In this document: piece by piece, positions 1 to 64,000 of the stretch
How positions within the stretch are numbered: the stretch's first letter is position 1
Layout of the letters: each line of letters opens with the position of its first letter
From: Streptomyces sp. NBC_01353
GTDB lineage: Bacteria; Actinomycetota; Actinomycetes; Streptomycetales; Streptomycetaceae
Direction: 5' to 3'
Assembly (NCBI RefSeq): GCF_036237275.1
Contig: NZ_CP108352.1
Location: 6,386,001-6,450,000, forward strand
DNA: 64,000 nucleotides
Position numbers and translations under genes: made by a program
The notes under the pieces: model-generated
Told to the model about the DNA's origin: nothing
The model's database searches: none
What the model saw: only the letters and a program-made list of their open reading frames with translations

Positions 1-627
1 CGTGACGCGCGGGCCGCGAAGGACGCCGTCCTGGAGGAGCTGGGTCTGACCGAGCTCGCCGGGCGGCCGCTGAAGAAGCTCTCGGGCGGACAGCGACGGC
101 TCGCCTGCGTCGCCGCCGCCCTGGTCGGCGAACGGCCGGTCCTGGTCCTCGACGAACCCACCACCGGGATGGACCCCATCGCCCGGCGGGCCGTCTGGTC
201 CGCCGTCGACCGACGGCGCGCCGAGCACGGCACCACCGTGCTGCTCGTCACCCACAACGTGATCGAGGCCGAGACCGTACTGGACCGGGTCGCCGTCCTG
301 GAGCGGGGCCGGGTCATCGCCTGCGACACTCCGGGCGGGCTGAAGGAACGCGTCGCGGGCGAGGTCCGGGTCGATCTGGTCTGGCGCGAGCGCGCCCCGC
401 TGGAGGTCCCCGAGGTCGCCGCCCTGCGCGGGCTCGCACAGGAGTCGGGACGGCGCTGGACCCTCCGGCTGGCCCCGGACGAGGCGCGGGCGACGGTCGC
501 GGCGCTGACGGGCGGGGCGGCGTTCGCCGCCCTGGACGACTTCACGCTGGCCACGCCGAGCCTGGAGGACGTATATCTGGCGCTGGGCGGCGAGATCCAA
601 GGAGCCACGGGACTGGTGAAGGCATGA
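1..627 (+). CDS. ABC transporter ATP-binding protein (5' partial)
   Basis: Frame 1 is open from the first base, so the N-terminus with the Walker A motif lies outside the window. The visible part has the ABC signature LSGGQRR, Walker B with the catalytic Glu and D-loop (LVLDEPTTGMDP) and the switch His in LLVTHNV. About 80 residues after the nucleotide-binding domain form the C-terminal extension usual in drug or lipid exporters of the DrrA/CcmA type. It would couple ATP hydrolysis to transport through the membrane protein encoded 13 bp downstream, whose Shine-Dalgarno AGGAG overlaps this stop codon. Substrate cannot be inferred. Confidence 0.93.
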   Translation, partial: RDARAAKDAVLEELGLTELAGRPLKKLSGGQRRLACVAAALVGERPVLVLDEPTTGMDPIARRAVWSAVDRRRAEHGTTVLLVTHNVIEAETVLDRVAVLERGRVIACDTPGGLKERVAGEVRVDLVWRERAPLEVPEVAALRGLAQESGRRWTLRLAPDEARATVAALTGGAAFAALDDFTLATPSLEDVYLALGGEIQGATGLVKA

Positions 628-640
628 GGAGCTGTACGGA

Positions 641-1459
641 GTGAGCATCGTGCCCGCCGAGGTCACGCCGACCTGGGCTCCCGACGCACCGGCCGCCGGT
701 ACCGCCGCGCCGCTGGCGCCGCGCGCCCGGCTGCTGCCGGCCCTCGCCGCCGTCTACCGCGCGCAGCTCTCGCGCGCCCGGGTCTCCCGTATCCCCTTGC
801 TGTTCGTGGCGACGTTCCAGTCCGTCGGGATCATGGTCCTGATGCGGGGCGTCGTCGACGGCGGGGCGGAGGCGCGGGCGGTCGTGGCGGGCTCGTCGGT
901 CCTCGTCGTCGCCTTCGTGGCGCTCAACCTGCTCGCCCAGTACTTCGGGCAGCTGCGGGCCACCGGGGGGCTCGACCACTACGCGACGCTGCCGGTGCCG
1001 CCGGCATCGGTGGTGCTGGGGGCGGCCGGGGCGTACGCATCCTTCACCGTGCCGGGGACCGTCGTGACGGCGGTCATCGGGTCGCTGCTCTTCGGGCTGC
1101 CGCTCGGGCACCTGTGGATCCTCGCGGCGGTCGTGCCGCTGGCCGGAGCCGCGCTCGCCGGGCTCGGCGCGGCGCTCGGGCTGCTCGCGCCGCGGCAGGA
1201 ACTCGCGACGCTGCTCGGGCAGCTCGGCATGTCGGCGGCGTTGCTGCTCGGGGTGCTGCCGGCGGAGCGGCTGCCGGAGCCGATCGGCTGGGCGCGGGAC
1301 CTGCTGCCGTCGACGTACGGGGTGGAGGCGCTGGCCCGTACCTTCGATCCGCACCCGGACTGGGCGGCGGTGGGGCTCGACCTCGCGGTGTGCGGGGTCG
1401 TGGGGGTCGTGTCGCTCGCCGCGGCGACGTGGGCGTATCGGCGGGCGGCGGTCCGCTGA
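641..1459 (+). CDS. ABC-2 type transporter permease
   Basis: A 272-residue membrane protein with about six hydrophobic segments (roughly residues 52-70, 82-102, 121-145, 152-180, 190-206 and 245-265). This is the topology of ABC-2 permeases that pair with DrrA-type ATPases. The GTG start follows an AGGAG ribosome binding site overlapping the stop of the ATPase gene, so the two are translationally coupled and form one exporter. The proline/alanine-rich first 30 residues are cytosolic and poorly conserved in such proteins. The cargo is unknown. Confidence 0.88.
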   Translation: MSIVPAEVTPTWAPDAPAAGTAAPLAPRARLLPALAAVYRAQLSRARVSRIPLLFVATFQSVGIMVLMRGVVDGGAEARAVVAGSSVLVVAFVALNLLAQYFGQLRATGGLDHYATLPVPPASVVLGAAGAYASFTVPGTVVTAVIGSLLFGLPLGHLWILAAVVPLAGAALAGLGAALGLLAPRQELATLLGQLGMSAALLLGVLPAERLPEPIGWARDLLPSTYGVEALARTFDPHPDWAAVGLDLAVCGVVGVVSLAAATWAYRRAAVR

Positions 1460-1493
1460 GGCGGGCCGCATCCGTACCTGGCACGATGGCAGG

Positions 1494-2138
1494 GTGACCG
1501 CACCTCTGACACCGCCTCACCAGCCTCCGAACGACGCCGTGCCGCCGGACGGGTGGCCCGCGCACTATCCTCCGCTGCCGGGCGACGACGGCGTGCCGAG
1601 CGCGGTGACGGAGCTGCGGCAGGCGGCCGTGGTCACCGCCGTCTCCGCCGTCGCCGGGGTGGCGCTGGGGCTGCTGTGGCTGTGGCTCGCGCCGCGGGTC
1701 TCGCTGATCTCGGACGGCAAGGCGGTCTTCCTGCGGCACAGCGAGGGGGAGGCGGCGATCGGGGCGGACGGAACGTTCGTGCTGCTCGCGCTCGCCTTCG
1801 GGGCGGTGGCGGCGGCCCTGGTCTTCCTGTTCCACCGGCACGGGGGCGTGGCCCTGGTGATGGGTCTCGCGGTGGGCGGTGTGCTGGGATCGCTCCTCGG
1901 CTGGGGAGTGGGCACGCTGCTGGGCCCGACGCACGACGTGGTGGCCCATGCGAAGGAGGTGGGGCCGAACGTGATGTTCGATGCGCCGCTGAAGCTGGAG
2001 ATGTGGGCCGGGGCGATGCTGGCGTGGCCGATCGCGGCGATGATCGTCCACCTGGCCCTGACGACCCTCTTCGGCCCGAGGGATCCGGAGCCGGAATGGC
2101 CGACGGCGGACGCGCCGGGCCCGGGGCCGCAGGCCTGA
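1494..2138 (+). CDS. DUF2567-like membrane protein
   Basis: A 214-residue protein with a proline-rich cytosolic N-terminus (about 1-40) and four predicted membrane helices (roughly 44-66, 95-112, 118-140 and 170-190). A soluble loop between helices 1 and 2 is probably outside the membrane. Length and pattern fit the actinobacterial DUF2567 family, which has no known function. It starts at GTG 34 bp after the ABC permease and may be co-transcribed with it. No catalytic motif is visible, and the family call is by overall pattern only. Confidence 0.75.
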   Translation: MTAPLTPPHQPPNDAVPPDGWPAHYPPLPGDDGVPSAVTELRQAAVVTAVSAVAGVALGLLWLWLAPRVSLISDGKAVFLRHSEGEAAIGADGTFVLLALAFGAVAAALVFLFHRHGGVALVMGLAVGGVLGSLLGWGVGTLLGPTHDVVAHAKEVGPNVMFDAPLKLEMWAGAMLAWPIAAMIVHLALTTLFGPRDPEPEWPTADAPGPGPQA

Positions 2139-2484
2139 CGCCTCTCTCGGGTGGGGTGGATTCCCCCACTCCACCCTCCCCCAGACTCCGTCCGGGGGGA
2201 CCCCCACCCCGAGACTCTGGCGGCGGCTTCGCGCCGCGAGCGCGGGCGCGCGTCGCGGCTGACGGCGGCGGGTTGCTCCCTTCCCGGTCCAGGAAGTCGG
2301 ACGGGGCCGGGGGCTCCGCCCTCGACGCCCCGGGCGGCGGCTTCGCGCCGCGAGGCGCGGTCCGTCCGGTCCTACTGAGTTGCGGGAGCCGCGCGGGCGC
2401 TGGGCGCCGTACGACCGGCGCCCTTCTGGGTCCGGTGGCTTCGCGCCGTCGTGGCCCCGTGGGCTCCTGGCCCCGTCTCGGACG
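2139..2484. other. 346-bp non-coding gap with GC-rich repeats
   Basis: Convergent intergenic space between the DUF2567-like gene and ybaK. It holds one copy of the dispersed palindromic element (2173-2210). It also holds two copies of a short direct repeat around GGCGGCTTCGCGCCGCGAG, near 2220-2240 and 2334-2353. No open frame has convincing coding character. Confidence 0.6.
2173..2210. repeat. Dispersed palindromic element, copy a
   Basis: The core reads CTCCCCCAGACTCCGTCC followed by GGGGGG and ACCCCC. The same core recurs near 20261, 31288, 33910 and, more diverged, 43961. It forms a GC-rich hairpin and may act as a terminator for the gene ending at 2138. Confidence 0.6.
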
Positions 2485-2982
2485 CTAGCCGCGGCCGATC
2501 GGGGCCAGGACCGCTGCTGTCAGCGTCGCCAGGGACGTGGGGGTCAGTTCTACTTCCAGGCCTCGGCGGCCCGCCGAGATGCAGATCGTTTCGTGGGTCG
2601 TGGCCGAGGTGTCCAGGACCGTGCGGAGGCGTTTGCGTTGGCCCAGGGGGGAGATGCCGCCGCGGACATAGCCCGTCGTGCGTTCGGCCGCCGCCGGGTC
2701 CGCCATCGCCGCTCGTTTGCCGCCGACCGCCGAGGCCAGGGCCTTCAGGTCCAGCTCGCCCGCGACCGGGACGACCGCCACCGTCAGTTCGCCGTCGACG
2801 TCCGCGACCAGCGTCTTGAAGACCCGGTCCGGGGAGACGCCGAGCGCCTCCGCCGCTTCCTCGCCGTAGGAGGGGGACGCCGGGTCGTGGTCGTAGGAGT
2901 GGAGCGTGAACGGAGTCCCGGACGCCGTCAGGGCCACCGTCGCCGGAGTGCCGCCCGCCTCCTTCTTCTGCTTCTTCGCCAC
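2485..2982 (-). CDS. ybaK: YbaK/EbsC family Cys-tRNA(Pro) deacylase
   Basis: A 165-residue single-domain protein, full length for the YbaK subgroup. It hydrolyses mischarged Cys-tRNA(Pro) in the cytosol. Family landmarks include the central YGEEAAEALG, the lysine in VFKTLVAD (position typical of the catalytic Lys), GKRAAMADP, and the C-terminal GGISPLGQRK and ISAGRRGLEVEL segments. The start ATG is followed by a Lys-rich N-terminus. It lies 13 bp downstream of the Lon-substrate-domain gene on the same strand, so the two are probably co-transcribed. Confidence 0.92.
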   Translation of the reverse strand: MAKKQKKEAGGTPATVALTASGTPFTLHSYDHDPASPSYGEEAAEALGVSPDRVFKTLVADVDGELTVAVVPVAGELDLKALASAVGGKRAAMADPAAAERTTGYVRGGISPLGQRKRLRTVLDTSATTHETICISAGRRGLEVELTPTSLATLTAAVLAPIGRG

Positions 2983-2995
2983 GTCGAATCCCTCG

Positions 2996-3733
2996 TCAGT
3001 TCGGGCTCGTCGGCGCCCGCGTCAGGTCCACCGCCGGCAGCGACGGCAGATGCCGCAGCATCGCCGTCTCCGTACGCAGCAGGGTCAGCTCCTCCCGCAG
3101 CCGCGTCGCCGTGTCCGGCGCCTGCAGCAACCGTTGCTTCGCCGGCGTGTCGAGCACCGCCGCCGCCGCGACCAGGTACGACACCACCGACGGATCGTCC
3201 GGCAGATCGCTTGTCGTCAGCGACCGCTCCCGCGCCCCCGCCAGCCGCTTCTGGTACGTGCGGAACGCCCGCAGCACACCCTCCGCCAGCGTGCCCGCCT
3301 CGTCGCCCTGCTCCTCCGGGATCTCCTCGATCTCGGCCACCAGGAACGGACCGCTCGCGTCCACCGACAACAGCTTCACCCGGGTCGTGCCCGTGGCCAT
3401 CACCTCGAAGCTGCCGTCCGAGCGCTCCCGGATCGTCGCCGCGTCGGCGATGCAGCCGACCCGGTGGAAGGCCTGGATGGGGTCCGGGCCGAAGCCCGCG
3501 GCGGGCCCCTTCTCCCGCTGCGCCGTCGGGTCCGGCATCCCCGGCTCCGTCGGCGCGACCTCGCGGCCGTCGCGGATCGCGACCACGGCGAAGCGACGGG
3601 GCTCCGAGTCATCGGTCTTGAGCAGCTCGCGCATCATGGCGCGATAACGCTCCTCGAACACGTTCAGGGGCAGCACAAGGCCCGGGAACAGCACCGCGTT
3701 GAGCGGGAAGAGTGGCAGGCTGGCGGTGGTCAC
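2996..3733 (-). CDS. LON peptidase substrate-binding domain protein
   Basis: A 245-residue protein made of a Lon N-terminal (LAN/PUA-like) domain without the AAA+ or protease parts. The opening LPLFPLNAVLFPG and the downstream FEERYRAMMREL are diagnostic. Residues 150-245 form a helical C-terminal part (DLPDDPSVVSYLVAAAA). The chosen GTG start at 3733 lies 6 bp past the TGA of the upstream helical-repeat gene. A TTG three codons earlier is possible. The longer in-frame upstream stretch overlaps that real gene and is rejected. Stand-alone proteins of this type are common in Streptomyces but their role is not established. Confidence 0.88.
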   Translation of the reverse strand: MTTASLPLFPLNAVLFPGLVLPLNVFEERYRAMMRELLKTDDSEPRRFAVVAIRDGREVAPTEPGMPDPTAQREKGPAAGFGPDPIQAFHRVGCIADAATIRERSDGSFEVMATGTTRVKLLSVDASGPFLVAEIEEIPEEQGDEAGTLAEGVLRAFRTYQKRLAGARERSLTTSDLPDDPSVVSYLVAAAAVLDTPAKQRLLQAPDTATRLREELTLLRTETAMLRHLPSLPAVDLTRAPTSPN

Positions 3734-3738
3734 AGCGG

Positions 3739-4776
3739 TCAAGCGTAATGGCCGTCGGGCGCGCCTCGTCCGGCCCGTCCATGTCCGGCTCCACGCAGCG
3801 GGATCGTACGGGCCACCGCGACCCGCACCGCGTCCCGCGCCTCCAGGAAACTGCCGAGCGGATCGTCCCCGACGAGCGCCCACGGAAACGACGTGGCGTA
3901 CCGGCCGATCCGGCGGAACTCCTCCAGCGCCTCCTCCTGGCGTCCCCGCCTGAGCAGCACGTACACCAGCAGATTCCGGACCTCCGCGAGCCACGGATCG
4001 CCCGCCGCGTACTCCGCCGACAGCGCGATGCCCCGGTCCGCCGCCGCGTCGATGCGGTCTTCCTGGACGGGGCCTGCGCCGGCCAGCAGCTGGGCGAAGG
4101 CGGCGTTCACCGGGAGCGCCCGGGCCAGCGAGCCGGGCGGCGCGTCCTCGGCGGCCTGCTCGGCGAAGTCGAAGCACTCGCGGTGCGAGCCGTACCACTC
4201 GGCCGACAGATACCGGAGCGCGGCGATATGGCAGCCGTAGTGGTGGGGGGAGCGGCGAACGGCCTGCTCCCACAGCGACTCGAACACCGCGTTGCCCGCA
4301 TGCGTGCCCCGTGCGTGGTCCAGGGCGAGCCGCCACGGCACCGGGTCCCCGGGGGAGGCCTCCGCGGCCGCGTCGATCAGCGGCCCGAGCTCGCGCAGCC
4401 GCTCGGAGCGGGCCGGCGAGCCCCAGGCCCTGCGCACCGCGACCTCCGCCTTGACGAGCAGCGCGTCCGGGTCGCGCGGCGAGACGGCCAGCCAGTGGAC
4501 CAGCCACTCGTCACGGCTGTACGCGAAGGTGGCGAGCCGTGCCACGTACCGGTCCCGCTTCTCCCACTCGGCGGCGTCGCGGGTCGTCGCGAGCAGTTTC
4601 GCGGCGGGCTCGGGGTCGGCGAGGGCGGCCGCCACCAGTGCCGGGGCGAGCCGGTCGTCCGGCGCGTCGAGCAGCACGTCGTCGTCCGGCGACAGTGCGG
4701 CGGTGAGCCGCGGGCTGTGCCGGACCATACGCGCGGTGCCGATCAGGGCGCGGAGCAATGACATGGTGCGGACCAT
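3739..4776 (-). CDS. Hypothetical helical-repeat (TPR-like) protein
   Basis: A 345-residue soluble protein rich in Ala, Leu and Arg with repeating helix pairs. Examples are segments around residues 100-130, 190-230 and 265-310, such as LLVYVLLRRGRQEEALEEFRRIG, shortened here to LLRRGRQEEALEEF. This resembles tetratricopeptide repeats, which usually mediate protein contacts. No enzyme motif, signal peptide or membrane helix is seen. It is followed almost directly by the Lon-domain gene, then ybaK, suggesting one transcript. Function unknown. Confidence 0.75.
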   Translation of the reverse strand: MVRTMSLLRALIGTARMVRHSPRLTAALSPDDDVLLDAPDDRLAPALVAAALADPEPAAKLLATTRDAAEWEKRDRYVARLATFAYSRDEWLVHWLAVSPRDPDALLVKAEVAVRRAWGSPARSERLRELGPLIDAAAEASPGDPVPWRLALDHARGTHAGNAVFESLWEQAVRRSPHHYGCHIAALRYLSAEWYGSHRECFDFAEQAAEDAPPGSLARALPVNAAFAQLLAGAGPVQEDRIDAAADRGIALSAEYAAGDPWLAEVRNLLVYVLLRRGRQEEALEEFRRIGRYATSFPWALVGDDPLGSFLEARDAVRVAVARTIPLRGAGHGRAGRGAPDGHYA

Positions 4777-4876
4777 TGAAAACCGCAGGTGAGGGCGGCG
4801 CCAGTGGGGGACTGTGAAGCTTTGGTAGCGGCGGGAAAGTTGTCCTGCACGAGGTCAAGACAGAGTAAAGAAAGGG

Positions 4877-4904
4877 GTGAGGGGCGGCAGAATCCGCCCC
4901 TCAC
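4877..4904 (-). terminator. Rho-independent terminator
   Basis: A perfect 11-bp stem (GTGAGGGGCGG) with a 6-nt loop. Read on the minus strand it is followed by CCTTTCTTTACT, a U-rich tail. It lies 11 bp beyond the stop of the minus-strand gene 4915-6516. Confidence 0.85.
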
Positions 4905-4914
4905 GTCACACCCG

Positions 4915-6516
4915 TCACCCCCGCCGCAGCGTCCGCGAGGCCCCCGCCGCCACCGTCGTCGCCAGCACCCAGCCCAGAAGGATGAGCACCGTCGAGGCCC
5001 ACTGCCAGAAACCCTCCAGGCGCCAATAGCCGTCCTGGCCCAGGTTGATCACCGGCAGCAGCAGGTCCAGCGCGTACAGCGTGGAGCTCCAGTTCGGCGA
5101 CTCCTCCGGCTTCAGCGGTATCGGGTCGTACCGGGAGAAGGCGAGCGCCCCCGCAGCCCACAGCACCGCCATCCACAGCGCGGCCCGCCCCGGCCGATAG
5201 CCGTAAGCCACCGTCCAGTCCTGGAGGTAGCCCCAGAGCTTCCCGGCCACCGGCAGCGTCTCCCGCCGCCGGCGCTGCTTGGCGAGCAGCACCTCCCGGG
5301 CGTCCGCGTCCTCTCCGCTGTTGCGCAGTACCGTCGCCAGGCGTTCGTACGGCTCCGGGGCGTACTCCGGGGTCGCCGCCGCCACCCACTCGAGCCGCCG
5401 GGTCAGCGGGAAGTGCCCGTACGGCACCAGGTTCTCGTAGACGAAGCCGTTCATCGACAGACCGCCGGGACCCGGCCAGCTCGTGGAGAGGTCGATCAGC
5501 GTCACGACCTTCGCGCCGTTGAGCACCACCCGCCCCTCCTCCGGCGGCTCCCCGTTGAACCGCAGCTCCGGGGTGACGATCCGGCGCAGCGACACCTGCT
5601 CCCGCCGCGCCCCGTCCAGGACGAACCGCGCGTAGTGCAGGTCCACCGCGTCACCGAACCGGCCGTCGTCCAGCCGCACCCCGCCATGGCACTCGACTGG
5701 CTTGCGCCGCGCCCCCTGTACCGGCGTGTACCCGATGCCGTACGGGGGAGTGGCCGTGGCGTTCCCCGAGCCCTCGTACACCCACGCCGCGTTCAGATAG
5801 AGCGAGCGCTCCACCGTCAGCTGCGGCGCGTTCAGCGCGCGGCGCTGCTGCGCGCCGCGCAGCACGCTGCCGCGCAGGCTCAGCGACACGCCCACCTTCG
5901 CCCCGCGCAGGCTCAGCTCGCCGTACGTCTCGATCAGCTCGGCCTGGAGGTCCTGCGCCACCACCAGCCCGTCCGCGGTGATCGCCCGGCCGCGCCGGTC
6001 CGGCCACACCCGGATCTGGTTGATCAGCAGATCCGTGCCGATCTGCGCGTCCGTGAGCCTGATGCCGCGCTCCACCCGGCAGCGCGGCAGATGCAGATCG
6101 CCCTGGGTGTGCAGCCGTGCCGCCTCCAGGCGGGGGATCGCGCACTCCACCATCCGCACCGTCCCGAAGTGGGCCTCCGGCAACACGATCTCCTGCTCGA
6201 ACCGGCAGCGGTTCAGCTCCACGTACGGGCGTATCTCACCGCCGGCGAGATTGAGCACGCCCGTGATCCGCACCCCGCGCAGCTTGAGTGCCGCGACCCG
6301 CCCGGACCGCGGCGGCGGCCCGTCGAGCAGCAGCAGAGCCACCACGTCGGCGCGCACAGTGCGCGTGTCCCCCCACAGATGCGGGCCGAAGGGATCGTCC
6401 CGCGCCGCGTCCCCCTCGCTCAGATCGCAGGTCCTGCCGATCCGGAAGGCCCGCCACATGACCCGCTCCGGGCCCGTGAGGCCGTCCGGCATTCCGTCTT
6501 CGTGCGGCTCGGTCAC
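4915..6516 (-). CDS. Beta-helix (pentapeptide-like) membrane protein
   Basis: A 533-residue protein. Roughly residues 60-330 are a right-handed-helix style repeat, with recurrent short strands of LRGAKV, LNLAGGEI and LHLPRC type, similar to pentapeptide-repeat domains. The C-terminus has two membrane helices (about 445-460 and 508-525) around a hydrophobic YALDLLLPVINLG segment that may re-enter the membrane. Related Streptomyces proteins are often labelled membrane-associated oxidoreductase, but no cofactor site is visible. The GTG at 6516 is preferred because GAGGGGG lies 5 bp upstream. An in-frame start at 6537 lacks this. It is divergent from hisD. Confidence 0.78.
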   Translation of the reverse strand: MTEPHEDGMPDGLTGPERVMWRAFRIGRTCDLSEGDAARDDPFGPHLWGDTRTVRADVVALLLLDGPPPRSGRVAALKLRGVRITGVLNLAGGEIRPYVELNRCRFEQEIVLPEAHFGTVRMVECAIPRLEAARLHTQGDLHLPRCRVERGIRLTDAQIGTDLLINQIRVWPDRRGRAITADGLVVAQDLQAELIETYGELSLRGAKVGVSLSLRGSVLRGAQQRRALNAPQLTVERSLYLNAAWVYEGSGNATATPPYGIGYTPVQGARRKPVECHGGVRLDDGRFGDAVDLHYARFVLDGARREQVSLRRIVTPELRFNGEPPEEGRVVLNGAKVVTLIDLSTSWPGPGGLSMNGFVYENLVPYGHFPLTRRLEWVAAATPEYAPEPYERLATVLRNSGEDADAREVLLAKQRRRRETLPVAGKLWGYLQDWTVAYGYRPGRAALWMAVLWAAGALAFSRYDPIPLKPEESPNWSSTLYALDLLLPVINLGQDGYWRLEGFWQWASTVLILLGWVLATTVAAGASRTLRRG

Positions 6517-6633
6517 TGCCGCCCCCTCGCTTTCCACGAACCCGCTTCCCTGGATTCGTACAGCCGTTCTTCCCGCTGAGTGACGGACTGAACGCTAACG
6601 GTCAGCTGTGGCGACAAGACGCCAATGTGGCTC

Positions 6634-6650
6634 GTATCAGCCAGTGATAC
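6634..6650. promoter_or_regulatory. Inverted repeat upstream of hisD (candidate operator)
   Basis: GTATCA-N5-TGATAC, a perfect 6-bp inverted repeat 40 bp before the hisD start. It lies in the divergent promoter region shared with the beta-helix membrane gene. No regulator is assigned. Confidence 0.4.
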
Positions 6651-6690
6651 GGACGTCCGACGCTTGTGGGGCGTCTGCGAGAATTGACCC

Positions 6691-8034
6691 GTGATCTCTC
6701 GTATCGACCTGCGCGGCGACGCCCTCCCCGAGGGTGGCGCATTGCGCGACCTGCTGCCCCGTGCCGAGTTCGACGTGGAAGCCGCCCTGGAGAAGGTGCG
6801 GCCCATCTGCGAGGACGTACGGCATCATGGCGCAGCCGCGGTGATCGACTACGGCGAGAAGTTCGACGGCGTCCGCGTCGCCGGCCTGCGCGTCCCCGCC
6901 GAGACGATCGCCCGCGCCCTCGACGAGCTGGACCCGGCCGTCCGGGCCGCCCTGGAGGAGTCCATCCGCCGGGCCAGGATCGTCCACCGCGAGCAGCGCC
7001 GCACCACCCACACCACCCAGGTCGTGCCCGGCGGCACGGTCACCGAGAAGTGGATCCCGGTCGAGCGCGTGGGGCTCTACGTCCCCGGCGGCCGCTCCGT
7101 CTACCCCTCGTCCGTCGTCATGAACGTCGTCCCCGCCCAGGAGGCCGGCGTCGAGGGCGTCGCGATCGCGTCGCCGCCCCAGAAGGAGTTCGGCGGCCTG
7201 CCCCACCCGACGATCCTCGCCGCCTGCGCGCTCCTCGGCGTCGACGAGGTGTACGCCGCCGGCGGCGCCCAGGCCATCGCCATGTTCGCGTACGGCACCG
7301 AAGGCACCGACGACACGCCCGGCTGCGCCCCCGTCAACCTGGTCACCGGCCCCGGCAACATCTACGTCGCCGCCGCCAAGCGCCTCCTCAAGGGCCGCAT
7401 CGGCATCGACGCCGAGGCCGGTCCGACGGAGATCGCGATCCTCGCGGACTCCACCGCCGACCCGGTGCACGTCGCCGCCGACCTGATCAGCCAGGCCGAG
7501 CACGACCCGATGGCCGCCGCCGTCCTCGTCACCGACTCCGAGGAACTGGCCGAGGCCACCGAGGCCGAGCTGAAGACCCAGGTCGCCGCCAGCAAGCACA
7601 TCGACGACCGGATCGTCCCGGCCCTGGCCGGCAGGCAGTCCGCGATCGTCCTCGTCAGCGACCTGGAGGACGGCCTCAAGGTCGTCGACGCGTACGGCGC
7701 CGAGCACCTGGAGATCCAGACCGCCGACGCCGCCGTACGCGCCGACCGTGTCCGCAACGCGGGCGCGATCTTCGTCGGCCCCTGGGCGCCCGTCTCCCTG
7801 GGCGACTACTGCGCCGGCTCCAACCACGTGCTGCCCACCGGCGGGTGCGCCTGCCACTCCTCGGGCCTGTCCGTGCAGTCCTTCCTGCGCGGCGTCCACA
7901 TCGTGGACTACACCCGGGACGCCCTCGCCGAGGTCACCCACCACGTGGTCACCCTCGCCGAGGCCGAGGACCTGCCCGCGCACGGTGCCGCGCTCAAGGC
8001 CCGGTTCGGTTGGAAGGTGCCTGAAAGCAAGTGA
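6691..8034 (+). CDS. hisD: Histidinol dehydrogenase
   Basis: A 447-residue enzyme catalysing the last two NAD-dependent oxidations from L-histidinol to L-histidine. Family motifs include [38 protein letters not shown], the zinc/catalytic [10 protein letters not shown] and the C-terminal HVLPTGG. Full length, GTG start. First gene of an eight-gene his operon. It overlaps hisC by GTGA at 8031-8034. The order hisD-hisC-hisB is the standard streptomycete arrangement. An inverted repeat at 6634-6650 may control it. Confidence 0.97.
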
Positions 8035-9173
8035 CCTCGAACGACACCATCCGGATCGACGACCTTCCGATCCGCGACGAGCTGAAGGGCAAGACGCCCT
8101 ACGGCGCGCCCCAGCTCGACGTGCCCGTCCAGCTGAACACCAACGAGAACCCGTACCCGCTGCCCGAGCCTCTGGTGGCCCGGATCGCGGAGCGGGTCGC
8201 CGAGGCCGCCCGCGGCCTCAACCGCTACCCGGACCGGGACGCCATCGAGCTCCGTACCGAGCTCGCCCGCTACCTCACCCGTACCGGAAGGCACCCGATC
8301 ACCCTCGAGAACGTCTGGGCCGCCAACGGCTCCAACGAGGTCCTCCAGCAGCTGCTGCAGACCTTCGGCGGCCCGGGTCGTACGGCCATCGGCTTCGAGC
8401 CCTCGTACTCGATGCACGCGCTGATCGCGCGCGGCACCGGCACCGGGTGGATCTCCGGCCCGCGCAACGGGGACTTCACGATCGACGTCGAGGCGGCCGA
8501 GAAGGCCATCGCCGAGAACTGCCCGGACGTCGTCTTCATCACCTCGCCCAACAACCCCACGGGCACCGCGGTAGAGGCCGAGACGGTCCTCGCGCTGTAC
8601 GAGGCCGCCCAGGCCGCCAAGGCCGCGACCGGCGGGGCCTGTGTCGTCGTCGACGAGGCGTACGTCGAGTTCAGCCACCGGGACTCCCTCCTGCCACTGA
8701 TCGAGGGCCGGCCGAACCTGGTCGTCTCCCGCACCATGTCCAAGGCCTTCGGCGCGGCCGGTCTGCGCCTGGGCTACCTCGCCGCGCACCCGGCCGTGGT
8801 CGACGCCGTGCAGCTCGTACGGCTGCCGTACCACCTCTCCGCCGTCACCCAGGCCACCGCCCTCGCCGCCCTGGAGCACACCGATACGCTCCTCGGGTAC
8901 GTCGAGCAGCTCAAGACCGAGCGGGACCGCCTGGTCACCGAGCTGCGGGCGATCGGCTACGAGGTCACCGACTCCGACGCCAACTTCGTCCAGTTCGGCC
9001 GCTTCGACGGAGCCGACGGCTCCCACGCGGCCTGGCAGAAGATCCTCGACCGGGGCGTCCTGGTCAGGGACAACGGCGTACCGGGCCGGCTGCGGGTCAC
9101 CGCCGGCACCCCCGAAGAGAATGACGCGTTCCTCGATGCGGTTCGCGCACTGAAGAAGGAGCAGAGCTCATGA
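8031..9173 (+). CDS. hisC: Histidinol-phosphate aminotransferase
   Basis: A 380-residue PLP-dependent class I/II aminotransferase converting imidazole acetol phosphate and glutamate to histidinol phosphate. Visible landmarks are [10 protein letters not shown] near the N-terminus, [19 protein letters not shown], and the PLP lysine in [16 protein letters not shown]. The GTG start overlaps the hisD stop by 4 bp, and the end overlaps the hisB start as ATGA. Length is normal for the family. Confidence 0.97.
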
Positions 9174-9763
9174 GCCGCGTTGGAAGAGTCGAGCGCACCA
9201 CCAAGGAGACCTCCGTCGTCGTCGAGATAGACCTCGACGGCACCGGAAAGGTCGACGTCGCCACCGGCGTCGGCTTCTACGACCACATGCTCGACCAGCT
9301 CGGCCGCCACGGTCTGTTCGACCTCACCGTCAAGACCGACGGCGACCTGCACATCGACTCGCACCACACCATCGAGGACACCGCCCTCGCCCTCGGCGCC
9401 GCCTTCAAGCAGGCGCTCGGCGACAAGGTCGGCATCTACCGCTTCGGCAACTGCACCGTCCCGCTGGACGAGTCGCTCGCCCAGGTGACCGTCGACCTCT
9501 CCGGCCGCCCCTACCTGGTGCACACCGAGCCCGAGAACATGGCGCCGATGATCGGCTCCTACGACACGACGATGACCCGCCACATCTTCGAGTCCTTCGT
9601 CGCGCAGGCGCAGATCGCGCTGCACATCCACGTGCCGTACGGGCGCAACGCCCACCACATCGTGGAGTGCCAGTTCAAGGCGCTGGCCCGAGCCCTGCGC
9701 TACGCCTCCGAGCGCGACCCGCGCGCGGCCGGCATCCTGCCTTCCACGAAGGGCGCGCTCTAA
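9170..9763 (+). CDS. hisB: Imidazoleglycerol-phosphate dehydratase
   Basis: A 197-residue monofunctional IGP dehydratase, without the phosphatase domain fused in enterobacteria. The two manganese-binding motifs are present as DSHHTIEDT (about residue 64) and [12 protein letters not shown] (about residue 163), along with [10 protein letters not shown]. It dehydrates imidazole-glycerol phosphate to imidazole-acetol phosphate. The start overlaps hisC by ATGA. Four bases separate its stop from a small membrane-protein gene. Confidence 0.97.
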
Positions 9764-9767
9764 CCCC

Positions 9768-9935
9768 ATGACCGGCCTCTCCACCATCCTCATCGTCGTC
9801 GGGCTCTTCCTCGCCGGCGGTGTGTACTCCTTCTCCAAGCAGAAGCTGCCCAAGGGCGTGATCGTCGTCCTCGCCATCGCCTCCGCGATGTGCCTGGTCG
9901 CGGGCGTCCTTCGGATTCAGGGAATCTGGGAATGA
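9768..9935 (+). CDS. Small membrane protein inside the his operon (55 aa)
   Basis: An ATG frame of 55 codons four bases after hisB, ending in an ATGA overlap with hisH. It encodes two hydrophobic helices (about residues 4-20 and 33-48) separated by a short basic turn ([10 protein letters not shown]), so a small integral membrane hairpin. Codon use is GC3-rich like its neighbours, and the tight fit between hisB and hisH argues that it is real. No histidine-pathway role is known, and I do not recognise a named family. Confidence 0.75.
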
Positions 9936-10591
9936 CCGGCATGAGCACTGCGAGTACTCCCAAGAAGGTCGTCGTCTTCGACTACGGCTTCGGCAACGTC
10001 CGCTCCGCCGAGCGGGCCCTCGCCCATGTCGGCGCCGAGGTCGAGATCACCCGCGACTACGACAAGGCCATGAACGCCGACGGGCTCCTCGTCCCCGGCG
10101 TCGGCGCCTTCTCCGCCTGCATGAAGGGCCTCAAGGAGGCGCGCGGCGAGTGGATCATCGACCGCCGGCTCTCCGGCGGCCGTCCCGTCATGGGCATCTG
10201 CGTCGGTATGCAGATCCTCTTCGCTCGTGGCATCGAGCACGGCGTGGAGACCGACGGCCTCGACGAGTGGCCCGGTACGGTCGAGCCGCTGAAGGCCCCG
10301 GTCGTGCCCCACATGGGCTGGAACACCGTCGAAGCGCCCGAGGACAGCGAGCTGTTCGCGGGCCTCGACGCCGACGCCCGGTTCTACTTCGTGCACTCCT
10401 ACGCGGTGCGAGAGTGGAGCCTGGAGGTCGGCAACCCCAACATGCGTGCCCCCAAGGTCACCTGGGCCACCCACGGCGAGCCGTTCGTCGCGGCCGTCGA
10501 GAACGGTGCCCTGTGGGCGACCCAGTTCCACCCCGAGAAGTCCGGCGACGCCGGAGCACAGCTGCTCACCAACTGGATCGAGACCCTCTGA
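9932..10591 (+). CDS. hisH: Imidazole glycerol phosphate synthase subunit HisH
   Basis: A 219-residue class I glutamine amidotransferase that feeds ammonia to HisF. The catalytic Cys is in MGICVGMQ, and the His/Glu pair is in [17 protein letters not shown] at the N-terminus and GVGAF form the oxyanion region. ATG 9932 was chosen because it overlaps the preceding small gene by ATGA. A second ATG lies three codons on. A further-upstream frame extension is out of keeping with family length. Confidence 0.96.
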
Positions 10592-10593
10592 TC

Positions 10594-11325
10594 ATGGCTC
10601 AGAAGCTTGAACTCCTCCCCGCCGTCGACGTCCGCGACGGCCAGGCCGTCCGCCTTGTGCACGGCGAGTCCGGTACGGAGACCTCCTACGGCTCCCCGCT
10701 CGAGGCGGCCCTCGCCTGGCAGCGCTCCGGCGCAGAGTGGCTGCACCTGGTCGACCTCGACGCCGCCTTCGGCACCGGGGACAACCGTGAGCTGATCGCC
10801 GAGGTCGCCCAGGCCATGGACATCAAGGTCGAGCTCTCCGGCGGCATCCGCGACGACGCCTCGCTCGCCGCCGCCCTCGCCACCGGCTGCACCCGCGTCA
10901 ACCTGGGCACCGCCGCCCTGGAGACCCCCGAGTGGGTCGCCAAGGTCATCGCGGAGCATGGCGACAAGATCGCGGTCGGCCTCGACGTCCGCGGCACCAC
11001 GCTCCGCGGCCGCGGCTGGACCCGCGACGGCGGCGACCTCTACGAGACGCTCGCGCGCCTCGACTCCGAGGGCTGCGCCCGCTACGTCGTCACCGACATC
11101 GCCAAGGACGGCACGCTCCAGGGCCCGAACCTGGAGCTCCTGAAGAACGTCTGCGCCGCGACCGACAAGCCCGTCGTCGCTTCCGGCGGCGTGTCGTCCC
11201 TGGACGACCTGCGCGCCCTGTCCGGCCTGGTGCCGCTGGGTGTCGAGGGCGCGATCGTCGGCAAGGCGCTGTACGCCAAGGCGTTCACCCTGGAAGAGGC
11301 CCTGGAGGCGGTGGCTTCCGTATGA
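10594..11325 (+). CDS. priA: Phosphoribosyl isomerase A (dual HisA/TrpF)
   Basis: A 243-residue (beta/alpha)8-barrel that isomerises ProFAR to PRFAR for histidine. In actinomycetes lacking trpF it also isomerises phosphoribosylanthranilate for tryptophan. Asp12 in [10 protein letters not shown] is the expected general base. Further acidic residues are in VGLDVRG (D131) and TDIAKDGT (D168), with phosphate-binding SGGI and ASGGV loops. No separate trpF occurs in this window, which supports the bifunctional call. It starts 2 bp after hisH and overlaps the ridA start by ATGA. Confidence 0.95.
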
Positions 11326-11720
11326 CCGACGCCGTCCGCAAGGTGGTGACCGGCGCTCCCTGGGAGGAGCAGTTCGGCTACTCCCGCGCGGTGGAACTGC
11401 CGAACGGTCTGGTCCTCGTCTCCGGCTGCACGTCGGTGATCGGCGGCCAGATCGCCGGCGGAGGCCCGTACGAGCAGGCGATCAACTCCTTCAACGTGGC
11501 CTTCGACGCGCTCAAGAAGCTCGACCTGGGCCCGGAGGACGTCGTACGGACCCGGATGTACATCACCCACGCGCGGGACGTGGACGAGGTCGGCCGCGCC
11601 CACAAGGAGCTGTTCGAGGCCGTACGCCCGGCGGCTTCGATGATCATCGTGTCCGGCTTCGTCGACCCGAGCCTGGTCGTCGAGGTCGAGGTCGAGGCGT
11701 ACAGGAGTGGTGCGGAATGA
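11322..11720 (+). CDS. RidA family protein
   Basis: A 132-residue YjgF/YER057c/UK114-type protein. RidA enzymes hydrolyse reactive enamine/imine intermediates released by PLP enzymes. [13 protein letters not shown], the central helix [14 protein letters not shown] and RTRMYIT with the substrate-binding Arg are visible. It sits between priA and hisF with ATGA overlaps on both sides, so it is an integral part of the operon. An imine-detoxifying role alongside HisC is plausible inference only. Confidence 0.9.
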
Positions 11721-12472
11721 GCCTCGCCGTACGGGTGATCCCCTGCCTGGACGTGGACAACGGCCGGGTCGTCAAGGGCGTCAACTTCCAGAACCTGCGC
11801 GACGCCGGTGACCCCGTCGAGATGGCGAAGCTGTACGACGCCGAGGGCGCCGACGAGCTGACCTTCCTCGACATCACCGCCTCCTCCGGCAACCGCGAGA
11901 CGACCTACGACGTGGTGCGCCGCACCGCCGAGCAGGTCTTCATCCCGCTGACGGTGGGCGGCGGCGTGCGCGCGGCGGAGGACGTCGACAAGCTGCTGCG
12001 CGCCGGGGCCGACAAGGTGGGCGTGAACACGGCCGCCATCGCCCGGCCCGAGCTGATCCGGGAGATCGCGGAGCGCTTCGGCCGCCAGGTGCTGGTGCTC
12101 TCGGTCGACGCCCGGCGTACGGCCTCCGGCTCCTTCGAGGTGACCACGCACGGCGGCCGCAAGGGCACCGGCATCGACGCCGTCGAGTGGGCGCACCGGG
12201 CCGCCGAGCTGGGCGCGGGCGAGATCCTGCTCAACTCGATGGACGCCGACGGCACGAAGGACGGCTACGACACCGAGATGATCGCGGCCGTGCGCAAGCA
12301 CGTGACCGTGCCGGTGATCGCGAGCGGGGGAGCGGGCAAGCTCTCCGACTTCCCGCCGGCGATCGAGGCGGGCGCCGACGCGGTGCTCGCGGCCTCGGTC
12401 TTCCACTTCGGCGACCTGCGGATCTCGCAGGTCAAGGACGCGCTGAGGGAGGCGGGCCACCCGGTCCGCTGA
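11717..12472 (+). CDS. hisF: Imidazole glycerol phosphate synthase subunit HisF
   Basis: A 251-residue (beta/alpha)8-barrel cyclase that joins HisH-derived ammonia with PRFAR to give IGP and AICAR. The catalytic Asp is in [14 protein letters not shown] at the N-terminus. LTVGGGVR, the second catalytic Asp in [15 protein letters not shown] and ASGGAGK are all present. It is the last gene of the operon, starts in the ridA stop (ATGA), and is followed 13 bp later by a strong terminator. Confidence 0.97.
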
Positions 12473-12485
12473 GCCAGGCTCCAGG

Positions 12486-12507
12486 AAGGCCCCCGGAAGG
12501 GGGCCTT
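12486..12507 (+). terminator. Rho-independent terminator of the his operon
   Basis: A perfect 9-bp stem AAGGCCCCC closed by a GGAA tetraloop and followed by TCTCTT, 13 bp after hisF. Confidence 0.88.
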
Positions 12508-12533
12508 TCTCTTGGCCCGATGGGCAGGATTAT

Positions 12534-12555
12534 TTGTGCAATTTCTGTTGCGCAA
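12534..12555 (+). promoter_or_regulatory. Paired TTGYGCAA boxes (candidate operator)
   Basis: TTGTGCAA and the self-palindromic TTGCGCAA, 14 bp apart, 29 bp upstream of the ArsR-like regulator start. The layout suits autoregulation of the regulator and MFS operon. Confidence 0.45.
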
Positions 12556-12583
12556 GATTCCTTTCGCATCTACGGTCGTGGTC

Positions 12584-13171
12584 ATGACCTCGCAGGAGAA
12601 CCGCCGGATCACCGACCTCGGGACCCTCAAAGCCATCTCGCACCCGTTGCGGATGCGCCTCTACCGCGCGCTCTTCGTGGCCCGTACCGCCACCGCGTCC
12701 CAACTCGCCGACCAGGTCGACGAGGCGGTCTCCCTCGTCAGCTACCACCTGCGCAAACTGGCCGAGCACGGCCTCATCGAGGAGGCCGAGGGGCACTCCG
12801 CCGACGGCCGCGAACGCTGGTGGCAGCCCAGCTCGTACGGCGTCAGCATCCGCGACGAGGACGTCCGGGGCACCCCCGAGCTGGCCGCCGCGAGCGACGC
12901 CCTCGGCCGCACCATCAACGAACAGCGGGCCGAACTCCACCGCCGCTTCCTCGACGAGCGGCTGACCTGGTCCGACGAGTGGCGCTCCGCCTCGATCAGC
13001 TCCGAGTGGCTGCCGCGTCTGACCGCCGCCGAACTCGCCGCGCTCGGCGAGGAGCTCGACGCGGTACTGCGGAAGTACGACACGCAGGCCCGGGCCGCCG
13101 AGCAGGCCGGCGACACCGAAGGCCGCGAGAACGTCGCCGTCCACCTCCACGGCTTCCCCTACCGCTCATGA
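12584..13171 (+). CDS. ArsR-type winged-helix transcriptional regulator
   Basis: A 195-residue protein with an N-terminal winged helix (about residues 12-75). It opens with the ArsR-like LKAISHPLRMRLYRAL, and the recognition-helix region is QVDEAVSLVSYHLRKLAEHGLI. The C-terminal half is helical and acidic, without an obvious metal-binding cysteine set, so it probably senses an organic ligand. The ATG at 12584 is preferred to a longer upstream extension that runs into the operator-like boxes. It overlaps the MFS gene by ATGA, suggesting local control of that exporter. Confidence 0.88.
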   Translation: MTSQENRRITDLGTLKAISHPLRMRLYRALFVARTATASQLADQVDEAVSLVSYHLRKLAEHGLIEEAEGHSADGRERWWQPSSYGVSIRDEDVRGTPELAAASDALGRTINEQRAELHRRFLDERLTWSDEWRSASISSEWLPRLTAAELAALGEELDAVLRKYDTQARAAEQAGDTEGRENVAVHLHGFPYRS

Positions 13172-14418
13172 CGGCCACCGCGACCCTCCCCGCCGCCCGC
13201 CCCGCCCACCGCGACACCAACGTCCTGCGCTGGCTCGGCGCCTACACCGCCTCCACCCTCGGCGACAGCGTCTACCACCTCGCCCTCTCCTGGACCGCCG
13301 TCCGCGGCGGCACCCCCGCGGAGGCCGGGCTCGTCATGGCGGTCAGCGCCGTACCGCGCGCCCTGCTCATGCTCGGCGGGGGAGTGATCGCCGACCGCTT
13401 CGGACCGCGCCGGGTCGTCGTCCTCTCCGACACCGTCCGCTGCCTCGTCGTCCTCGGCGTGGCCGCGCTCCTCCTCCTGACCAGCCCGGCCCTCTGGGTG
13501 CTCGCCGCCGTCGCCCTCGTCTTCGGCACCGTCGACGCCCTCTTCCTGCCCGCCGTCGGCGCCCTGCCGCCCCGGATCGCCCCGCGTGACCAGCTCGCCC
13601 GTGTCCAGGGGATGCGTGGCCTCGCCTACCGCGCCGGACTCGTCCTCGGCGCCCCGCTCGGCGGCCTCGCCGTCGCGCTCGGCGGACCGGCCGCCGCGTT
13701 CGGAGCGGCCGGACTCCTCTTCGCGTTCTCCCTGCCGCTGCTCCTGAAGCTCCGGATCACCCCGCTGCCCGGCGACGAGCCCTCCCGCGACGGCACCGCG
13801 CTGCGCGACCTCGCCGACGGACTGCGCTACATCCGCCGCCACCGCGTCCTCGGCCCGCTGATGATCGTCGTCGCGCTCAGCGACCTCGGCTTCGTCGGCC
13901 CCCTCAACGTCGGCCTCGCGCTCCTCTCGGACGAGCGCGGCTGGGGCGCCTCGGGCATCGGCTGGGTCCTCGCCGGATTCGGTACGGGAGCGGGCGCCGC
14001 GTCCCTGCTGCTGACCGTACGAGGCCGGATACCCCGCGCCGGGGCCGTCATGGCCTGGACGATCACCCTCGGCGCGGGATCGATCGCCGCCCTCGCGTAC
14101 GTACCGCAGCTGCCCGTCGCCGTGGCCGTGTCCGTCTCCGTCGGCCTGCTCGCCGGCCTCAGCGGCGCCCTGTGCGGCGCGCTCACCCAGACGGAGTGCG
14201 ACCCCGCGTACCTCGGCCGGGTGACGGCCGTGTCCAGCTTCTTCAGCCTGGGCGTCGCCCCGCTGAGCTTCCCCCTCACCGGGGCGGCGGTGGGCCTGTG
14301 GGGACTCGGCCCGGTGTTCGTCGCGAGCGCGGCCGTCTGCGCGCTGGGCGGGGTGTACGGCCTCTCCGTACGGGCCCTGCGCCGCGCGGAACTGCCGGGG
14401 ACGGCGCGGCGGGGCTGA
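13168..14418 (+). CDS. MFS transporter
   Basis: A 416-residue protein with twelve predicted membrane helices and the MFS A-motif-like loop GVIADRFGPRRVVV after helix 2. It resembles the MFS_3 / enterobactin-exporter-like group of drug and siderophore efflux proteins. The ATG overlaps the regulator stop (ATGA), so the pair forms a regulator-efflux operon. Substrate unknown. Confidence 0.9.
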   Translation: MTATATLPAARPAHRDTNVLRWLGAYTASTLGDSVYHLALSWTAVRGGTPAEAGLVMAVSAVPRALLMLGGGVIADRFGPRRVVVLSDTVRCLVVLGVAALLLLTSPALWVLAAVALVFGTVDALFLPAVGALPPRIAPRDQLARVQGMRGLAYRAGLVLGAPLGGLAVALGGPAAAFGAAGLLFAFSLPLLLKLRITPLPGDEPSRDGTALRDLADGLRYIRRHRVLGPLMIVVALSDLGFVGPLNVGLALLSDERGWGASGIGWVLAGFGTGAGAASLLLTVRGRIPRAGAVMAWTITLGAGSIAALAYVPQLPVAVAVSVSVGLLAGLSGALCGALTQTECDPAYLGRVTAVSSFFSLGVAPLSFPLTGAAVGLWGLGPVFVASAAVCALGGVYGLSVRALRRAELPGTARRG

Positions 14419-14454
14419 CCGCGCGCCTGGCTCACCCGGGGGCAGGGGCCCGGC

Positions 14455-14533
14455 TCCGGGATTCCAGGCCGGGCGGCCCCGGGATCCAGGTCTTTGCGGC
14501 CCCGGGATCCAGGGCCTGGGCGGCCCCGGATCC
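14455..14533. repeat. Degenerate 23-24 bp tandem repeat
   Basis: About three copies of a unit like GGCCCCGGGATCCAGG plus a variable tail (units start near 14475, 14498 and 14522, with a diverged first copy from 14455). It lies in the convergent gap between the MFS gene and the TIGR03085-like gene and could form hairpins on either strand. Confidence 0.6.
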
Positions 14534-14545
14534 GCGCTCCGCGTC

Positions 14546-15181
14546 CTAGATCCCCAGCTGCTTCGCCTCATGCAGCCGGTCGATCGCGTCCTGCTCCCCG
14601 TCCACCTCCACCTTCGCCACGTCCTGGCGGCCGAAGACGAACATCGTCAGCTCACCCGGCTCGCCGGAGACCGTCACCACCGGCGTGCCGCGGTGCGCCA
14701 CCGCCGTCTGCCCGTTCGGGCGGCGCAGCACCAGCCCCACCGGGGCCTTCCTGCCGAGGAGCCGCGCGCCCTTCTCCAGACGGGACCAGAGCGCGTCCGC
14801 GAAGACCGGGTCCAGCTCGCGCGGCGACCAGTCCGGCTGGGCCCGCCGGACGTCCTCCGCGTGGACGTAGAACTCGACGATGTTCGCCCCCTCGTCCACC
14901 TGCTTGATGGTGAACGGCGACATCCGCGGGGGACCCGTACGGATGAGCTGGATCAGCTCCTCGTACGGCTTCTCCGCGAACTCGGCCTGCACCCGGTCCA
15001 GGCGATCCTTCAGCGCCGGTACGAGCGTCCCGGCGGCCGCGTCCGGGCGGCGCTCGCGCACCACCACATGGGCCGCGAGGTCCTGGGTCCGCCAGCCCTC
15101 GCAGAGCGTCGCGGCATCGGGCCCGGCCGCCTCCAACAGATCGGCGAGCAACAGGCGTTCACGCTTGGCATGGGTCGACAT
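14546..15181 (-). CDS. TIGR03085 family metal-binding protein (DinB-like)
   Basis: A 211-residue protein of the mycothiol-dependent maleylpyruvate isomerase/DinB superfamily. The N-terminal helix [21 protein letters not shown] with [14 protein letters not shown], shortened here to TLCEGW and [12 protein letters not shown], contains the first metal-ligand His. [11 protein letters not shown] supplies the next. A C-terminal small domain ends in [14 protein letters not shown] 15181 was chosen because [12 protein letters not shown] is the typical start. A longer upstream frame is arginine/threonine junk. It is divergent from hisI. Function is unknown beyond the fold. Confidence 0.88.
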
Positions 15182-15264
15182 ACTCGCCAGCGTACGACCG
15201 GCTCGGCCGGTCCGCCCAGTGGACGTCCGCCGGACACACCCGCCGGCCACGGCACAATGGCCGC

Positions 15265-15615
15265 ATGAGCAGCAATCTCGACCCGGCCATCGCCGCCCGC
15301 CTCAAGCGCAGCCCGGACGGACTCGTCCCGGCCATCGCCCAGCAGTACGACACCGGCGAGGTGCTCATGCTCGGCTGGATGGACGACGAGGCCCTCCACC
15401 GCACCCTCACCACCGGCCGCTGCACCTACTGGTCGCGCAGCCGCCAGGAGTACTGGGTCAAGGGCGACACCTCCGGCCACGTCCAGCACGTCAAGTCCGT
15501 CGCGCTCGACTGCGACGCCGACACCGTGCTCGTCAAGGTCGACCAGGTCGGCGCCGCCTGCCACACCGGCGCGCGCACCTGCTTCGACGCCGACGTGCTC
15601 CCGCTCTCCCAGTAA
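15265..15615 (+). CDS. hisI: Phosphoribosyl-AMP cyclohydrolase
   Basis: A 116-residue monofunctional enzyme opening the adenine ring of PR-AMP in histidine synthesis. Metal-binding and catalytic motifs are clear: [24 protein letters not shown] and the C-terminal [12 protein letters not shown]. It lies outside the main his operon and 11 bp before trpE, so histidine and tryptophan synthesis are transcriptionally linked here. hisE/hisG are not in the window. Confidence 0.97.
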
Positions 15616-15626
15616 GGTCAGCCGCC

Positions 15627-17117
15627 ATGGACCTCGAGACCTTCCGCAAGCTGGCGGCCGACCGCCGCGTGATCCCTGTCAGCCGCCGGCTCCTCGCGGA
15701 CGGCGACACCCCGGTCGGGCTCTACCGCAAGCTCGCCGCCGAACGCCCCGGCACCTTCCTCCTCGAGTCCGCGGAGAACGGCCGTTCCTGGTCGCGCTAC
15801 TCCTTCATCGGCGTCCGCAGCGACGCCACCCTCACCGTCCGGGGCGGTCAGGCGCACTGGCTCGGCACCCCGCCCGTCGGCGTCCCCACCGACGGCGACC
15901 CCCTGCAGGCGCTGCGCGCCACCGTCGAGGCCCTCCACACTCCCCGTGACCTGGCGTCCGGGATGCCGCCCTTCACCGGCGGCATGGTCGGCTACCTCGG
16001 GTACGACATCGTCCGCCGCCTCGAGCGCATCGGCGACTCCACCCGGGACGACCTGGAGCTCCCCGAGCTGACCATGCTGCTCACCAGCGACCTCGCCGTC
16101 CTGGACCACTGGGACGGCACGGTCCTGCTGATCGCCAACGCGATCAACCACAACGACCTGGAGACCGGCGTCGACGAGGCGTACGCCGACGCCGTCGCCC
16201 GGCTCGACACGATGGAGGCCGACCTGGCCCGCCCGGTGGCCAACCCGCCCGCCGCGCTGCCCGCCTCCGAGCTGCCGGAGTTCTCCGCCCTGTGGGGCGG
16301 CCCGGCCTACCAGGAGGCCGTCGAGGACATCAAGGAGCGGATCCGGGCCGGCGAGGCCTTCCAGGTGGTCCCCTCGCAGCGCTTCGAGACCCCGTGCCGC
16401 GCCTCCGCGCTCGACGTGTACCGGGTGCTGCGGGCCACCAACCCGTCGCCGTACATGTACCTCTTCCGTTTCGAGAACGGCTTCGACGTCGTGGGCTCGT
16501 CCCCCGAGGCGCTGGTCAAGGTCGAGGACGGGCACGCGATGCTCCACCCGATCGCCGGCACCCGGCACCGCGGCGCCACCCCGCAGGAGGACCACGACCT
16601 CGCGGAGGAGCTGCTCGCCGACCCCAAGGAGCGGGCCGAGCACCTGATGCTCGTCGACCTCGGCCGCAACGACCTCGGCCGGGTCTGCGAGCCGGGATCG
16701 GTGGAGGTCGTCGACTTCATGTCGATCGAGCGGTACTCGCACGTCATGCACATCGTGTCGACCGTGACCGGGCGGGTCGCGGAGGGGAGAACCGCCTTCG
16801 ACGTCCTCACCGCCTGCTTCCCGGCCGGCACGCTCTCGGGCGCGCCGAAGCCGCGCGCCATGCAGATCATCGAGGAGCTGGAACCGTCCCGGCGCGGGCT
16901 GTACGGCGGGTGTGTCGGCTACCTCGACTTCGCCGGCGACTCCGACACCGCGATCGCCATCCGTACCGCGCTGCTCCGCGACGGCACCGCGTATGTGCAG
17001 GCCGGAGCCGGTGTCGTCGCCGACTCGGACCCGGTCGGCGAGGACAACGAGTGCCGCAACAAGGCGGCCGCGGTCCTCCGCGCCGTCCACACCGCCAACC
17101 GGATGAACGGCGCATGA
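15627..17117 (+). CDS. trpE: Anthranilate synthase component I
   Basis: A 496-residue chorismate-binding enzyme that forms anthranilate with a glutaminase partner (TrpG, not in this window). LLES at residues 45-48 is the tryptophan feedback site. The catalytic half has [10 protein letters not shown], the [12 protein letters not shown] helix, and [15 protein letters not shown], with [10 protein letters not shown] at the end. ATG 15627 follows hisI by 11 bp. The upstream in-frame extension overlaps hisI and is rejected. No leader peptide rich in Trp codons was seen between hisI and trpE. Confidence 0.96.
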
Positions 17118-17140
17118 GGGCGTAAGGGATAGTGGGGTAC

Positions 17141-17809
17141 GTGAGTGCTGTTCCCGTACCCCAGCCCCGAGCCGCGCGCGCGGGCGCCGCGGCCGCCTCG
17201 TCCGGCGGCCGCCTCAGCCTGGCCGCGGCCCTTCTGCTCGGCGCCCTCGGTGCCACCGTCGTGCTGCTGTCCGCGGGCCAGATCTGGGCCGAGGGCACGG
17301 CGTCGGTCGGCGGCGGCACCGTGCCGGTCGAGGCCGACGGCGGCACCGTCACCGGTGTGCCGACCGCCCTCGCCATAGTCGGTCTGGCCGCGCTCGTCGC
17401 CGTCTTCGCCGTCCGCCGCGCCGGGCGCACCCTGGTCGCCGGCCTGCTCGCGCTCAGCGGCGCGGGCGCGGCGCTCGCCGCGTTCCTCGGCGCGTCCGAC
17501 ACCGACGCCCTGGACGCGGAGGCCGCGCGTATCACCGGAGACACGGCCGCCTCGGTGTCCGGCCTCACCCACACCGCCTGGCCGTACGTCACCGCCGCAG
17601 GAGCGCTGCTCATCCTCGTCGCGGGCCTGCTCGCCCTGCGGTACGGCAAGAGCTGGCCGGCGATGGGCGGACGCTACGAGCGCTCCGGCACGCCGCGTGC
17701 CGCGCGCAAGGCGCCCGGGGCCGGAGCCGCAGCCGGAGCCGCGTCCGACCGGCCGGAGGACCTGTGGAAGGCCCTCGACCGCGGCGAGGACCCGACGCAC
17801 GAGGACTGA
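17141..17809 (+). CDS. TIGR02234 family (trp-region) membrane protein
   Basis: A 222-residue protein with four predicted membrane helices (about 24-46, 73-91, 96-115 and 149-168) and a hydrophilic C-terminus ending in EDLWKALDRGEDPT. It belongs to the conserved actinobacterial membrane family found next to trpE, whose function is unknown. The GTG at 17141 is chosen. Another in-frame GTG lies three codons upstream, and neither has a well-spaced Shine-Dalgarno. It begins 23 bp after trpE, so it is likely in the same transcript. Confidence 0.85.
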   Translation: MSAVPVPQPRAARAGAAAASSGGRLSLAAALLLGALGATVVLLSAGQIWAEGTASVGGGTVPVEADGGTVTGVPTALAIVGLAALVAVFAVRRAGRTLVAGLLALSGAGAALAAFLGASDTDALDAEAARITGDTAASVSGLTHTAWPYVTAAGALLILVAGLLALRYGKSWPAMGGRYERSGTPRAARKAPGAGAAAGAASDRPEDLWKALDRGEDPTHED

Positions 17810-17956
17810 GCGCGGAGAGGTCGCGCGACGCGTGATCGTCCGGCCACCCCCGATTCATCCCCGCGCCCAGGTGTGCGGGACAATGTGGCACGAGTGTCCT
17901 CGCACGCGAGACCTCACCCGAGCCACCACCGAGCAACAGCAAACGAGGAGCAACTC

Positions 17957-18205
17957 ATGGCGGGCAGCGCCCACGGACACACCCCGGCCGCCTGGACCGG
18001 TGTCATCATCTCCTTCATCGGCTTCTGCATCGCCGGAGTCTTCATGGTGGCGGCCAACCAGCCCGGCTTCTGGGCCGGCATGGGGGTCGTCCTCCTCGGC
18101 GGTGTCATCGGCCTCGCGATGAAGGTCGCCGGCCTCGGTATGCCGAAGGAGTCGGAGGCCGTGGTCGCGGCCCGCGACGCGGCGACCGCGAAGCTGCGCG
18201 CCTGA
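17957..18205 (+). CDS. HGxxPAAW family small membrane protein
   Basis: An 82-residue protein carrying the naming motif HGHTPAAW at residues 6-13, followed by two membrane helices (about 14-34 and 41-60) and a short charged cytosolic tail. The family is common in actinobacterial trp regions but has no assigned function. ATG 17957 has a strong GAGGAG ribosome binding site 6 bp upstream. It is closed by an 18-bp terminator hairpin. Confidence 0.88.
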   Translation: MAGSAHGHTPAAWTGVIISFIGFCIAGVFMVAANQPGFWAGMGVVLLGGVIGLAMKVAGLGMPKESEAVVAARDAATAKLRA

Positions 18206-18226
18206 GTCGCGCGACGCCCGACACAT

Positions 18227-18265
18227 GTGAAGGCGCAGTACGGCGATGCCGTGCTGCGCCTTCAC
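18227..18265 (+). terminator. Long hairpin terminator
   Basis: An 18-bp stem (GTGAAGGCGCAGTACGGC with one G-U pair) around a GAT loop, 21 bp after the HGxxPAAW gene. No U-tract, as often in Streptomyces. Confidence 0.8.
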
Positions 18266-18288
18266 GCGTCAGGAGCGACAATCACCGC

Positions 18289-18858
18289 GTGCACCCGAAG
18301 CCGCGGACTCCCGCCGTGACCGAAGACCCAGCCACCCCGCGCGCCGAGGCCGCAGCCGAGCCCGGCGCGACGGCGGGGGCCACAGCCGAGACCGCCCAGC
18401 CCGTTGTGGGCAACTGGTCCGCCACCGCGGGCCCACCCTCCACCCCCGCTCACGCGTCGCGGTCGCTCGCCCGGCGGCTCGTCGCGCCGGTCGGTGTGCT
18501 CGTCGGGGTCGGAGCCGCGTTCGGGTACGTCGGGAGCGTCGATCCCCATGAGCCCGGGCACTATCCGGTCTGTCCGCTGCTGCGGTTCACCGGGATCTAC
18601 TGCCCTGGCTGCGGCGGGCTCCGCAGCGCCCACGCCTTCGTGCACGGCGAGCTCGGCGCCGCACTCGGGGCCAACGCGCTCGCCGTCGTCGGCTACGGGA
18701 TCTTCGCCGCCGTCATGGTCCTCTGGCTGTTTCGCGCCGTACGCGGCGTGCCCATGAGGATCGCGATCGCCCCCGTCTGGTGGTGGGGGATCGGCGCCGT
18801 CCTCGCCGTTTTCACCGTGGTGCGGAACCTGCCGTTCGGCTCCGCGCTCGCCCCGTGA
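18289..18858 (+). CDS. DUF2752 domain membrane protein
   Basis: A 189-residue protein with an acidic, alanine-rich N-terminal tail (1-55), then membrane helices (about 62-82, 125-148 and 158-178). The DUF2752 signature is intact: Cys95 before the [14 protein letters not shown] motif, with Cys105 and Cys108. The cysteine arrangement suggests metal or redox chemistry at the membrane, but no function is established. GTG start. It sits between the HGxxPAAW gene and trpC. Confidence 0.87.
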
Positions 18859-19000
18859 CGGCTCCCGAGAATTCCCAGCAGGTGGGACGCACGTCGGCCG
18901 GATGCGGGTCCCACGCCCTCCTGCGGATACCATCGACATGGCTGAACCTGGTTCATCTTCACGAACGTCACCATCACCGTCCCGGAAGGGGGCCTCTCGC

Positions 19001-19810
19001 GTGAGTGTGCTCGACGAGATCATCGAAGGCGTGCGCGCCGACCTCGCAGAGCGGCAGGCGCGGGTCTCCCTCGACGAGCTCAAGGAGCGCGCCGCCAAGG
19101 CGCCGCAGGCCAAGGACGGCGTCGCCGCACTGCGCGGCGAGGGCGTCACGGTGATCTGCGAGGTCAAGCGCTCCAGCCCGTCCAAGGGCGCACTCGCCGC
19201 CATCGCCGACCCGGCCGGCCTCGCCGCCGACTACGAGGCGGGCGGCGCCGCCGTCATCTCCGTCCTCACGGAGGAGCGCCGCTTCGGCGGCTCGCTGGCC
19301 GACCTGGAGGCCGTCCGGGCCCGGGTCGACATCCCGGTCCTGCGCAAGGACTTCATCGTCACGGCGTACCAGCTGTGGGAGGCCCGGGCCTACGGCGCCG
19401 ACCTCGCGCTCCTGATCGTCGCGGCCCTCGAGCAGGAGGCCCTGGTCTCCCTCATCGAGCGCGCCGAGTCCATCGGCCTCACGCCGCTGGTCGAGGTCCA
19501 CGACGAGGACGAGGCCGAGCGGGCGGTCGACGCCGGCGCCCGGATCATCGGCGTCAACGCCCGGAACCTGAAGACCCTCAAGGTGGACCGCACGACCTTC
19601 GAGCGGGTCGCCCCGGAGATCCCGTCCGGCATCGTCAAGGTCGCCGAATCCGGCGTCCGCGGGCCGCACGACCTCATCGCGTACGCCAACGCGGGCGCCG
19701 ACGCGGTCCTGGTCGGCGAGTCCCTCGTGACCGGCCGCGACCCGAAGGCCGCCGTCGCCGACCTCGTCGCCGCCGGTGCCCACCCCGCCCTCCGCCACGG
19801 GCGGAGCTGA
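19001..19810 (+). CDS. trpC: Indole-3-glycerol phosphate synthase
   Basis: A 269-residue (beta/alpha)8-barrel converting CdRP to indole-3-glycerol phosphate. The N-terminal [13 protein letters not shown] helix, the catalytic [39 protein letters not shown] and AESGV motifs are all present. GTG 19001 is preferred: GGAAGGGGG lies 10 bp upstream and the family start is VSVLDEI. An in-frame extension upstream contains no Trp codons, so it is not a classical attenuator peptide. Confidence 0.96.
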
Positions 19811-19919
19811 CCCCGCCTTGACTCCGCGCCGCGCCACGTCGACCGTCCCGGGCCACGCCGCCCGGGGCGCCGTCGGCGTGCCCGCGGTGACGGTCACCGA
19901 GCCGGCCGCCGGACGTGCG

Positions 19920-20123
19920 ATGCGCACCCGGCTCCGTACCGCCGCAGCTCCCGCGCACGCCCCGCTGGCCCGGGGCTGCCGGCCGCGCGGCTGCCGGGCG
20001 CCCGCCCGGCGCGTCCACGGCCGTCGCGTGCGGTACGTGATCGGCAGCGAGCCCGGCCAGGTCAACGGGATGCGATGGCGCCGGCGCCCTGCGCGCACCT
20101 TCACGACGACCGCCGCTGCCTGA
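19920..20123 (+). CDS. trpM: Small basic protein TrpM (tryptophan biosynthesis modulator)
   Basis: A 67-residue, very arginine-rich frame between trpC and trpB. Its core LARGCRPRGCRAPARRVHG and the following VRYVIGSEPGQVNGMRWRRRP are the kind of sequence carried by streptomycete trpM (old name trpX) at this position. In S. coelicolor that product is reported to modulate tryptophan synthesis and differentiation. ATG 19920 is chosen. An in-frame GTG at 19887 would add 11 residues. Third-position GC is high, supporting coding. The start and identity rest on position and composition. Confidence 0.7.
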   Translation: MRTRLRTAAAPAHAPLARGCRPRGCRAPARRVHGRRVRYVIGSEPGQVNGMRWRRRPARTFTTTAAA

Positions 20124-20426
20124 CGGCTGCCCCCGAACGGAACGGCGCCCTGGCGGGCGCGTTCCGCCCCTGCGCCTGCCCTCCGCCCCGTGACCGCTCC
20201 GCCCTCGTGGGCGCCGGGCACCGGGAGCCTGGGCCCGGCAGGGGTGCCGTCCCGTGTGCCCACCCTCCCCCAGACTTCGTCCGGGGGGACCCCCACCGCC
20301 CAGCGGGACGATTGCCCACACGGGGGAGACGACGGCGACGGCGTTGCCGTACGTGAGGGAGTCGCGCGCATAACGTGACCATCATCAGCACGTCATCGGG
20401 GCACCCGCCCCGCGAGGAGCAACCGC
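20124..20426 (+). other. trpM-trpB intergenic region (303 bp)
   Basis: Non-coding leader of trpB. It carries a full copy of the dispersed palindromic element at 20251-20324, whose ends pair (CCCGTGTG with CACACGGG). No other coding frame with family resemblance was found. Confidence 0.55.
20251..20324. repeat. Dispersed palindromic element, copy b (full)
   Basis: The outer stem CCCGTGTG/CACACGGG encloses the core CTCCCCCAGACTTCGTCC, GGGGGG, ACCCCCACC and the shared inner segment GACGATTGCCCACA. It aligns end to end with copy c (31275-31346), where the outer stem is GGCTGTG/CACAGCC. Confidence 0.65.
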
Positions 20427-21722
20427 ATGTCCAGCGAGTTCTTCATTCCGGACCCCGAGGGTCGGATTCCCACCACCGAGGGTTACTTCGGTGCCTACGG
20501 CGGCAAGTTCATCCCCGAGGCGCTCGTCGCCGCCGTGGACGAGGTCGCCGTCGAGTACGACAAGGCCAAGACCGACCCCGAGTTCGCCCGCGAGCTCAAC
20601 GACCTCATGGTCAACTACACCGGCCGCCCGAGCGCCCTCACCGAGGTCCACCGGTTCGCCGAGCACGCCGGCGGAGCCCGGGTCTTCCTCAAGCGCGAGG
20701 ACCTCAACCACACCGGCTCGCACAAGATCAACAACGTGCTCGGTCAGGCTCTGCTCACCAAGCGCATGGGCAAGACCCGCGTGATCGCGGAGACCGGAGC
20801 CGGTCAGCACGGCGTCGCCACCGCCACCGCATGCGCCCTCTTCGGGCTCGAGTGCACCATCTACATGGGCGAGATCGACACCCAGCGCCAGGCGCTGAAC
20901 GTCGCCCGGATGCGCATGCTCGGCGCCGAGGTCGTCCCGGTGAAGTCCGGCAGCCGCACCCTGAAGGACGCCATCAACGAGGCGTTCCGCGACTGGGTCG
21001 CCAACGTCGACCGGACCCACTACCTGTTCGGGACCGTCGCAGGACCGCACCCGTTCCCCGCCATGGTCCGCGACTTCCACCGCGTCATCGGCGTCGAGGC
21101 CCGCCGCCAGATCCTGGAGCGCGCCGGCCGCCTCCCCGACGCGGCGATCGCCTGCGTCGGCGGCGGATCCAACGCCATCGGCCTCTTCCACGCCTTCCTC
21201 CCCGACGCCGACGTCCGCCTCATCGGCTGCGAGCCGGCCGGGCACGGCGTCGAAACGGGCGAGCACGCGGCCACCCTGACCGCCGGCGAGCCCGGCATCC
21301 TGCACGGCTCGCGGTCGTACGTCCTCCAGGACGACGAGGGCCAGATCACCGAGCCGTACTCCATCTCGGCCGGCCTGGACTACCCGGGCATCGGCCCGGA
21401 GCACGCGTACCTCAAGGACAGCGGCCGCGGCGAGTACCGCGCCGTCACCGACGACGCGGCCATGCAGGCCCTACGGCTGCTCTCCCGTACCGAGGGCATC
21501 ATCCCGGCCATCGAGTCTGCCCACGCCCTCGCGGGCGCGCTGGAGGTCGGCAAGGAGCTGGGCCCCGAGGGGCTGCTCGTCGTCAACCTCTCCGGGCGCG
21601 GCGACAAGGACATGGACACGGCCGCCCGCTACTTCGGGCTGTACGACACCGACGCGGCCCCCGTCGAGGCCGACGCCGCCGCCGAGGACGGCGCGGGCGA
21701 GATCCGGAGGGACACCAAGTGA
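20427..21722 (+). CDS. trpB: Tryptophan synthase beta chain
   Basis: A 431-residue PLP enzyme condensing indole with serine. The PLP lysine is in [11 protein letters not shown]. Other family motifs are [13 protein letters not shown], the phosphate-binding [22 protein letters not shown], and [11 protein letters not shown] near the end. The ATG is preceded by GAGGAG. The C-terminus has an acidic, alanine-rich tail beyond the usual end. It overlaps trpA by GTGA (21719-21722), consistent with the alpha2beta2 complex. Confidence 0.97.
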
Positions 21723-22534
21723 GCGGGAACATTCAGCTGCTCAGCGACACCCTGGCCAAGGCCAAGGCCGAGAACCGCGCGGCTCTCATCGCCTACCTCC
21801 CGGCCGGATTCCCGACCGTGGACGGCGGCATCGAGGCGATCAAGGCCGTCTTCGACGGCGGCGCCGACATCGTCGAGGTCGGGCTCCCGCACAGCGACCC
21901 GGTCCTGGACGGCCCCGTCATCCAGACGGCCGACGACATCGCCCTGCGCGGCGGCGTCCGGATCGCCGACGTCATGCGCACGGTGCGCGAAGCCTTCGCC
22001 GCCACCGGGAAGCCGGTGCTGGTCATGACGTACTGGAACCCGATCGACCGCTACGGCGTCGAGCGGTTCACCGAGGAGCTGGCCGCGGCCGGCGGCGCGG
22101 GCTGCATCCTGCCCGACCTTCCGGTCCAGGAGTCCGCGACCTGGCGCGAGCACGCCGAGAAGCACGGTCTCGCCACCGTCTTCGTCGTCGCGCCGAGCAG
22201 CAAGGACGCGCGGCTCGCCACCATCACGGCAGCCGGCTCCGGCTTCGTCTACGCCGCCTCGCTGATGGGCGTCACCGGCACCCGCGAGTCGGTCGGTGCC
22301 GAGGCCGCCGATCTCGTCCGCCGCACCCGCGCCACCTCCGACCTCCCCGTCTGCGTCGGACTCGGCGTCTCCAACGCCGAGCAGGCCAAGGAGGTCGCGG
22401 CCTTCGCCGACGGCGTCATCGTCGGCTCCGCGTTCGTCAAGCGGATGCTCGACGCCGACGACGAGGCGGCCGGGCTCGCCGCCGTAAGGGAACTGGCGGG
22501 CGAACTCGCCGAGGGCGTGCGGCGCGTTTCGTAA
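21719..22534 (+). CDS. trpA: Tryptophan synthase alpha chain
   Basis: A 271-residue (beta/alpha)8-barrel cleaving indole-3-glycerol phosphate to indole and G3P. The catalytic Glu and Asp are in [35 protein letters not shown] and VGLGVSN follow in order. The LPHSDP variant of the usual IPFSDP is typical of streptomycetes. The GTG start lies inside the trpB stop. A strong palindromic terminator follows. Confidence 0.97.
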
Positions 22535-22554
22535 CCCGAATGGGTGGATCTGTG

Positions 22555-22584
22555 ACCGGGGAGGCGCGTACGCGCCTCCCCGGT
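22555..22584 (+). terminator. Palindromic terminator after trpA
   Basis: A fully self-complementary 30-nt stretch (arm ACCGGGGAGGCGCGT) followed by TCGTTG, 20 bp after the trpA stop. Confidence 0.85.
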
Positions 22585-22598
22585 TCGTTGCTGAGGGC

Positions 22599-23417
22599 GT
22601 GAGCCAGAAGAACAGTGACGGGAAAGGGAGCGCGCGGGAGCGCCTCCAGCAGCAGCGCGAGCGAGAGAAGGCCCGGGATAAGCAGCGGCGCGTCCTGATC
22701 GTGTCGGCCGCGGTCGTCGGCGTCCTCGGCCTGGCCGCGGTCGTCGGAGTGATCGCCGCCAACAGCGGGGACAAGGACAGCGGCTCGGACAAGGCGGGCC
22801 CGGTCGTGGCCCCGACGGGCGCGATCGAGGGCGACAAGCCGGCCGTCCCGACGGGGAAGTCGGACGCCCCGTCGACGCTGGCGATCTGGGAGGACTTCCG
22901 CTGCCCGGCCTGCGCGTCCTTCGAGAACGCCTTCCGGGACACCATCCACGAGCTCGAGGCCTCCGGCGCGCTCAAGACGGAGTACCACCTCGCCACCCTC
23001 ATCGACGGGAACATGGGCGGCAGCGGCTCCCTGCGCGCGGCGAACGCCGCCGCGTGCGCCCAGGACGCGGGAAAGTTCACCGCGTACCACGACGTGCTGT
23101 ACATCAACCAGCCGCCGGAGACCGACGACGCCTTCGGCAGCAACGACAAGCTGATCGAGCTCGCGGCGAAGGTGCCGGGGCTCGACACGCCGGCCTTCCG
23201 CAGCTGTGTCGAGGACGGCACGCACGACAGCTGGGTGGGGAAGTCGAACGACGCCTTCCGCAGCAGCGACTTCCGGGGCACACCCTCCGTGCTGCTCAAC
23301 GGAGAATCGATCTTCCCGAACAAGGGGGACGAACAGATCTCCCCGGAGAACCTGAAGAAGTGGGTCGCCGAGGCGAACAAGGGCAAGAAGCCGGGCACGG
23401 CCTCGCCCACGAGCTGA
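22599..23417 (+). CDS. Membrane-anchored DsbA-family thioredoxin-like protein
   Basis: A 272-residue protein: basic coiled-coil-like cytosolic start (1-31), one membrane helix (32-54), a flexible extracytoplasmic linker, then a DsbA-type thioredoxin fold with the redox motif CPAC at 102-105 and a cis-Pro loop in GTPSVLLNG. It should act as a thiol-disulfide oxidoreductase outside the membrane. The GTG start lies 15 bp after the trpA terminator stem. It is upstream of lgt, whose products are also exported. Confidence 0.9.
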   Translation: MSQKNSDGKGSARERLQQQREREKARDKQRRVLIVSAAVVGVLGLAAVVGVIAANSGDKDSGSDKAGPVVAPTGAIEGDKPAVPTGKSDAPSTLAIWEDFRCPACASFENAFRDTIHELEASGALKTEYHLATLIDGNMGGSGSLRAANAAACAQDAGKFTAYHDVLYINQPPETDDAFGSNDKLIELAAKVPGLDTPAFRSCVEDGTHDSWVGKSNDAFRSSDFRGTPSVLLNGESIFPNKGDEQISPENLKKWVAEANKGKKPGTASPTS

Positions 23418-23512
23418 CACCCCCGGCGTTCCTCCTTCGGTGCCTTAGTTACGCAGACGTTGTCGGGTGGGCTGCCGCGTCACCCGCCCGGCAAGGTAGC
23501 GTCGGTTCTGCC

Positions 23513-24475
23513 ATGGACCTTGCCTACATTCCCAGCCCGTCGACCGGAGTCCTGAACCTCGGACCGGTTCCGCTGCGCGGCTATGCCTTCTGCATCATCA
23601 TCGGTGTCTTCGTCGCCGTCTGGTACGGCAACAAGCGCTGGATCGCCCGGGGCGGCAAAGCCGGCACCGTGGCCGACATCGCCGTCTGGGCGGTGCCTTT
23701 CGGCCTCGTCGGCGGCCGGCTCTACCACGTGATCACCGACTACCAGCTGTACTTCAGCGAGGGTGAGAACTGGGTCGACGCCTTCAAGATCTGGGAGGGC
23801 GGCCTCGGCATCTGGGGCGCCATCGCGCTCGGCGCGGTGGGCGCCTGGATCGGCTGCCGCCGGCGCGGCATCCCGCTGCCGGCGTACGCGGACGCCATCG
23901 CGCCCGGTATCGCCTTCGCCCAGGCCATCGGCCGCTGGGGCAACTGGTTCAACCAGGAGCTGTACGGCAAGCCGACCACCCTTCCGTGGGGTCTGGAGAT
24001 CTCCGCCGGCGCGAACCGTGAGGAAGGGATCTACCACCCGACCTTCCTGTACGAGTCGCTGTGGTGCATCGGTGTCGCGCTCCTGGTCATCTGGGCCGAC
24101 CGCCGCTTCAAGATGGGCCACGGCCGGGCTTTCGCGCTGTACGTCGCCGCGTACTGCACGGGCCGGGCGTGGATCGAGTACATGCGGGTCGACGAGGCGC
24201 ACCACGTCCTCGGCCTGCGGCTGAACGTCTGGACGGCGATCGTCGTCTTCGTCCTGGCCGTCGCCTACATCGTGATCTCGTCGCGGGTCCGCCCGGGACG
24301 GGAGGAGATCGTGGAGCCGGATCGGGACAAGCCCGCGGTCGAGAAGGGCGCGACCGACAAGGACGGTGAGGGCTCCGAGGCCGACGCCTCCGTGGAGGAG
24401 CCCGAGGACGCGCCGGGGACCCTCAGCGAGGAGTCGACCGACGAGCCGGCCGGGAACGGCGCGGGCAAGGGCTGA
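23513..24475 (+). CDS. lgt: Prolipoprotein diacylglyceryl transferase
   Basis: A 320-residue integral membrane enzyme attaching diacylglycerol to the lipobox Cys of prolipoproteins. Seven membrane helices are expected. The Lgt signature IGRWGNWFNQELYG, GGRLYHVITD and HPTFLYESLW are present, with YVAAYCTGRAWIEYMR near helix 6. Residues 270-320 are an acidic cytosolic tail characteristic of streptomycete Lgt. ATG 23513 is chosen because PSPSTGVLNLGPVPLRGYA directly follows. Convergent with the lyase operon. Confidence 0.96.
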   Translation: MDLAYIPSPSTGVLNLGPVPLRGYAFCIIIGVFVAVWYGNKRWIARGGKAGTVADIAVWAVPFGLVGGRLYHVITDYQLYFSEGENWVDAFKIWEGGLGIWGAIALGAVGAWIGCRRRGIPLPAYADAIAPGIAFAQAIGRWGNWFNQELYGKPTTLPWGLEISAGANREEGIYHPTFLYESLWCIGVALLVIWADRRFKMGHGRAFALYVAAYCTGRAWIEYMRVDEAHHVLGLRLNVWTAIVVFVLAVAYIVISSRVRPGREEIVEPDRDKPAVEKGATDKDGEGSEADASVEEPEDAPGTLSEESTDEPAGNGAGKG

Positions 24476-24499
24476 CCGACCCGTCGGCATCGCATGCGT

Positions 24500-24536
24500 G
24501 GGGCCGCCCCGGACCGAGAAGGTCCGGGGCGGCCCC
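24500..24536. terminator. Bidirectional terminator between convergent operons
   Basis: A perfect 16-bp stem (GGGGCCGCCCCGGACC) with loop GAGAA, placed between lgt (+) and the CitE-like gene (-). Confidence 0.85.
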
Positions 24537-24556
24537 ATGTCGTGCCGTACCGCCCC

Positions 24557-25360
24557 TCAGGCCCTTGCCGCCAGGGTCAGGATGCGACGGGCGCCCTCCA
24601 CGACCGCCGCGTCGATGAAGCGGCCGTCCGGGAGGGCGAGGGCACCCTCCGTCGTCTCCGCGGCCTTGACGACCTCCTCGGCCGCGGCGACCTCGTCGGG
24701 GTTCGGGAGGTACGCCTGCTCGATGACCGGGAGCTGGCGGGGGTGGATCGCCGCCCGGCCCATGAAGCCCAGGGCGCGGCCCCGCGCACAGCTCGCCGCC
24801 AGGCTGTCCAGGTCGCGGATGTCGGGGTGGACCGACTGGGCCGGGGGCGGGAGGGCCGCCGCGCGGGCGGCGACCACGAGACGGCTGCGCGGCCAGTCCA
24901 GTCCGCATTCGTCCCGCACTCCCAGATCGGCGCGGAGATCCGCCTCCCCGAGGGCGATGCCGTGGACGGCGGGGTCGGCCGACGCGATGGCATAGGCGTG
25001 CTCGAGCGCCAGGGCGTTCTCCAGGAGCGGGAAGAGCGGGATGCCGGGGACCGCTCCGGCGATCCGGTGGATGTCAGTGGCGTGTGTCACCTTGGGAACA
25101 CGGAAGCCGCTGAGCCCGGGGAGGGGCGCCAGAGGGGGGATGTCGTGTGGTGCGTGGATGCGGACATGGACCGGAACGGGGTGCGGGTCCGTCAGCAGGT
25201 CGACGGTGGCGGCCAGGGCGTACGCCTTGCGCTCCGGCGCCACCGCGTCCTCCAGATCGACGATCACCACGTCCGCGCCGGAGACCAGGGCCTTCTGGAC
25301 GACGGCGGGGCGGTCCCCGGGGGCGTACAGCCAGGTGAGGGGGAAGGGCGTACCGCTCAT
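24557..25360 (-). CDS. HpcH/HpaI aldolase / CitE-like CoA ester lyase
   Basis: A 267-residue barrel protein of the citrate lyase beta/malyl-CoA lyase family. The start LYAPGDRPAVVQKAL and VIVDLEDAVAPERK carry the substrate and Mg-binding acidic residues. The second half has GEADLRADLG and GFMGRAAIHPRQL. It probably cleaves or hydrolyses a 3-hydroxyacyl-CoA such as malyl- or citramalyl-CoA; the exact substrate is unknown. It is the last gene of a seven-gene operon and overlaps the CoA-transferase gene by ATGA at 25357-25360, suggesting the transferase supplies its CoA-thioester substrate. Confidence 0.9.
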   Translation of the reverse strand: MSGTPFPLTWLYAPGDRPAVVQKALVSGADVVIVDLEDAVAPERKAYALAATVDLLTDPHPVPVHVRIHAPHDIPPLAPLPGLSGFRVPKVTHATDIHRIAGAVPGIPLFPLLENALALEHAYAIASADPAVHGIALGEADLRADLGVRDECGLDWPRSRLVVAARAAALPPPAQSVHPDIRDLDSLAASCARGRALGFMGRAAIHPRQLPVIEQAYLPNPDEVAAAEEVVKAAETTEGALALPDGRFIDAAVVEGARRILTLAARA

Positions 25361-26559
25361 ACGGCTCCTTCGCTTCGCAGGGCGCCGATCTCGGCCGGGG
25401 AGAGACCGACCTCGGCGAGGACCTCGGCCGTGTCCGCGCCGTGCGGCCGGCCGGCCCAGCGGATCCCGCCGGGCGTCTCGGAGAGCCGGAAGAGGACGTT
25501 CTGCATACGGATCGGGCCCAGCTCGGGGTCCGGGACCTCGGTGACGGTGTCCAGCGCGCGGTACTGCGGATCGGCCATCACGTCCCGGATGTCGTAGACG
25601 GGCGCGATCGCGGCCTCCGCCTTCTCGAAGGCGGCCATGGCCTCGTCGCGGGTGTGGCGGGCGATCCAGGAGCCGACCGCGTCGTCGAGGACGTCCGCGT
25701 GGGCGGCCCGGCTCGCCCCGTCGGCGAACCAGTGCTCGTCGATCAGCTCGGGGCGGCCGACGAGCCGCATCACGCGTTCGGCGATCGACTGGGCGGAGGT
25801 GGAGACGGCGACCCAGGAGTCGTCGGCGGTGCGGTACGTGTTGCGCGGGGCGTTGTTGCGGGAGCGGTTGCCGGTGCGGGGCTGGACGTAGCCGAGTTGG
25901 TCGTACCAGAGGGGGTGGGGTCCGATGACGGAGAGCATCGGTTCGATGATCGCCATGTCGACGACCTGGCCGCGGCCGGTCGTGGTCCTTGCGGTGAGCG
26001 CGGTCATCACCGCGTACGCCGTCGCCAGGGCGGCGATCGAGTCGGCCAGACCGAAGGGGGGAAGGGTGGGCGGGCCGTCCGGCTCGCCGGTGATCGAGGC
26101 GAAGCCGCTCATCGCCTCGGCGAGGGTGCCGAAGCCGGGACGGTGGGAGTACGGGCCGAACTGGCCGAAGCCGGTGACCCGGGCCAGGACCAACTCCGGG
26201 TTGACGGTGGACAGTTCCTCCCATCCCAGACCCCAGCGTTCGAGGGTGCCGGGGCGGAAGTTCTCGACGATCACATCGGCGTCGGCGGCGAGCCGCAGGA
26301 GGGTGTCCCGGCCGCCGGGGGTGGAGAGATCGAGGGTGATGGTCCGCTTGTTGCGGCCGAGGACCTTCCACCACAGACCGACACCGCCCTTGGCCGGGCC
26401 GTGGCCACGGGAGGGGTCGGGCTTGCGGGGGTGCTCGATCTTGATGACGTCCGCGCCGAAGTCTCCGAGCATCATCGCCGCGAGAGGCCCGGCGAAGAGC
26501 GTGGCGAGATCGAGGACCCGCAGGCCCTGGAGAGGGGAAGGAGTGGCGGAGCGGGTCAT
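25357..26559 (-). CDS. CaiB/BaiF class III CoA-transferase
   Basis: A 400-residue family III CoA-transferase, full length. LQGLRVLDLATLFAGP, the WWKVLGRNKRT segment, ENFRPG and GRGQVVDMAI are diagnostic. The catalytic Asp that carries the acyl anhydride is expected at D173 in FGLADSIAAL. It moves CoA between acids with no ATP use. ATGA overlaps connect it to the ribokinase gene upstream and the CitE-like gene downstream. A transferase-lyase pair usually degrades a dicarboxylic acid, but no substrate is shown here. Confidence 0.92.
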   Translation of the reverse strand: MTRSATPSPLQGLRVLDLATLFAGPLAAMMLGDFGADVIKIEHPRKPDPSRGHGPAKGGVGLWWKVLGRNKRTITLDLSTPGGRDTLLRLAADADVIVENFRPGTLERWGLGWEELSTVNPELVLARVTGFGQFGPYSHRPGFGTLAEAMSGFASITGEPDGPPTLPPFGLADSIAALATAYAVMTALTARTTTGRGQVVDMAIIEPMLSVIGPHPLWYDQLGYVQPRTGNRSRNNAPRNTYRTADDSWVAVSTSAQSIAERVMRLVGRPELIDEHWFADGASRAAHADVLDDAVGSWIARHTRDEAMAAFEKAEAAIAPVYDIRDVMADPQYRALDTVTEVPDPELGPIRMQNVLFRLSETPGGIRWAGRPHGADTAEVLAEVGLSPAEIGALRSEGAV

Positions 26560-27476
26560 ACGGCGTCGACCTCCTGGCCGGTGAGAGAGCCGTCCGCCGC
26601 ATCGATCTCCGAGCGGTACGGCATCGACGACGAGGCGCCTTCGCGCTGGACGGAGAGCGCGGCGGCGGTCGAGGCCCAGGCCAGGGCCTCGCGCACCGCA
26701 CGGCCCTCGCCGAGGGCGACCGCGAGGGCGCCGACGAAGGTGTCCCCGGCGGCGGTCGTGTCCACGGCCCGGACACGGGGGGCGGGCACGGCGAAGGGTT
26801 CGCTGTCGCGGGCGGCGTGCAGGCTGCCGGCCGCGCCCAGGGTGATGACCACCTCGGGGACGAGGGTGAGCAGCGCGGCGGCGGCCGCGTGCGGATCCGC
26901 GATCCCGGTGAGCGCGGCGGCCTCGTGCTCGTTGGGGACCAACAGATCGGTGGCGGCGAGGAGTTCGGGGGGCAGCGGCTGGGCGGGGGCGGGGGTGAGG
27001 ACGGTACGGACGCCGAGCCGACGGGCTGTGGTGGCGCCCTCCGTCACGACGGAGAGGGGGAGTTCGAGCTGGAGGAGCAGCGCGTCAGCGGTGGCGATCA
27101 GCGCCTCGTCGCCGTGGTCGAGGGAGGTGAGGGTGCCGTTGGCGCCGGGGACGACGACGATCGCGTTGCCGCCCTCGTCGTCGACGACGATGTGCGCGGT
27201 GCCGGAGGGGCCCTCGGCGGTGCGCAGCAGGTCGGTGTCGACCCCGGACCCCTCCAGCGCGGCCCGGAGCCGTACACCGAAGTCGTCGGCACCGACCGCG
27301 CCGATCATCGACACATCGGCGCCGGCCCGGGCGGCGGCGACGGCCTGGTTGGCGCCCTTGCCGCCGGGGATCGTACGGAACTCCCGGCCGGTGACGGTCT
27401 CTCCGCGGGCGGGGGCCTTCGGGACGAAGGCGACGAGGTCCATGTTGGTGCTGCCGAGCACCACGATGCTGGTCAT
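26556..27476 (-). CDS. rbsK: Ribokinase (PfkB family)
   Basis: A 306-residue sugar kinase. The ribokinase-type substrate motifs GSTNMDLVAF and GGKGANQAVAAARAG lie at the N-terminus. The anion hole and catalytic Asp are in DTTAAGDTFVGAL near residue 240. It would phosphorylate ribose (or a related ribosyl product) to the 5-phosphate. It sits directly after four ADP-ribosylglycohydrolase-fold genes with ATGA overlap, which suggests it captures ribose freed by those enzymes. That link is inference. Confidence 0.92.
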   Translation of the reverse strand: MTSIVVLGSTNMDLVAFVPKAPARGETVTGREFRTIPGGKGANQAVAAARAGADVSMIGAVGADDFGVRLRAALEGSGVDTDLLRTAEGPSGTAHIVVDDEGGNAIVVVPGANGTLTSLDHGDEALIATADALLLQLELPLSVVTEGATTARRLGVRTVLTPAPAQPLPPELLAATDLLVPNEHEAAALTGIADPHAAAAALLTLVPEVVITLGAAGSLHAARDSEPFAVPAPRVRAVDTTAAGDTFVGALAVALGEGRAVREALAWASTAAALSVQREGASSSMPYRSEIDAADGSLTGQEVDAV

Positions 27477-28852
27477 GGGCGTACTGCCTCCAGATACGTC
27501 AGTTCGGCCAAGGTGTCGAAGCCGATGCCGTCGAAGGACGGGATCGAGGTCGACAGCCGGTTCTTGAGGGGGGAGGTCCAGCGCTCGGGCAGCCGGTCGG
27601 GGTGGCCGGTGAGCAGACCGGCGACGGAACCGGCGGTGGCGCCGTTGGAGTCGGTGTCCCAGCCGCCGGAGACCGCCGCGCAGATGGAGCGCGAGAAGTC
27701 GCCGTCGGCGTGGGTGAGCGCGGCGGCGAGGACGGCGGCGTTGGGGACGGCATGGACCCAGTGATACCCGCCGAGGGTGGTGTGGAGCCGGTCCACCACG
27801 GCGTCGAAGTCAGGGGTGTCGCGAGCGGATCCGATGCCGAGACGGACGGCGGCGGCGAGCCGGGAGCGGGGCGGGACGACGGACAGCCCGTCGGCGAGGG
27901 CCCGGTGGACGTCGGCCGTGCCGGTGGCGGCGGTGGCGATCGTCGCGGCGACGAACATCGCGCCGTAGATCCCGTTGGCGGTGTGGGTGAGCGCCGCGTC
28001 CCGGTACGCCTGCGCGGCGGCGCCGGCCGGGTCGCCGGGGTGGGTCCAGCCGTGGACGTCGGCCCGGATCTGGGAGCCGATCCACTCGCGGAAGGGGTTG
28101 CGGTGGACGGCGGTCAGCGGGGGTTCGACGCCGTCGAGGAGGTTGCGGTAGGCGACGCGCTCGGCCGTGAAGGTGCGGCCGGCGGGGAGTTCGTCGAGCC
28201 AGAGACGGGCGACGTCGGCGGTGGTGAAGTCGCGGCCGTGGCGCTGGAGGAGGAGCAGGTCGAGGAGGGGGTAGTTGAGATCGTCGTCCTCGGGCATCCC
28301 GTCGATGTTCTCGGCGAGGGAGGTGGCGGCGGACCGACGGTTCCAGGGGTGGGCGGCGAGGAGGTCACGAGGGACGCCGACTTCGGTGAACCAGGTGGTG
28401 AGGGGCCAGTTGCCGGCGGCACGGGCGAGGGCGCGGATGGCGGGAAGGGGGAGCTTCTCGACGGGCTTGCCGAGCAGACACCCGGCGGCCCGACCGAGCC
28501 AGGAGGCGTGGAGCCGGTCGAGCAGGGGGTTCTCCCCTGGGGGCGGCGGCGCTTCGTGGGCGGGAGGCACGGGGCGGGGGGTCGTCGATGCCTGGATGGC
28601 CGGGAGGGTCGTGGGTTCGTGCGGGGTCAGGGGGCTCGGGAGCGTCGACAGCTCGTCCAGGAGGTGTTCTGCCAACGGGCGCAGGTCCGGGCGCGGGGTC
28701 GGGGACGCGCCCGCCGTCGACGGGGCGGGCCGGCCGCCGGCCGCGTGCCAGCGGGCGGCGATCGCGGAGGCGTCGCGGCCGTCCTCCGCGGCCTGGCGGA
28801 GTTCGTGGCCGACGAGATCCTCCGGCTGGACCCAGGTGACGCGCAGGTTCAT
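27473..28852 (-). CDS. ADP-ribosylglycohydrolase family protein, paralog D
   Basis: A 459-residue protein, fourth of four tandem paralogs. Residues 1-39 form a small conserved head (WVQPEDLVGHELRQA), then a proline-rich linker to about 110, then the all-helical DraG/ARH domain. The usual GDALG loop is replaced by GCLLGKPVEK. The acidic metal sites remain as MPEDDDLNY and GGWDTDSNG near the C-terminus. Such enzymes remove ADP-ribose or cleave ribosyl bonds using two divalent metals. Overlaps paralog C and rbsK by ATGA. Confidence 0.88.
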   Translation of the reverse strand: MNLRVTWVQPEDLVGHELRQAAEDGRDASAIAARWHAAGGRPAPSTAGASPTPRPDLRPLAEHLLDELSTLPSPLTPHEPTTLPAIQASTTPRPVPPAHEAPPPPGENPLLDRLHASWLGRAAGCLLGKPVEKLPLPAIRALARAAGNWPLTTWFTEVGVPRDLLAAHPWNRRSAATSLAENIDGMPEDDDLNYPLLDLLLLQRHGRDFTTADVARLWLDELPAGRTFTAERVAYRNLLDGVEPPLTAVHRNPFREWIGSQIRADVHGWTHPGDPAGAAAQAYRDAALTHTANGIYGAMFVAATIATAATGTADVHRALADGLSVVPPRSRLAAAVRLGIGSARDTPDFDAVVDRLHTTLGGYHWVHAVPNAAVLAAALTHADGDFSRSICAAVSGGWDTDSNGATAGSVAGLLTGHPDRLPERWTSPLKNRLSTSIPSFDGIGFDTLAELTYLEAVRP

Positions 28853-30000
28853 CGGGCTGTGCTCGTCAGCGCCGCGTACGCCGACTCGTGCGCCCGGCGG
28901 CGGGCCGTGTCGCGGGCGAAGACCTCGCGCGCGACCGCCGTCAGCGCCTGCGCCGGGGCGTGCAGATCCAGCCTGCTCGCCTCCGCCACCTGCTTCGACC
29001 AGTCGGACGGGACGGCCGACTCCCCTCGCAGCGCACCGACGATCGCCCCCGCCATCGTCGCGATCGAGTCGCAGTCGCGGCCGTAGTTGACCGAGCCCAG
29101 GACCGTACGCCGGTAGTCGCCCTCCCCGACCAGCAGCATCCCCAGCGCGATCGGGAGCTCCTCGATCGCGTGGAGCCGCGACGGGCGGCGCGCGTCCAGT
29201 GAGGGCGCGCGGTAGTCCGGGCCCACCGTGTCGAACGGCGCCACCGCCTTGCGGAGGGGGACCAGGGCGGTCTCGAAGTCCGTGTGCCGGGAGGCGACTT
29301 CGCACACCGACTCGACAGCTGCGCGGGTGCCGTCCTTCGCCAGGGAGAGAGCGCTGGTCACGACCGACTCCGGGGTCGCGCCCGGCACGCACGCCGCCGC
29401 CACCGCGGCCGCGAACACGCCAGCCGCCTCCCGCCCGTACGACGACTGGTGTGGCGCCGAGACGTCGAGCGCCTCCGCGTACGCGCCCGTCGGGTTCGCT
29501 GCGTTGACCAGGCCGACCGGCGCCATGTACATCGCCGCACCGCAGTTGACGATGTTTCCGCTGCCCGCCTCGCGCGGGTCGACATGGCCGTAGTGGAGCC
29601 GCGCCACGAGCCACTTCTCGGCGAGGAAGATCCGCTGGAGCGGGAGGGCTTCCGCCTCCAGCTCCGGGATCCAGCGCGGGGTGGAGAGGAGATCGGGGAC
29701 GAGGTGCTCCGCCACGGCGTACGCGTCGAGGTGGTCGCGGACCTTCTCGTACACCCTGATCAGGGCGTGGGTCATCAAGGTGTCGTCGGTGACGTGCCCG
29801 TCGCCCTTGTGGTACGGCGCGATGGGGCGCGCCGTGCGCCAGGCGTCGCCGTTCCAGGGGCCGACGATGCCGGTGACCCGGCCGCCGTGGCGCTCCAGGA
29901 TCTGTTCGGGGGTGTAGCCCTCGACGGGGCCGCCGAGGGCGTCGCCGACCGCGGCCCCGAGGAGACTGCCGGTGATCCGGTCATCCAGTGTGGGTGTCAT
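28849..30000 (-). CDS. ADP-ribosylglycohydrolase family protein, paralog C
   Basis: A 383-residue canonical family member: GSLLGAAVGDALGGPVEG at the N-terminus, the metal-binding HVTDDTLM, and the C-terminal Asp pair in NYGRDCDSIATM. All expected Mg-ligands are present, so it is likely active on an ADP-ribosyl or ribosyl substrate. It overlaps paralog B by 20 bp at its start and paralog D by ATGA at its end. Third gene of the seven-gene operon. Confidence 0.92.
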   Translation of the reverse strand: MTPTLDDRITGSLLGAAVGDALGGPVEGYTPEQILERHGGRVTGIVGPWNGDAWRTARPIAPYHKGDGHVTDDTLMTHALIRVYEKVRDHLDAYAVAEHLVPDLLSTPRWIPELEAEALPLQRIFLAEKWLVARLHYGHVDPREAGSGNIVNCGAAMYMAPVGLVNAANPTGAYAEALDVSAPHQSSYGREAAGVFAAAVAAACVPGATPESVVTSALSLAKDGTRAAVESVCEVASRHTDFETALVPLRKAVAPFDTVGPDYRAPSLDARRPSRLHAIEELPIALGMLLVGEGDYRRTVLGSVNYGRDCDSIATMAGAIVGALRGESAVPSDWSKQVAEASRLDLHAPAQALTAVAREVFARDTARRRAHESAYAALTSTAR

Positions 30001-31483
30001 GCCGGAATTGTCCACCCGGGGTGGCCAGTTCCGTGTCTCCCAGCAGCCCGGCGAGTTCGACGAGGTCCGTGCCGGCGAGACGGGGGAGCGCGCAGCCTGC
30101 GAGCGTGCGGCAGGCGTCGCGCCAGGTGGCGGGGAGGGAGTCGGCTCCGCCGAGCGCGCCGGTGAGCGCGCCCACGAGCGCCGGGGCGGAGTCCGCGACA
30201 CGTGAGAGGCAGGCTGCGGCCGGGATCGCCGCGGACGCCTCGCCGCGGGCGGCGGTGGCGAGGGCGAGGGCGACCGGGACGGTCTCGGCGGCGGCGATGC
30301 CGTAGCTGTAGACGTGGTCGACGATCTGGTGCTCCAGGAGGGGGACGAGTCCGAAGGCGCTCGTCGCGTCCTGCGCCATCTTGACGGCCTGCTGGGCGTT
30401 GCGGCCGATCTCGGTGGCGGCCGGGAGTTGGGCGAGGGCGGCCTCGACGGCCTCGTCGACCGTCGCCCCGCCGAGGGCCGCGGCGATCGCCGCAGCCATC
30501 GCGCGGGCGCCGTGGACGCCGTCGCCGTCCTGGGTGTACCGGGCGTCGAACTCGGCGAGTTCGGCGGCGGCGGACGGATCTCCGGGGTGGACGAGGGCGA
30601 GCACGGCGGCGCGGACGCAGGCGGCGTCGTCGAAGTAGTGCGGGTTGTCGTGGCCGGTGGCGGGCGGGCGTAGACCGGTGGCGAGGTTGCCGAGGCCGGC
30701 GCGGACGGAGATCCGGGCGCGGAGGGGCAGTACGGCGGACTCCACCTCGGGGGCGCGGTCGGCAGCGGCGGCGACCTGGCTCGCGAGGGAGTTCCAGGCG
30801 AGGTCGACGGCGGCGCGGAGGCGGCGTTCCGGGGGGAGGGTGGTGAAGAGGGGGCCGGTGGCGGCGAGGACCGCCTCGGCGGTGAAGACCGCCCACTCGG
30901 CGTCGTCGGAGGGGCCGAGGCGGAGGGGCTCGGGGGGCTGGTTGAGGGCGATGGGGACGGGGAGCGTGGTGGTGGCGTTCTGTTCGGCGAAGGTGTCGAG
31001 CTCGCGGGTGAGGCGGCGGGTCCATTCGGGCATGCGGGCGGCGCGGTGCCTGGCTGCGGGCCAGCCGGCGGCGTCGCCTGCGGCGAGGCCGAGGAGGAGG
31101 CCGGCGATCGCCTCGCGGCGCGCGGGGGCGCCGGGGCTTGGGGTGGCACCCCGGGCACCGGTTGCAGCGCGGGTGTTGTGGGCGGCCCCCACGGCCCCGT
31201 CTGCGGCAACGGCCCCGTGCGCGGCCCTCAGGCCCTCGTGCGCGCCGTCCTCGTACGGGACACCCGGTCTCGTGGGCTGTGCCCACCTTCCCCCGGAGCT
31301 GCCTCCGGGAGGTGCCCCCACCCCTGCGGAACGACTGCCCACAGCCGTGGCGGTACCGGTAGGGGCTGTGGGGGCGGAGAGGGTGCCGGCAGCGGTGGCG
31401 GTACGGGCGGTGGGGGCGGGGGCTTGCCGGGGTGTCGGTCCTGCCGAGCCGTAGGCGCGGTGGGTGGGGTTCGTCTGGGTCAT
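29981..31483 (-). CDS. ADP-ribosylglycohydrolase family protein, paralog B (degenerate site)
   Basis: A 500-residue protein. Residues 1-120 are low-complexity Ala/Thr/Gly/Pro sequence partly encoded by a dispersed palindromic element (31275-31346). The ARH domain follows from ARREAIAGLLLGLAAGD. The first acidic motif survives (GPSDDAEWAVF), but the C-terminal Asp pair reads SRVADSAP, so one metal-ligand Asp is missing. It may be inactive or act on a different substrate. It overlaps paralog A by ATGA and paralog C by 20 bp. ATG 31483 is the coupled start. Confidence 0.82.
   Translation of the reverse strand: MTQTNPTHRAYGSAGPTPRQAPAPTARTATAAGTLSAPTAPTGTATAVGSRSAGVGAPPGGSSGGRWAQPTRPGVPYEDGAHEGLRAAHGAVAADGAVGAAHNTRAATGARGATPSPGAPARREAIAGLLLGLAAGDAAGWPAARHRAARMPEWTRRLTRELDTFAEQNATTTLPVPIALNQPPEPLRLGPSDDAEWAVFTAEAVLAATGPLFTTLPPERRLRAAVDLAWNSLASQVAAAADRAPEVESAVLPLRARISVRAGLGNLATGLRPPATGHDNPHYFDDAACVRAAVLALVHPGDPSAAAELAEFDARYTQDGDGVHGARAMAAAIAAALGGATVDEAVEAALAQLPAATEIGRNAQQAVKMAQDATSAFGLVPLLEHQIVDHVYSYGIAAAETVPVALALATAARGEASAAIPAAACLSRVADSAPALVGALTGALGGADSLPATWRDACRTLAGCALPRLAGTDLVELAGLLGDTELATPGGQFRHDTHTG
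31275..31346. repeat. Dispersed palindromic element, copy c (inside a CDS)
   Basis: The outer stem GGCTGTG/CACAGCC encloses CTTCCCCCGGAGCTGCCTCC, GGGAGGT and GCCCCCACC, then GACTGCCCACA. It matches copy b along its length but is embedded in frame in the N-terminal linker of paralog B. Confidence 0.65.
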
Positions 31484-32490
31484 GCCGCCTCCTCCTCGTC
31501 CGCTGTCAGGAGGTCCGCGATGTCCAGGACGTGGTAGCCGCGCATCGAGGGGAGGCAGCTGCCCGTCACCGGGGCGATCGCCATCGCCCATTCCTCCGGG
31601 ATCGCCGACATGCCCGAGGCGGCGCCCGCCAGCGCGCCGGCGACCGCTGCCGTGGTGTCGGCGTCGCGGCCCATGTTGACCGCGGTCAGGACCGCCGTAC
31701 GGAAGTCGCCGCGGGCCGCCGCGAAGGCGCCGAAGGCGAGGCCCACCGCCTCCGGGGCCAGGTCCGTCCAGGGGTAGCCGCCGATGACGACCGCCGAGCG
31801 GACCGTCCGTTCGCGGGCCAGCGGGTCCGGCTCGAGACGCTGCGCGGCGACCACCGCACGGCGCATCGAGCGGGCCGTCCAGGAGTCCATCGGGACGACC
31901 GAGAGCGCCGCCGCGATGATCGAGGTCACCGACGCGCCGGCCATCGCCGCCGCGACGCCCGCTGCGACCGCCTGGCCGCCGTAGATGCCCTCGCCGTCGT
32001 GGCTGACGGTGCCGTCGATGGCGACCAGCCGGGCCGCCTCCGACGGTCGTCCGGCCGCGAAGACGCCGAACGGGGCGGCCCGCATGGCCAGTCCGTCCGA
32101 CCACGCGTGGCGGTGCTGGGCCGAGATCGGGGCCGCCAGGCCGCGGCGGAGGTTCTCCAGCGTGCCCCGCTCGCTGAACCCCGCGCCGCGGAAGGGCCCT
32201 TCGTCGAGGTCGGCGATCCAGTGGTGCCAGGCCCGTTCCACATGCCGGACGGTCAGGGCCGAGCCGTGCCGGGCGAGCAGCAGGCCCGAGAAGATCGCGT
32301 ACTCCGTGTCGTCCGTGCCGGCCGGACTGTCCGTCACGAAGCCCTCGATCCGGCCCCAGCGGCGGCGGATCTCCGAAGGGCGCAGGTTCTCGGCCGGTGC
32401 GCCGAGCGCGTCTCCGACCGCGAGGCCGAGCAGCGCACCCCTGGCGCGCTCGCGCGTATCGCATCCCATCTCTCTCGTCCGGCTCACCAT
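31480..32490 (-). CDS. ADP-ribosylglycohydrolase family protein, paralog A
   Basis: A 336-residue compact family member and first gene of the operon. It has GALLGLAVGDALGAPAE, the metal motif GTDDTEYAIFSG, and the C-terminal Asp pair in NMGRDADTTAAVAGALAG, so a complete two-metal site. The ATG at 32490 is followed immediately by a GTG codon and preceded by AAAGGGG at about 7 bp. It overlaps paralog B by ATGA. It is divergent from a VIT-family transporter, with an operator-like palindrome between them. Confidence 0.9.
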   Translation of the reverse strand: MVSRTREMGCDTRERARGALLGLAVGDALGAPAENLRPSEIRRRWGRIEGFVTDSPAGTDDTEYAIFSGLLLARHGSALTVRHVERAWHHWIADLDEGPFRGAGFSERGTLENLRRGLAAPISAQHRHAWSDGLAMRAAPFGVFAAGRPSEAARLVAIDGTVSHDGEGIYGGQAVAAGVAAAMAGASVTSIIAAALSVVPMDSWTARSMRRAVVAAQRLEPDPLARERTVRSAVVIGGYPWTDLAPEAVGLAFGAFAAARGDFRTAVLTAVNMGRDADTTAAVAGALAGAASGMSAIPEEWAMAIAPVTGSCLPSMRGYHVLDIADLLTADEEEAA

Positions 32491-32607
32491 CTCGCACCCC
32501 TTTCACGGTTCCTGAATCTGTGCCACGTGGGGGAGGCGATGACGTCGCAGAAACGTCTCTGTCACCCGGCTGACACCACGGAAGAGCGCAGGCGAATCGG
32601 TGAGGTG

Positions 32608-32626
32608 GGCCTTACTAAGTACGGCC
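32608..32626. promoter_or_regulatory. 19-bp palindrome GGCCnTACTnAGTAnGGCC
   Basis: Lies in the 228-bp divergent region between the ADP-ribosylglycohydrolase operon and the VIT-family transporter. It is symmetric apart from the centre and two positions. It does not match the IdeR/DmdR or Zur consensus I know. Confidence 0.5.
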
Positions 32627-32718
32627 TGCCTTGCTGGCGGGCCCCTTACATCGCGCGTATTTTCGAGGTGTTGGGGGTGGCGGGTGCAACCCGGCCCGCC
32701 GAAGAACAGGGGAGAAGC

Positions 32719-33447
32719 ATGTCCATCATCGAAGTCCACGCGCCACTGCACGAGGCCCACCGCGACAACCACACCCACCGCGATGTGAACGGCGGCTGGC
32801 TGCGCCCCGCGGTCTTCGGCGCGATGGACGGACTGGTCTCCAACCTCGCCCTGATGACCGGTGTCGCGGGCGGCGCGGTCTCGCAGCAGACGATCGTCAT
32901 CACCGGCCTCGCCGGACTCGCGGCGGGCGCCTTCTCCATGGCGGCCGGCGAATACACCTCCGTCGCCTCGCAGCGTGAGCTCGTCCAGGCGGAACTGGAC
33001 GTCGAGCGCCGTCAGTTGCGCAAGCACCCCATCGACGAGATGGAGGAGCTCGCCGCGCTGTACGTCTCCCGGGGCGTCGAGCCCGCGCTCGCCCGCGAAG
33101 TCGCCATGCAGCTCTCCCGCGACCCGGAGCAGGCGCTGGAGATCCATGCCCGCGAGGAGCTGGGCATCGACCCCGACGACCTGCCGTCGCCGACGATCGC
33201 CGCGGTGTCCTCGTTCGCTTCGTTCGCGCTCGGCGCCCTGCTTCCCGTACTGCCGTATCTGCTCGGTGCGACCGCTCTGTGGCCCGCCGTGCTGCTCGCG
33301 CTCGTCGGGCTCTTCGCCTGCGGCGCGCTGGTGGCCCGGGTGACGGCCCGCAGCTGGTGGTTCAGCGGGCTGCGCCAGCTCGTCCTCGGCGGCGCGGCCG
33401 CGGCCGTCACGTACGGACTCGGCATGCTCTTCGGAGCGGCGCTCTGA
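32719..33447 (+). CDS. VIT1/CCC1 family iron/manganese transporter
   Basis: A 242-residue membrane protein. The N-terminal HRDVNGGWLRPAVFGAMDGL with the VIT-type first helix, SMAAGEYTSVASQRE in helix 2, a long charged metal-binding insertion (about 85-155) and three C-terminal helices fit the VIT family. That family moves Fe(II) or Mn(II) out of the cytosol. ATG 32719 has GGGGAGAAG 5-12 bp upstream. A histidine-rich start (HEAHRDNHTHRD) could also bind metal. Confidence 0.92.
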   Translation: MSIIEVHAPLHEAHRDNHTHRDVNGGWLRPAVFGAMDGLVSNLALMTGVAGGAVSQQTIVITGLAGLAAGAFSMAAGEYTSVASQRELVQAELDVERRQLRKHPIDEMEELAALYVSRGVEPALAREVAMQLSRDPEQALEIHAREELGIDPDDLPSPTIAAVSSFASFALGALLPVLPYLLGATALWPAVLLALVGLFACGALVARVTARSWWFSGLRQLVLGGAAAAVTYGLGMLFGAAL

Positions 33448-33519
33448 CCTCGTAGCCGGACCCGGAAGGCTCTCGCCTGCGGCGGACGGCCTTGCGCTCC
33501 GACCTCGTGGCCGGACCCG

Positions 33520-33549
33520 GAAGGCCCTCGCCCTGCGGCGAGGGCCTTC
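33520..33549 (+). terminator. Terminator after the VIT-family gene
   Basis: A 13-bp perfect stem GAAGGCCCTCGCC with loop CTGC, followed by TCTCC. Confidence 0.8.
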
Positions 33550-33859
33550 TCCGTGCATGCTGGCTGTGACGTATATCCCCTGGGCGGACGGCCGCTCCGA
33601 TGAGACACTATGCACAGCGCGACATACCTAGCCGTTACTCGGCGGTTTCGAATCCATGACCACCGGGCATGAGGCGTAAGCGCCGCGGGCAATGAGGCCC
33701 GCTCTGCGACGGGTCGCCGGAGACCCCCGGAACATCGATCCGTCCCCTCGGGGCACCCGCTGTCCCCATGTCACACAGGTGAACCCACGCCACCGCTCCG
33801 TGTCAGCGGTGTCCGCATGTTGGAATGCGCTATCCGCTTCGCGAGAAGCCAGCCATCAT

Positions 33860-33875
33860 GTAACCTGCACGAAAT
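33860..33875 (+). promoter_or_regulatory. GlnR-like half-site pair upstream of gltB
   Basis: GTAAC-N6-GAAAT matches the first two elements of the actinobacterial GlnR pattern (gTnAC-N6-GaAAc). It lies 90 bp upstream of the glutamate synthase start. The following GTnAC element is missing, so this is a weak candidate. Confidence 0.3.
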
Positions 33876-33907
33876 TTCGCGGAGGGCCAACGTCGTCCCT
33901 CGGCAGT

Positions 33908-33944
33908 TGCTCCCCCAGACACCGTCTGGGAGGTGCCCCCAGCC
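33908..33944. repeat. Dispersed palindromic element, copy d
   Basis: CTCCCCCAGACACCGTCTGG followed by GAGGTGCCCCCA, in the 5' untranslated region of gltB, ending about 22 bp before the start codon. Confidence 0.6.
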
Positions 33945-33965
33945 ACGACGACGACGGGAGAGCCG

Positions 33966-38517
<4,552 letters not shown>

Positions 38518-38525
<8 letters not shown>

Positions 38526-39978
38526 CCCCAAGGGCTTCCTGACCACCGGGCGCGAAGTCGCCAAGACCCGTCCGGTGGGCGAGCGCGTCAAGGACTTCAA
38601 CGAGGTCTACGTTCCCGGCTCCCTGCTGCCGATCATCAGCAAGCAGGCCGGCCGCTGCATGGACTGCGGCATCCCGTTCTGCCACAACGGCTGCCCGCTC
38701 GGGAACCTGATCCCCGAGTGGAACGACTACGCCTACCGCGAGGACTGGTCGCAGGCGTCCGAGCGGCTGCACGCCACCAACAACTTCCCGGAGTTCACCG
38801 GCCGTCTGTGCCCGGCTCCGTGCGAGGCGGCGTGTGTGCTCGGCATCAACCAGCCGGCCGTCACCATCAAGAACGTCGAAGTCTCCATCATCGACAAGGC
38901 GTGGGACAGCAACGACGTCAAGCCGCAGGCGCCCGAGCGCCTGTCCGGCAAGACCGTCGCCGTCATCGGCTCGGGCCCGGCGGGTCTCGCCGCCGCCCAG
39001 CAGCTGACGCGGGCCGGCCACACGGTCGCCGTGTTCGAGCGCGCCGACCGGATCGGCGGACTGCTGCGGTACGGCATCCCCGAGTTCAAGATGGAGAAGC
39101 GGCACATCAACCGCCGCATCGAGCAGATGCGCGCGGAGGGCACCAAGTTCCGCACGGGCGTGGAGATCGGCCGCGACATCACGGCGACCGACCTGCGCAA
39201 GCGGTACGACGCCGTCGTCATCGCCGCCGGTGCGACGACCGCCCGCGACCTGCCCGTCCCGGGCCGGGAGCTGTCCGGCATCCACCAGGCGATGGAGTAC
39301 CTGCCGCTCGCCAACAAGGTCGTCGAGGGCGACTTCGTGGCCCCGCCGATCACGGCCGAGGGCAAGCACGTGGTCGTCATCGGCGGCGGCGACACCGGCG
39401 CGGACTGCGTGGGCACCGCCCACCGCCAGGGCGCGGCCTCGGTCACGCAGCTGGAGATCATGCCGCGTCCGGGCGAGGAGCGGGTGGCCGGCCAGCCGTG
39501 GCCGACCTTCCCGATGCTGTACAAGGTCACCTCGGCGCACGAGGAGGGCGGCGAGCGGGTCTACTCCGTCTCCACCACCCACTTCGAGGGCGACGAGGAC
39601 GGCAACGTCCAGTTCCTGCACCTGGTCGAGGTCGAGTTCGTCGAGGGCAAGCTGACGCAGAAGCCCGGCACGGAGCGGAAGATCCCGGCGCAGCTGGTCA
39701 CGCTCGCGATGGGCTTCACCGGTACGGACGTCGAGAACGGCCTGGTCGGCCAGTTTGGTCTGGACCTGGACGAGCGGGGTAACATCGCCCGTGACGCGGA
39801 CTTCGCCACCAACGTCGGTGGTGTGTTCGTGGCCGGTGACGCCGGCCGCGGCCAGTCGCTGATCGTCTGGGCGATCGCCGAGGGCCGCTCGGCCGCCCGC
39901 GGAGTCGACCGCTTCCTGACGGGCGCGAGCGACCTCCCGGCCCCGATCCGCCCGACGGACCGAGCCCTGACGGTCTGA
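38518..39978 (+). CDS. gltD: Glutamate synthase small subunit
   Basis: A 486-residue NADPH- and FAD-binding iron-sulfur subunit that passes electrons to GltB. The cysteine sets [17 protein letters not shown] and [12 protein letters not shown] near the N-terminus hold [4Fe-4S] clusters. [13 protein letters not shown] is the FAD dinucleotide fold and [11 protein letters not shown] the NADPH fold. [17 protein letters not shown] closes the FAD site. Its ATG lies inside gltB (8-bp overlap), so synthesis of the two subunits is coupled. Confidence 0.97.
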
Positions 39979-40606
39979 CCGTCCCGTCCCCAAGACGTCC
40001 CGTACAACGACGTACGGAACTGAGCGCGGCGCCCCCCGAATGTCCCCGACCGGACGACTGGGAGGGCGCCGCGGTGCGTCTGCCTCGCGGGTGCGGTCGG
40101 GGTGGGGGACGGCGGTCGGGTCGGCGGACGGAGTCCGGCGCAGCCGGTCGAAGCCCGGGAGGCCGCCTGCGGCCCTGCGGTGCGAGTCCGGCGTCGGGGG
40201 ATGGGCCCGGACGACTGGGAGGGCGCCGCGGTGCGTCTGCCTCGCGGGGGCGGCCGGGGTGGGTGACGGCGGTCGGGTCGGCGGACGGAGTCCGGCGCAG
40301 CCGGTCGAAGCCCGGGAGGCCGCCTGCGGCCGTGCGGTGCGAGTCCGGCGTCGGGGGATGGGCCCGGACGACTGGGAGGGCGCCGCGGTGCGTCTGCCTC
40401 GCGGGGGCGGCCGGGGTGGGTGACGGCGGTCGGGTCGACGGGCCCAAGTCGCTGAAACGACCGTCGTCATGTCCGGTGAACGGGGACCACCACACTGGGC
40501 AAGGGAGAGCAGCGGGAGCGGAGACCCGTCGTGCCGGTGATCACGTACTCTCGGCAGCAGTCGTACGGGAGGGGTCCGTACGGGAAATCGGGGAGGGGAG
40601 CCGTCC
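39979..40606. other. 628-bp non-coding region dominated by a tandem repeat
   Basis: Contains a short hairpin after gltD (CCGTAC...GTACGG, 40000-40017), the 157-bp tandem repeat, and about 170 bp of promoter region for the vWA gene. Open frames across the repeats are artefacts: 157 is not a multiple of three, so each copy shifts frame. Confidence 0.7.
40052..40437. repeat. 157-bp tandem repeat, about 2.5 copies
   Basis: Units begin GGACGACTGGGAGGGCGCCG at 40052, 40209 and 40366, an exact 157-bp period. Copies 1 and 2 are almost identical. Copy 3 stops after about 72 bp at GTCGGGTCG. Confidence 0.9.
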
Positions 40607-41326
40607 GTGGCCATGAGTCTGCGCAAGGTCGAGGAGACCGCGCCCGCGCTGGTCAGTCTCTACAAGTCGGCGGGGGTCTCCCTCCAGAAGCACGGGATGA
40701 GCGGGCAGCGCGTCGCCGTCTACCTCGTGGTCGACTACTCGGGCTCGATGAAGCCGTACTACCAGGACGGCAGCGTGCAGGCCCTGGCCGACCGGGTGTT
40801 GGGGCTCTCCGCCAACCTGGACGACGACGGGCGGGTGCCGGTGGTCTTCTTCTCCACCGACATCGACGCCGAGACCGACATCGCGCTCGCCGACCACCAG
40901 GGGCGGATCGACCGGATCGTCGCCGGGCTCGGTCACATGGGCAAGACCAGCTACCACCTGGCGATGGACGCGGTCATCGACCACTACCTCGACAGCGGCT
41001 CCAGCGCGCCCGCGCTCGTCGTCTTCCAGACCGACGGCGGACCGATCAACAAGCTCGCCGCCGAACGGTACTTGTGCAAGGCGGCGAAGCTGCCGATCTT
41101 CTGGCAGTTCATCGGCTTCGGCGACCCGGGCAGCCGGCAGTTCGAATTCCTGCGGAAACTGGATGAGTTGGCCGTCCCGGCCAAGCGGCCGGTGGACAAC
41201 GCCGGCTTCTTCCACGCCGGGAAGGATCCGCGCAAGGTCCCGGATGCCGAGCTGTACGACCGCATCGTCGCCGAGTTCCCCACCTGGCTCGCCGCGGCCC
41301 GTGCGCAGGCCATCGTCCGGTCGTGA
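40607..41326 (+). CDS. vWA domain protein (TerF-like)
   Basis: A 239-residue cytosolic protein that is essentially one von Willebrand A domain. The MIDAS motif DYSGSMKPYY binds a divalent metal, and VVFQTDGGP supplies a further metal-side Asp. The N-terminal LRKVEETAPALVSLYKSAG helix resembles the C-terminal vWA region of tellurite-resistance TerF proteins. The GTG start is preferred because AGGGGAG lies about 7 bp upstream. An ATG lies two codons in. Its partner is unknown. Confidence 0.87.
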   Translation: MAMSLRKVEETAPALVSLYKSAGVSLQKHGMSGQRVAVYLVVDYSGSMKPYYQDGSVQALADRVLGLSANLDDDGRVPVVFFSTDIDAETDIALADHQGRIDRIVAGLGHMGKTSYHLAMDAVIDHYLDSGSSAPALVVFQTDGGPINKLAAERYLCKAAKLPIFWQFIGFGDPGSRQFEFLRKLDELAVPAKRPVDNAGFFHAGKDPRKVPDAELYDRIVAEFPTWLAAARAQAIVRS

Positions 41327-41378
41327 CGCGACGGAAAGTCGTTGGCCGGAGGGGTGTTGATCGGGTGATAGTGATGTC

Positions 41379-41753
41379 ATGGCATCTCTTGTGCGACACG
41401 TGACGATCGATTGCGCCGACGCGTACACCCTGGCGACCTTCTGGGTCGACGTCGTGGACGGGAAGTTCGGAGAGGGTGACGTTCCGGGCGACTCGGAGGT
41501 CTTGGTCCTCACCGAGGGGGCGCACCTGCTCTTCATCCAGGCGCCGGAGAAGAAGTCGGTCAAGAACCGGGTCCACCTCGACATCCAGCCCCAGGACCGC
41601 ACCCGCGACGAGGAGGTCGAGCGGCTGATCGCGCTCGGTGCGACGCTGGTCGGCGACCACCGGAACGCGGACGGGACCGGTTGGGTGACCCTGGCCGACC
41701 CGGAGGGCAACGAGTTCTGCGTGGAGCGCTCCACCGCCGAGCGCGCGGAGTAA
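41379..41753 (+). CDS. VOC family (glyoxalase-like) protein
   Basis: A 124-residue protein with one glyoxalase/bleomycin-resistance fold. HVTIDCADAYTLATFW begins the first beta-alpha-beta module, NRVHLDIQPQD carries a potential metal-ligand His, and GWVTLADPEGNEFCVE is the family's terminal strand. No substrate can be inferred. It lies 52 bp after the vWA gene and may share its transcript. Confidence 0.88.
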   Translation: MASLVRHVTIDCADAYTLATFWVDVVDGKFGEGDVPGDSEVLVLTEGAHLLFIQAPEKKSVKNRVHLDIQPQDRTRDEEVERLIALGATLVGDHRNADGTGWVTLADPEGNEFCVERSTAERAE

Positions 41754-41794
41754 TCCAGACAGAAGACGTCGGGTTTCCGGTGTTCCCTGGAGCC

Positions 41795-42355
41795 ATGGGA
41801 CACACCGGAACAACCCCGACCGCCACGTGGGCCGCCTTCGAGGCCGCCGAGCCCGACCTCGCCACCACCGTGCGCGAGCGCTTCGGGCAGTACACCCACC
41901 ACGCCCTCGCCACCCTCCGCACGGACGGCTCGCCCCGGCTCAGTGGCATCGAGGTGGATGTCCGCGCCGGCGAGCTGTGGCTCGGCATGATGCCGAACTC
42001 CCGCAAGGCCCTCGACGTCCGCCGCGACCCCCGGTTCGCGCTGCTCGCCAACCCCGGCGAGGGCACCGGCATGGGCGGCGGCGACGTCCGCGTCTCCGGG
42101 CGCGCGGTCGAGATCACCGACCCGGTGACGCTGGCGTGGTACGCGGAGGGGGCCGGCCAGCCGCTGCCCTTCCACCTGTTCCGGGTCGAGCTGACGGAGG
42201 TCGTCCGGACCGCGGTGGAGGGCGAGGAACTCGTCATCCGCACCTGGTCGCCGGGACGACGGGTACGGACGATCCGGCGAGGCAACGACGAGAGCCCGCC
42301 GCGCGAGCAGCGGGACCAGGGCATGTCCGGCGGATCAGGGCCGGACACCCCCTAG
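41795..42355 (+). CDS. Pyridoxamine 5'-phosphate oxidase family protein
   Basis: A 186-residue split-barrel flavoprotein-like protein. The ALATLRTDGSPRLSGIEVD strand pair, LWLGMMPNSRKALDVRRDPRFALL and the GDVRVSGRAVEI strand are characteristic of F420- or FMN-binding PNPOx-like reductases. ATG 41795 is chosen because the family usually begins just before the TWAAFEAAEPDLA helix. The C-terminal 25 residues are hydrophilic. Its TAG stop lies inside the loop of a terminator hairpin. Confidence 0.87.
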   Translation: MGHTGTTPTATWAAFEAAEPDLATTVRERFGQYTHHALATLRTDGSPRLSGIEVDVRAGELWLGMMPNSRKALDVRRDPRFALLANPGEGTGMGGGDVRVSGRAVEITDPVTLAWYAEGAGQPLPFHLFRVELTEVVRTAVEGEELVIRTWSPGRRVRTIRRGNDESPPREQRDQGMSGGSGPDTP

Positions 42356-42366
42356 CGGGTGTCCGG
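42341..42366 (+). terminator. Terminator overlapping a stop codon
   Basis: A 10-bp perfect stem CCGGACACCC with loop CCTAGC containing the TAG stop of the preceding gene. A 20-bp direct repeat (TGTCCGGCGGATCA) flanks it. Confidence 0.7.
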
Positions 42367-42388
42367 CGGATCATGGCCGGATCGGGGC

Positions 42389-42688
42389 CTAGCCCGTGAC
42401 GCGCTGGTACTCCCGCAGCACGGACTTCACGTAGGCCTGCGTCTCGCGGTACGGCGGGATGCCGCCGTACCGCTTCACCGCCCCGACGCCGGCGTTCCAC
42501 GCCGCCGGCATGTAATCGTTCCTGGAGCCCACCTGCCGCTTGATGCCGGCGAGGTGCTTGGCCGCCGAGTTGGTCTGCGTGATGGCGTTGCGCAGGTCGG
42601 CGCCGGTGGCCGGGAGCACCTGGAACGGTCCGCGTGCGCCGACCGCGGACTGGGCCGACGGTTTGCAGCCGGACTCCTGGCGCGCCAT
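42389..42688 (-). pseudogene. 5'-truncated lytic transglycosylase remnant
   Basis: The 99-residue frame matches the core of a lysozyme-like transglycosylase domain from the catalytic Glu motif onward: MARQESGCKPSA, SAVGARGPFQVLPATG, then AAWNAGVGAVKRYGG and YVKSVLREYQ. The signal peptide and the first domain helix that normally precede the Glu are absent. Upstream sequence runs directly into the acyl-CoA dehydrogenase region. A GGGG stretch precedes the ATG, so translation is possible, but an unexported enzyme would have no substrate. I call it a deletion remnant. Confidence 0.65.
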
Positions 42689-42725
42689 CCCCCATGGTTG
42701 CCTGGGTTTGGGTGGGTGACCGCGG

Positions 42726-43736
42726 TCATGGACGGCCGTGAGGGCGTGTCGGGCCGGTCGCGACCGCGAGCACCCGCTCGCGGCACCAGGAGGGGCTGCC
42801 CCAGGCGTCCCGGAGGGGCCGGGCCTTGCGGAGCCAGAGGGAGAGGTCGAGTTCCTCGGTGTAGCCGATGGCGCCGTGCAGCTGCAGGGCGGTCGCGGCC
42901 GCCGCGTACGCGGCCTCCCCGGCGGCCACCTTGGCCGCCGCGAGATCGCCGTCCTCGAAGGTGAGCGCTGCTCCGAACAGCAGCGGGCGGGCGAACTCCA
43001 GGCCGATCAGAGTGTTCCCGAGGCGGTGCTTGACCGCCTGGAAGGAGGCGATCGCCGCGCCGAACTGGGTGCGCTGCTTCGCGTACGCCACCGTACGGTC
43101 CAGGAGCGCGAGCCCCACGCCGAGCGACTGCGCGGCCGTCGCGAGCAGCGCCCAGCGCCGGGCCTGCCGGGCCGCCGCGACCACGCCGGGGCCGGCCGCG
43201 AGGAGCTCGCCGCCGGGTGCGGGCCGCGCGAGCCGTCGTACGGGGTCGGCGGAGATACGGAGCTCCCCGTGGCCGCGCGCGATCCGTAGCTCGTCACCGG
43301 CGACGACGAGGACCAGATCGGCGGCGTCCGGGTCCAGGACGAGCCCGTCCTGCGCGAGCACCAGCGTCGCCACCGTCCCGCCCGCGACGAGCCCCGGCAG
43401 GAGCCGCTTCGCCGGGCCCGGCTCGCCCCGTTCGGCCAGCTCCGCGAGCAGGGCCGTCGCCGCGACCGTCTCGACCAGCGGGCCCGGCACCGCGTGGCGG
43501 CCCGACTCCACGAAGGCGTGGGCGAGTTCGACGGGGAGCGGGCCCACGCCCTCGTACGCTTCGGGCGCCGCGAGCCCGAAGACGCCCGCCTCCCCGAGCC
43601 GCCTCCACACGGCGCGCCCCGGTCCGGGGTCGCCCGCGGCCCAGGCCCGTATCGCGGTGGGCGTGTCCGCGGCGGAGAGCATCGCGTCCAGGGAACGGGC
43701 GAAGTCCCGCTGCTCGTCGGTCGGCAGGAAACGCAT
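42726..43736 (-). CDS. Acyl-CoA dehydrogenase, short type (FadE32/FadE33-like)
   Basis: A 336-residue acyl-CoA dehydrogenase shorter than the classical 380-400 residues, like the partner subunits of alpha2beta2 steroid dehydrogenases. It has the FAD-contact YAKQRTQFGAAIASFQAVKH and LQLHGAIGYTEELDL. ATG 43736 overlaps the stop of the upstream dehydrogenase (TGATG), so the two are coupled and probably form a heteromer. In the HIP pathway this class oxidises the open-ring CoA thioesters. Assignment rests on length, pairing and context. Confidence 0.87.
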   Translation of the reverse strand: MRFLPTDEQRDFARSLDAMLSAADTPTAIRAWAAGDPGPGRAVWRRLGEAGVFGLAAPEAYEGVGPLPVELAHAFVESGRHAVPGPLVETVAATALLAELAERGEPGPAKRLLPGLVAGGTVATLVLAQDGLVLDPDAADLVLVVAGDELRIARGHGELRISADPVRRLARPAPGGELLAAGPGVVAAARQARRWALLATAAQSLGVGLALLDRTVAYAKQRTQFGAAIASFQAVKHRLGNTLIGLEFARPLLFGAALTFEDGDLAAAKVAAGEAAYAAAATALQLHGAIGYTEELDLSLWLRKARPLRDAWGSPSWCRERVLAVATGPTRPHGRP

Positions 43737-44920
43737 CAGCGGCGGCCCTTCGGGAGGCCGAGCAGCCGCTCGGCGATGATGTCGCGCTGGATCTCGTTGG
43801 TGCCGGCGTAGATCGGGCCCGCGAGCGAGAAGACATGCCCCTCGGCCCACTCGGTGTCGGACAGTTCGCCCTCCGCGCCGAGGAGATCGAGCGCCGTCTC
43901 GTGCAGCGCGATGTCGTACTCCGACCAGAACACCTTGTTCAGGCTCGACTCCGCCCCGATCTCCCCCACTCTCGGCTCCGCTCGAGCGGGGGCGCCCCCA
44001 GCCCCCGACGCGAAGCGCGACGCGCCGCCCGCCGTGAAGAGCTGGTACGCCCGTGCCCCGATCACCGCGTCCGCGACCCGGTCCCGAAGCGCGGTGTCCC
44101 CGGTCTCCCCGTGCGTGCGCCACAGCCGTACGAGCCGGTCCGCGGCGGCCAGGAAGCGGCCGGGGGAGCGGAGCATGAGTCCGCGCTCGTTGCCCGTGGT
44201 GGACATCGCGATCCGCCAGCCTTGGCCCGGCTCGCCGATCACGTCCTCGTCGGGCACGAACACCTCGTCGAGGAAGAGCTCGGCGAAGGCCGGCTTCCCG
44301 TCGAGGCGTCCGATCGGCCGGACGGTCACACCCGGCGCCCGCAGGTCGAACATCAGATACGTCAGCCCCCGGTGCGGCCTCTCGGGGTCCCCCGGGTCGG
44401 TGCGGAAGATGCCGAAGGCCCGGTCGGCGAAGGCCGCCCGCGAGGACCAGGTCTTCTGCCCGGCCAGCAGCCAGCCGCCCTCGGTCCGTACCGCCCGCGA
44501 GGTCAGCGAGGCGAGGTCCGAGCCGGACTCGGGCTCGGACCAGGCCTGCGCCCACACGACCTCGCCGGTCGCCATCGACGGCAGCACCCGGGCCCGCTGC
44601 TCCTCCGTGGCGTGGTCGAAGAGGGTGGGCGCGAGGAGGTTGATGCCGTTCTGGGAGACCCGGCCCGGCGCCCCCGCCGCGTAGTACTCCTCCTCGAAGA
44701 TCAGCCACCGGAAGATGTCGGCGTCCCGGCCGCCGTACCGCCCCGGCCAGGACACCACCGACCAGCGGTCGGAGGCCAGCTCCGCCTCCCAGAGGCGATG
44801 CGCGGCGAAGCCCTCCGCGGTTTCCAGGGACGGCAGCGGCTCCTCCGGCACATGGGCGCGCAGCCACTCCCGGGCCTCCGCCCGGAAGACGTCCTCATCG
44901 GCGCTGTACGACAGGTCCAT
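43736..44920 (-). CDS. Acyl-CoA dehydrogenase (FadE31-like)
   Basis: A 394-residue enzyme beginning MDLSYSADEDVFRAEAREWL. The WAQAWSEPESGSDLASL and GQKTWSSRAAFAD motifs form the FAD and substrate site, and IYAGTNEIQRDIIAERLLG ends the protein. ATG 44920 has GGAAGGAG about 6 bp upstream. Residues ~307-320 (GAGGAPARAEPRVGE) look like an in-frame insertion of the dispersed palindromic element. A KstR2-like operator lies at 44947-44960 in the shared divergent promoter. Confidence 0.92.
   Translation of the reverse strand: MDLSYSADEDVFRAEAREWLRAHVPEEPLPSLETAEGFAAHRLWEAELASDRWSVVSWPGRYGGRDADIFRWLIFEEEYYAAGAPGRVSQNGINLLAPTLFDHATEEQRARVLPSMATGEVVWAQAWSEPESGSDLASLTSRAVRTEGGWLLAGQKTWSSRAAFADRAFGIFRTDPGDPERPHRGLTYLMFDLRAPGVTVRPIGRLDGKPAFAELFLDEVFVPDEDVIGEPGQGWRIAMSTTGNERGLMLRSPGRFLAAADRLVRLWRTHGETGDTALRDRVADAVIGARAYQLFTAGGASRFASGAGGAPARAEPRVGEIGAESSLNKVFWSEYDIALHETALDLLGAEGELSDTEWAEGHVFSLAGPIYAGTNEIQRDIIAERLLGLPKGRR
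43961..44001. repeat. Dispersed palindromic element, copy e (inside a CDS)
   Basis: CTCCCCCACTCTCGGCTCCG followed by a CGAGCGGGGGCGCCCCCA arm. It is a diverged copy lying within the FadE31-like coding sequence and translated as a Gly/Ala/Pro/Arg loop. Confidence 0.5.
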
Positions 44921-44946
44921 CGGAGCTCCTTCCTCCAACCTTCCCT

Positions 44947-44960
44947 AACAAGTGTTTGGT
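44947..44960. promoter_or_regulatory. KstR2-like operator 1
   Basis: AACAAGTGTTTGGT fits the KstR2 consensus AnCAAGnnCTTGnT at all but one fixed position. It is centred in the 56-bp gap between the divergent fadE31-like and fadE30-like genes. Longer symmetry: CCTAACAA...TTGGTAGG. Confidence 0.72.
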
Positions 44961-44976
44961 AGGTTAACGTACGGCC

Positions 44977-46113
44977 ATGAGCAGCGTCGAGGAGTTCCGC
45001 GCGGAGATACGGGACTGGCTACAGGCCCACCTCAGTGGCGAGTTCGCCCCTTTGAAGGGCCGCGGCGGACCGGGCCGGGAGCACGAGGCGTTCGCCGAAC
45101 GCCTCGCCTGGGAACGACACTTGGCGACCCACGGCTGGACCTGCGTCGGCTGGCCGAAGGAGTACGGCGGCCGCGGCGCGAGCATCGAGGAGCAGATCGC
45201 CTTCCACGAGGAGTACGCCCTCGCCGACGCCCCCGCCCGCGTCAACCACATCGGCGAACAGCTCCTCGGCCCCACCCTCATCGCCCACGGCACCGAGGAG
45301 CAGAAGGCCCGCTTCCTGCCCCCGATCCGCGCCGTCGAGGAGCTCTGGTGCCAGGGGTACAGCGAACCCGGCGCCGGCTCCGACCTCGCCGCCGTCCGCA
45401 CCCGCGCCACCCGCGACGGGGACGCCTGGGTCGTCGACGGCCAGAAGATCTGGACCTCGCTCGCCCACGAGTCCCAGTGGTGCTTCGTCGTCGCCCGGAC
45501 CGAGCCGGGGTCGAAGCGCCACGCCGGACTCTCGTACCTCCTCGTCCCCATGGACCAGCCCGGCGTCGAGGTCCGGCCGATCGTCCAGCTCACCGGCACC
45601 AGCGAGTTCAACGAGGTCTTCTTCGACGGCGCCCGCACCGACGCCGCGAACGTCGTCGGCGAGCCCGGCGACGGCTGGCGGATCGCGATGGCCACCCTCG
45701 GCTATGAACGCGGCGTCTCCACCCTCGGCCAACAGGTCGGATTCCGCCGCGAGTTGGAGGGCCTCATCGGCCTCGCCCGGCGCAACGGGGCCCTCGCGGA
45801 CCCGCTCGTCCGCGACCGGCTCGTCCGGGCGTGGACCGGGCTCCAGGCCATGCGGGCGAACGCCCTGCGCGGCACGGAACCCTCCATGGCCAAGCTGTAC
45901 TGGTCCCACTGGCACCGCGACCTCGGCGAACTCGCCATGGACATCTGCGGCGCCGCCTCCACGGTCGTCGCCGCCGAGCCGTACGAACTCGACGAGTGGC
46001 AGCGGCTGTTCCTCTTCTCCCGCGCCGACACCATCTACGCCGGATCCAGCGAGATCCAGCGCAACATCATCGCCGAGCGGGTGCTCGGCCTCCCGAAGGA
46101 GCCGCGCCCATGA
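44977..46113 (+). CDS. fadE30: Acyl-CoA dehydrogenase (FadE30-like)
   Basis: A 378-residue enzyme with GWPKEYGGRGAS in the N-terminal domain, CQGYSEPGAGSDLAAVRTRA and GQKIWTSLAHES at the FAD/substrate site, and IYAGSSEIQRNIIAERVLG at the end. Length and position directly before an SDR, a TetR and a thiolase match fadE30-ipdF-kstR2-fadA6 of mycobacteria. There FadE30 introduces the first double bond into HIP-CoA. It overlaps the SDR gene by ATGA. Symbol assigned by synteny. Confidence 0.9.
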   Translation: MSSVEEFRAEIRDWLQAHLSGEFAPLKGRGGPGREHEAFAERLAWERHLATHGWTCVGWPKEYGGRGASIEEQIAFHEEYALADAPARVNHIGEQLLGPTLIAHGTEEQKARFLPPIRAVEELWCQGYSEPGAGSDLAAVRTRATRDGDAWVVDGQKIWTSLAHESQWCFVVARTEPGSKRHAGLSYLLVPMDQPGVEVRPIVQLTGTSEFNEVFFDGARTDAANVVGEPGDGWRIAMATLGYERGVSTLGQQVGFRRELEGLIGLARRNGALADPLVRDRLVRAWTGLQAMRANALRGTEPSMAKLYWSHWHRDLGELAMDICGAASTVVAAEPYELDEWQRLFLFSRADTIYAGSSEIQRNIIAERVLGLPKEPRP

Positions 46114-46904
46114 CCCCGCCCGCCACCCCGCCCGCGTACGTCCCCGGCCACGGCCTGCTCGCCGGCCGTACCGCCGTCATCACCGCCGCCGCCGGAGCCG
46201 GCATAGGCGGCGCCACCGCCCGCCGCTTCCTGGAGGAGGGCGCCAGGATCCTGATCAGCGACGCCCACGCCCGCCGCCTCAAGGAGACCGAGGCCGCCCT
46301 CGCCGCCGACTTCGGCGCGGACCGGATCGACTCCCTGCCCTGCGACGTCACCGACGAGACCCAGGTCCAGCAGCTCATCGACACCGCCGTACGCCTCCAC
46401 GGCGGCCTGGACGCCGTCGTCAACAACGCCGGGCTCGGCGGCACCGCCCAGCTCGTCGACATGACCGACGAGCAGTGGACCCGCGTCCTCGACGTCACCC
46501 TGAACGGCACCTTCCGCTGCACCCGCGCCGCCCTGCGCCACTACAAGGACGCCGACGCCGGCGGGGTGATCGTCAACAACGCCTCCGTCGTCGGCTGGCG
46601 CGCCCAGGCAGGCCAGGCCCACTACGCCGCCGCCAAGGCCGGCGTCATGGCGCTCACCCGCTGCGCCGCCGTCGAGGCGGCCGCGTACGGGGTCCGCGTC
46701 AACGCCGTCTCCCCGTCCCTGGCCATGCACCCGCACCTGGTCAAGGTCACCTCGGCCGAGCTGCTCGCCGAACTCACCGAACGCGAGGCCTTCGGGCGGT
46801 ACGCCGAACCCTGGGAGATCGCCAACGTCATCGTCTTCCTCACCAGCGGCTACTCCTCCTACATGACCGGCGAGACCGTCTCGGTCAGCAGCCAGCACGC
46901 GTAG
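46110..46904 (+). CDS. ipdF: SDR family oxidoreductase (IpdF-like)
   Basis: A 264-residue short-chain dehydrogenase. The glycine-rich cofactor loop TAAAGAGIGGATA, VNNAGLGG, the catalytic Ser in NNASVVG and the Tyr-Lys pair in YAAAKAG are present. IpdF acts on the 5-oxo/5-hydroxy group of HIP-CoA intermediates. The 264-residue length and the place between fadE30 and the TetR gene agree with it. The start overlaps the FadE30 stop (ATGA). Confidence 0.88.
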   Translation: MTPPATPPAYVPGHGLLAGRTAVITAAAGAGIGGATARRFLEEGARILISDAHARRLKETEAALAADFGADRIDSLPCDVTDETQVQQLIDTAVRLHGGLDAVVNNAGLGGTAQLVDMTDEQWTRVLDVTLNGTFRCTRAALRHYKDADAGGVIVNNASVVGWRAQAGQAHYAAAKAGVMALTRCAAVEAAAYGVRVNAVSPSLAMHPHLVKVTSAELLAELTEREAFGRYAEPWEIANVIVFLTSGYSSYMTGETVSVSSQHA

Positions 46905-46919
46905 GACCAGAATGGACGT

Positions 46920-47540
46920 GTGCCGAACACTGCCAGCAAGAAGAAGACCCCGGTGACCGCCTCGCCCGAGCGGCGCCGAGAACTCCTGGACACCGCCGCC
47001 GAGGTGTTCGCCGCCCAGGGGTACAACGCCACGACCGTACGCAAGATCGCCGACGCCGCCGGAATGCTCGCCGGCAGCCTCTACTACCACTTCGATTCCA
47101 AGGAATCGATGCTCGACGAGATCCTCTCCACCTTCCTGACCGAGCTGTGGGAGGGCTACGACGCCGTCCTCGCCGCCGACCTCGGGCCCAGGGAGACCAT
47201 CGAGGCACTCGTCACCGAGTCCTTCCGCGAGATCGACCGGCACCGCGCCGCCGTCGCGATCTACCAGAAGGAGTCCCGGCACCTCAGCTCCCAGCCGCGC
47301 TTCCACTACCTCTCGGACTCGCAGGTGAAATTCGAGAAGGCGTGGCTCGGCACGCTGGAGCGCGGGGTCGAGGCCCGGGTCTTCCGCGCCGACCTCGACA
47401 TCCGGCTCACCTACCGCTTCGTGCGCGACACCGTCTGGGTCGCCGCGTCCTGGTACCGCCCGGGCGGCCAGCACAGCCCGGAGGAGATCGCCCGCCAGTA
47501 CCTGTCGATGGTCCTGGACGGTATCGCCGTACGTACATAG
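46920..47540 (+). CDS. kstR2: TetR family regulator (KstR2-like)
   Basis: A 206-residue TetR-type repressor. The DNA-binding helix-turn-helix spans TVRKIADAAGMLAGSLYYHF, with the FDSKESMLDEIL motif typical of KstR2. The C-terminal ligand domain is all helical. Mycobacterial KstR2 represses the C/D-ring genes and is released by HIP-CoA. The gene lies between ipdF and fadA6 as in that group, and two matching operators are found at the two divergent promoters of this island. GTG start, 15 bp after the SDR. Confidence 0.85.
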   Translation: MPNTASKKKTPVTASPERRRELLDTAAEVFAAQGYNATTVRKIADAAGMLAGSLYYHFDSKESMLDEILSTFLTELWEGYDAVLAADLGPRETIEALVTESFREIDRHRAAVAIYQKESRHLSSQPRFHYLSDSQVKFEKAWLGTLERGVEARVFRADLDIRLTYRFVRDTVWVAASWYRPGGQHSPEEIARQYLSMVLDGIAVRT

Positions 47541-47558
47541 ACGTCTGGAGGAGTTGTC

Positions 47559-48716
47559 ATGGCCGAGGCCTACATCGTCGAAGCGGTCCGCACCCCGGTG
47601 GGCCGCCGCGAGGGAGGTCTGGCCTCCGTCCACCCGGCGGACCTCGGCGCCCATGTCCTCAAGGCCCTCGTCTCGCGATCGGGCGTCGACCCGGCCGCCG
47701 TCGAGGACGTGGTCTTCGGCTGCCTCGACACCGTGGGCCCGCAGGCCGGCGACATCGCCCGTACGGCCTGGCTGGCGGCCGGCCTCCCCGAGGAGGTCCC
47801 CGGCGTCACGATCGACCGCCAGTGCGGCTCGTCCCAGCAGGCCGTGCACTTCGCCGCGCAGGGCGTCCTCTCCGGCACCCAGGACCTCGTCGTCGCGGGC
47901 GGCACCCAGAACATGTCCATGATCCCCATCGCCTTCGCCTCCCGGCAGGCCGCCGAACCGCTCGGCCTGACCGAGGGCCCCTACGCCGGCTCCGAGGGCT
48001 GGCGCGCCCGGTACGGCGACGCGCCCGTGAACCAGTTCCACGGCGCCGAGCTGATCGCCAAGAAGTGGGGGATCACCCGCCGTGACCAGGAGGAATTCGC
48101 CCTCCGCTCCCATGAGCGGGCCCTGCGCGCGATCGACGAGGGCCGCTTCGAGAGGGAGACCGTGACCTACGGGGACGTGACCGTCGACGAGGGCCCGCGC
48201 CCGGACACCACCCTGGAGAAGATGGCCGGCCTCAAGCCGGTCGTCGAGGGCGGCACCATCACCGCGGCCTGCTCCTCCCAGGTCTCCGACGGCGCCGCGG
48301 CGATGCTCCTGGCGAGCGAGCGGGCCGTACGGGAACACGGCCTCACCCCGCGCGCCCGCATCCACCACCTCTCCGTCCGCGGCGAGGACCCGATCCGGAT
48401 GCTCTCCGCCCCCATACCGGCGACCGCGTACGCCCTGAAGAAGACCGGCATGACCATCGACGACATGGACCTCGTCGAGATCAACGAGGCCTTCGCCCCC
48501 GTCGTCCTGGCCTGGCTGAAGGAGACCGGCGCGGACCCCGCACGGGTGAACGTCAACGGCGGCGCGATCGCCCTCGGCCACCCGCTGGGCGCTACCGGCG
48601 TGAAGCTGATGACCACCCTCCTCCACGAACTGGAGCGCACCGGCGGCCGGTTCGGCCTCCAGACGATGTGCGAGGGCGGGGGCCAGGCCAACGTGACGAT
48701 CATCGAGCGGCTCTGA
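47559..48716 (+). CDS. fadA6: Acetyl-CoA acetyltransferase / thiolase (FadA6-like)
   Basis: A 385-residue thiolase. The nucleophilic Cys is in [14 protein letters not shown] (about residue 90), followed by [15 protein letters not shown] with the active His and CEGGGQANV with the second Cys. FadA6 releases acetyl-CoA from an opened-ring HIP intermediate. ATG has a GGAGG ribosome binding site 6 bp upstream. It is the last gene of the fadE30 operon and is followed by a stem-loop terminator. Confidence 0.9.
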
Positions 48717-48744
48717 CCTCCTCGCCGTCCGGTGTGATGCTCGT

Positions 48745-48774
48745 CGCCGCCTCGCCCGAAAGGTCGGGGCGGCG
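48745..48774 (+). terminator. Terminator after the thiolase gene
   Basis: CGCCGCCTCG pairs with CGGGGCGGCG (one G-U) around a 10-nt loop. A TAAGGT element that could be the -10 box of the csp promoter follows at 48778. Confidence 0.6.
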
Positions 48775-48818
48775 TGCTAAGGTCTCAGTGTTGCTAGTTG
48801 GTACCCATGAACTTTATG

Positions 48819-48858
48819 TGCGCCTGACGGGAATGTTCCTCAGGCGCAATTTTGTTTT
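48819..48858 (+). promoter_or_regulatory. Terminator-like hairpin in the csp 5' leader
   Basis: A perfect 9-bp stem TGCGCCTGA/TCAGGCGCA with a 12-nt loop, followed by ATTTTGTTTT, about 44 bp before the csp start codon. It looks like an intrinsic terminator inside the leader, so possibly an attenuator or RNA thermosensor. A six-codon frame (MNFMCA) at 48807-48827 overlaps the first arm. Confidence 0.6.
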
Positions 48859-48901
48859 CCGGACTCTCCGGGATGGGACCCTTACCTATTCAGGAGAAAA
48901 C

Positions 48902-49105
48902 ATGGCCACCGGAACTGTGAAGTGGTTCAACGCCGAAAAGGGCTTCGGCTTCATCGAGCAGGACGGCGGCGGCGCCGACGTCTTCGCCCACTACTCCAAC
49001 ATCGCGACCTCCGGCTTCCGTGAGCTTCAGGAAGGCCAGAAGGTCACCTTCGACGTCACGCAGGGCCAGAAGGGCCCGCAGGCGGAGAACATCCTCCCGG
49101 CCTAA
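48902..49105 (+). CDS. Cold-shock protein (CspA family)
   Basis: A 67-residue single cold-shock domain. RNP1 is KGFGFIEQ and RNP2 is DVFAHYS, so it binds single-stranded RNA/DNA and acts as an RNA chaperone. [11 protein letters not shown] is the classical start. A GGAG ribosome binding site is found just before the ATG. The leader contains a terminator-like hairpin, and the gene ends in a 16-bp stem terminator. A longer upstream frame is not part of it. Confidence 0.95.
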
Positions 49106-49125
49106 TTGCCGGACGCGTTTCTCGC

Positions 49126-49162
49126 AGCCGGGGCCCGCACCGCGCAGGTGCGGGTCCCGGCT
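49126..49162 (+). terminator. Terminator after csp
   Basis: A 16-bp stem (AGCCGGGGCCCGCACC with one G-U pair) and loop GCGCA. Confidence 0.8.
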
Positions 49163-49194
49163 CGTGCTGTGCTCAGGCCAGGAAGGCTTTTCCC

Positions 49195-50832
49195 ATGACC
49201 CGCTCCGAAAGGCGGCCCCGCCGGGCCGCGGAATCCAGTTCCGGAAACCCGTCCGGAAACACCCGCCGCGGCTCCGCCGCCCCCAGGGGCAAGGCCAAGG
49301 GAGCCGGCCGCCGCGGACCGGCCACGCCTCCGCCGCCGCGTGAGTTCACACTGCCCGAGACGCTGACGCCCGCGCTCCCTTCCGTCGAGTCCTTCGACGC
49401 CCTCGACATGCCCGCGGCGCTGGTCAAGACGCTGAACGCCCAGGGCGTGACCGAGCCGTTCCCGATCCAGGGCGCCACCCTGCCGAACTCGCTCGCCGGC
49501 CGGGACATCCTCGGTCGCGGCCGCACCGGCTCCGGCAAGACCCTCGCCTTCGGCCTCGCCCTGCTCGCCCGCACCGCGGGCCGCCGCGCCGAGCCCAAGG
49601 CCCCGCTCGCCCTGGTCCTCGTGCCCACCCGTGAGCTCGCCCAGCAGGTGACCGACGCCCTCGCGCCGTACGCCACCTCCGTGCAGCTGCGGCTCGCCAC
49701 CGTCGTCGGCGGCCTGTCGATCACCAAGCAGGCGAACTCGCTGCGCCGTGGCGCCGAGGTCGTCGTCGCCACGCCCGGACGACTCAAGGACCTCATCGAG
49801 CGCGGCGACTGCCGACTCGACCAGGTCGCGATCACGGTCCTGGACGAAGCCGACCAGATGGCCGACATGGGCTTCATGCCGCAGGTCGTGGCGCTGCTCA
49901 AGCAGGTCGAGCCGGACGGCCAGCGGATGCTGTTCTCGGCGACGCTCGACCAGAACATCGACCGGCTCGTGAAGATGTTCCTCGACGACCCGGTCGTGCA
50001 CTCCGTCGACCCCTCCGCCGGCGCGGTCACGACGATGGAGCACCACCTGCTCTACATCGCCGACGAGACCGACAAGAAGGCCGTCACGATGAAGATCGCG
50101 GCCCGCGACGGCCGCACGATCCTCTTCCTGGACACCAAGCGGTCCGTGGACCGGCTGGTCAAGCGGCTCCTCGCCAACGGCGTACGGGCCTCCGGACTGC
50201 ACGGCGGCCGCTCGCAGCCGCAGCGCAACCGCACCCTGGACCAGTTCAAGAACGGCCAGGTCACCGCGCTCGTGGCGACCAACGTGGCGGCCCGCGGCAT
50301 CCACGTCGACGACCTCGACCTCGTCGTGAACGTCGACCCGCCGATCGACCACAAGGACTATCTGCACCGCGGCGGCCGCACGGCGCGCGCCGGCGAGTCC
50401 GGCAGTGTCGTCACCCTCGTGCTGCCCGAGGAGAAGCGGGACATGAGCCGGCTGATGTCGAACGCCGGCATCAGCCCCCGTACGGCACAGATCAAGTCCA
50501 GCGACGAAGAGCTGACGCGGCTCACCGGCGCCCGGGAGCCCTCCGGCATACCGATCGTCATCGAGGTCCCGCAGCCGACCCAGCCCGCAGCCGCCCGCAA
50601 CGGCGGTCAGCGCTCGCGCCGCGGTGGCGGCGGTGGCGGCCGTACCCGCTCCCAGGCCAACGGCCGTACGGGCACGGGCGGTTCGACCGCACGCACCGGT
50701 GGCGGAGGTTCGACCCCGCGTACGGGTACGAGCGGTTCCGCCATCCGTACGGGCACGGGCGGTTCCGCCGCCCGTACCCGCAGCGGTGGCGGTGCCGGCG
50801 GCAGGAGCCGCCGGGGCGGCGGCGCCGCCTAG
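49195..50832 (+). CDS. DEAD/DEAH-box RNA helicase
   Basis: A 545-residue ATP-dependent RNA helicase. A basic tail (1-50) precedes the Q motif (PFPIQGATLP), Walker A GRGRTGSGKT (107-116), PTRELAQQV, DEAD box VLDEADQMADMGF and FSATLD. The second RecA domain carries LHGGRSQPQRNRTLDQF and RGGRTARAG. Residues ~440-545 form a Gly/Arg/Thr-rich RNA-binding tail. With the cold-shock gene it makes a typical RNA-remodelling pair. Its stop overlaps the opposite gene's stop as CTAG. Confidence 0.95.
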   Translation: MTRSERRPRRAAESSSGNPSGNTRRGSAAPRGKAKGAGRRGPATPPPPREFTLPETLTPALPSVESFDALDMPAALVKTLNAQGVTEPFPIQGATLPNSLAGRDILGRGRTGSGKTLAFGLALLARTAGRRAEPKAPLALVLVPTRELAQQVTDALAPYATSVQLRLATVVGGLSITKQANSLRRGAEVVVATPGRLKDLIERGDCRLDQVAITVLDEADQMADMGFMPQVVALLKQVEPDGQRMLFSATLDQNIDRLVKMFLDDPVVHSVDPSAGAVTTMEHHLLYIADETDKKAVTMKIAARDGRTILFLDTKRSVDRLVKRLLANGVRASGLHGGRSQPQRNRTLDQFKNGQVTALVATNVAARGIHVDDLDLVVNVDPPIDHKDYLHRGGRTARAGESGSVVTLVLPEEKRDMSRLMSNAGISPRTAQIKSSDEELTRLTGAREPSGIPIVIEVPQPTQPAAARNGGQRSRRGGGGGGRTRSQANGRTGTGGSTARTGGGGSTPRTGTSGSAIRTGTGGSAARTRSGGGAGGRSRRGGGAA

Positions 50833-51725
50833 TCGACGAGCCGGTCCTGGAGCCGCGACAGCGTGCGCAGCTCCAGGCCCAGCCCATCGGTGAGGTACCG
50901 GAAGAGACTGCCGTACCCGGTCCTCACCTCGTCGAGCGCGGTGTTCAGATACTCGGTCCGCACCTCCTGGAGGGGGATGATCAGGTCCGGGTTCTGCATG
51001 AGCCCGCCCTGCTTCAGCCCCTCCCGCACCTTCGCGTCGTACGCGGCCCGGAAGGTGTTGGAGGCCATGTAGTCGCCGACGGCCGTCGCCTCCGGCACGC
51101 CCAGGGCCGTCAGCAGGAGATAACTCGTCCAGCCCGTACGGTCCTTGCCCGACGTGCAGTGGTACAGCGAGGGTGTCGAGCCGAGGCCGGCCAGCTCGCG
51201 CAGCGTGAGGCCGAGCTGGGCGCGGTTCGCCGCACTGGTGACGAACGAGCGGTACACCTCGTTCATGAACGCGGCCGCCCGCCCACCGCCGAGCATCTGC
51301 TCCTGGCGCACCGGATCGCGGGAGCCGATCGCCGCGAGCAGCTGCCCGAACAGGCCGTTGTCGGTGACCGGCCGCGACACCGCGACGACCCCGGCCGGGA
51401 GCCGGTCCGCGCCGTCGTACTGGACCTCCAGCGGGATCCGGAAGTCGACGGCCCGCCCCAGGCGCAGCCCGGCGAGGGTCGTCACATCGGAGTCGGTGAG
51501 CTTGCTCAGGGCATCGGCCCGGTACACCAGGCCGTGCCGCACCCGGCCGCCGGTGTAGGTGGGGTAACCGCCCAGATCGCGGACGTTGACCGCGCCCTGG
51601 AGCGGGATGTGGCGAACGGCCGTGGCGCGGGGGCGACTTCGGGTCGCCGCGACGGCCGGGGCGGTCGCCGCCGCGAACGCTGCGGCGGTGGCGGTGCTCA
51701 GCAGTGCGCGTCTCGACAGAGGCAT
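50829..51725 (-). CDS. Secreted tyrosine-protein phosphatase family protein
   Basis: A 298-residue protein with an N-terminal signal of twin-arginine type (SRRALLSTATAAAFAAA, cleavage near AVA-A at ~27). The catalytic domain opens with NVRDLGGYPT and carries the phosphatase P-loop HCTSGKDRTG, so it belongs to the Tyr/Ser phosphatase group related to the MptpB type (Y_phosphatase3). ATG 51725 places the signal correctly. Convergent with the helicase, sharing a CTAG overlap. It has no obvious role in the flanking catabolic genes. Confidence 0.9.
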   Translation of the reverse strand: MPLSRRALLSTATAAAFAAATAPAVAATRSRPRATAVRHIPLQGAVNVRDLGGYPTYTGGRVRHGLVYRADALSKLTDSDVTTLAGLRLGRAVDFRIPLEVQYDGADRLPAGVVAVSRPVTDNGLFGQLLAAIGSRDPVRQEQMLGGGRAAAFMNEVYRSFVTSAANRAQLGLTLRELAGLGSTPSLYHCTSGKDRTGWTSYLLLTALGVPEATAVGDYMASNTFRAAYDAKVREGLKQGGLMQNPDLIIPLQEVRTEYLNTALDEVRTGYGSLFRYLTDGLGLELRTLSRLQDRLVD

Positions 51726-51754
51726 GACTGAACTCCCGTGAGGGGATGAGGGTT

Positions 51755-52804
51755 TCACCCTGGTGTTGGCAGGGTGCGGAGCACGTGCTCGGCCTCGGAT
51801 ATGACCCGCAGGACGAGTTCCTCGCAGCTCGGGAGGTCCTCGATCAGCCCTGCGACCTGTCCGGACGCCATGACACCGAGGTCGGTGCGGCCCTCGACCA
51901 TGGACGCTTTGAGGAGCATGGGGGTGTTCGCGGCGAGCAGGACCTGGCTCCACGACAGGTCCTTGCCGTGTTTCATCGCGAGACCGTCGCGGATCATCCG
52001 CGACCACGACAGCCCCGAGATCCGGCGGAAGCCGGCCGCGCGGCGGACGGCCTGCGCCAACGCCCGTACCCGGCCCGCCCGTTCGAGGGCGGCGACCATC
52101 TCCGTACGGAGCATCCGGTGCGGGAGTCCGTCGACGGCGGTCGTCACCGTCACGTCCTTGACCGTCGCGGCCAGGTACCTCGCCTTGACGGCGTCGGGGA
52201 CGGTCGAGTCGGAGGTGAGCAGGAAACGGGTGCCCATCGCGATGCCCGCCGCGCCGTAGGAGAGTGCCGCGACCAGGCCCCGGCCGTCGTGGAAGCCACC
52301 GGCCGCGATCACCGGGATGTCGACCGCGTCGACGACCTGCGGCAGCAGGACGGTCGTGGCCACCTCGCCGGTGTGCCCGCCGCCCTCGCCGCCCTGCACG
52401 ATCACCGCGTCCGCGCCCCAGGCCGCGACCTTCTCGGCGTGCCTCCGGGCCCCGATGGACGGGACCACGACCACGCCCGCGTCCTTCAGCTCGGCGATCA
52501 GGTCCCGGGAGGGGGCGAGGGCGAAGGAGGCGACCCGTACACCCTCGTCGACGATGATCCGCACCCGCTCGCGGGCGTCGCCCGCGTCCGCGCGGAGATT
52601 GACCCCGAACGGCCGGTCCGTACGCCTCTTCACCTCACGGACCGCGGCGCGCAGCTCCTCGACGGTCATCGTCGCCGAGGCGAGGATGCCCAGGGCGCCG
52701 GCATCGGCGGAGGCCGAGACCAGCCGCGCCCCGGCCACCCAGCCCATGCCGGTCTGGACGATCGGGTACCGGACGCCGGTCAGCTTGGTGAGCGCCGTTT
52801 CCAT
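51755..52804 (-). CDS. ipdC: Nitronate monooxygenase family flavoprotein (IpdC-like)
   Basis: A 349-residue FMN barrel of the nitronate monooxygenase/2-nitropropane dioxygenase family. YPIVQTGMGWVAGARLV at the start, GVNLRADAG, and the FMN-phosphate region IVQGGEGGGHTG are diagnostic. In the HIP pathway IpdC is the flavin reductase-type enzyme encoded after ipdAB; this gene has the same place and length. Its ATG overlaps the ipdB-like stop (TGATG), so it is the last gene of the echA20 operon. Confidence 0.87.
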   Translation of the reverse strand: METALTKLTGVRYPIVQTGMGWVAGARLVSASADAGALGILASATMTVEELRAAVREVKRRTDRPFGVNLRADAGDARERVRIIVDEGVRVASFALAPSRDLIAELKDAGVVVVPSIGARRHAEKVAAWGADAVIVQGGEGGGHTGEVATTVLLPQVVDAVDIPVIAAGGFHDGRGLVAALSYGAAGIAMGTRFLLTSDSTVPDAVKARYLAATVKDVTVTTAVDGLPHRMLRTEMVAALERAGRVRALAQAVRRAAGFRRISGLSWSRMIRDGLAMKHGKDLSWSQVLLAANTPMLLKASMVEGRTDLGVMASGQVAGLIEDLPSCEELVLRVISEAEHVLRTLPTPG

Positions 52805-53541
52805 CAGACCCGGACCTCCCGGTCCCGCAGCGCCTTCGGGTCGATCACCTCGCGGATCATCCGCAGCTCCTCGGCGGTCGGCTCGCGGGTGTACGGCACG
52901 TCGTCCCCGATCACCAGGTCGAAGCCGGTGGCCTGCCGGACCTGGTCCACGGTGACGCCCGGGTGGACCGAGGCGAGCCGCATCGAGCGGTCGGGGGTGT
53001 CGAAGTCGAAGACGCCGAGGTCGGAGACGACCCGGGGGATCCGGTGGAAACGGTCGGCCCCGGCTGCGACCGCGCGGTCGTATCCGACGCCGCTGACCAT
53101 GTCCACACGCTCGACGAAGACCCGGGGCGAGTGCTTCGGGATCCAGTAACTGACCGGATTGTTCAGGGTGTTGACCGGAGCGCCTCGGACCCCGAGGAGC
53201 TGGCGGGCGGGCCGGGACCAGTCGCCGATGCAGGAGATGTTCTGGTTGCCGTGCCGGTCGATCTGGCTCGCGCCCATCATGACGTGCCGCTTCCCGCCCG
53301 TGACCATCGTGAGATGGCGGCGGTACGGCAACCAGCCCTCCACCTGCCCGTCGAGGCCGACGAGCATCGCCTCGCCGTCGGTCAGCAGCAGATCGGGGGA
53401 GAAGGAGCGTTTGGCGAGCCGGGCGCCGAAGGAGGAGACCGGGGCCATGGCGGCGGCGAGGACCTCGCCGTTGTCGCGCCAGGCCTCGGCGCAGGCGACG
53501 ACGCAGTACTCGGCGCGGGTGACGGTCGTGGTCGTGGTCAC
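52804..53541 (-). CDS. ipdB: CoA-transferase family protein, beta subunit (IpdB-like)
   Basis: A 245-residue class I CoA-transferase beta-type subunit. EYCVVACAEAWRDNGEVLA, the GGKRHVMMGASQIDRHGN segment and DFDTPDRSMRLAS fit IpdB. The IpdAB heteromer hydrolyses ring C of the steroid remnant rather than transferring CoA. The GTG start overlaps the alpha-subunit stop (GTGA), and the stop overlaps ipdC. In-frame sequence upstream of the GTG overlaps ipdA and is rejected. Confidence 0.89.
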   Translation of the reverse strand: MTTTTTVTRAEYCVVACAEAWRDNGEVLAAAMAPVSSFGARLAKRSFSPDLLLTDGEAMLVGLDGQVEGWLPYRRHLTMVTGGKRHVMMGASQIDRHGNQNISCIGDWSRPARQLLGVRGAPVNTLNNPVSYWIPKHSPRVFVERVDMVSGVGYDRAVAAGADRFHRIPRVVSDLGVFDFDTPDRSMRLASVHPGVTVDQVRQATGFDLVIGDDVPYTREPTAEELRMIREVIDPKALRDREVRV

Positions 53542-54383
53542 TGCTGCTCCTCGTGCCAGGCGCGTACGGCCTGCTGGTAGTCGTCCTCGCTCTTCCCGGA
53601 GAGGAACCGCTCGGCGAACTCGGGCCAGGGTGTGGTGGCGTACAGCTTCTGGAAGGGCTCGTCGCGGGTGTAGCTGGGGGCGCAGGAGGTGAAGTGCGCG
53701 CCGTTCGGTGCCTCGACGACGCCGGTGACGCTGTGCCGGCCGACGAGCAGGGACTGCGGGGAGGTGTCGCTCCCGAAGCCGTCGACGATCTCCTCGCAGG
53801 AGATGTAGGCGGTGTCGGCGGCCTCGCAGAAGAGATCGTCGAAGTACGGGTCGGGGCCCAGGTACTGGCCGTTGCCGAGCCGGTCGGCGCGGTTGAGGTG
53901 GACGAAGGCGGCGTCCATGCGCAGGGCGGGCACGGCGACGAACGTCTCGCCGTCCTCGTACGGCGAGGTGACCGTGCGCAGCTCGGGGTTGACCCTCATC
54001 ACGTCCGAGCCGAGACCGGCCCGCACGGGCAGGAACGGCAGGCGGTTGGCGGCGGCGTGCAGGCCCCACATGAACATGGCCTCGTCGAGCTCTGTCATGG
54101 CGAAGTCGCCGCGCTCGCGGGCGGCCCGGAAGTGAGGTTCGAGGGGGATGGAGTCCAGGGTGGTGAAGGCGGCGACGAGCTTGCGGATCCGGCCGGCGGC
54201 GGCGAGCAGGCCCACGTCGGGGCCGCCGTAGGAGACCACAGTGAGATCGCTGATCTCGGACCGGAGCAGCGCTCTGATCAGGGCCATCGGCTTGCGGCGC
54301 GAGCCCCAGCCGCCGATGCCGAGCGTCATGCCGCTGCGCAGTCGGCCCACCACCTCGTCGGCGGTCATCGTCTTGTCGGTCAT
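53538..54383 (-). CDS. ipdA: CoA-transferase family protein, alpha subunit (IpdA-like)
   Basis: A 281-residue alpha-type subunit. MTADEVVGRLRSGMTLGIGG begins the family's nucleotide-like loop with GIGGWGSRRKP, and VVSYGGPDVGLLAAAG follows. The C-terminal HFTSCAPSYTRDE and YATTPWPEFAERFL segments resemble mycobacterial IpdA. ATG 54383 overlaps the enoyl-CoA hydratase stop by ATGA. Together with IpdB it would open ring C of the bicyclic intermediate. Confidence 0.89.
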   Translation of the reverse strand: MTDKTMTADEVVGRLRSGMTLGIGGWGSRRKPMALIRALLRSEISDLTVVSYGGPDVGLLAAAGRIRKLVAAFTTLDSIPLEPHFRAARERGDFAMTELDEAMFMWGLHAAANRLPFLPVRAGLGSDVMRVNPELRTVTSPYEDGETFVAVPALRMDAAFVHLNRADRLGNGQYLGPDPYFDDLFCEAADTAYISCEEIVDGFGSDTSPQSLLVGRHSVTGVVEAPNGAHFTSCAPSYTRDEPFQKLYATTPWPEFAERFLSGKSEDDYQQAVRAWHEEQQ

Positions 54384-55150
54384 CGGGCGTCCTCCTTGGC
54401 CTGGTCCGTGCCGAAGGTGTCGCGGACGCGGTCGGCGACCCCGCTGAGGTTGGCCTCGAAGGTGAAGCCCTGCTCGAAGCGGTAGCTGCGGCGCACGTCC
54501 ACGGGGTCGATCCCGTTGATGGCGGCCTTGGCGAGGCGGATCAGATACCCGTCCTTGCGTGCGATCTCGGCCGCCAGCTCCACCGCTGCGTCCAGGAGTT
54601 CCTCGCGCGGCACGACCTTCCAGACCGAGCCGTGGGCGTGCAGCTCGGCGGCGGTGGCGGTGCGGGAGGTGTAGTACAGCGCGCGCATCAGATGCTGCGG
54701 CACGAGCCGGGCGAGATGCGTGGCGGCGCCGAGCGCGCCCCGGTCCAGCTCGGGCAGCCCGAAGGTGGCGTCCTCGGAGGCGACGATCGCGTCCGCGTTG
54801 CCGACGAGCCCGATCCCGCCGCCCAGGCAGAAGCCGCCGACGGCCGCGACGACCGGCACCTCGCACTCGTAGACCGCCGAGAAGGCCTCCGCGCAGCCGT
54901 GGTTGGCGCCGATCAGTGCCGTGTGCCGCCCGGTCCCGTGATCGCGCTGCATCTCCTTGATGTCGACGCCCGCGTTGAAGCCGCGGCCTGCGGCGGCCAG
55001 CACCACGCAGCGGACCTCGGGGTCCCGGCCCGCCGCGCGGACGGCGTCGGCGAGGTCGTACCAGCCCTGTACGGGGAGGGCGTTGACGGGTGGGAAGTCG
55101 ACGGTGACAAGTGCGATGCCCTTGCCCGGGCTTGAGGTGGAGACACCCAT
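54380..55150 (-). CDS. echA20: Enoyl-CoA hydratase/crotonase family (EchA20-like)
   Basis: A 256-residue crotonase-fold enzyme. The two oxyanion-hole segments are FNAGVDIKEM and GGFCLGGGIGLVG, and FGLPELDRGALG carries the active-site acid. EchA20 hydrolyses ring D of HICHEA-CoA in mycobacteria. ATG 55150 is preferred to a longer frame that would cross the operator at 55172-55185. First gene of echA20-ipdA-ipdB-ipdC and divergent from two SDR genes. Confidence 0.89.
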   Translation of the reverse strand: MGVSTSSPGKGIALVTVDFPPVNALPVQGWYDLADAVRAAGRDPEVRCVVLAAAGRGFNAGVDIKEMQRDHGTGRHTALIGANHGCAEAFSAVYECEVPVVAAVGGFCLGGGIGLVGNADAIVASEDATFGLPELDRGALGAATHLARLVPQHLMRALYYTSRTATAAELHAHGSVWKVVPREELLDAAVELAAEIARKDGYLIRLAKAAINGIDPVDVRRSYRFEQGFTFEANLSGVADRVRDTFGTDQAKEDAR

Positions 55151-55171
55151 GAGCGGATCAGCTACCTTTCC

Positions 55172-55185
55172 ACCAAACATTTGTT
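55172..55185. promoter_or_regulatory. KstR2-like operator 2
   Basis: ACCAAACATTTGTT, the reverse complement of AACAAATGTTTGGT. It matches operator 1 (AACAAGTGTTTGGT) at 13 of 14 positions. An 11-bp inverted repeat GCTACCTTTCC/GGAAAGGTAGC (55161-55171 and 55203-55213) flanks it. Confidence 0.72.
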
Positions 55186-55218
55186 AGGTGACTGCTTGGT
55201 GAGGAAAGGTAGCAGCCG

Positions 55219-55983
55219 ATGGAGCTGGACGGGAGGGTTGCCGTCGTCACCGGCGGCACGCGCGGGGTCGGCGCGGGCATCGCCCGGGCATTCCTCAGGG
55301 CAGGGGCCCGGGTGGTCGTCTGTGCGCGCAGGCCACCGGACGAGCCCGTGGAGGACGGGGGCCGCAAGGCCGTCTTCGTCCCCCTCGACCTGCGGGAACC
55401 CGCGGAGGTCGTCGCCTTCTTCGCGGGCGTCGGCGAGCGGTACGGACGGCTGGACGCCCTGGTCAACAACGCCGGCGGAACGCCGTACCGGCTCCTCGGC
55501 GAGGGCGATGCCGAACGGCACGCGCGGGTCGTGGAGTTGAACCTCATCGCCCCGCTGACCGTCTCCCTCGCCGCGTACGAACTGCTGCGGGCATCCCGGG
55601 GCGCGATCGTCATGGTCGGCAGCGTCAGCGGGACCCGGCCCTCGCCCGGCGCGGCCGCGTACGGCGCCGCGAAGGCGGGCCTGGAGAACCTGGCCCGCTC
55701 GATGGCGGTGGAATGGGCCCCCGAGGTGCGGGTGAACTCCCTCGTCCTCGGCATGGTCCGCACCGAGCTGTCCCACCTCCACTACGGCGACGAGGACGGC
55801 ATCGCCGCCGTCGGGGCGACGGTGCCGCTCGGCCGGCTCGCCGAGCCCGCGGACGTGGGGGAGGCGGCGGTGTTCCTCGCCTCCGACCGGGCCGCGTACG
55901 TCTCGGGGGCCTCGCTGCTGGTGCACGGGGGCGGCGAGCGCCCCGCGTTTCTGGATGCCGCAACTGTCAACAAGGAGAGCTGA
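55219..55983 (+). CDS. SDR family oxidoreductase (Rv3549c-like)
   Basis: A 254-residue short-chain dehydrogenase with TGGTRGVGAGIA, VNNAGG, a Ser in VGSVSG and YGAAKAG. Length and position facing echA20 match Rv3549c of M. tuberculosis, a KstR2-regulated dehydrogenase of the HIP pathway. ATG has AGGAAAGG about 8 bp upstream. It lies one base before the second SDR gene, and the KstR2-like operator upstream controls both directions. Confidence 0.88.
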   Translation: MELDGRVAVVTGGTRGVGAGIARAFLRAGARVVVCARRPPDEPVEDGGRKAVFVPLDLREPAEVVAFFAGVGERYGRLDALVNNAGGTPYRLLGEGDAERHARVVELNLIAPLTVSLAAYELLRASRGAIVMVGSVSGTRPSPGAAAYGAAKAGLENLARSMAVEWAPEVRVNSLVLGMVRTELSHLHYGDEDGIAAVGATVPLGRLAEPADVGEAAVFLASDRAAYVSGASLLVHGGGERPAFLDAATVNKES

Positions 55984-55984
55984 G

Positions 55985-56866
55985 ATGGGTCTGTGCGAGG
56001 GTCGGGTCGTGATCGTGACGGGCGCGGGGCGGGGGCTTGGGCGGGCGCACGCTCGCGCCTTCGCTGCCGAGGGGGCGAAGGTCGTCGTCAACGACCTGGG
56101 GGTGGGGCTCGACGGCTCCGCCGGGTCCGGCTCGCCAGCCGTGCAGGTGGTGGAGGAGATCCGCGCAGCGGGCGGCGAGGCCGTCGAGCACGGCGGCGAC
56201 ATCGCCACGGAGGAGGGTGCGGCCTCGCTGGTCGCGGCGGCCCTGGACTCCTTCGGACGGCTCGACACCCTGGTCAACAACGCGGGGTTCCTGCGGGACC
56301 GGATGCTCGTCAATCTCGGCGAGGACGACTGGGACGCGGTGATGCGCGTCCATGTGAAGGGCCACTTCCTGCCGTTGCGGCACGCGGCCGCGCACTGGCG
56401 GGCGGAGGCGAAGGCGGGGCGTGAGCCCGCGGCCCGGGTCGTCAACACCACGTCGGGCGCGGGTCTTCTGGGGAGCGTCGGGCAGGGCAACTACGCGGCG
56501 GCCAAGGCAGCCATCGTCGGCCTCACCCTGGTCGCGGCGGCGGAGATGGGCCGGTACGGGGTCCAGGTCAACGCGATCGCCCCGGCGGCCAGGACGCGGA
56601 TGACGGAGCAGGCGTTCGCCGGCCTGGAGGGCGTACCGGAGGACGTGTCGCCGCTGGTGGTCTGGCTGGGCTCGGCGGGCTCGGCGGGTGTGACCGGCCG
56701 GGTCTTCGAGGCGGAGGGCGGCCGGATCACCGTCATGGAGGGATGGCGGCCGGGCCCGACGACCGACAAGGGCGCGCGCTGGAGTCCGGCGGAGGCGGGG
56801 GAGGCGGCGCTGAAGCTCCTGGCGGAGGCGGAGGTGCCGCGGCCGGTGTACGGCTCTAGTCGGTGA
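55985..56866 (+). CDS. SDR family oxidoreductase (Rv3548c-like)
   Basis: A 293-residue SDR with TGAGRGLGRAHARAFAAEG, VVNDLGVGLDGS, NNAGF and the Tyr-Lys in GQGNYAAAKAA. The longer C-terminus and DLGVGLDGS resemble the hydroxyacyl-CoA dehydrogenase part of multifunctional enzyme type 2, as in Rv3548c (304 aa). The ATG follows AGGAGAGCTG overlapping the preceding stop. Its 3' end overlaps the convergent MarR gene by 11 bp. Confidence 0.87.
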   Translation: MGLCEGRVVIVTGAGRGLGRAHARAFAAEGAKVVVNDLGVGLDGSAGSGSPAVQVVEEIRAAGGEAVEHGGDIATEEGAASLVAAALDSFGRLDTLVNNAGFLRDRMLVNLGEDDWDAVMRVHVKGHFLPLRHAAAHWRAEAKAGREPAARVVNTTSGAGLLGSVGQGNYAAAKAAIVGLTLVAAAEMGRYGVQVNAIAPAARTRMTEQAFAGLEGVPEDVSPLVVWLGSAGSAGVTGRVFEAEGGRITVMEGWRPGPTTDKGARWSPAEAGEAALKLLAEAEVPRPVYGSSR

Positions 56867-57320
56867 GGCGCTTCGTCGCGGCGCGCTGGCGGTCGGTCGC
56901 GCCGGTCAGGAAGCGGGTGACGGTGAGGAGCTCCTCGGTCGTGAACTCCTCGTAGAGTTCGTGCACTTCGCGTGCCCAGTCGTCGAAGAGCGGGGCGAGC
57001 TCGGCCAGCTTCTCGGGCCGGGGCTCGATCAGCACCCGGCGCTTGTCCGTCGGGTGCTTCACCCGGCGCACGAATCCCTTGCGCTCCAGGCGGTCGACCA
57101 GACCCGTCACGGAGGCGGGCGCGAGACCGGAGTGCTCGGCCAGCTCCTTGGCGGTGAGCGCGCCATGGCGCTGGAGGAGGTCCAGGGTCTTGGTCTCGGT
57201 GGGGCCGAGGTCCTGCTTGGCCGCGACCGCCGTGTGGAAGGCGACGGAGGCGGCGCTGGAGTCGCGTCCGGCGACGGTGAGGGCGGCGATGACCTCGGCG
57301 CGTCGGTTCTGCTCGCTCAT
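56856..57320 (-). CDS. MarR family transcriptional regulator
   Basis: A 154-residue winged-helix regulator. LTAKELAEHSGLAPASVTGL is the recognition helix region and RVKHPTDKRRVLIEP the wing with the usual DKR motif. It is divergent from a 14-helix MFS pump, and two large TTCGTT...AACGAA palindromes lie in the 116-bp gap, so it likely represses both itself and the pump until a ligand binds. Confidence 0.92.
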   Translation of the reverse strand: MSEQNRRAEVIAALTVAGRDSSAASVAFHTAVAAKQDLGPTETKTLDLLQRHGALTAKELAEHSGLAPASVTGLVDRLERKGFVRRVKHPTDKRRVLIEPRPEKLAELAPLFDDWAREVHELYEEFTTEELLTVTRFLTGATDRQRAATKRLTD

Positions 57321-57332
57321 GGGCTCAGACTA

Positions 57333-57366
57333 GCAAGTCTTTCGTTCGCCCGAACGAAAGACTTGC
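57333..57366. promoter_or_regulatory. MarR operator 1: perfect 34-bp palindrome
   Basis: GCAAGTCTTTCGTTCG, a 2-bp spacer, then the exact reverse complement. It lies 13 bp from the marR start codon. Confidence 0.75.
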
Positions 57367-57385
57367 GATCACGGGCGGGCCTGTG

Positions 57386-57424
57386 CCAGATTTTATTTCG
57401 TTAGGTCGAACGAAATAAATCTGG
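57386..57424. promoter_or_regulatory. MarR operator 2 before the MFS pump
   Basis: CCAGATTTTATTTCGTT, a 6-bp spacer, then AACGAAATAAATCTGG. It shares the TTTCGTT/AACGAAA core with operator 1 and abuts the pump's ribosome binding site. Confidence 0.72.
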
Positions 57425-57436
57425 AAGGGGCGCGCG

Positions 57437-58831
57437 ATGTCCGCGACCACCGTCTCCACCACGACCAGCGGTGACTCCGTCGCCGTCCACCCGCGCCGCT
57501 GGGCCGCCGCCGTCGTCATGATGGTCGCCGCCCTGATGGACCTGATCGACGTCACCATCGTCAATGTCGCCCTGCCCTCCATCGGGCACGGACTGGGCGC
57601 CTCCGAGAGCGCGCTGCAGTGGACCGTCTCCGCCTACCTGCTGGGCTTCGCGGCCACCCTGATCGTCGCCGGGCGGCTCGGCGACCGCTACGGACGCAAG
57701 GCGCTCTTCCTCGCCGGTACGGCCGGCTTCGGGCTCGCGAGCCTCGCGTGCGGAATCGCCCAGACGCCGGGCCAGTTGATCGCCGCGCGGGCCGTGCAGG
57801 GCGTGACGGCGGCCGTCCTGATGCCGCAGGTCCTCGGCTCCTTCCACGCCCTCTTTCAGGGCAAGGAGCGCGGCAAGGTCTTCGGGATGTACGGGGCGGT
57901 GGCCGGCTTCGCCTCCGCCGTCGGGCTGCTCCTGGGCGGGGTGCTGACGGACGCCGACCTCTTCGGGCTCGGCTGGCGGAGCATCTTCCTCGTGAACGTG
58001 CCGGTCGCCGTGGTGACCCTGGTCGCGGCCGTCGTCCTCGTGCCGTCCACCCGGGAGCGGTCCGCCGCCCGTCCGCCCGTGCTCGGCAGCCTCGTGCTCG
58101 CGGCCGGCCTCGTCGCGATCGTGCTGCCGCTGGTCCAGGGCCGCGAGCACGGCTGGCCGCTGTGGGGCTGGCTGCTCCTCGGTGGTGGCGTGCTCGCGGT
58201 GACGGGCCTCGCGGCGCGCGGGTCCGTGCTGCCGGGGCGGACCTTCCGGGTGCCCGCGTTCTCGTACGGGCTCGCGGTGCAACTGCTCTTCGCCCTCGGG
58301 ATGCAGGGCTTCTTCCTGGTCTTCGCGATCTGGCTGCAGGGCGAGCAGGGGTATGCGCCGCTGGAGGCCGGCCTGTTGATGGTCGCCTTCTCGGCCGGCG
58401 GCTTCCTCACCGCCCCGGCGGCGGACCCGCTGGCGGCCCGGTTCGGCCGGTTCGTACCGGTGGCGGGCGCGGTCCTGATGGCCGTCGGCTACGGCTGGGT
58501 CTGGTACGCGATGAGCGCCGCGGCCCCCGTCCACACCGGCGCCTGGCCGCTGGTCCCGGGCCTCGTCGTCGCCGGCGCGGGCCTCGGCTTCCTGGTCGTG
58601 CCGCTGGTCACCATCGTCCTGTCGTCGGTGCCGGGGGAGACGGCGGGCGGGGCGTCGGGCGTCTTCTCGACGGCGCAGCAGTTCGGCGGGGCGCTGGGAG
58701 CGGCGGCGATCGGTACCGCGTACTTCGCGGACCTGTCGGTGAGCGCGGCGATGCCCTGGGTCGTCGCGACCTACGCGGCGGCGGCCCTCCTGAGCCTGCG
58801 CCTGCCGCGCGGGGGAGCGGCAGCGTCCTGA
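57437..58831 (+). CDS. MFS transporter, DHA2 (14-TM) drug efflux family
   Basis: A 464-residue proton-driven exporter with about 14 helices. Motif D1-like ALMDLIDVTIVNVALPSIGH, motif A GRLGDRYGRKALFLAG, and motif C-like GAVAGFASAVGLLLGGVLT fit the EmrB/QacA group, which expels hydrophobic drugs. The MarR operators upstream indicate induction by a substrate or related compound. GGAAGGGG lies about 8 bp before the ATG. Confidence 0.92.
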   Translation: MSATTVSTTTSGDSVAVHPRRWAAAVVMMVAALMDLIDVTIVNVALPSIGHGLGASESALQWTVSAYLLGFAATLIVAGRLGDRYGRKALFLAGTAGFGLASLACGIAQTPGQLIAARAVQGVTAAVLMPQVLGSFHALFQGKERGKVFGMYGAVAGFASAVGLLLGGVLTDADLFGLGWRSIFLVNVPVAVVTLVAAVVLVPSTRERSAARPPVLGSLVLAAGLVAIVLPLVQGREHGWPLWGWLLLGGGVLAVTGLAARGSVLPGRTFRVPAFSYGLAVQLLFALGMQGFFLVFAIWLQGEQGYAPLEAGLLMVAFSAGGFLTAPAADPLAARFGRFVPVAGAVLMAVGYGWVWYAMSAAAPVHTGAWPLVPGLVVAGAGLGFLVVPLVTIVLSSVPGETAGGASGVFSTAQQFGGALGAAAIGTAYFADLSVSAAMPWVVATYAAAALLSLRLPRGGAAAS

Positions 58832-58895
58832 CCTCGGCCGGCCCGTTCGGCGCGGGGGAGCCGACGGCCCCCTGACGCAGGCGGCCCCCCAGATG

Positions 58896-58927
58896 CCCTC
58901 GGGCTCCTCACCTCAGGAGCCCGAGGG
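58896..58927. terminator. Bidirectional terminator
   Basis: A 13-bp perfect stem CCCTCGGGCTCCT with a 6-nt loop between the convergent MFS and EamA genes. It covers the EamA stop codon. Confidence 0.8.
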
Positions 58928-59803
58928 CTTCGGGGCGATCTGCCCCGCGGCGATCGCGGCGAGGGCGAGGGCGAAACCGGCCAGCTGGACCGGTCCGAGT
59001 GACTGGCCGAGCAGCAGCGCGCCCAGCAGGGCGGCCACGATCGGCGACAGCAGGACGAGGACGGCGACGGACGTGACCGGCAGCGTGGTCACGCCACGGA
59101 CCCACAGGACGTACGAGAGCAGTCCGCCGACCAGGCCGAGCCAGAGATAGCCGAGCACGGCGCTCGCGTCGACGGCGGGCGGCGCGCCCTCGAACAGGAA
59201 CGTCACCGGCACCAGGAACAGGCCGCCCGCGGTGAGTTGCCAGCCCGCGAACGCCGTCGGGCCGACGCCGTCCGGGCGTCCCCAGCGCTTGGTGAGCGTC
59301 ACCCCGAGCGCCATCGAACCGGCGCCGCCGAGACCCGCGAGAATCCCGACCGCGTCGAATCCCGCGTCAGGGCCGATCACCACCAGACCGACGCCCACGA
59401 CGCCGGCGATCCCCCACACGAAACTCCGGGCCGACGGGGGCTGACGCAGCACCGCCACGGCCAGGACCGCGACGATCAAAGGCTGCGCGGCACTCAGTGG
59501 GGCGGCCACACCGCCGGGCAGCCGTTCGGCGGCGACGAACAACAGCGGGAAGAGCGCGCCGATGTTGAGCACACCCAACGCGGCGGCCCTCGGCCACCAC
59601 GCCCCGCGGGGCAGCGTGCGGGTGATCGCCAGTGCGATCAAGCCCGCGGGCAAGGCGCGGAGGAGCCCCGCGAACAACGGGTGGCCCGGAGGCAGGAGTT
59701 CGGTGGTGACCACGAACGTGGTCCCCCAGACCATGGGCGCGGACGCTGTCAGGGCAGTGTCGGCAAGACCGGCCGGGCTCGATGACGTCACCAGGTTCTT
59801 CAC
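58913..59803 (-). CDS. EamA family (DMT) transporter
   Basis: A 296-residue protein with ten predicted helices forming two EamA repeats (about 15-140 and 155-285). The second-repeat ending SVAVLVLLSPIVAALLGALL is typical. Such proteins export metabolites or amino acids. The gene is divergent from a LysR regulator, and a 27-bp palindrome lies in the gap, so it is probably the regulator's target. A ribosome binding site is not obvious. Confidence 0.9.
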   Translation of the reverse strand: MKNLVTSSSPAGLADTALTASAPMVWGTTFVVTTELLPPGHPLFAGLLRALPAGLIALAITRTLPRGAWWPRAAALGVLNIGALFPLLFVAAERLPGGVAAPLSAAQPLIVAVLAVAVLRQPPSARSFVWGIAGVVGVGLVVIGPDAGFDAVGILAGLGGAGSMALGVTLTKRWGRPDGVGPTAFAGWQLTAGGLFLVPVTFLFEGAPPAVDASAVLGYLWLGLVGGLLSYVLWVRGVTTLPVTSVAVLVLLSPIVAALLGALLLGQSLGPVQLAGFALALAAIAAGQIAPKPSGS

Positions 59804-59855
59804 GCGATCCAGCTTCGGCGCCCGTGATCAATGAGTCCAATGCATGTTTGTCACG

Positions 59856-59882
59856 GGATCCATCGTGATCCACGATGGATCC
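59856..59882. promoter_or_regulatory. 27-bp palindrome abutting the LysR start
   Basis: GGATCCATCGTG-ATC-CACGATGGATCC, a perfect 12-bp inverted repeat ending one base before the ATG of the LysR gene. Likely the LysR autoregulatory and EamA-control site. Confidence 0.65.
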
Positions 59883-60776
59883 ATGGAGCTTCAGCAGATG
59901 CGGTACGTCATCGCCGTCGCGGAGACGAACAGCTTCACCCGCGCCGCCGAGCGGTGCCTCGTGGTCCAGTCCGCCCTCAGCCATCAGATCGCCCGCCTGG
60001 AACGGGAGCTCGGCGCCCGACTCTTCGACCGCACCAGCCGCCGCGTGCGGTTGACTCCGGCCGGTGAGGCGTTCCTTCCGGCGGCCCGGCAGGCCGTCAA
60101 CGCCGCCGAGCGCGCCGCCGCCGAGGTCGCCGCGGCCGTCGGCGAGATCCGCGGTCGGCTCGCCATCGGAGTGATCCCCACCGTCGCGGCCTTCGACATT
60201 CCGGCCGCACTGCATGCCTTTCGCCGGCGCTACCCGCACATCCGTATCCGTCTGCACGTCGCCGCCAGCGAGCTCCTCGTCGAGCTGGTCAAGGAAGGCA
60301 CGCTCGAGATCGCCTTTCTCGGTCTGCCCCCGACGGTCAGGCCCGAAGGGGTCGGCTCCATGCTGCTGGCCCACGACCGGCTGGTCGCCGTGGTCGCCCC
60401 CGGCCATCCGCTCGCAGGGGAGGACGAGGTCGATCTCGCCCGGCTCTCCTCCGAAGTGTTCGTGGACAAGCCGGCGGGAACGGCCGGACGCCTCCAGTCC
60501 GACCAGGCGTTCACCGCGGCCGGAGTCCACCGCGAGGTCGCCTTCGAAGTGACCGACGCCGGGTTCACGACGCGGCTCATCCACCAGAACCTCGGCATCG
60601 CCCTCCTTCCCTCGGCCTACACCCCGCACCTCACGGGCGTGGTCACGGTCCCGGTCCGGGACGCGCCGGCCCGGAACGAGCACCTCATCTGGAACCGCTC
60701 CACCCTCAGCCCCGCGGCGACGGCCTTCCTCGCGGAGCTGGACATCGTGATCGACCAGGAGGCAGGGGGTTCCTGA
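59883..60776 (+). CDS. LysR family transcriptional regulator
   Basis: A 297-residue regulator. The N-terminal winged helix reads MELQQMRYVIAVAETNSF and continues with the recognition helix QSALSHQIARLERELGARLF. A periplasmic-binding-type effector domain follows (about 90-297). ATG 59883 is preferred because family members start at this ELxQ motif. An earlier in-frame ATG would put the palindrome in the coding sequence. There is no Shine-Dalgarno, so the mRNA may be leaderless. Confidence 0.92.
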   Translation: MELQQMRYVIAVAETNSFTRAAERCLVVQSALSHQIARLERELGARLFDRTSRRVRLTPAGEAFLPAARQAVNAAERAAAEVAAAVGEIRGRLAIGVIPTVAAFDIPAALHAFRRRYPHIRIRLHVAASELLVELVKEGTLEIAFLGLPPTVRPEGVGSMLLAHDRLVAVVAPGHPLAGEDEVDLARLSSEVFVDKPAGTAGRLQSDQAFTAAGVHREVAFEVTDAGFTTRLIHQNLGIALLPSAYTPHLTGVVTVPVRDAPARNEHLIWNRSTLSPAATAFLAELDIVIDQEAGGS

Positions 60777-60914
60777 CACGGCGTCCGGGCGGACGTGGCG
60801 TACGCGTGAGGGGCGCACACGCCGTCACCACATCGGGCGGGGGAAGTTAACGTCCGGAAAATTGAAGGGAGTTGGGGTGTCCGGATCTCGTCTACGCGCG
60901 TCATCATCAGGGTC

Positions 60915-61337
60915 ATGCGAATCCCCCCACGATTCACCGTCATCGGCGGCGCCGCCGCCCTCGTCTCGACCCTCCTCCTCGGCGCCCCGGCCGGCGCGGC
61001 CGTCGCCCCGCCCGCCCCGGTATCGGCCACGTCCGCCTTCTCGGCCGCCGCCGTCGGCGAGATCTGCTACTCCGACCTCCCCTCCCAGGCCCATGACACC
61101 CTCCGCCTGATCGAGCAGGGCGGACCCTTCCCGTACCGCCAGGACGGCAGTGTCTTCCAGAACCGCGAAGGCGTCCTCCCGTCCCACTCGCAGGGCTACT
61201 ACCACGAGTACACGGTGAAGACCCCGGGCTCCTCCACCCGCGGAGCCCGCCGGATCGTGACCGGCGAGTCGTACCAGGAGGACTACTACACGGCCGACCA
61301 CTACGCCTCGTTCGACCTCGTCGACCACGGCTGCTGA
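60915..61337 (+). CDS. Secreted guanyl-specific ribonuclease (RNase Sa family)
   Basis: A 140-residue precursor: signal peptide (about 1-29), short linker, then a ~96-residue RNase Sa-type domain. FPYRQDGSVFQNREGVLP, the catalytic Glu in YYHEYTV, Arg in TRGARRIVTGE and His in DHYASF are present, with the two disulfide cysteines in EICYSD and the terminal Cys. It cleaves RNA after guanosine outside the cell. No barstar-type inhibitor gene is adjacent, as expected for an exported enzyme. Confidence 0.94.
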   Translation: MRIPPRFTVIGGAAALVSTLLLGAPAGAAVAPPAPVSATSAFSAAAVGEICYSDLPSQAHDTLRLIEQGGPFPYRQDGSVFQNREGVLPSHSQGYYHEYTVKTPGSSTRGARRIVTGESYQEDYYTADHYASFDLVDHGC

Positions 61338-61547
61338 GCCACCCGACCCCATCAGCCCCCGGTTCGCGGCCGGTCCTCCCCATGCCGGCCGGCCGCGGAC
61401 CGGGCAGGACGGCGTTTGTGACACCGGGCGAGCCGGGAACGCCGAAGCGGTTCTCCCCCGTTCGCTGTAGCGGTGCGACGCGGCGACGCCGTCCACCCTG
61501 CCGTAACCCCGCGGCCACTCCCGGCTGCGAGGCTCGCGCCCGAACGG

Positions 61548-61565
61548 AAGTTGTCTGTACAACTT
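61548..61565 (+). promoter_or_regulatory. GntR/HutC-type operator
   Basis: AAGTTGT-CTGT-ACAACTT, a perfect 7-bp inverted repeat with the TTGTCTGTACAA core typical of HutC/PhnF subfamily GntR regulators. It ends at the ribosome binding site of the dioxygenase gene, 13 bp before its ATG. Confidence 0.75.
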
Positions 61566-61577
61566 GGAGATCCCTCG

Positions 61578-62675
61578 ATGGTGTCACTCGCCTCCGCACC
61601 GCCGTTCTGGCTGCGCGACAACTGCCCCTGCCCGGACTGCCGCGACCCCCGCAACGGCCAGAAGCTGTTCCAGATCACCGAACTTCCCGCTGCGCTCGCC
61701 GTCGACGCCGTCCACGACACCCGCACCGCCGACGGCGCCCCCGCACGCGAGGTGATCTGGGCCCCCGAAGGACACCGGTCCGTCTACCCCGAGAGCTGGC
61801 TGGCGGCCCACCTTCCCGGCGCCCCTGCCGCACCCGGCGACGGCCGGACCGAGGACGACAAGGAGCCGTGGGCCGCGAGCCGCTTCGACGGCGGGCTCCC
61901 CGAGGCCGACTGGGACGCGTACACCACCGACCCGGCCGTCCGGGCCGCCGCCCTCGACTGGGTGCTGCGCCTCGGCTTCGTGCTGGTGCGCGGAGTCCCC
62001 GTCCGCGACCGCCAGGTCCTCGAGGTGGCCCGCACCTTCGGCTACGTACGGGAGACCAACTACGGCGAGCTCTTCGAGGTACGGGTCGAGGCCGACCCCA
62101 ACAACCTCGCCTTCACCGGCGCCCGCATCACCCCGCACACCGACAACCCCTACCGCGACCCGGTCCCCACCCTCCAGCTGCTGCACTGCCTCACCAACGC
62201 TGCCCAGGGCGGCGACTCCGGCCTCGTCGACGGCTTCCACGCGGCGGCGCTGCTGCGCGCCGAGGACCCGGAGGCGTACGAGATCCTCACCCGCGTCCCC
62301 GTGCCCTTCGCCTTCGCCGACGAGCGCACCGAACTCCGCGCCCACCGGCCGCTGATCGGCATCGACCCGGCCGGCCGGATCCGCGAGATCCGCTTCAACA
62401 ACCGCTCCATCGGCACGCTGCGGCTGCCCGCCGATCTCCTCGACGCCTTCTACGCCGCCTACCGGCGCTTCGGCGACCTGCTGCTCCGCCCCGAGCTCCA
62501 GCTGGACTTCCGGCTCACGCCCGGCGACTGCCTGATCTTCGACAACACCCGGCTGCTGCACGCCCGTACAGCCTTCGCCGAGTCAGGCGACCGCCACCTC
62601 CAGGGCGCCTACGCCGACATCGACGGCCTCGCCTCCACCCTCGCCGTACTGCGCCGGGAGGAGAGCGCGAAGTGA
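61578..62675 (+). CDS. tmpA: Fe(II)/2-oxoglutarate dioxygenase, TmpA/GBBH-like
   Basis: A 365-residue enzyme. The N-terminal domain has the zinc cysteines of WLRDNCPCPDCRDP (Cys16, 18, 21), as in gamma-butyrobetaine hydroxylase and TmpA. The TauD-type oxygenase domain has the iron ligands HTD in ITPHTDNPYR and the distal His in NTRLLHARTAF. The adjacent PhnZ/TmpB-like HD gene argues for alpha-hydroxylation of a quaternary-ammonium phosphonate. GGAG lies 9 bp before ATG 61578. Carnitine biosynthesis is the alternative but fits the partner less well. Confidence 0.85.
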   Translation: MVSLASAPPFWLRDNCPCPDCRDPRNGQKLFQITELPAALAVDAVHDTRTADGAPAREVIWAPEGHRSVYPESWLAAHLPGAPAAPGDGRTEDDKEPWAASRFDGGLPEADWDAYTTDPAVRAAALDWVLRLGFVLVRGVPVRDRQVLEVARTFGYVRETNYGELFEVRVEADPNNLAFTGARITPHTDNPYRDPVPTLQLLHCLTNAAQGGDSGLVDGFHAAALLRAEDPEAYEILTRVPVPFAFADERTELRAHRPLIGIDPAGRIREIRFNNRSIGTLRLPADLLDAFYAAYRRFGDLLLRPELQLDFRLTPGDCLIFDNTRLLHARTAFAESGDRHLQGAYADIDGLASTLAVLRREESAK

Positions 62676-63220
62676 ACCCCCTCGACACCCTCGCCGCCCT
62701 CTTCGAAGGCGAAGGCGGCGCCGAGTACTTCGGCGAGGCCGTCACCCAGGCCGAGCACATGCTCCAGGCCGGCGCCCTCGCCGAGGCGGCCGGCGCCCCG
62801 CCGCACCTGATCGCGGCCGCGCTTCTGCACGACGTCGGCCACTTCCAGGGGGCGGTCACCGGCCGCGACCTCATGGAGCACGGCACCGACAACCGGCACA
62901 GCCACACCGGCGCCGACTGGCTCGACCAGTGGTTCGGTCCCGAAGTCACCGAGCCCGTACGGCTGCACGTGGCTGCCAAGCGTTACCTCTGTGCCGTCGA
63001 GCCCGGCTACTTCGACCTGCTCTCCGAGGCGTCCGTGCACACCCTCGCCGTCCAGGGCGGCCCGCTGACCGAGGCGCAGGTACGCACCTTCGAGGCGCAC
63101 CCGGGGGCCGCCGACGCCGTCGCCGTACGCCGCTGGGACGAACAGGCGAAGGACCCGGAGCTGCCGACCCCCGGCTTCGAGCACTTCCGGCCACTCCTGG
63201 CCGCGCTGCTCAAGAGCTGA
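62672..63220 (+). CDS. tmpB: HD-domain mixed-valent diiron oxygenase, PhnZ/TmpB-like
   Basis: A 182-residue HD-domain protein. Its ligand pattern matches the PhnZ class of C-P-cleaving oxygenases: Tyr19 and Glu22 before QAEHM (His29), His53-Asp54 and His57 in LLHDVGHF, His76/78 in NRHSH, and His99/Lys103 in LHVAAKRYL. These enzymes oxidise an alpha-hydroxyphosphonate to a carboxylate and phosphate. The GTG overlaps the dioxygenase stop (GTGA) with GGAGGAG upstream. Residue equivalences are from memory of PhnZ. Confidence 0.85.
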   Translation: MNPLDTLAALFEGEGGAEYFGEAVTQAEHMLQAGALAEAAGAPPHLIAAALLHDVGHFQGAVTGRDLMEHGTDNRHSHTGADWLDQWFGPEVTEPVRLHVAAKRYLCAVEPGYFDLLSEASVHTLAVQGGPLTEAQVRTFEAHPGAADAVAVRRWDEQAKDPELPTPGFEHFRPLLAALLKS

Positions 63221-63259
63221 GTACGGACTCGGGAGGCACGTGAGTACGGGGCAGGCGGT

Positions 63260-64000
63260 TCAGGAGCCGAGCCGTCTGCCCAGGGCGCTCGTCCCCGTCG
63301 AACTCTGCATCGTGAACGCCACGGTCCCCGGCAGATAGCGGTCCTGCGACCACTCCACCGGCGCCCCCGTCGGGTCGGTGGAGTGCCGTCGCTCCCGCAG
63401 CAGCGACTCCCCGGCCCGGCAGCCGAGCAGCTCCGCGTCGTCGGCGTCGGCAGGCACCAGGTCGATGGTGTGCCGGGCGTCGACGAACAGCACGCCGTGC
63501 AGCTCCAGTTGCTCCGAGTGCGAGACCGTGTCCAGCGGCATCCGGGCCACCAGCTCCCCGATCCACTCCGGATACGTCGTACGCTCCACCATCACCGGCG
63601 TGCCCGCGAGCGTCCGCAGCCGCCGCACCCGGTAGACCGGCGATCCCTCTTCGACGCGCAGCTTCTCGGCCTCCTCCGCGTCCGCGGGGACCCGGTCGAC
63701 GGCCACGATCCGGCCCCCGGGCTCCTCCCCGAGCGAGCGCGCCCAGCGTGTGAACGAGCGCAGCTCGCCGAAGCTGTGCAGCCGGGGCCCGCCGAGCACC
63801 ACCCGGCGCGAACCGCGCCGCGAGGTGATCAGCCCGTCGGTCCGCAGCGCGGCGAGCGCCTGGCGGACCGTGCCCCTGGACACGCCGTAACGACGGGCCA
63901 GTTCGTCCTCGGCGGGCAGCTTCGCCCCCGAGCCGTACTCGCCCGCCGTGATGGCGGTCCGCAGGTCGGCGGCGACCTTCAGATACAGCGGTGTCCTGCC
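63260..64000 (-). CDS. GntR family (HutC/PhnF-type) regulator, 5' partial
   Basis: The frame is open to the window edge, so the start lies beyond base 64000. The visible 246 residues give an N-terminal winged helix (PLYLKVAADLRTAITAGEY, LPAEDELARRYGVSRGTVRQ) and a UTRA ligand domain (GGPRLHSFGELRSF through RERRHSTDPTG and VEWSQDRYLPG). HutC/PhnF-type members bind TTGT..ACAA sites like the one before tmpA. It is convergent with tmpB. Codons run in frame from base 64000. Confidence 0.9.
   Translation of the reverse strand, partial: GRTPLYLKVAADLRTAITAGEYGSGAKLPAEDELARRYGVSRGTVRQALAALRTDGLITSRRGSRRVVLGGPRLHSFGELRSFTRWARSLGEEPGGRIVAVDRVPADAEEAEKLRVEEGSPVYRVRRLRTLAGTPVMVERTTYPEWIGELVARMPLDTVSHSEQLELHGVLFVDARHTIDLVPADADDAELLGCRAGESLLRERRHSTDPTGAPVEWSQDRYLPGTVAFTMQSSTGTSALGRRLGS

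Follow-up and report, generated by a model that had tools for sequence, protein, structure and literature searches.

The genome of Streptomyces sp. NBC_01353 carries an island of 12 intact orthologues of the mycobacterial and rhodococcal KstR2 regulon for HIP (C/D-ring) catabolism, which sequence comparison arranges in two divergent blocks. It lies on contig NZ_CP108352.1, at positions 42726-56866 of the window (the whole stretch of DNA that was analysed, 64,000 nt). Judged from sequence, the island is probably a functional KstR2 regulon encoding a stand-alone HIP-type pathway, which would be fed with an external bicyclic acid and served by a CoA ligase in trans. So far, most work on the HIP pathway has concerned the part it plays in tuberculosis. 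The features of the island are listed below (percentages without a named protein refer to the Nocardia farcinica counterpart).

42726..43736, minus strand: short acyl-CoA dehydrogenase, FadE32 orthologue, 336 aa (51% to N. farcinica FadE32 vs 31% to its FadE33; Pfam Acyl-CoA_dh_1 and Acyl-CoA_dh_N)
43736..44938, minus strand: FadE31 orthologue, 400 aa (63%)
44944..44960, plus strand: predicted KstR2 operator 1, CCTAACAAGTGTTTGGT, in the fadE31/fadE30 divergent promoter
44977..46113, plus strand: FadE30 orthologue, 378 aa (70%)
46110..46904, plus strand: IpdF, SDR dehydrogenase (NF005880, 450 bits, cut-off 336; 64%)
46920..47540, plus strand: KstR2, TetR-type repressor (RHA1 2ibd, 1.5e-65; M. 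tuberculosis KstR2 4w97, 1.3e-56; 52%)
47559..48716, plus strand: FadA6 thiolase (NF005865, 704 bits, cut-off 591; 66%)
49195..50832, plus strand: DEAD-box RNA helicase, named from sequence, interrupting the cluster
50829..51725, minus strand: tyrosine phosphatase (Y_phosphatase3; PF13350, 2.4e-59), on the strand of ipdC and downstream of it
51755..52804, minus strand: IpdC, FabK-like flavin enzyme (66%; FabK model 243 bits, under the cut-off of 453)
52804..53541, minus strand: IpdB, ring-C hydrolase beta subunit (RHA1 6co6_B, 2.8e-87; 55%)
53538..54383, minus strand: IpdA, ring-C hydrolase alpha subunit (RHA1 6co6_A, 5.9e-97; 56%)
54380..55180, minus strand: EchA20, ring-D hydrolase (NF005925, 406 bits, cut-off 260; 68%)
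55172..55188, minus strand: predicted KstR2 operator 2, CCTAACAAATGTTTGGT, in the echA20/SDR1 divergent promoter
55219..55983, plus strand: SDR1, Rv3549c orthologue (NF005893, 376 bits, cut-off 255; 59%)
55955..56866, plus strand: SDR2, Rv3548c orthologue (NF005861, 449.5 bits, cut-off 373; 64%)

The reading frames of all twelve island genes are open. They are not contiguous, because the helicase and the phosphatase lie inside the stretch and separate the two divergent blocks; the helicase is probably outside the pathway. The real start of EchA20 probably lies about 11 codons into the ORF, and the NF005925 match begins at residue 11. FadE30, FadE31 and FadE32 are all present in the island, and FadE33 is represented only by a 43% relative at a second locus (see below).

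IpdF, FadA6, EchA20, SDR1 and SDR2 passed their NCBIfam cut-offs. For IpdA, IpdB and KstR2 no NCBIfam model supplied a specific name, and solved structures and the N. farcinica cluster were therefore used as references, with the gene names of the latter taken from position and from Table 1 of PMC5380842. After the two KstR2 structures, the next match of the island repressor was at 3.8e-19, and its RDTxW stretch, which we take to be part of the ligand site lining, is retained in the sequence comparison. In the alignment of IpdA with 6co6_A, the Glu that is Ala in structure 6coj is also retained. The first-pass annotation had assigned the twelve genes to the KstR2/HIP regulon in this order, and sequence, synteny and operator sites all bear this out. 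It had also named best matches to unrelated beta-oxidation clusters as grounds for abandoning the assignment; the searches instead gave the RHA1 and M. tuberculosis structures and N. farcinica as best matches. A beta-oxidation cluster unconnected to KstR2 and HIP is practically excluded, since the best matches of KstR2, IpdA and IpdB are solved regulon proteins and all twelve genes follow the N. farcinica order.

The island shares with the KstR2 regulon of Mycobacterium, Rhodococcus and Nocardia (Rv3548c-Rv3564) the twelve orthologues, the divergent blocks and, at its fadE30 and echA20/SDR promoters, the operator type. However, it has no separate kstR2 promoter site, as kstR2 lies within the fadE30-ipdF-kstR2-fadA6 run, and fadD3, fadE33 and echA13 are outside the island (in the window, the best match of echA13 was echA20, at 34.5%, and echA13 itself was not found). 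KshA, HsaC and KstD have no orthologue-level match in the genome.

Operator 1 is similar to the M. tuberculosis Rv3560c/Rv3561 EMSA probe, and the mycobacterial palindromic consensus is AnCAAGnnCTTGnT (PMC3068626); the two putative island operators show 1 and 2 departures from it. Perfect operator copies occur exactly twice in the 8.57 Mb genome, both at the divergent promoters of the island. When up to 3 mismatches were allowed, the scan returned 14 matches, one of them operator 2 read in reverse, and the reversed control also returned 14. Sites were then counted in 40 sister stretches, a non-random sample picked among the best-scoring listed IpdA places and covering 40 of the 277 IpdA-positive Streptomyces genomes. 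All 78 predicted sites fall at the two divergent promoters, with two sites in 38 stretches and one site in 2. The echA20/SDR1 site was detected in 40/40 and the other divergent site in all 38 that have the left block. Among the named loci with full flanks (58 of 80), 51 have two sites and 7 have one.

The first-pass annotation had proposed growth on bile acids or sterols, and this is unsupported. With a model that picks out the 40 KshA-positive genomes of the genus, KshA had no matches in the NBC_01353 genome, and HsaC had none with the protein of genome G074 as the query. KstD produced only four short matches (best 24 bits) and no full-length one. Whole-steroid degradation by known enzymes was rejected on these results. 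Degradation of whole steroids through non-homologous or highly divergent A/B-ring enzymes is very unlikely: this caveat for homology surveys is raised by Bergstrand et al. 2016 (PMC4810484), and the search of the strain's own genome covered three proteins, KshA, KstD and HsaC, but these gave nothing beyond the KstD fragments although sister species yield full homologues. Since the island would run without a steroid A/B-ring pathway in NBC_01353, the acid is most likely imported ready-made. HIP released by other organisms, or a related bicyclic terpenoid, are now the leading readings.

The island had been described as the feature of one strain, but a survey of 392 Streptomyces genomes, sampled by species, detected IpdA in 277. 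True KshA (best E 4.2e-85 or better) is present in 40 of the 392, all within the IpdA set, leaving 237 of the 277 IpdA-positive species without it. For comparison, the 2016 survey reports steroid pathways in only 2 of 57 Streptomyces genomes (PMC4810484). A literature search, based on titles and abstract openings and with subscription journals mostly outside its coverage, found no report of this genus-wide IpdA distribution. As the island is common and a key A/B-ring-opening gene usually absent, Streptomyces probably use a ring fragment or look-alike rather than whole steroids. Either the use of a product of steroid breakdown is widespread among these bacteria in soil, or the pathway has another natural substrate.

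In some Streptomyces (genome G074; stretches L103, L079 and L102) an orthologous island, likewise split in two by the helicase and phosphatase, is part of a complete steroid ring cluster. In G074 the island is additionally surrounded by FadD3, HsaA-G-type genes, KshA, KshB and KstD, and the left block is inverted. The distance between KshA and IpdA is 7-13 kb in at least 11 genomes among the places listed for both. Such clusters would fit an island in decay, left over from a full steroid pathway which lost its ring A/B genes, fadD3, fadE33 and echA13. This origin is nevertheless highly improbable: all 12 genes are under purifying selection (Ka/Ks 0.08-0.35 in two comparisons), on which ground a pseudogene remnant was rejected, the frames are open, both operators are perfect, and most IpdA-positive species retain the island in the absence of KshA. 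With matches below 38-40% identity or 40% coverage excluded, the helicase homologue was counted in 25 of the 40 sister stretches, the phosphatase homologue in 19 and fadE33 in none. FadE30 is absent in 25, of which L068 and L071 are without the entire left block, so the pathway may vary between species. L079 was scored as having no kstR2 because its kstR2 sits in the neighbouring stretch L103.

By analogy with the enzyme roles assigned in mycolic actinobacteria (PMC5380842), the preferred reading, an imported acid degraded under KstR2 control, would proceed as follows. A bicyclic acid made by other organisms, presumably HIP or HIP-like, would be taken up and activated by a FadD3-family ligase encoded at the second locus. 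KstR2 would keep the two divergent promoters repressed until a HIP-CoA-like thioester, the presumed effector, binds. FadE30, with a FadE33-like partner, and FadA6 would oxidize the side chain, and IpdF and IpdC would convert the bicyclic CoA ester. Ring D would then be opened by EchA20 and ring C by IpdAB, with FadE31/FadE32 and the SDRs carrying out the final beta-oxidation.

The second locus is located at C1:4.983-4.995 Mb, 1.43-1.45 Mb from the island. The earlier statement that fadD3 and one of fadE32/33 are missing therefore holds within the island, where FadE33 is absent and the short FadE is FadE32, but not for the genome, which has a FadD3-family acyl-CoA ligase (C1:4993373-4994920, 1.43 Mb away; none in the island) and a FadE33-like gene at this locus. 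On the NCBIfam model for the FadD3 family (cut-off 657) the ligase reaches 811 bits, compared to 703 for the in-cluster FadD3 of NBC_00841. Against N. farcinica FadD3 the values are 53% and 509 bits for the second-locus ligase and 49% and 444 bits for the NBC_00841 protein. The FadD tree, with a long-branch warning, does not settle whether the ligase is an orthologue or a paralogue of FadD3. Also encoded there are an Ltp2-like thiolase with a DUF35-type partner (named from sequence), an enoyl-CoA hydratase, an IpdE2-like dehydrogenase, an amidohydrolase and two luciferase-like oxidoreductases. The FadE33-like dehydrogenase is 43% to FadE33, vs 42% for another paralogue of the same genome, and was seen in 4 of 16 second-locus stretches, cut short in three of these. 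The KstR2 operator is absent from the second locus, which has a different palindrome, and the TetR protein encoded there has only weak PDB matches. In the preferred reading the distant ligase and dehydrogenase would serve the island pathway. Steroidobacter denitrificans similarly has clustered HIP genes and an unlinked FadD3-type ligase (PMC5380842), but it degrades whole steroids.

Across the genus the second locus co-occurs with IpdA, with the caveat that the counts represent species and not independent events. In the 392 genomes, IpdA and the ligase are both present in 271, each without the other in 6, and both absent in 109; for IpdA and the Ltp2-like thiolase, 265 genomes have both, 12 IpdA only, 2 the thiolase only and 113 neither. 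Ten of the 277 ligase-positive genomes (G195 included) have no thiolase match, and some of the ligase matches in such genomes are probably FadD3 proper or other proteins. Of 22 sampled IpdA-positive genomes, 21 have a second-locus ligase matching at 74% or more. The exception is G195, which has matches of only 52-61% and may not have this ligase type. FadD3 and the second-locus ligase are both clear in 8 of 10 sampled KshA-positive genomes; the remaining two are G195 and G012, the latter with split matches.

These patterns make it possible, though on balance unlikely, that the substrate is a non-steroid cyclic acid, a terpenoid or the producer's own metabolite, and that the second locus is the dedicated front end of one genus-wide two-locus pathway. 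Besides the co-occurrence of the loci and the scarcity of KshA, the presence of both ligases in most sampled KshA-positive genomes and the frequent loss from island stretches of FadE30, which has a role on the HIP side chain, agree with it. A Mycobacterium branderi plasmid, pJCM12687 (L261), also has a set similar to the second locus beside P450s: a FadD3-family ligase, FadE30- and IpdE2-like dehydrogenases, thiolases, OB-fold proteins and LLM oxidoreductases. The matched proteins are only 26-52% identical, the second locus differs from the plasmid in the P450s, and in the plasmid stretch examined IpdA, IpdB and KstR2 were not matched. KstR2 with its RDTxW stretch, the operator and the ring-cleaving enzymes are nevertheless kept at orthologue level in the island, and the operators of the two loci differ. 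A wider version, slightly more tentative still, is that about 7 in 10 Streptomyces species use a KstR2/IpdAB core and a separately regulated FadD3-like/Ltp2-like front end on a widespread non-steroid bicyclic acid, that the C/D-ring module of sterol degraders shares this non-steroid origin, and that the 40 KshA-positive species gained A/B-ring genes beside it. Among other plasmids, loci of Rhodococcus AQ5-07 and RDE2 carry isolated pathway genes out of context.

The twelve genes at positions 42726-56866 of the window (C1:6386001-6450000, C1 being contig NZ_CP108352.1; genome size 8.57 Mb) are a true KstR2 regulon and not a whole steroid pathway. Their layout is as follows:

Within window 42726-56866, divergent: left block, fadE32-fadE31 facing fadE30-ipdF-kstR2-fadA6
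Within window 42726-56866, divergent: right block, ipdC-ipdB-ipdA-echA20 facing two SDR genes
Between the two blocks: DEAD-box helicase (own sequence)
Between the two blocks: tyrosine phosphatase (PF13350)

The first-pass annotation had assigned the genes to the KstR2 regulon by family and order, and this was borne out. For all 12 proteins the top match in the Nocardia farcinica cluster (plasmid 2 record, three stretches) is the expected gene, at 51-70% identity. The Nocardia order is SDR-SDR facing echA20-ipdA-ipdB-ipdC and, about 20 kb off, fadA6-kstR2-ipdF-fadE30 facing fadD3-echA13-fadE31-fadE32-fadE33. That record is nearly unannotated, and its genes were named from position and Table 1 of Crowe et al. 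2017 (PMC5380842). KstR2 of the window is far closer to RHA1 2ibd and to its M. tuberculosis counterpart than to other families. For IpdA and IpdB the match is to the RHA1 enzyme of known structure, and IpdA keeps the glutamate that is alanine in structure 6coj, which we take to be the catalytic residue. The best 80 named loci of 581 IpdA candidates are all from Streptomyces, with identity up to 91%. Every island gene has an intact open reading frame. In comparisons with two selected sister stretches, G328 and G098, the Ka/Ks values of the twelve genes all fall within 0.08-0.35; the island is not a remnant. A MarR regulator and an MFS transporter directly follow it (window 56856-58831); since just 4 of the 40 sister stretches have a match to them, they are probably unrelated to it.

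Both divergent promoters share CCTAACAARTGTTTGGT, and these two sites are its only perfect copies in the whole genome. With up to three mismatches there are 14 sites, the same number as in a reversed control. The sequence upstream of fadE30 is CCTAACAAGTGTTTGGTAGGTTAACG; the KstR2 motif given by Kendall et al. 2010 (PMC3068626) is AnCAAGnnCTTGnT and the M. tuberculosis Rv3560c/Rv3561 EMSA probe described there is CCTAACAAAGCAAGTGCTTGGTAGGTTAGC. Predicted operators (at most two mismatches) occur twice in 38 of the 40 sister stretches and once in two, as compared with 2 sites across all 40 in a shuffled-base control. Every one of the 78 sites is at a divergent promoter. The echA20/SDR1 promoter accounts for 40 of them; the other 38 are in the left block, where fadE31 (or echA13) faces fadE30 (or ipdF). 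No part of the fadE left block is present in L068 and L071, the two stretches with a single site. Of the 80 named loci, 22 shorter ones were excluded; the remaining 58, with complete flanks, have two sites in 51 cases and one in seven. In mycobacteria kstR2 has its own site, whereas in the window it does not. Five stretches (L080, L081, L082, L084, L093) keep both sites with no kstR2 match inside the stretch, and their repressor may have relocated elsewhere.

Growth on bile acids or sterols, as first suggested, is not supported by the genome search: KshA_C and HsaC had no match, and KstD gave four short matches of at most 24 bits (HsaC and KstD queries from the sister genome G074). In G074 a complete steroid ring cluster (L103, L079, L102) encloses the island, whose left block is inverted relative to the window. 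The flanks carry FadD3 (666 bits, cut-off 657), KshA (304 bits on KshA_C), KshB, HsaA, HsaD, HsaC, KstD, and HsaB-, HsaE-, HsaG- and HsaF-type genes. HsaA, HsaD and the HsaG-type acetaldehyde dehydrogenase score above their model cut-offs; HsaB, HsaC and KstD have their own-name models on top, below cut-off; the HsaE-type protein matches hydratase models, all below cut-offs; HsaF and KshB were named by position and sequence.

The fadD3 reported missing is indeed absent from the island, but the genome has a FadD3-family ligase about 1.43 Mb away. Streptomyces NBC_00841 carries a complete cluster on a plasmid, and with FadD3 from it as query there is a clear single best match at C1:4993397-4994917 (56%, 571 bits; runner-up 312). 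It scores 811 bits on the NCBIfam FadD3-family model (cut-off 657; query 703) and 509 bits against N. farcinica FadD3 (query 444). Similarly, no fadE33 is found among the island genes, but the best FadE33-like gene of the genome lies about 9 kb from the ligase (49% to NBC_00841 and 43% to N. farcinica FadE33). This second locus (C1:4.983-4.995 Mb) also holds:

Ltp2-like thiolase, above the NF005892 cut-off
DUF35-type OB-fold protein (own sequence)
Enoyl-CoA hydratase, second thiolase, amidohydrolase
Two luciferase-like oxidoreductases and a TetR regulator

No KstR2 operator was found at the second locus. In all 16 second-locus stretches a palindrome, CTGACGNNNCGTCAG with one mismatch, lies between the ligase and thiolase genes. 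Twelve of the 16 stretches extend far enough to include a TetR_C_38 regulator (L016 17245-17892, C1:4985245-4985892), which is 87-99% identical in them; upstream is a site two mismatches from CTGACGNNNCGTCAG, recurring in sister stretches.

The island is better described as a widespread stand-alone module with a FadD3-family ligase in trans. IpdA (E up to 1e-50) is present in 277 of 392 genus genomes, five of them weakly (G152, G169, G240, G244, G286; 1e-75 to 1e-81) and the rest at about 1e-104 or better. KshA_C (E up to 1e-10) matched 112 genomes in two groups: 40 strong (best E 4.2e-85 or better) and 72 weak (about 101 bits or less). All 40 strong genomes are IpdA-positive, and 237 IpdA-positive species have no strong KshA. 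Among matches listed for both, KshA is 7-13 kb from IpdA in at least 11 genomes. The steroid-pathway passages of Bergstrand et al. 2016 (PMC4810484) give 55 of 57 Streptomyces genomes as lacking the pathway, which fits the KshA count, and do not mention Streptomyces C/D-ring genes.

In 32 chosen genomes the ligase (E up to 1e-100) was matched in 22/22 IpdA-positive and 0/10 IpdA-negative ones; identity is at least 74% in 21 of the 22 and only 52-61% in G195. Across the 392 genomes, 271 have both IpdA and ligase, 6 IpdA only, 6 ligase only (four of these 78-86% complete) and 109 neither; for IpdA and thiolase the numbers are 265, 12, 2 (thiolase only) and 113. Fisher values are about 1e-81, an overstatement because species are not independent. 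Ten ligase-positive genomes lack the thiolase, and a few ligase matches are therefore probably not of the second-locus type.

We consider it likely that the island is a stand-alone HIP-type KstR2 pathway for an external bicyclic acid, activated by the FadD3-family ligase in trans; G195 and the ten thiolase-negative genomes slightly reduce our confidence. Several observations speak against a simple HIP story. The FadD tree, which carries a long-branch warning, places second-locus ligases in one clade (100/100) inside the FadD3 family (100/99) and is compatible with either these or the Streptomyces cluster FadD3 being the mycolic FadD3 orthologues. Both ligase types are clearly present in 8 of 10 sampled KshA-positive genomes. 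FadE30 was found in only 15 of the 40 sister stretches (echA13 in 7, fadD3 and fadE33 in none), a non-random sample hand-chosen from the best-scoring IpdA places. A review (PMC8399759; gene numbers matched via PMC5380842) assigns the HIP side chain to FadE30/FadE33 homologues and reports that loss of this type of dehydrogenase did not stop Pseudomonas mutants from growing on 7-hydroxylated bile acids. Where FadE30 is absent, the substrate may therefore be a hydroxylated HIP or some other acid. HIP metabolism by a Streptomyces has long been described, judging by the title of Hashimoto and Hayakawa 1977 (cited in PMC5380842) on metabolites formed from HIP by Streptomyces rubescens. At title and abstract level, with subscription journals mostly uncovered, no report on its gene basis or spread was found.

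Related clusters were also seen elsewhere. The NBC_00841 island (L002 10720-30198), with fadD3, fadE33, echA13 and an MFS transporter that may carry the acid, is carried by a linear plasmid of 1.5 Mb that was typed as mobilizable. A Mycobacterium branderi plasmid cluster (L261 2620-24707), with two P450s alongside, resembles the second locus in its FadD3-family ligase, FadE30-/IpdE2-like dehydrogenases, thiolases and OB-fold proteins. In Nonomuraea gerenzanensis (L005 2164-21467) the order of the HIP genes is rearranged, and an Ltp2-like thiolase (43%) adjoins fadE30.
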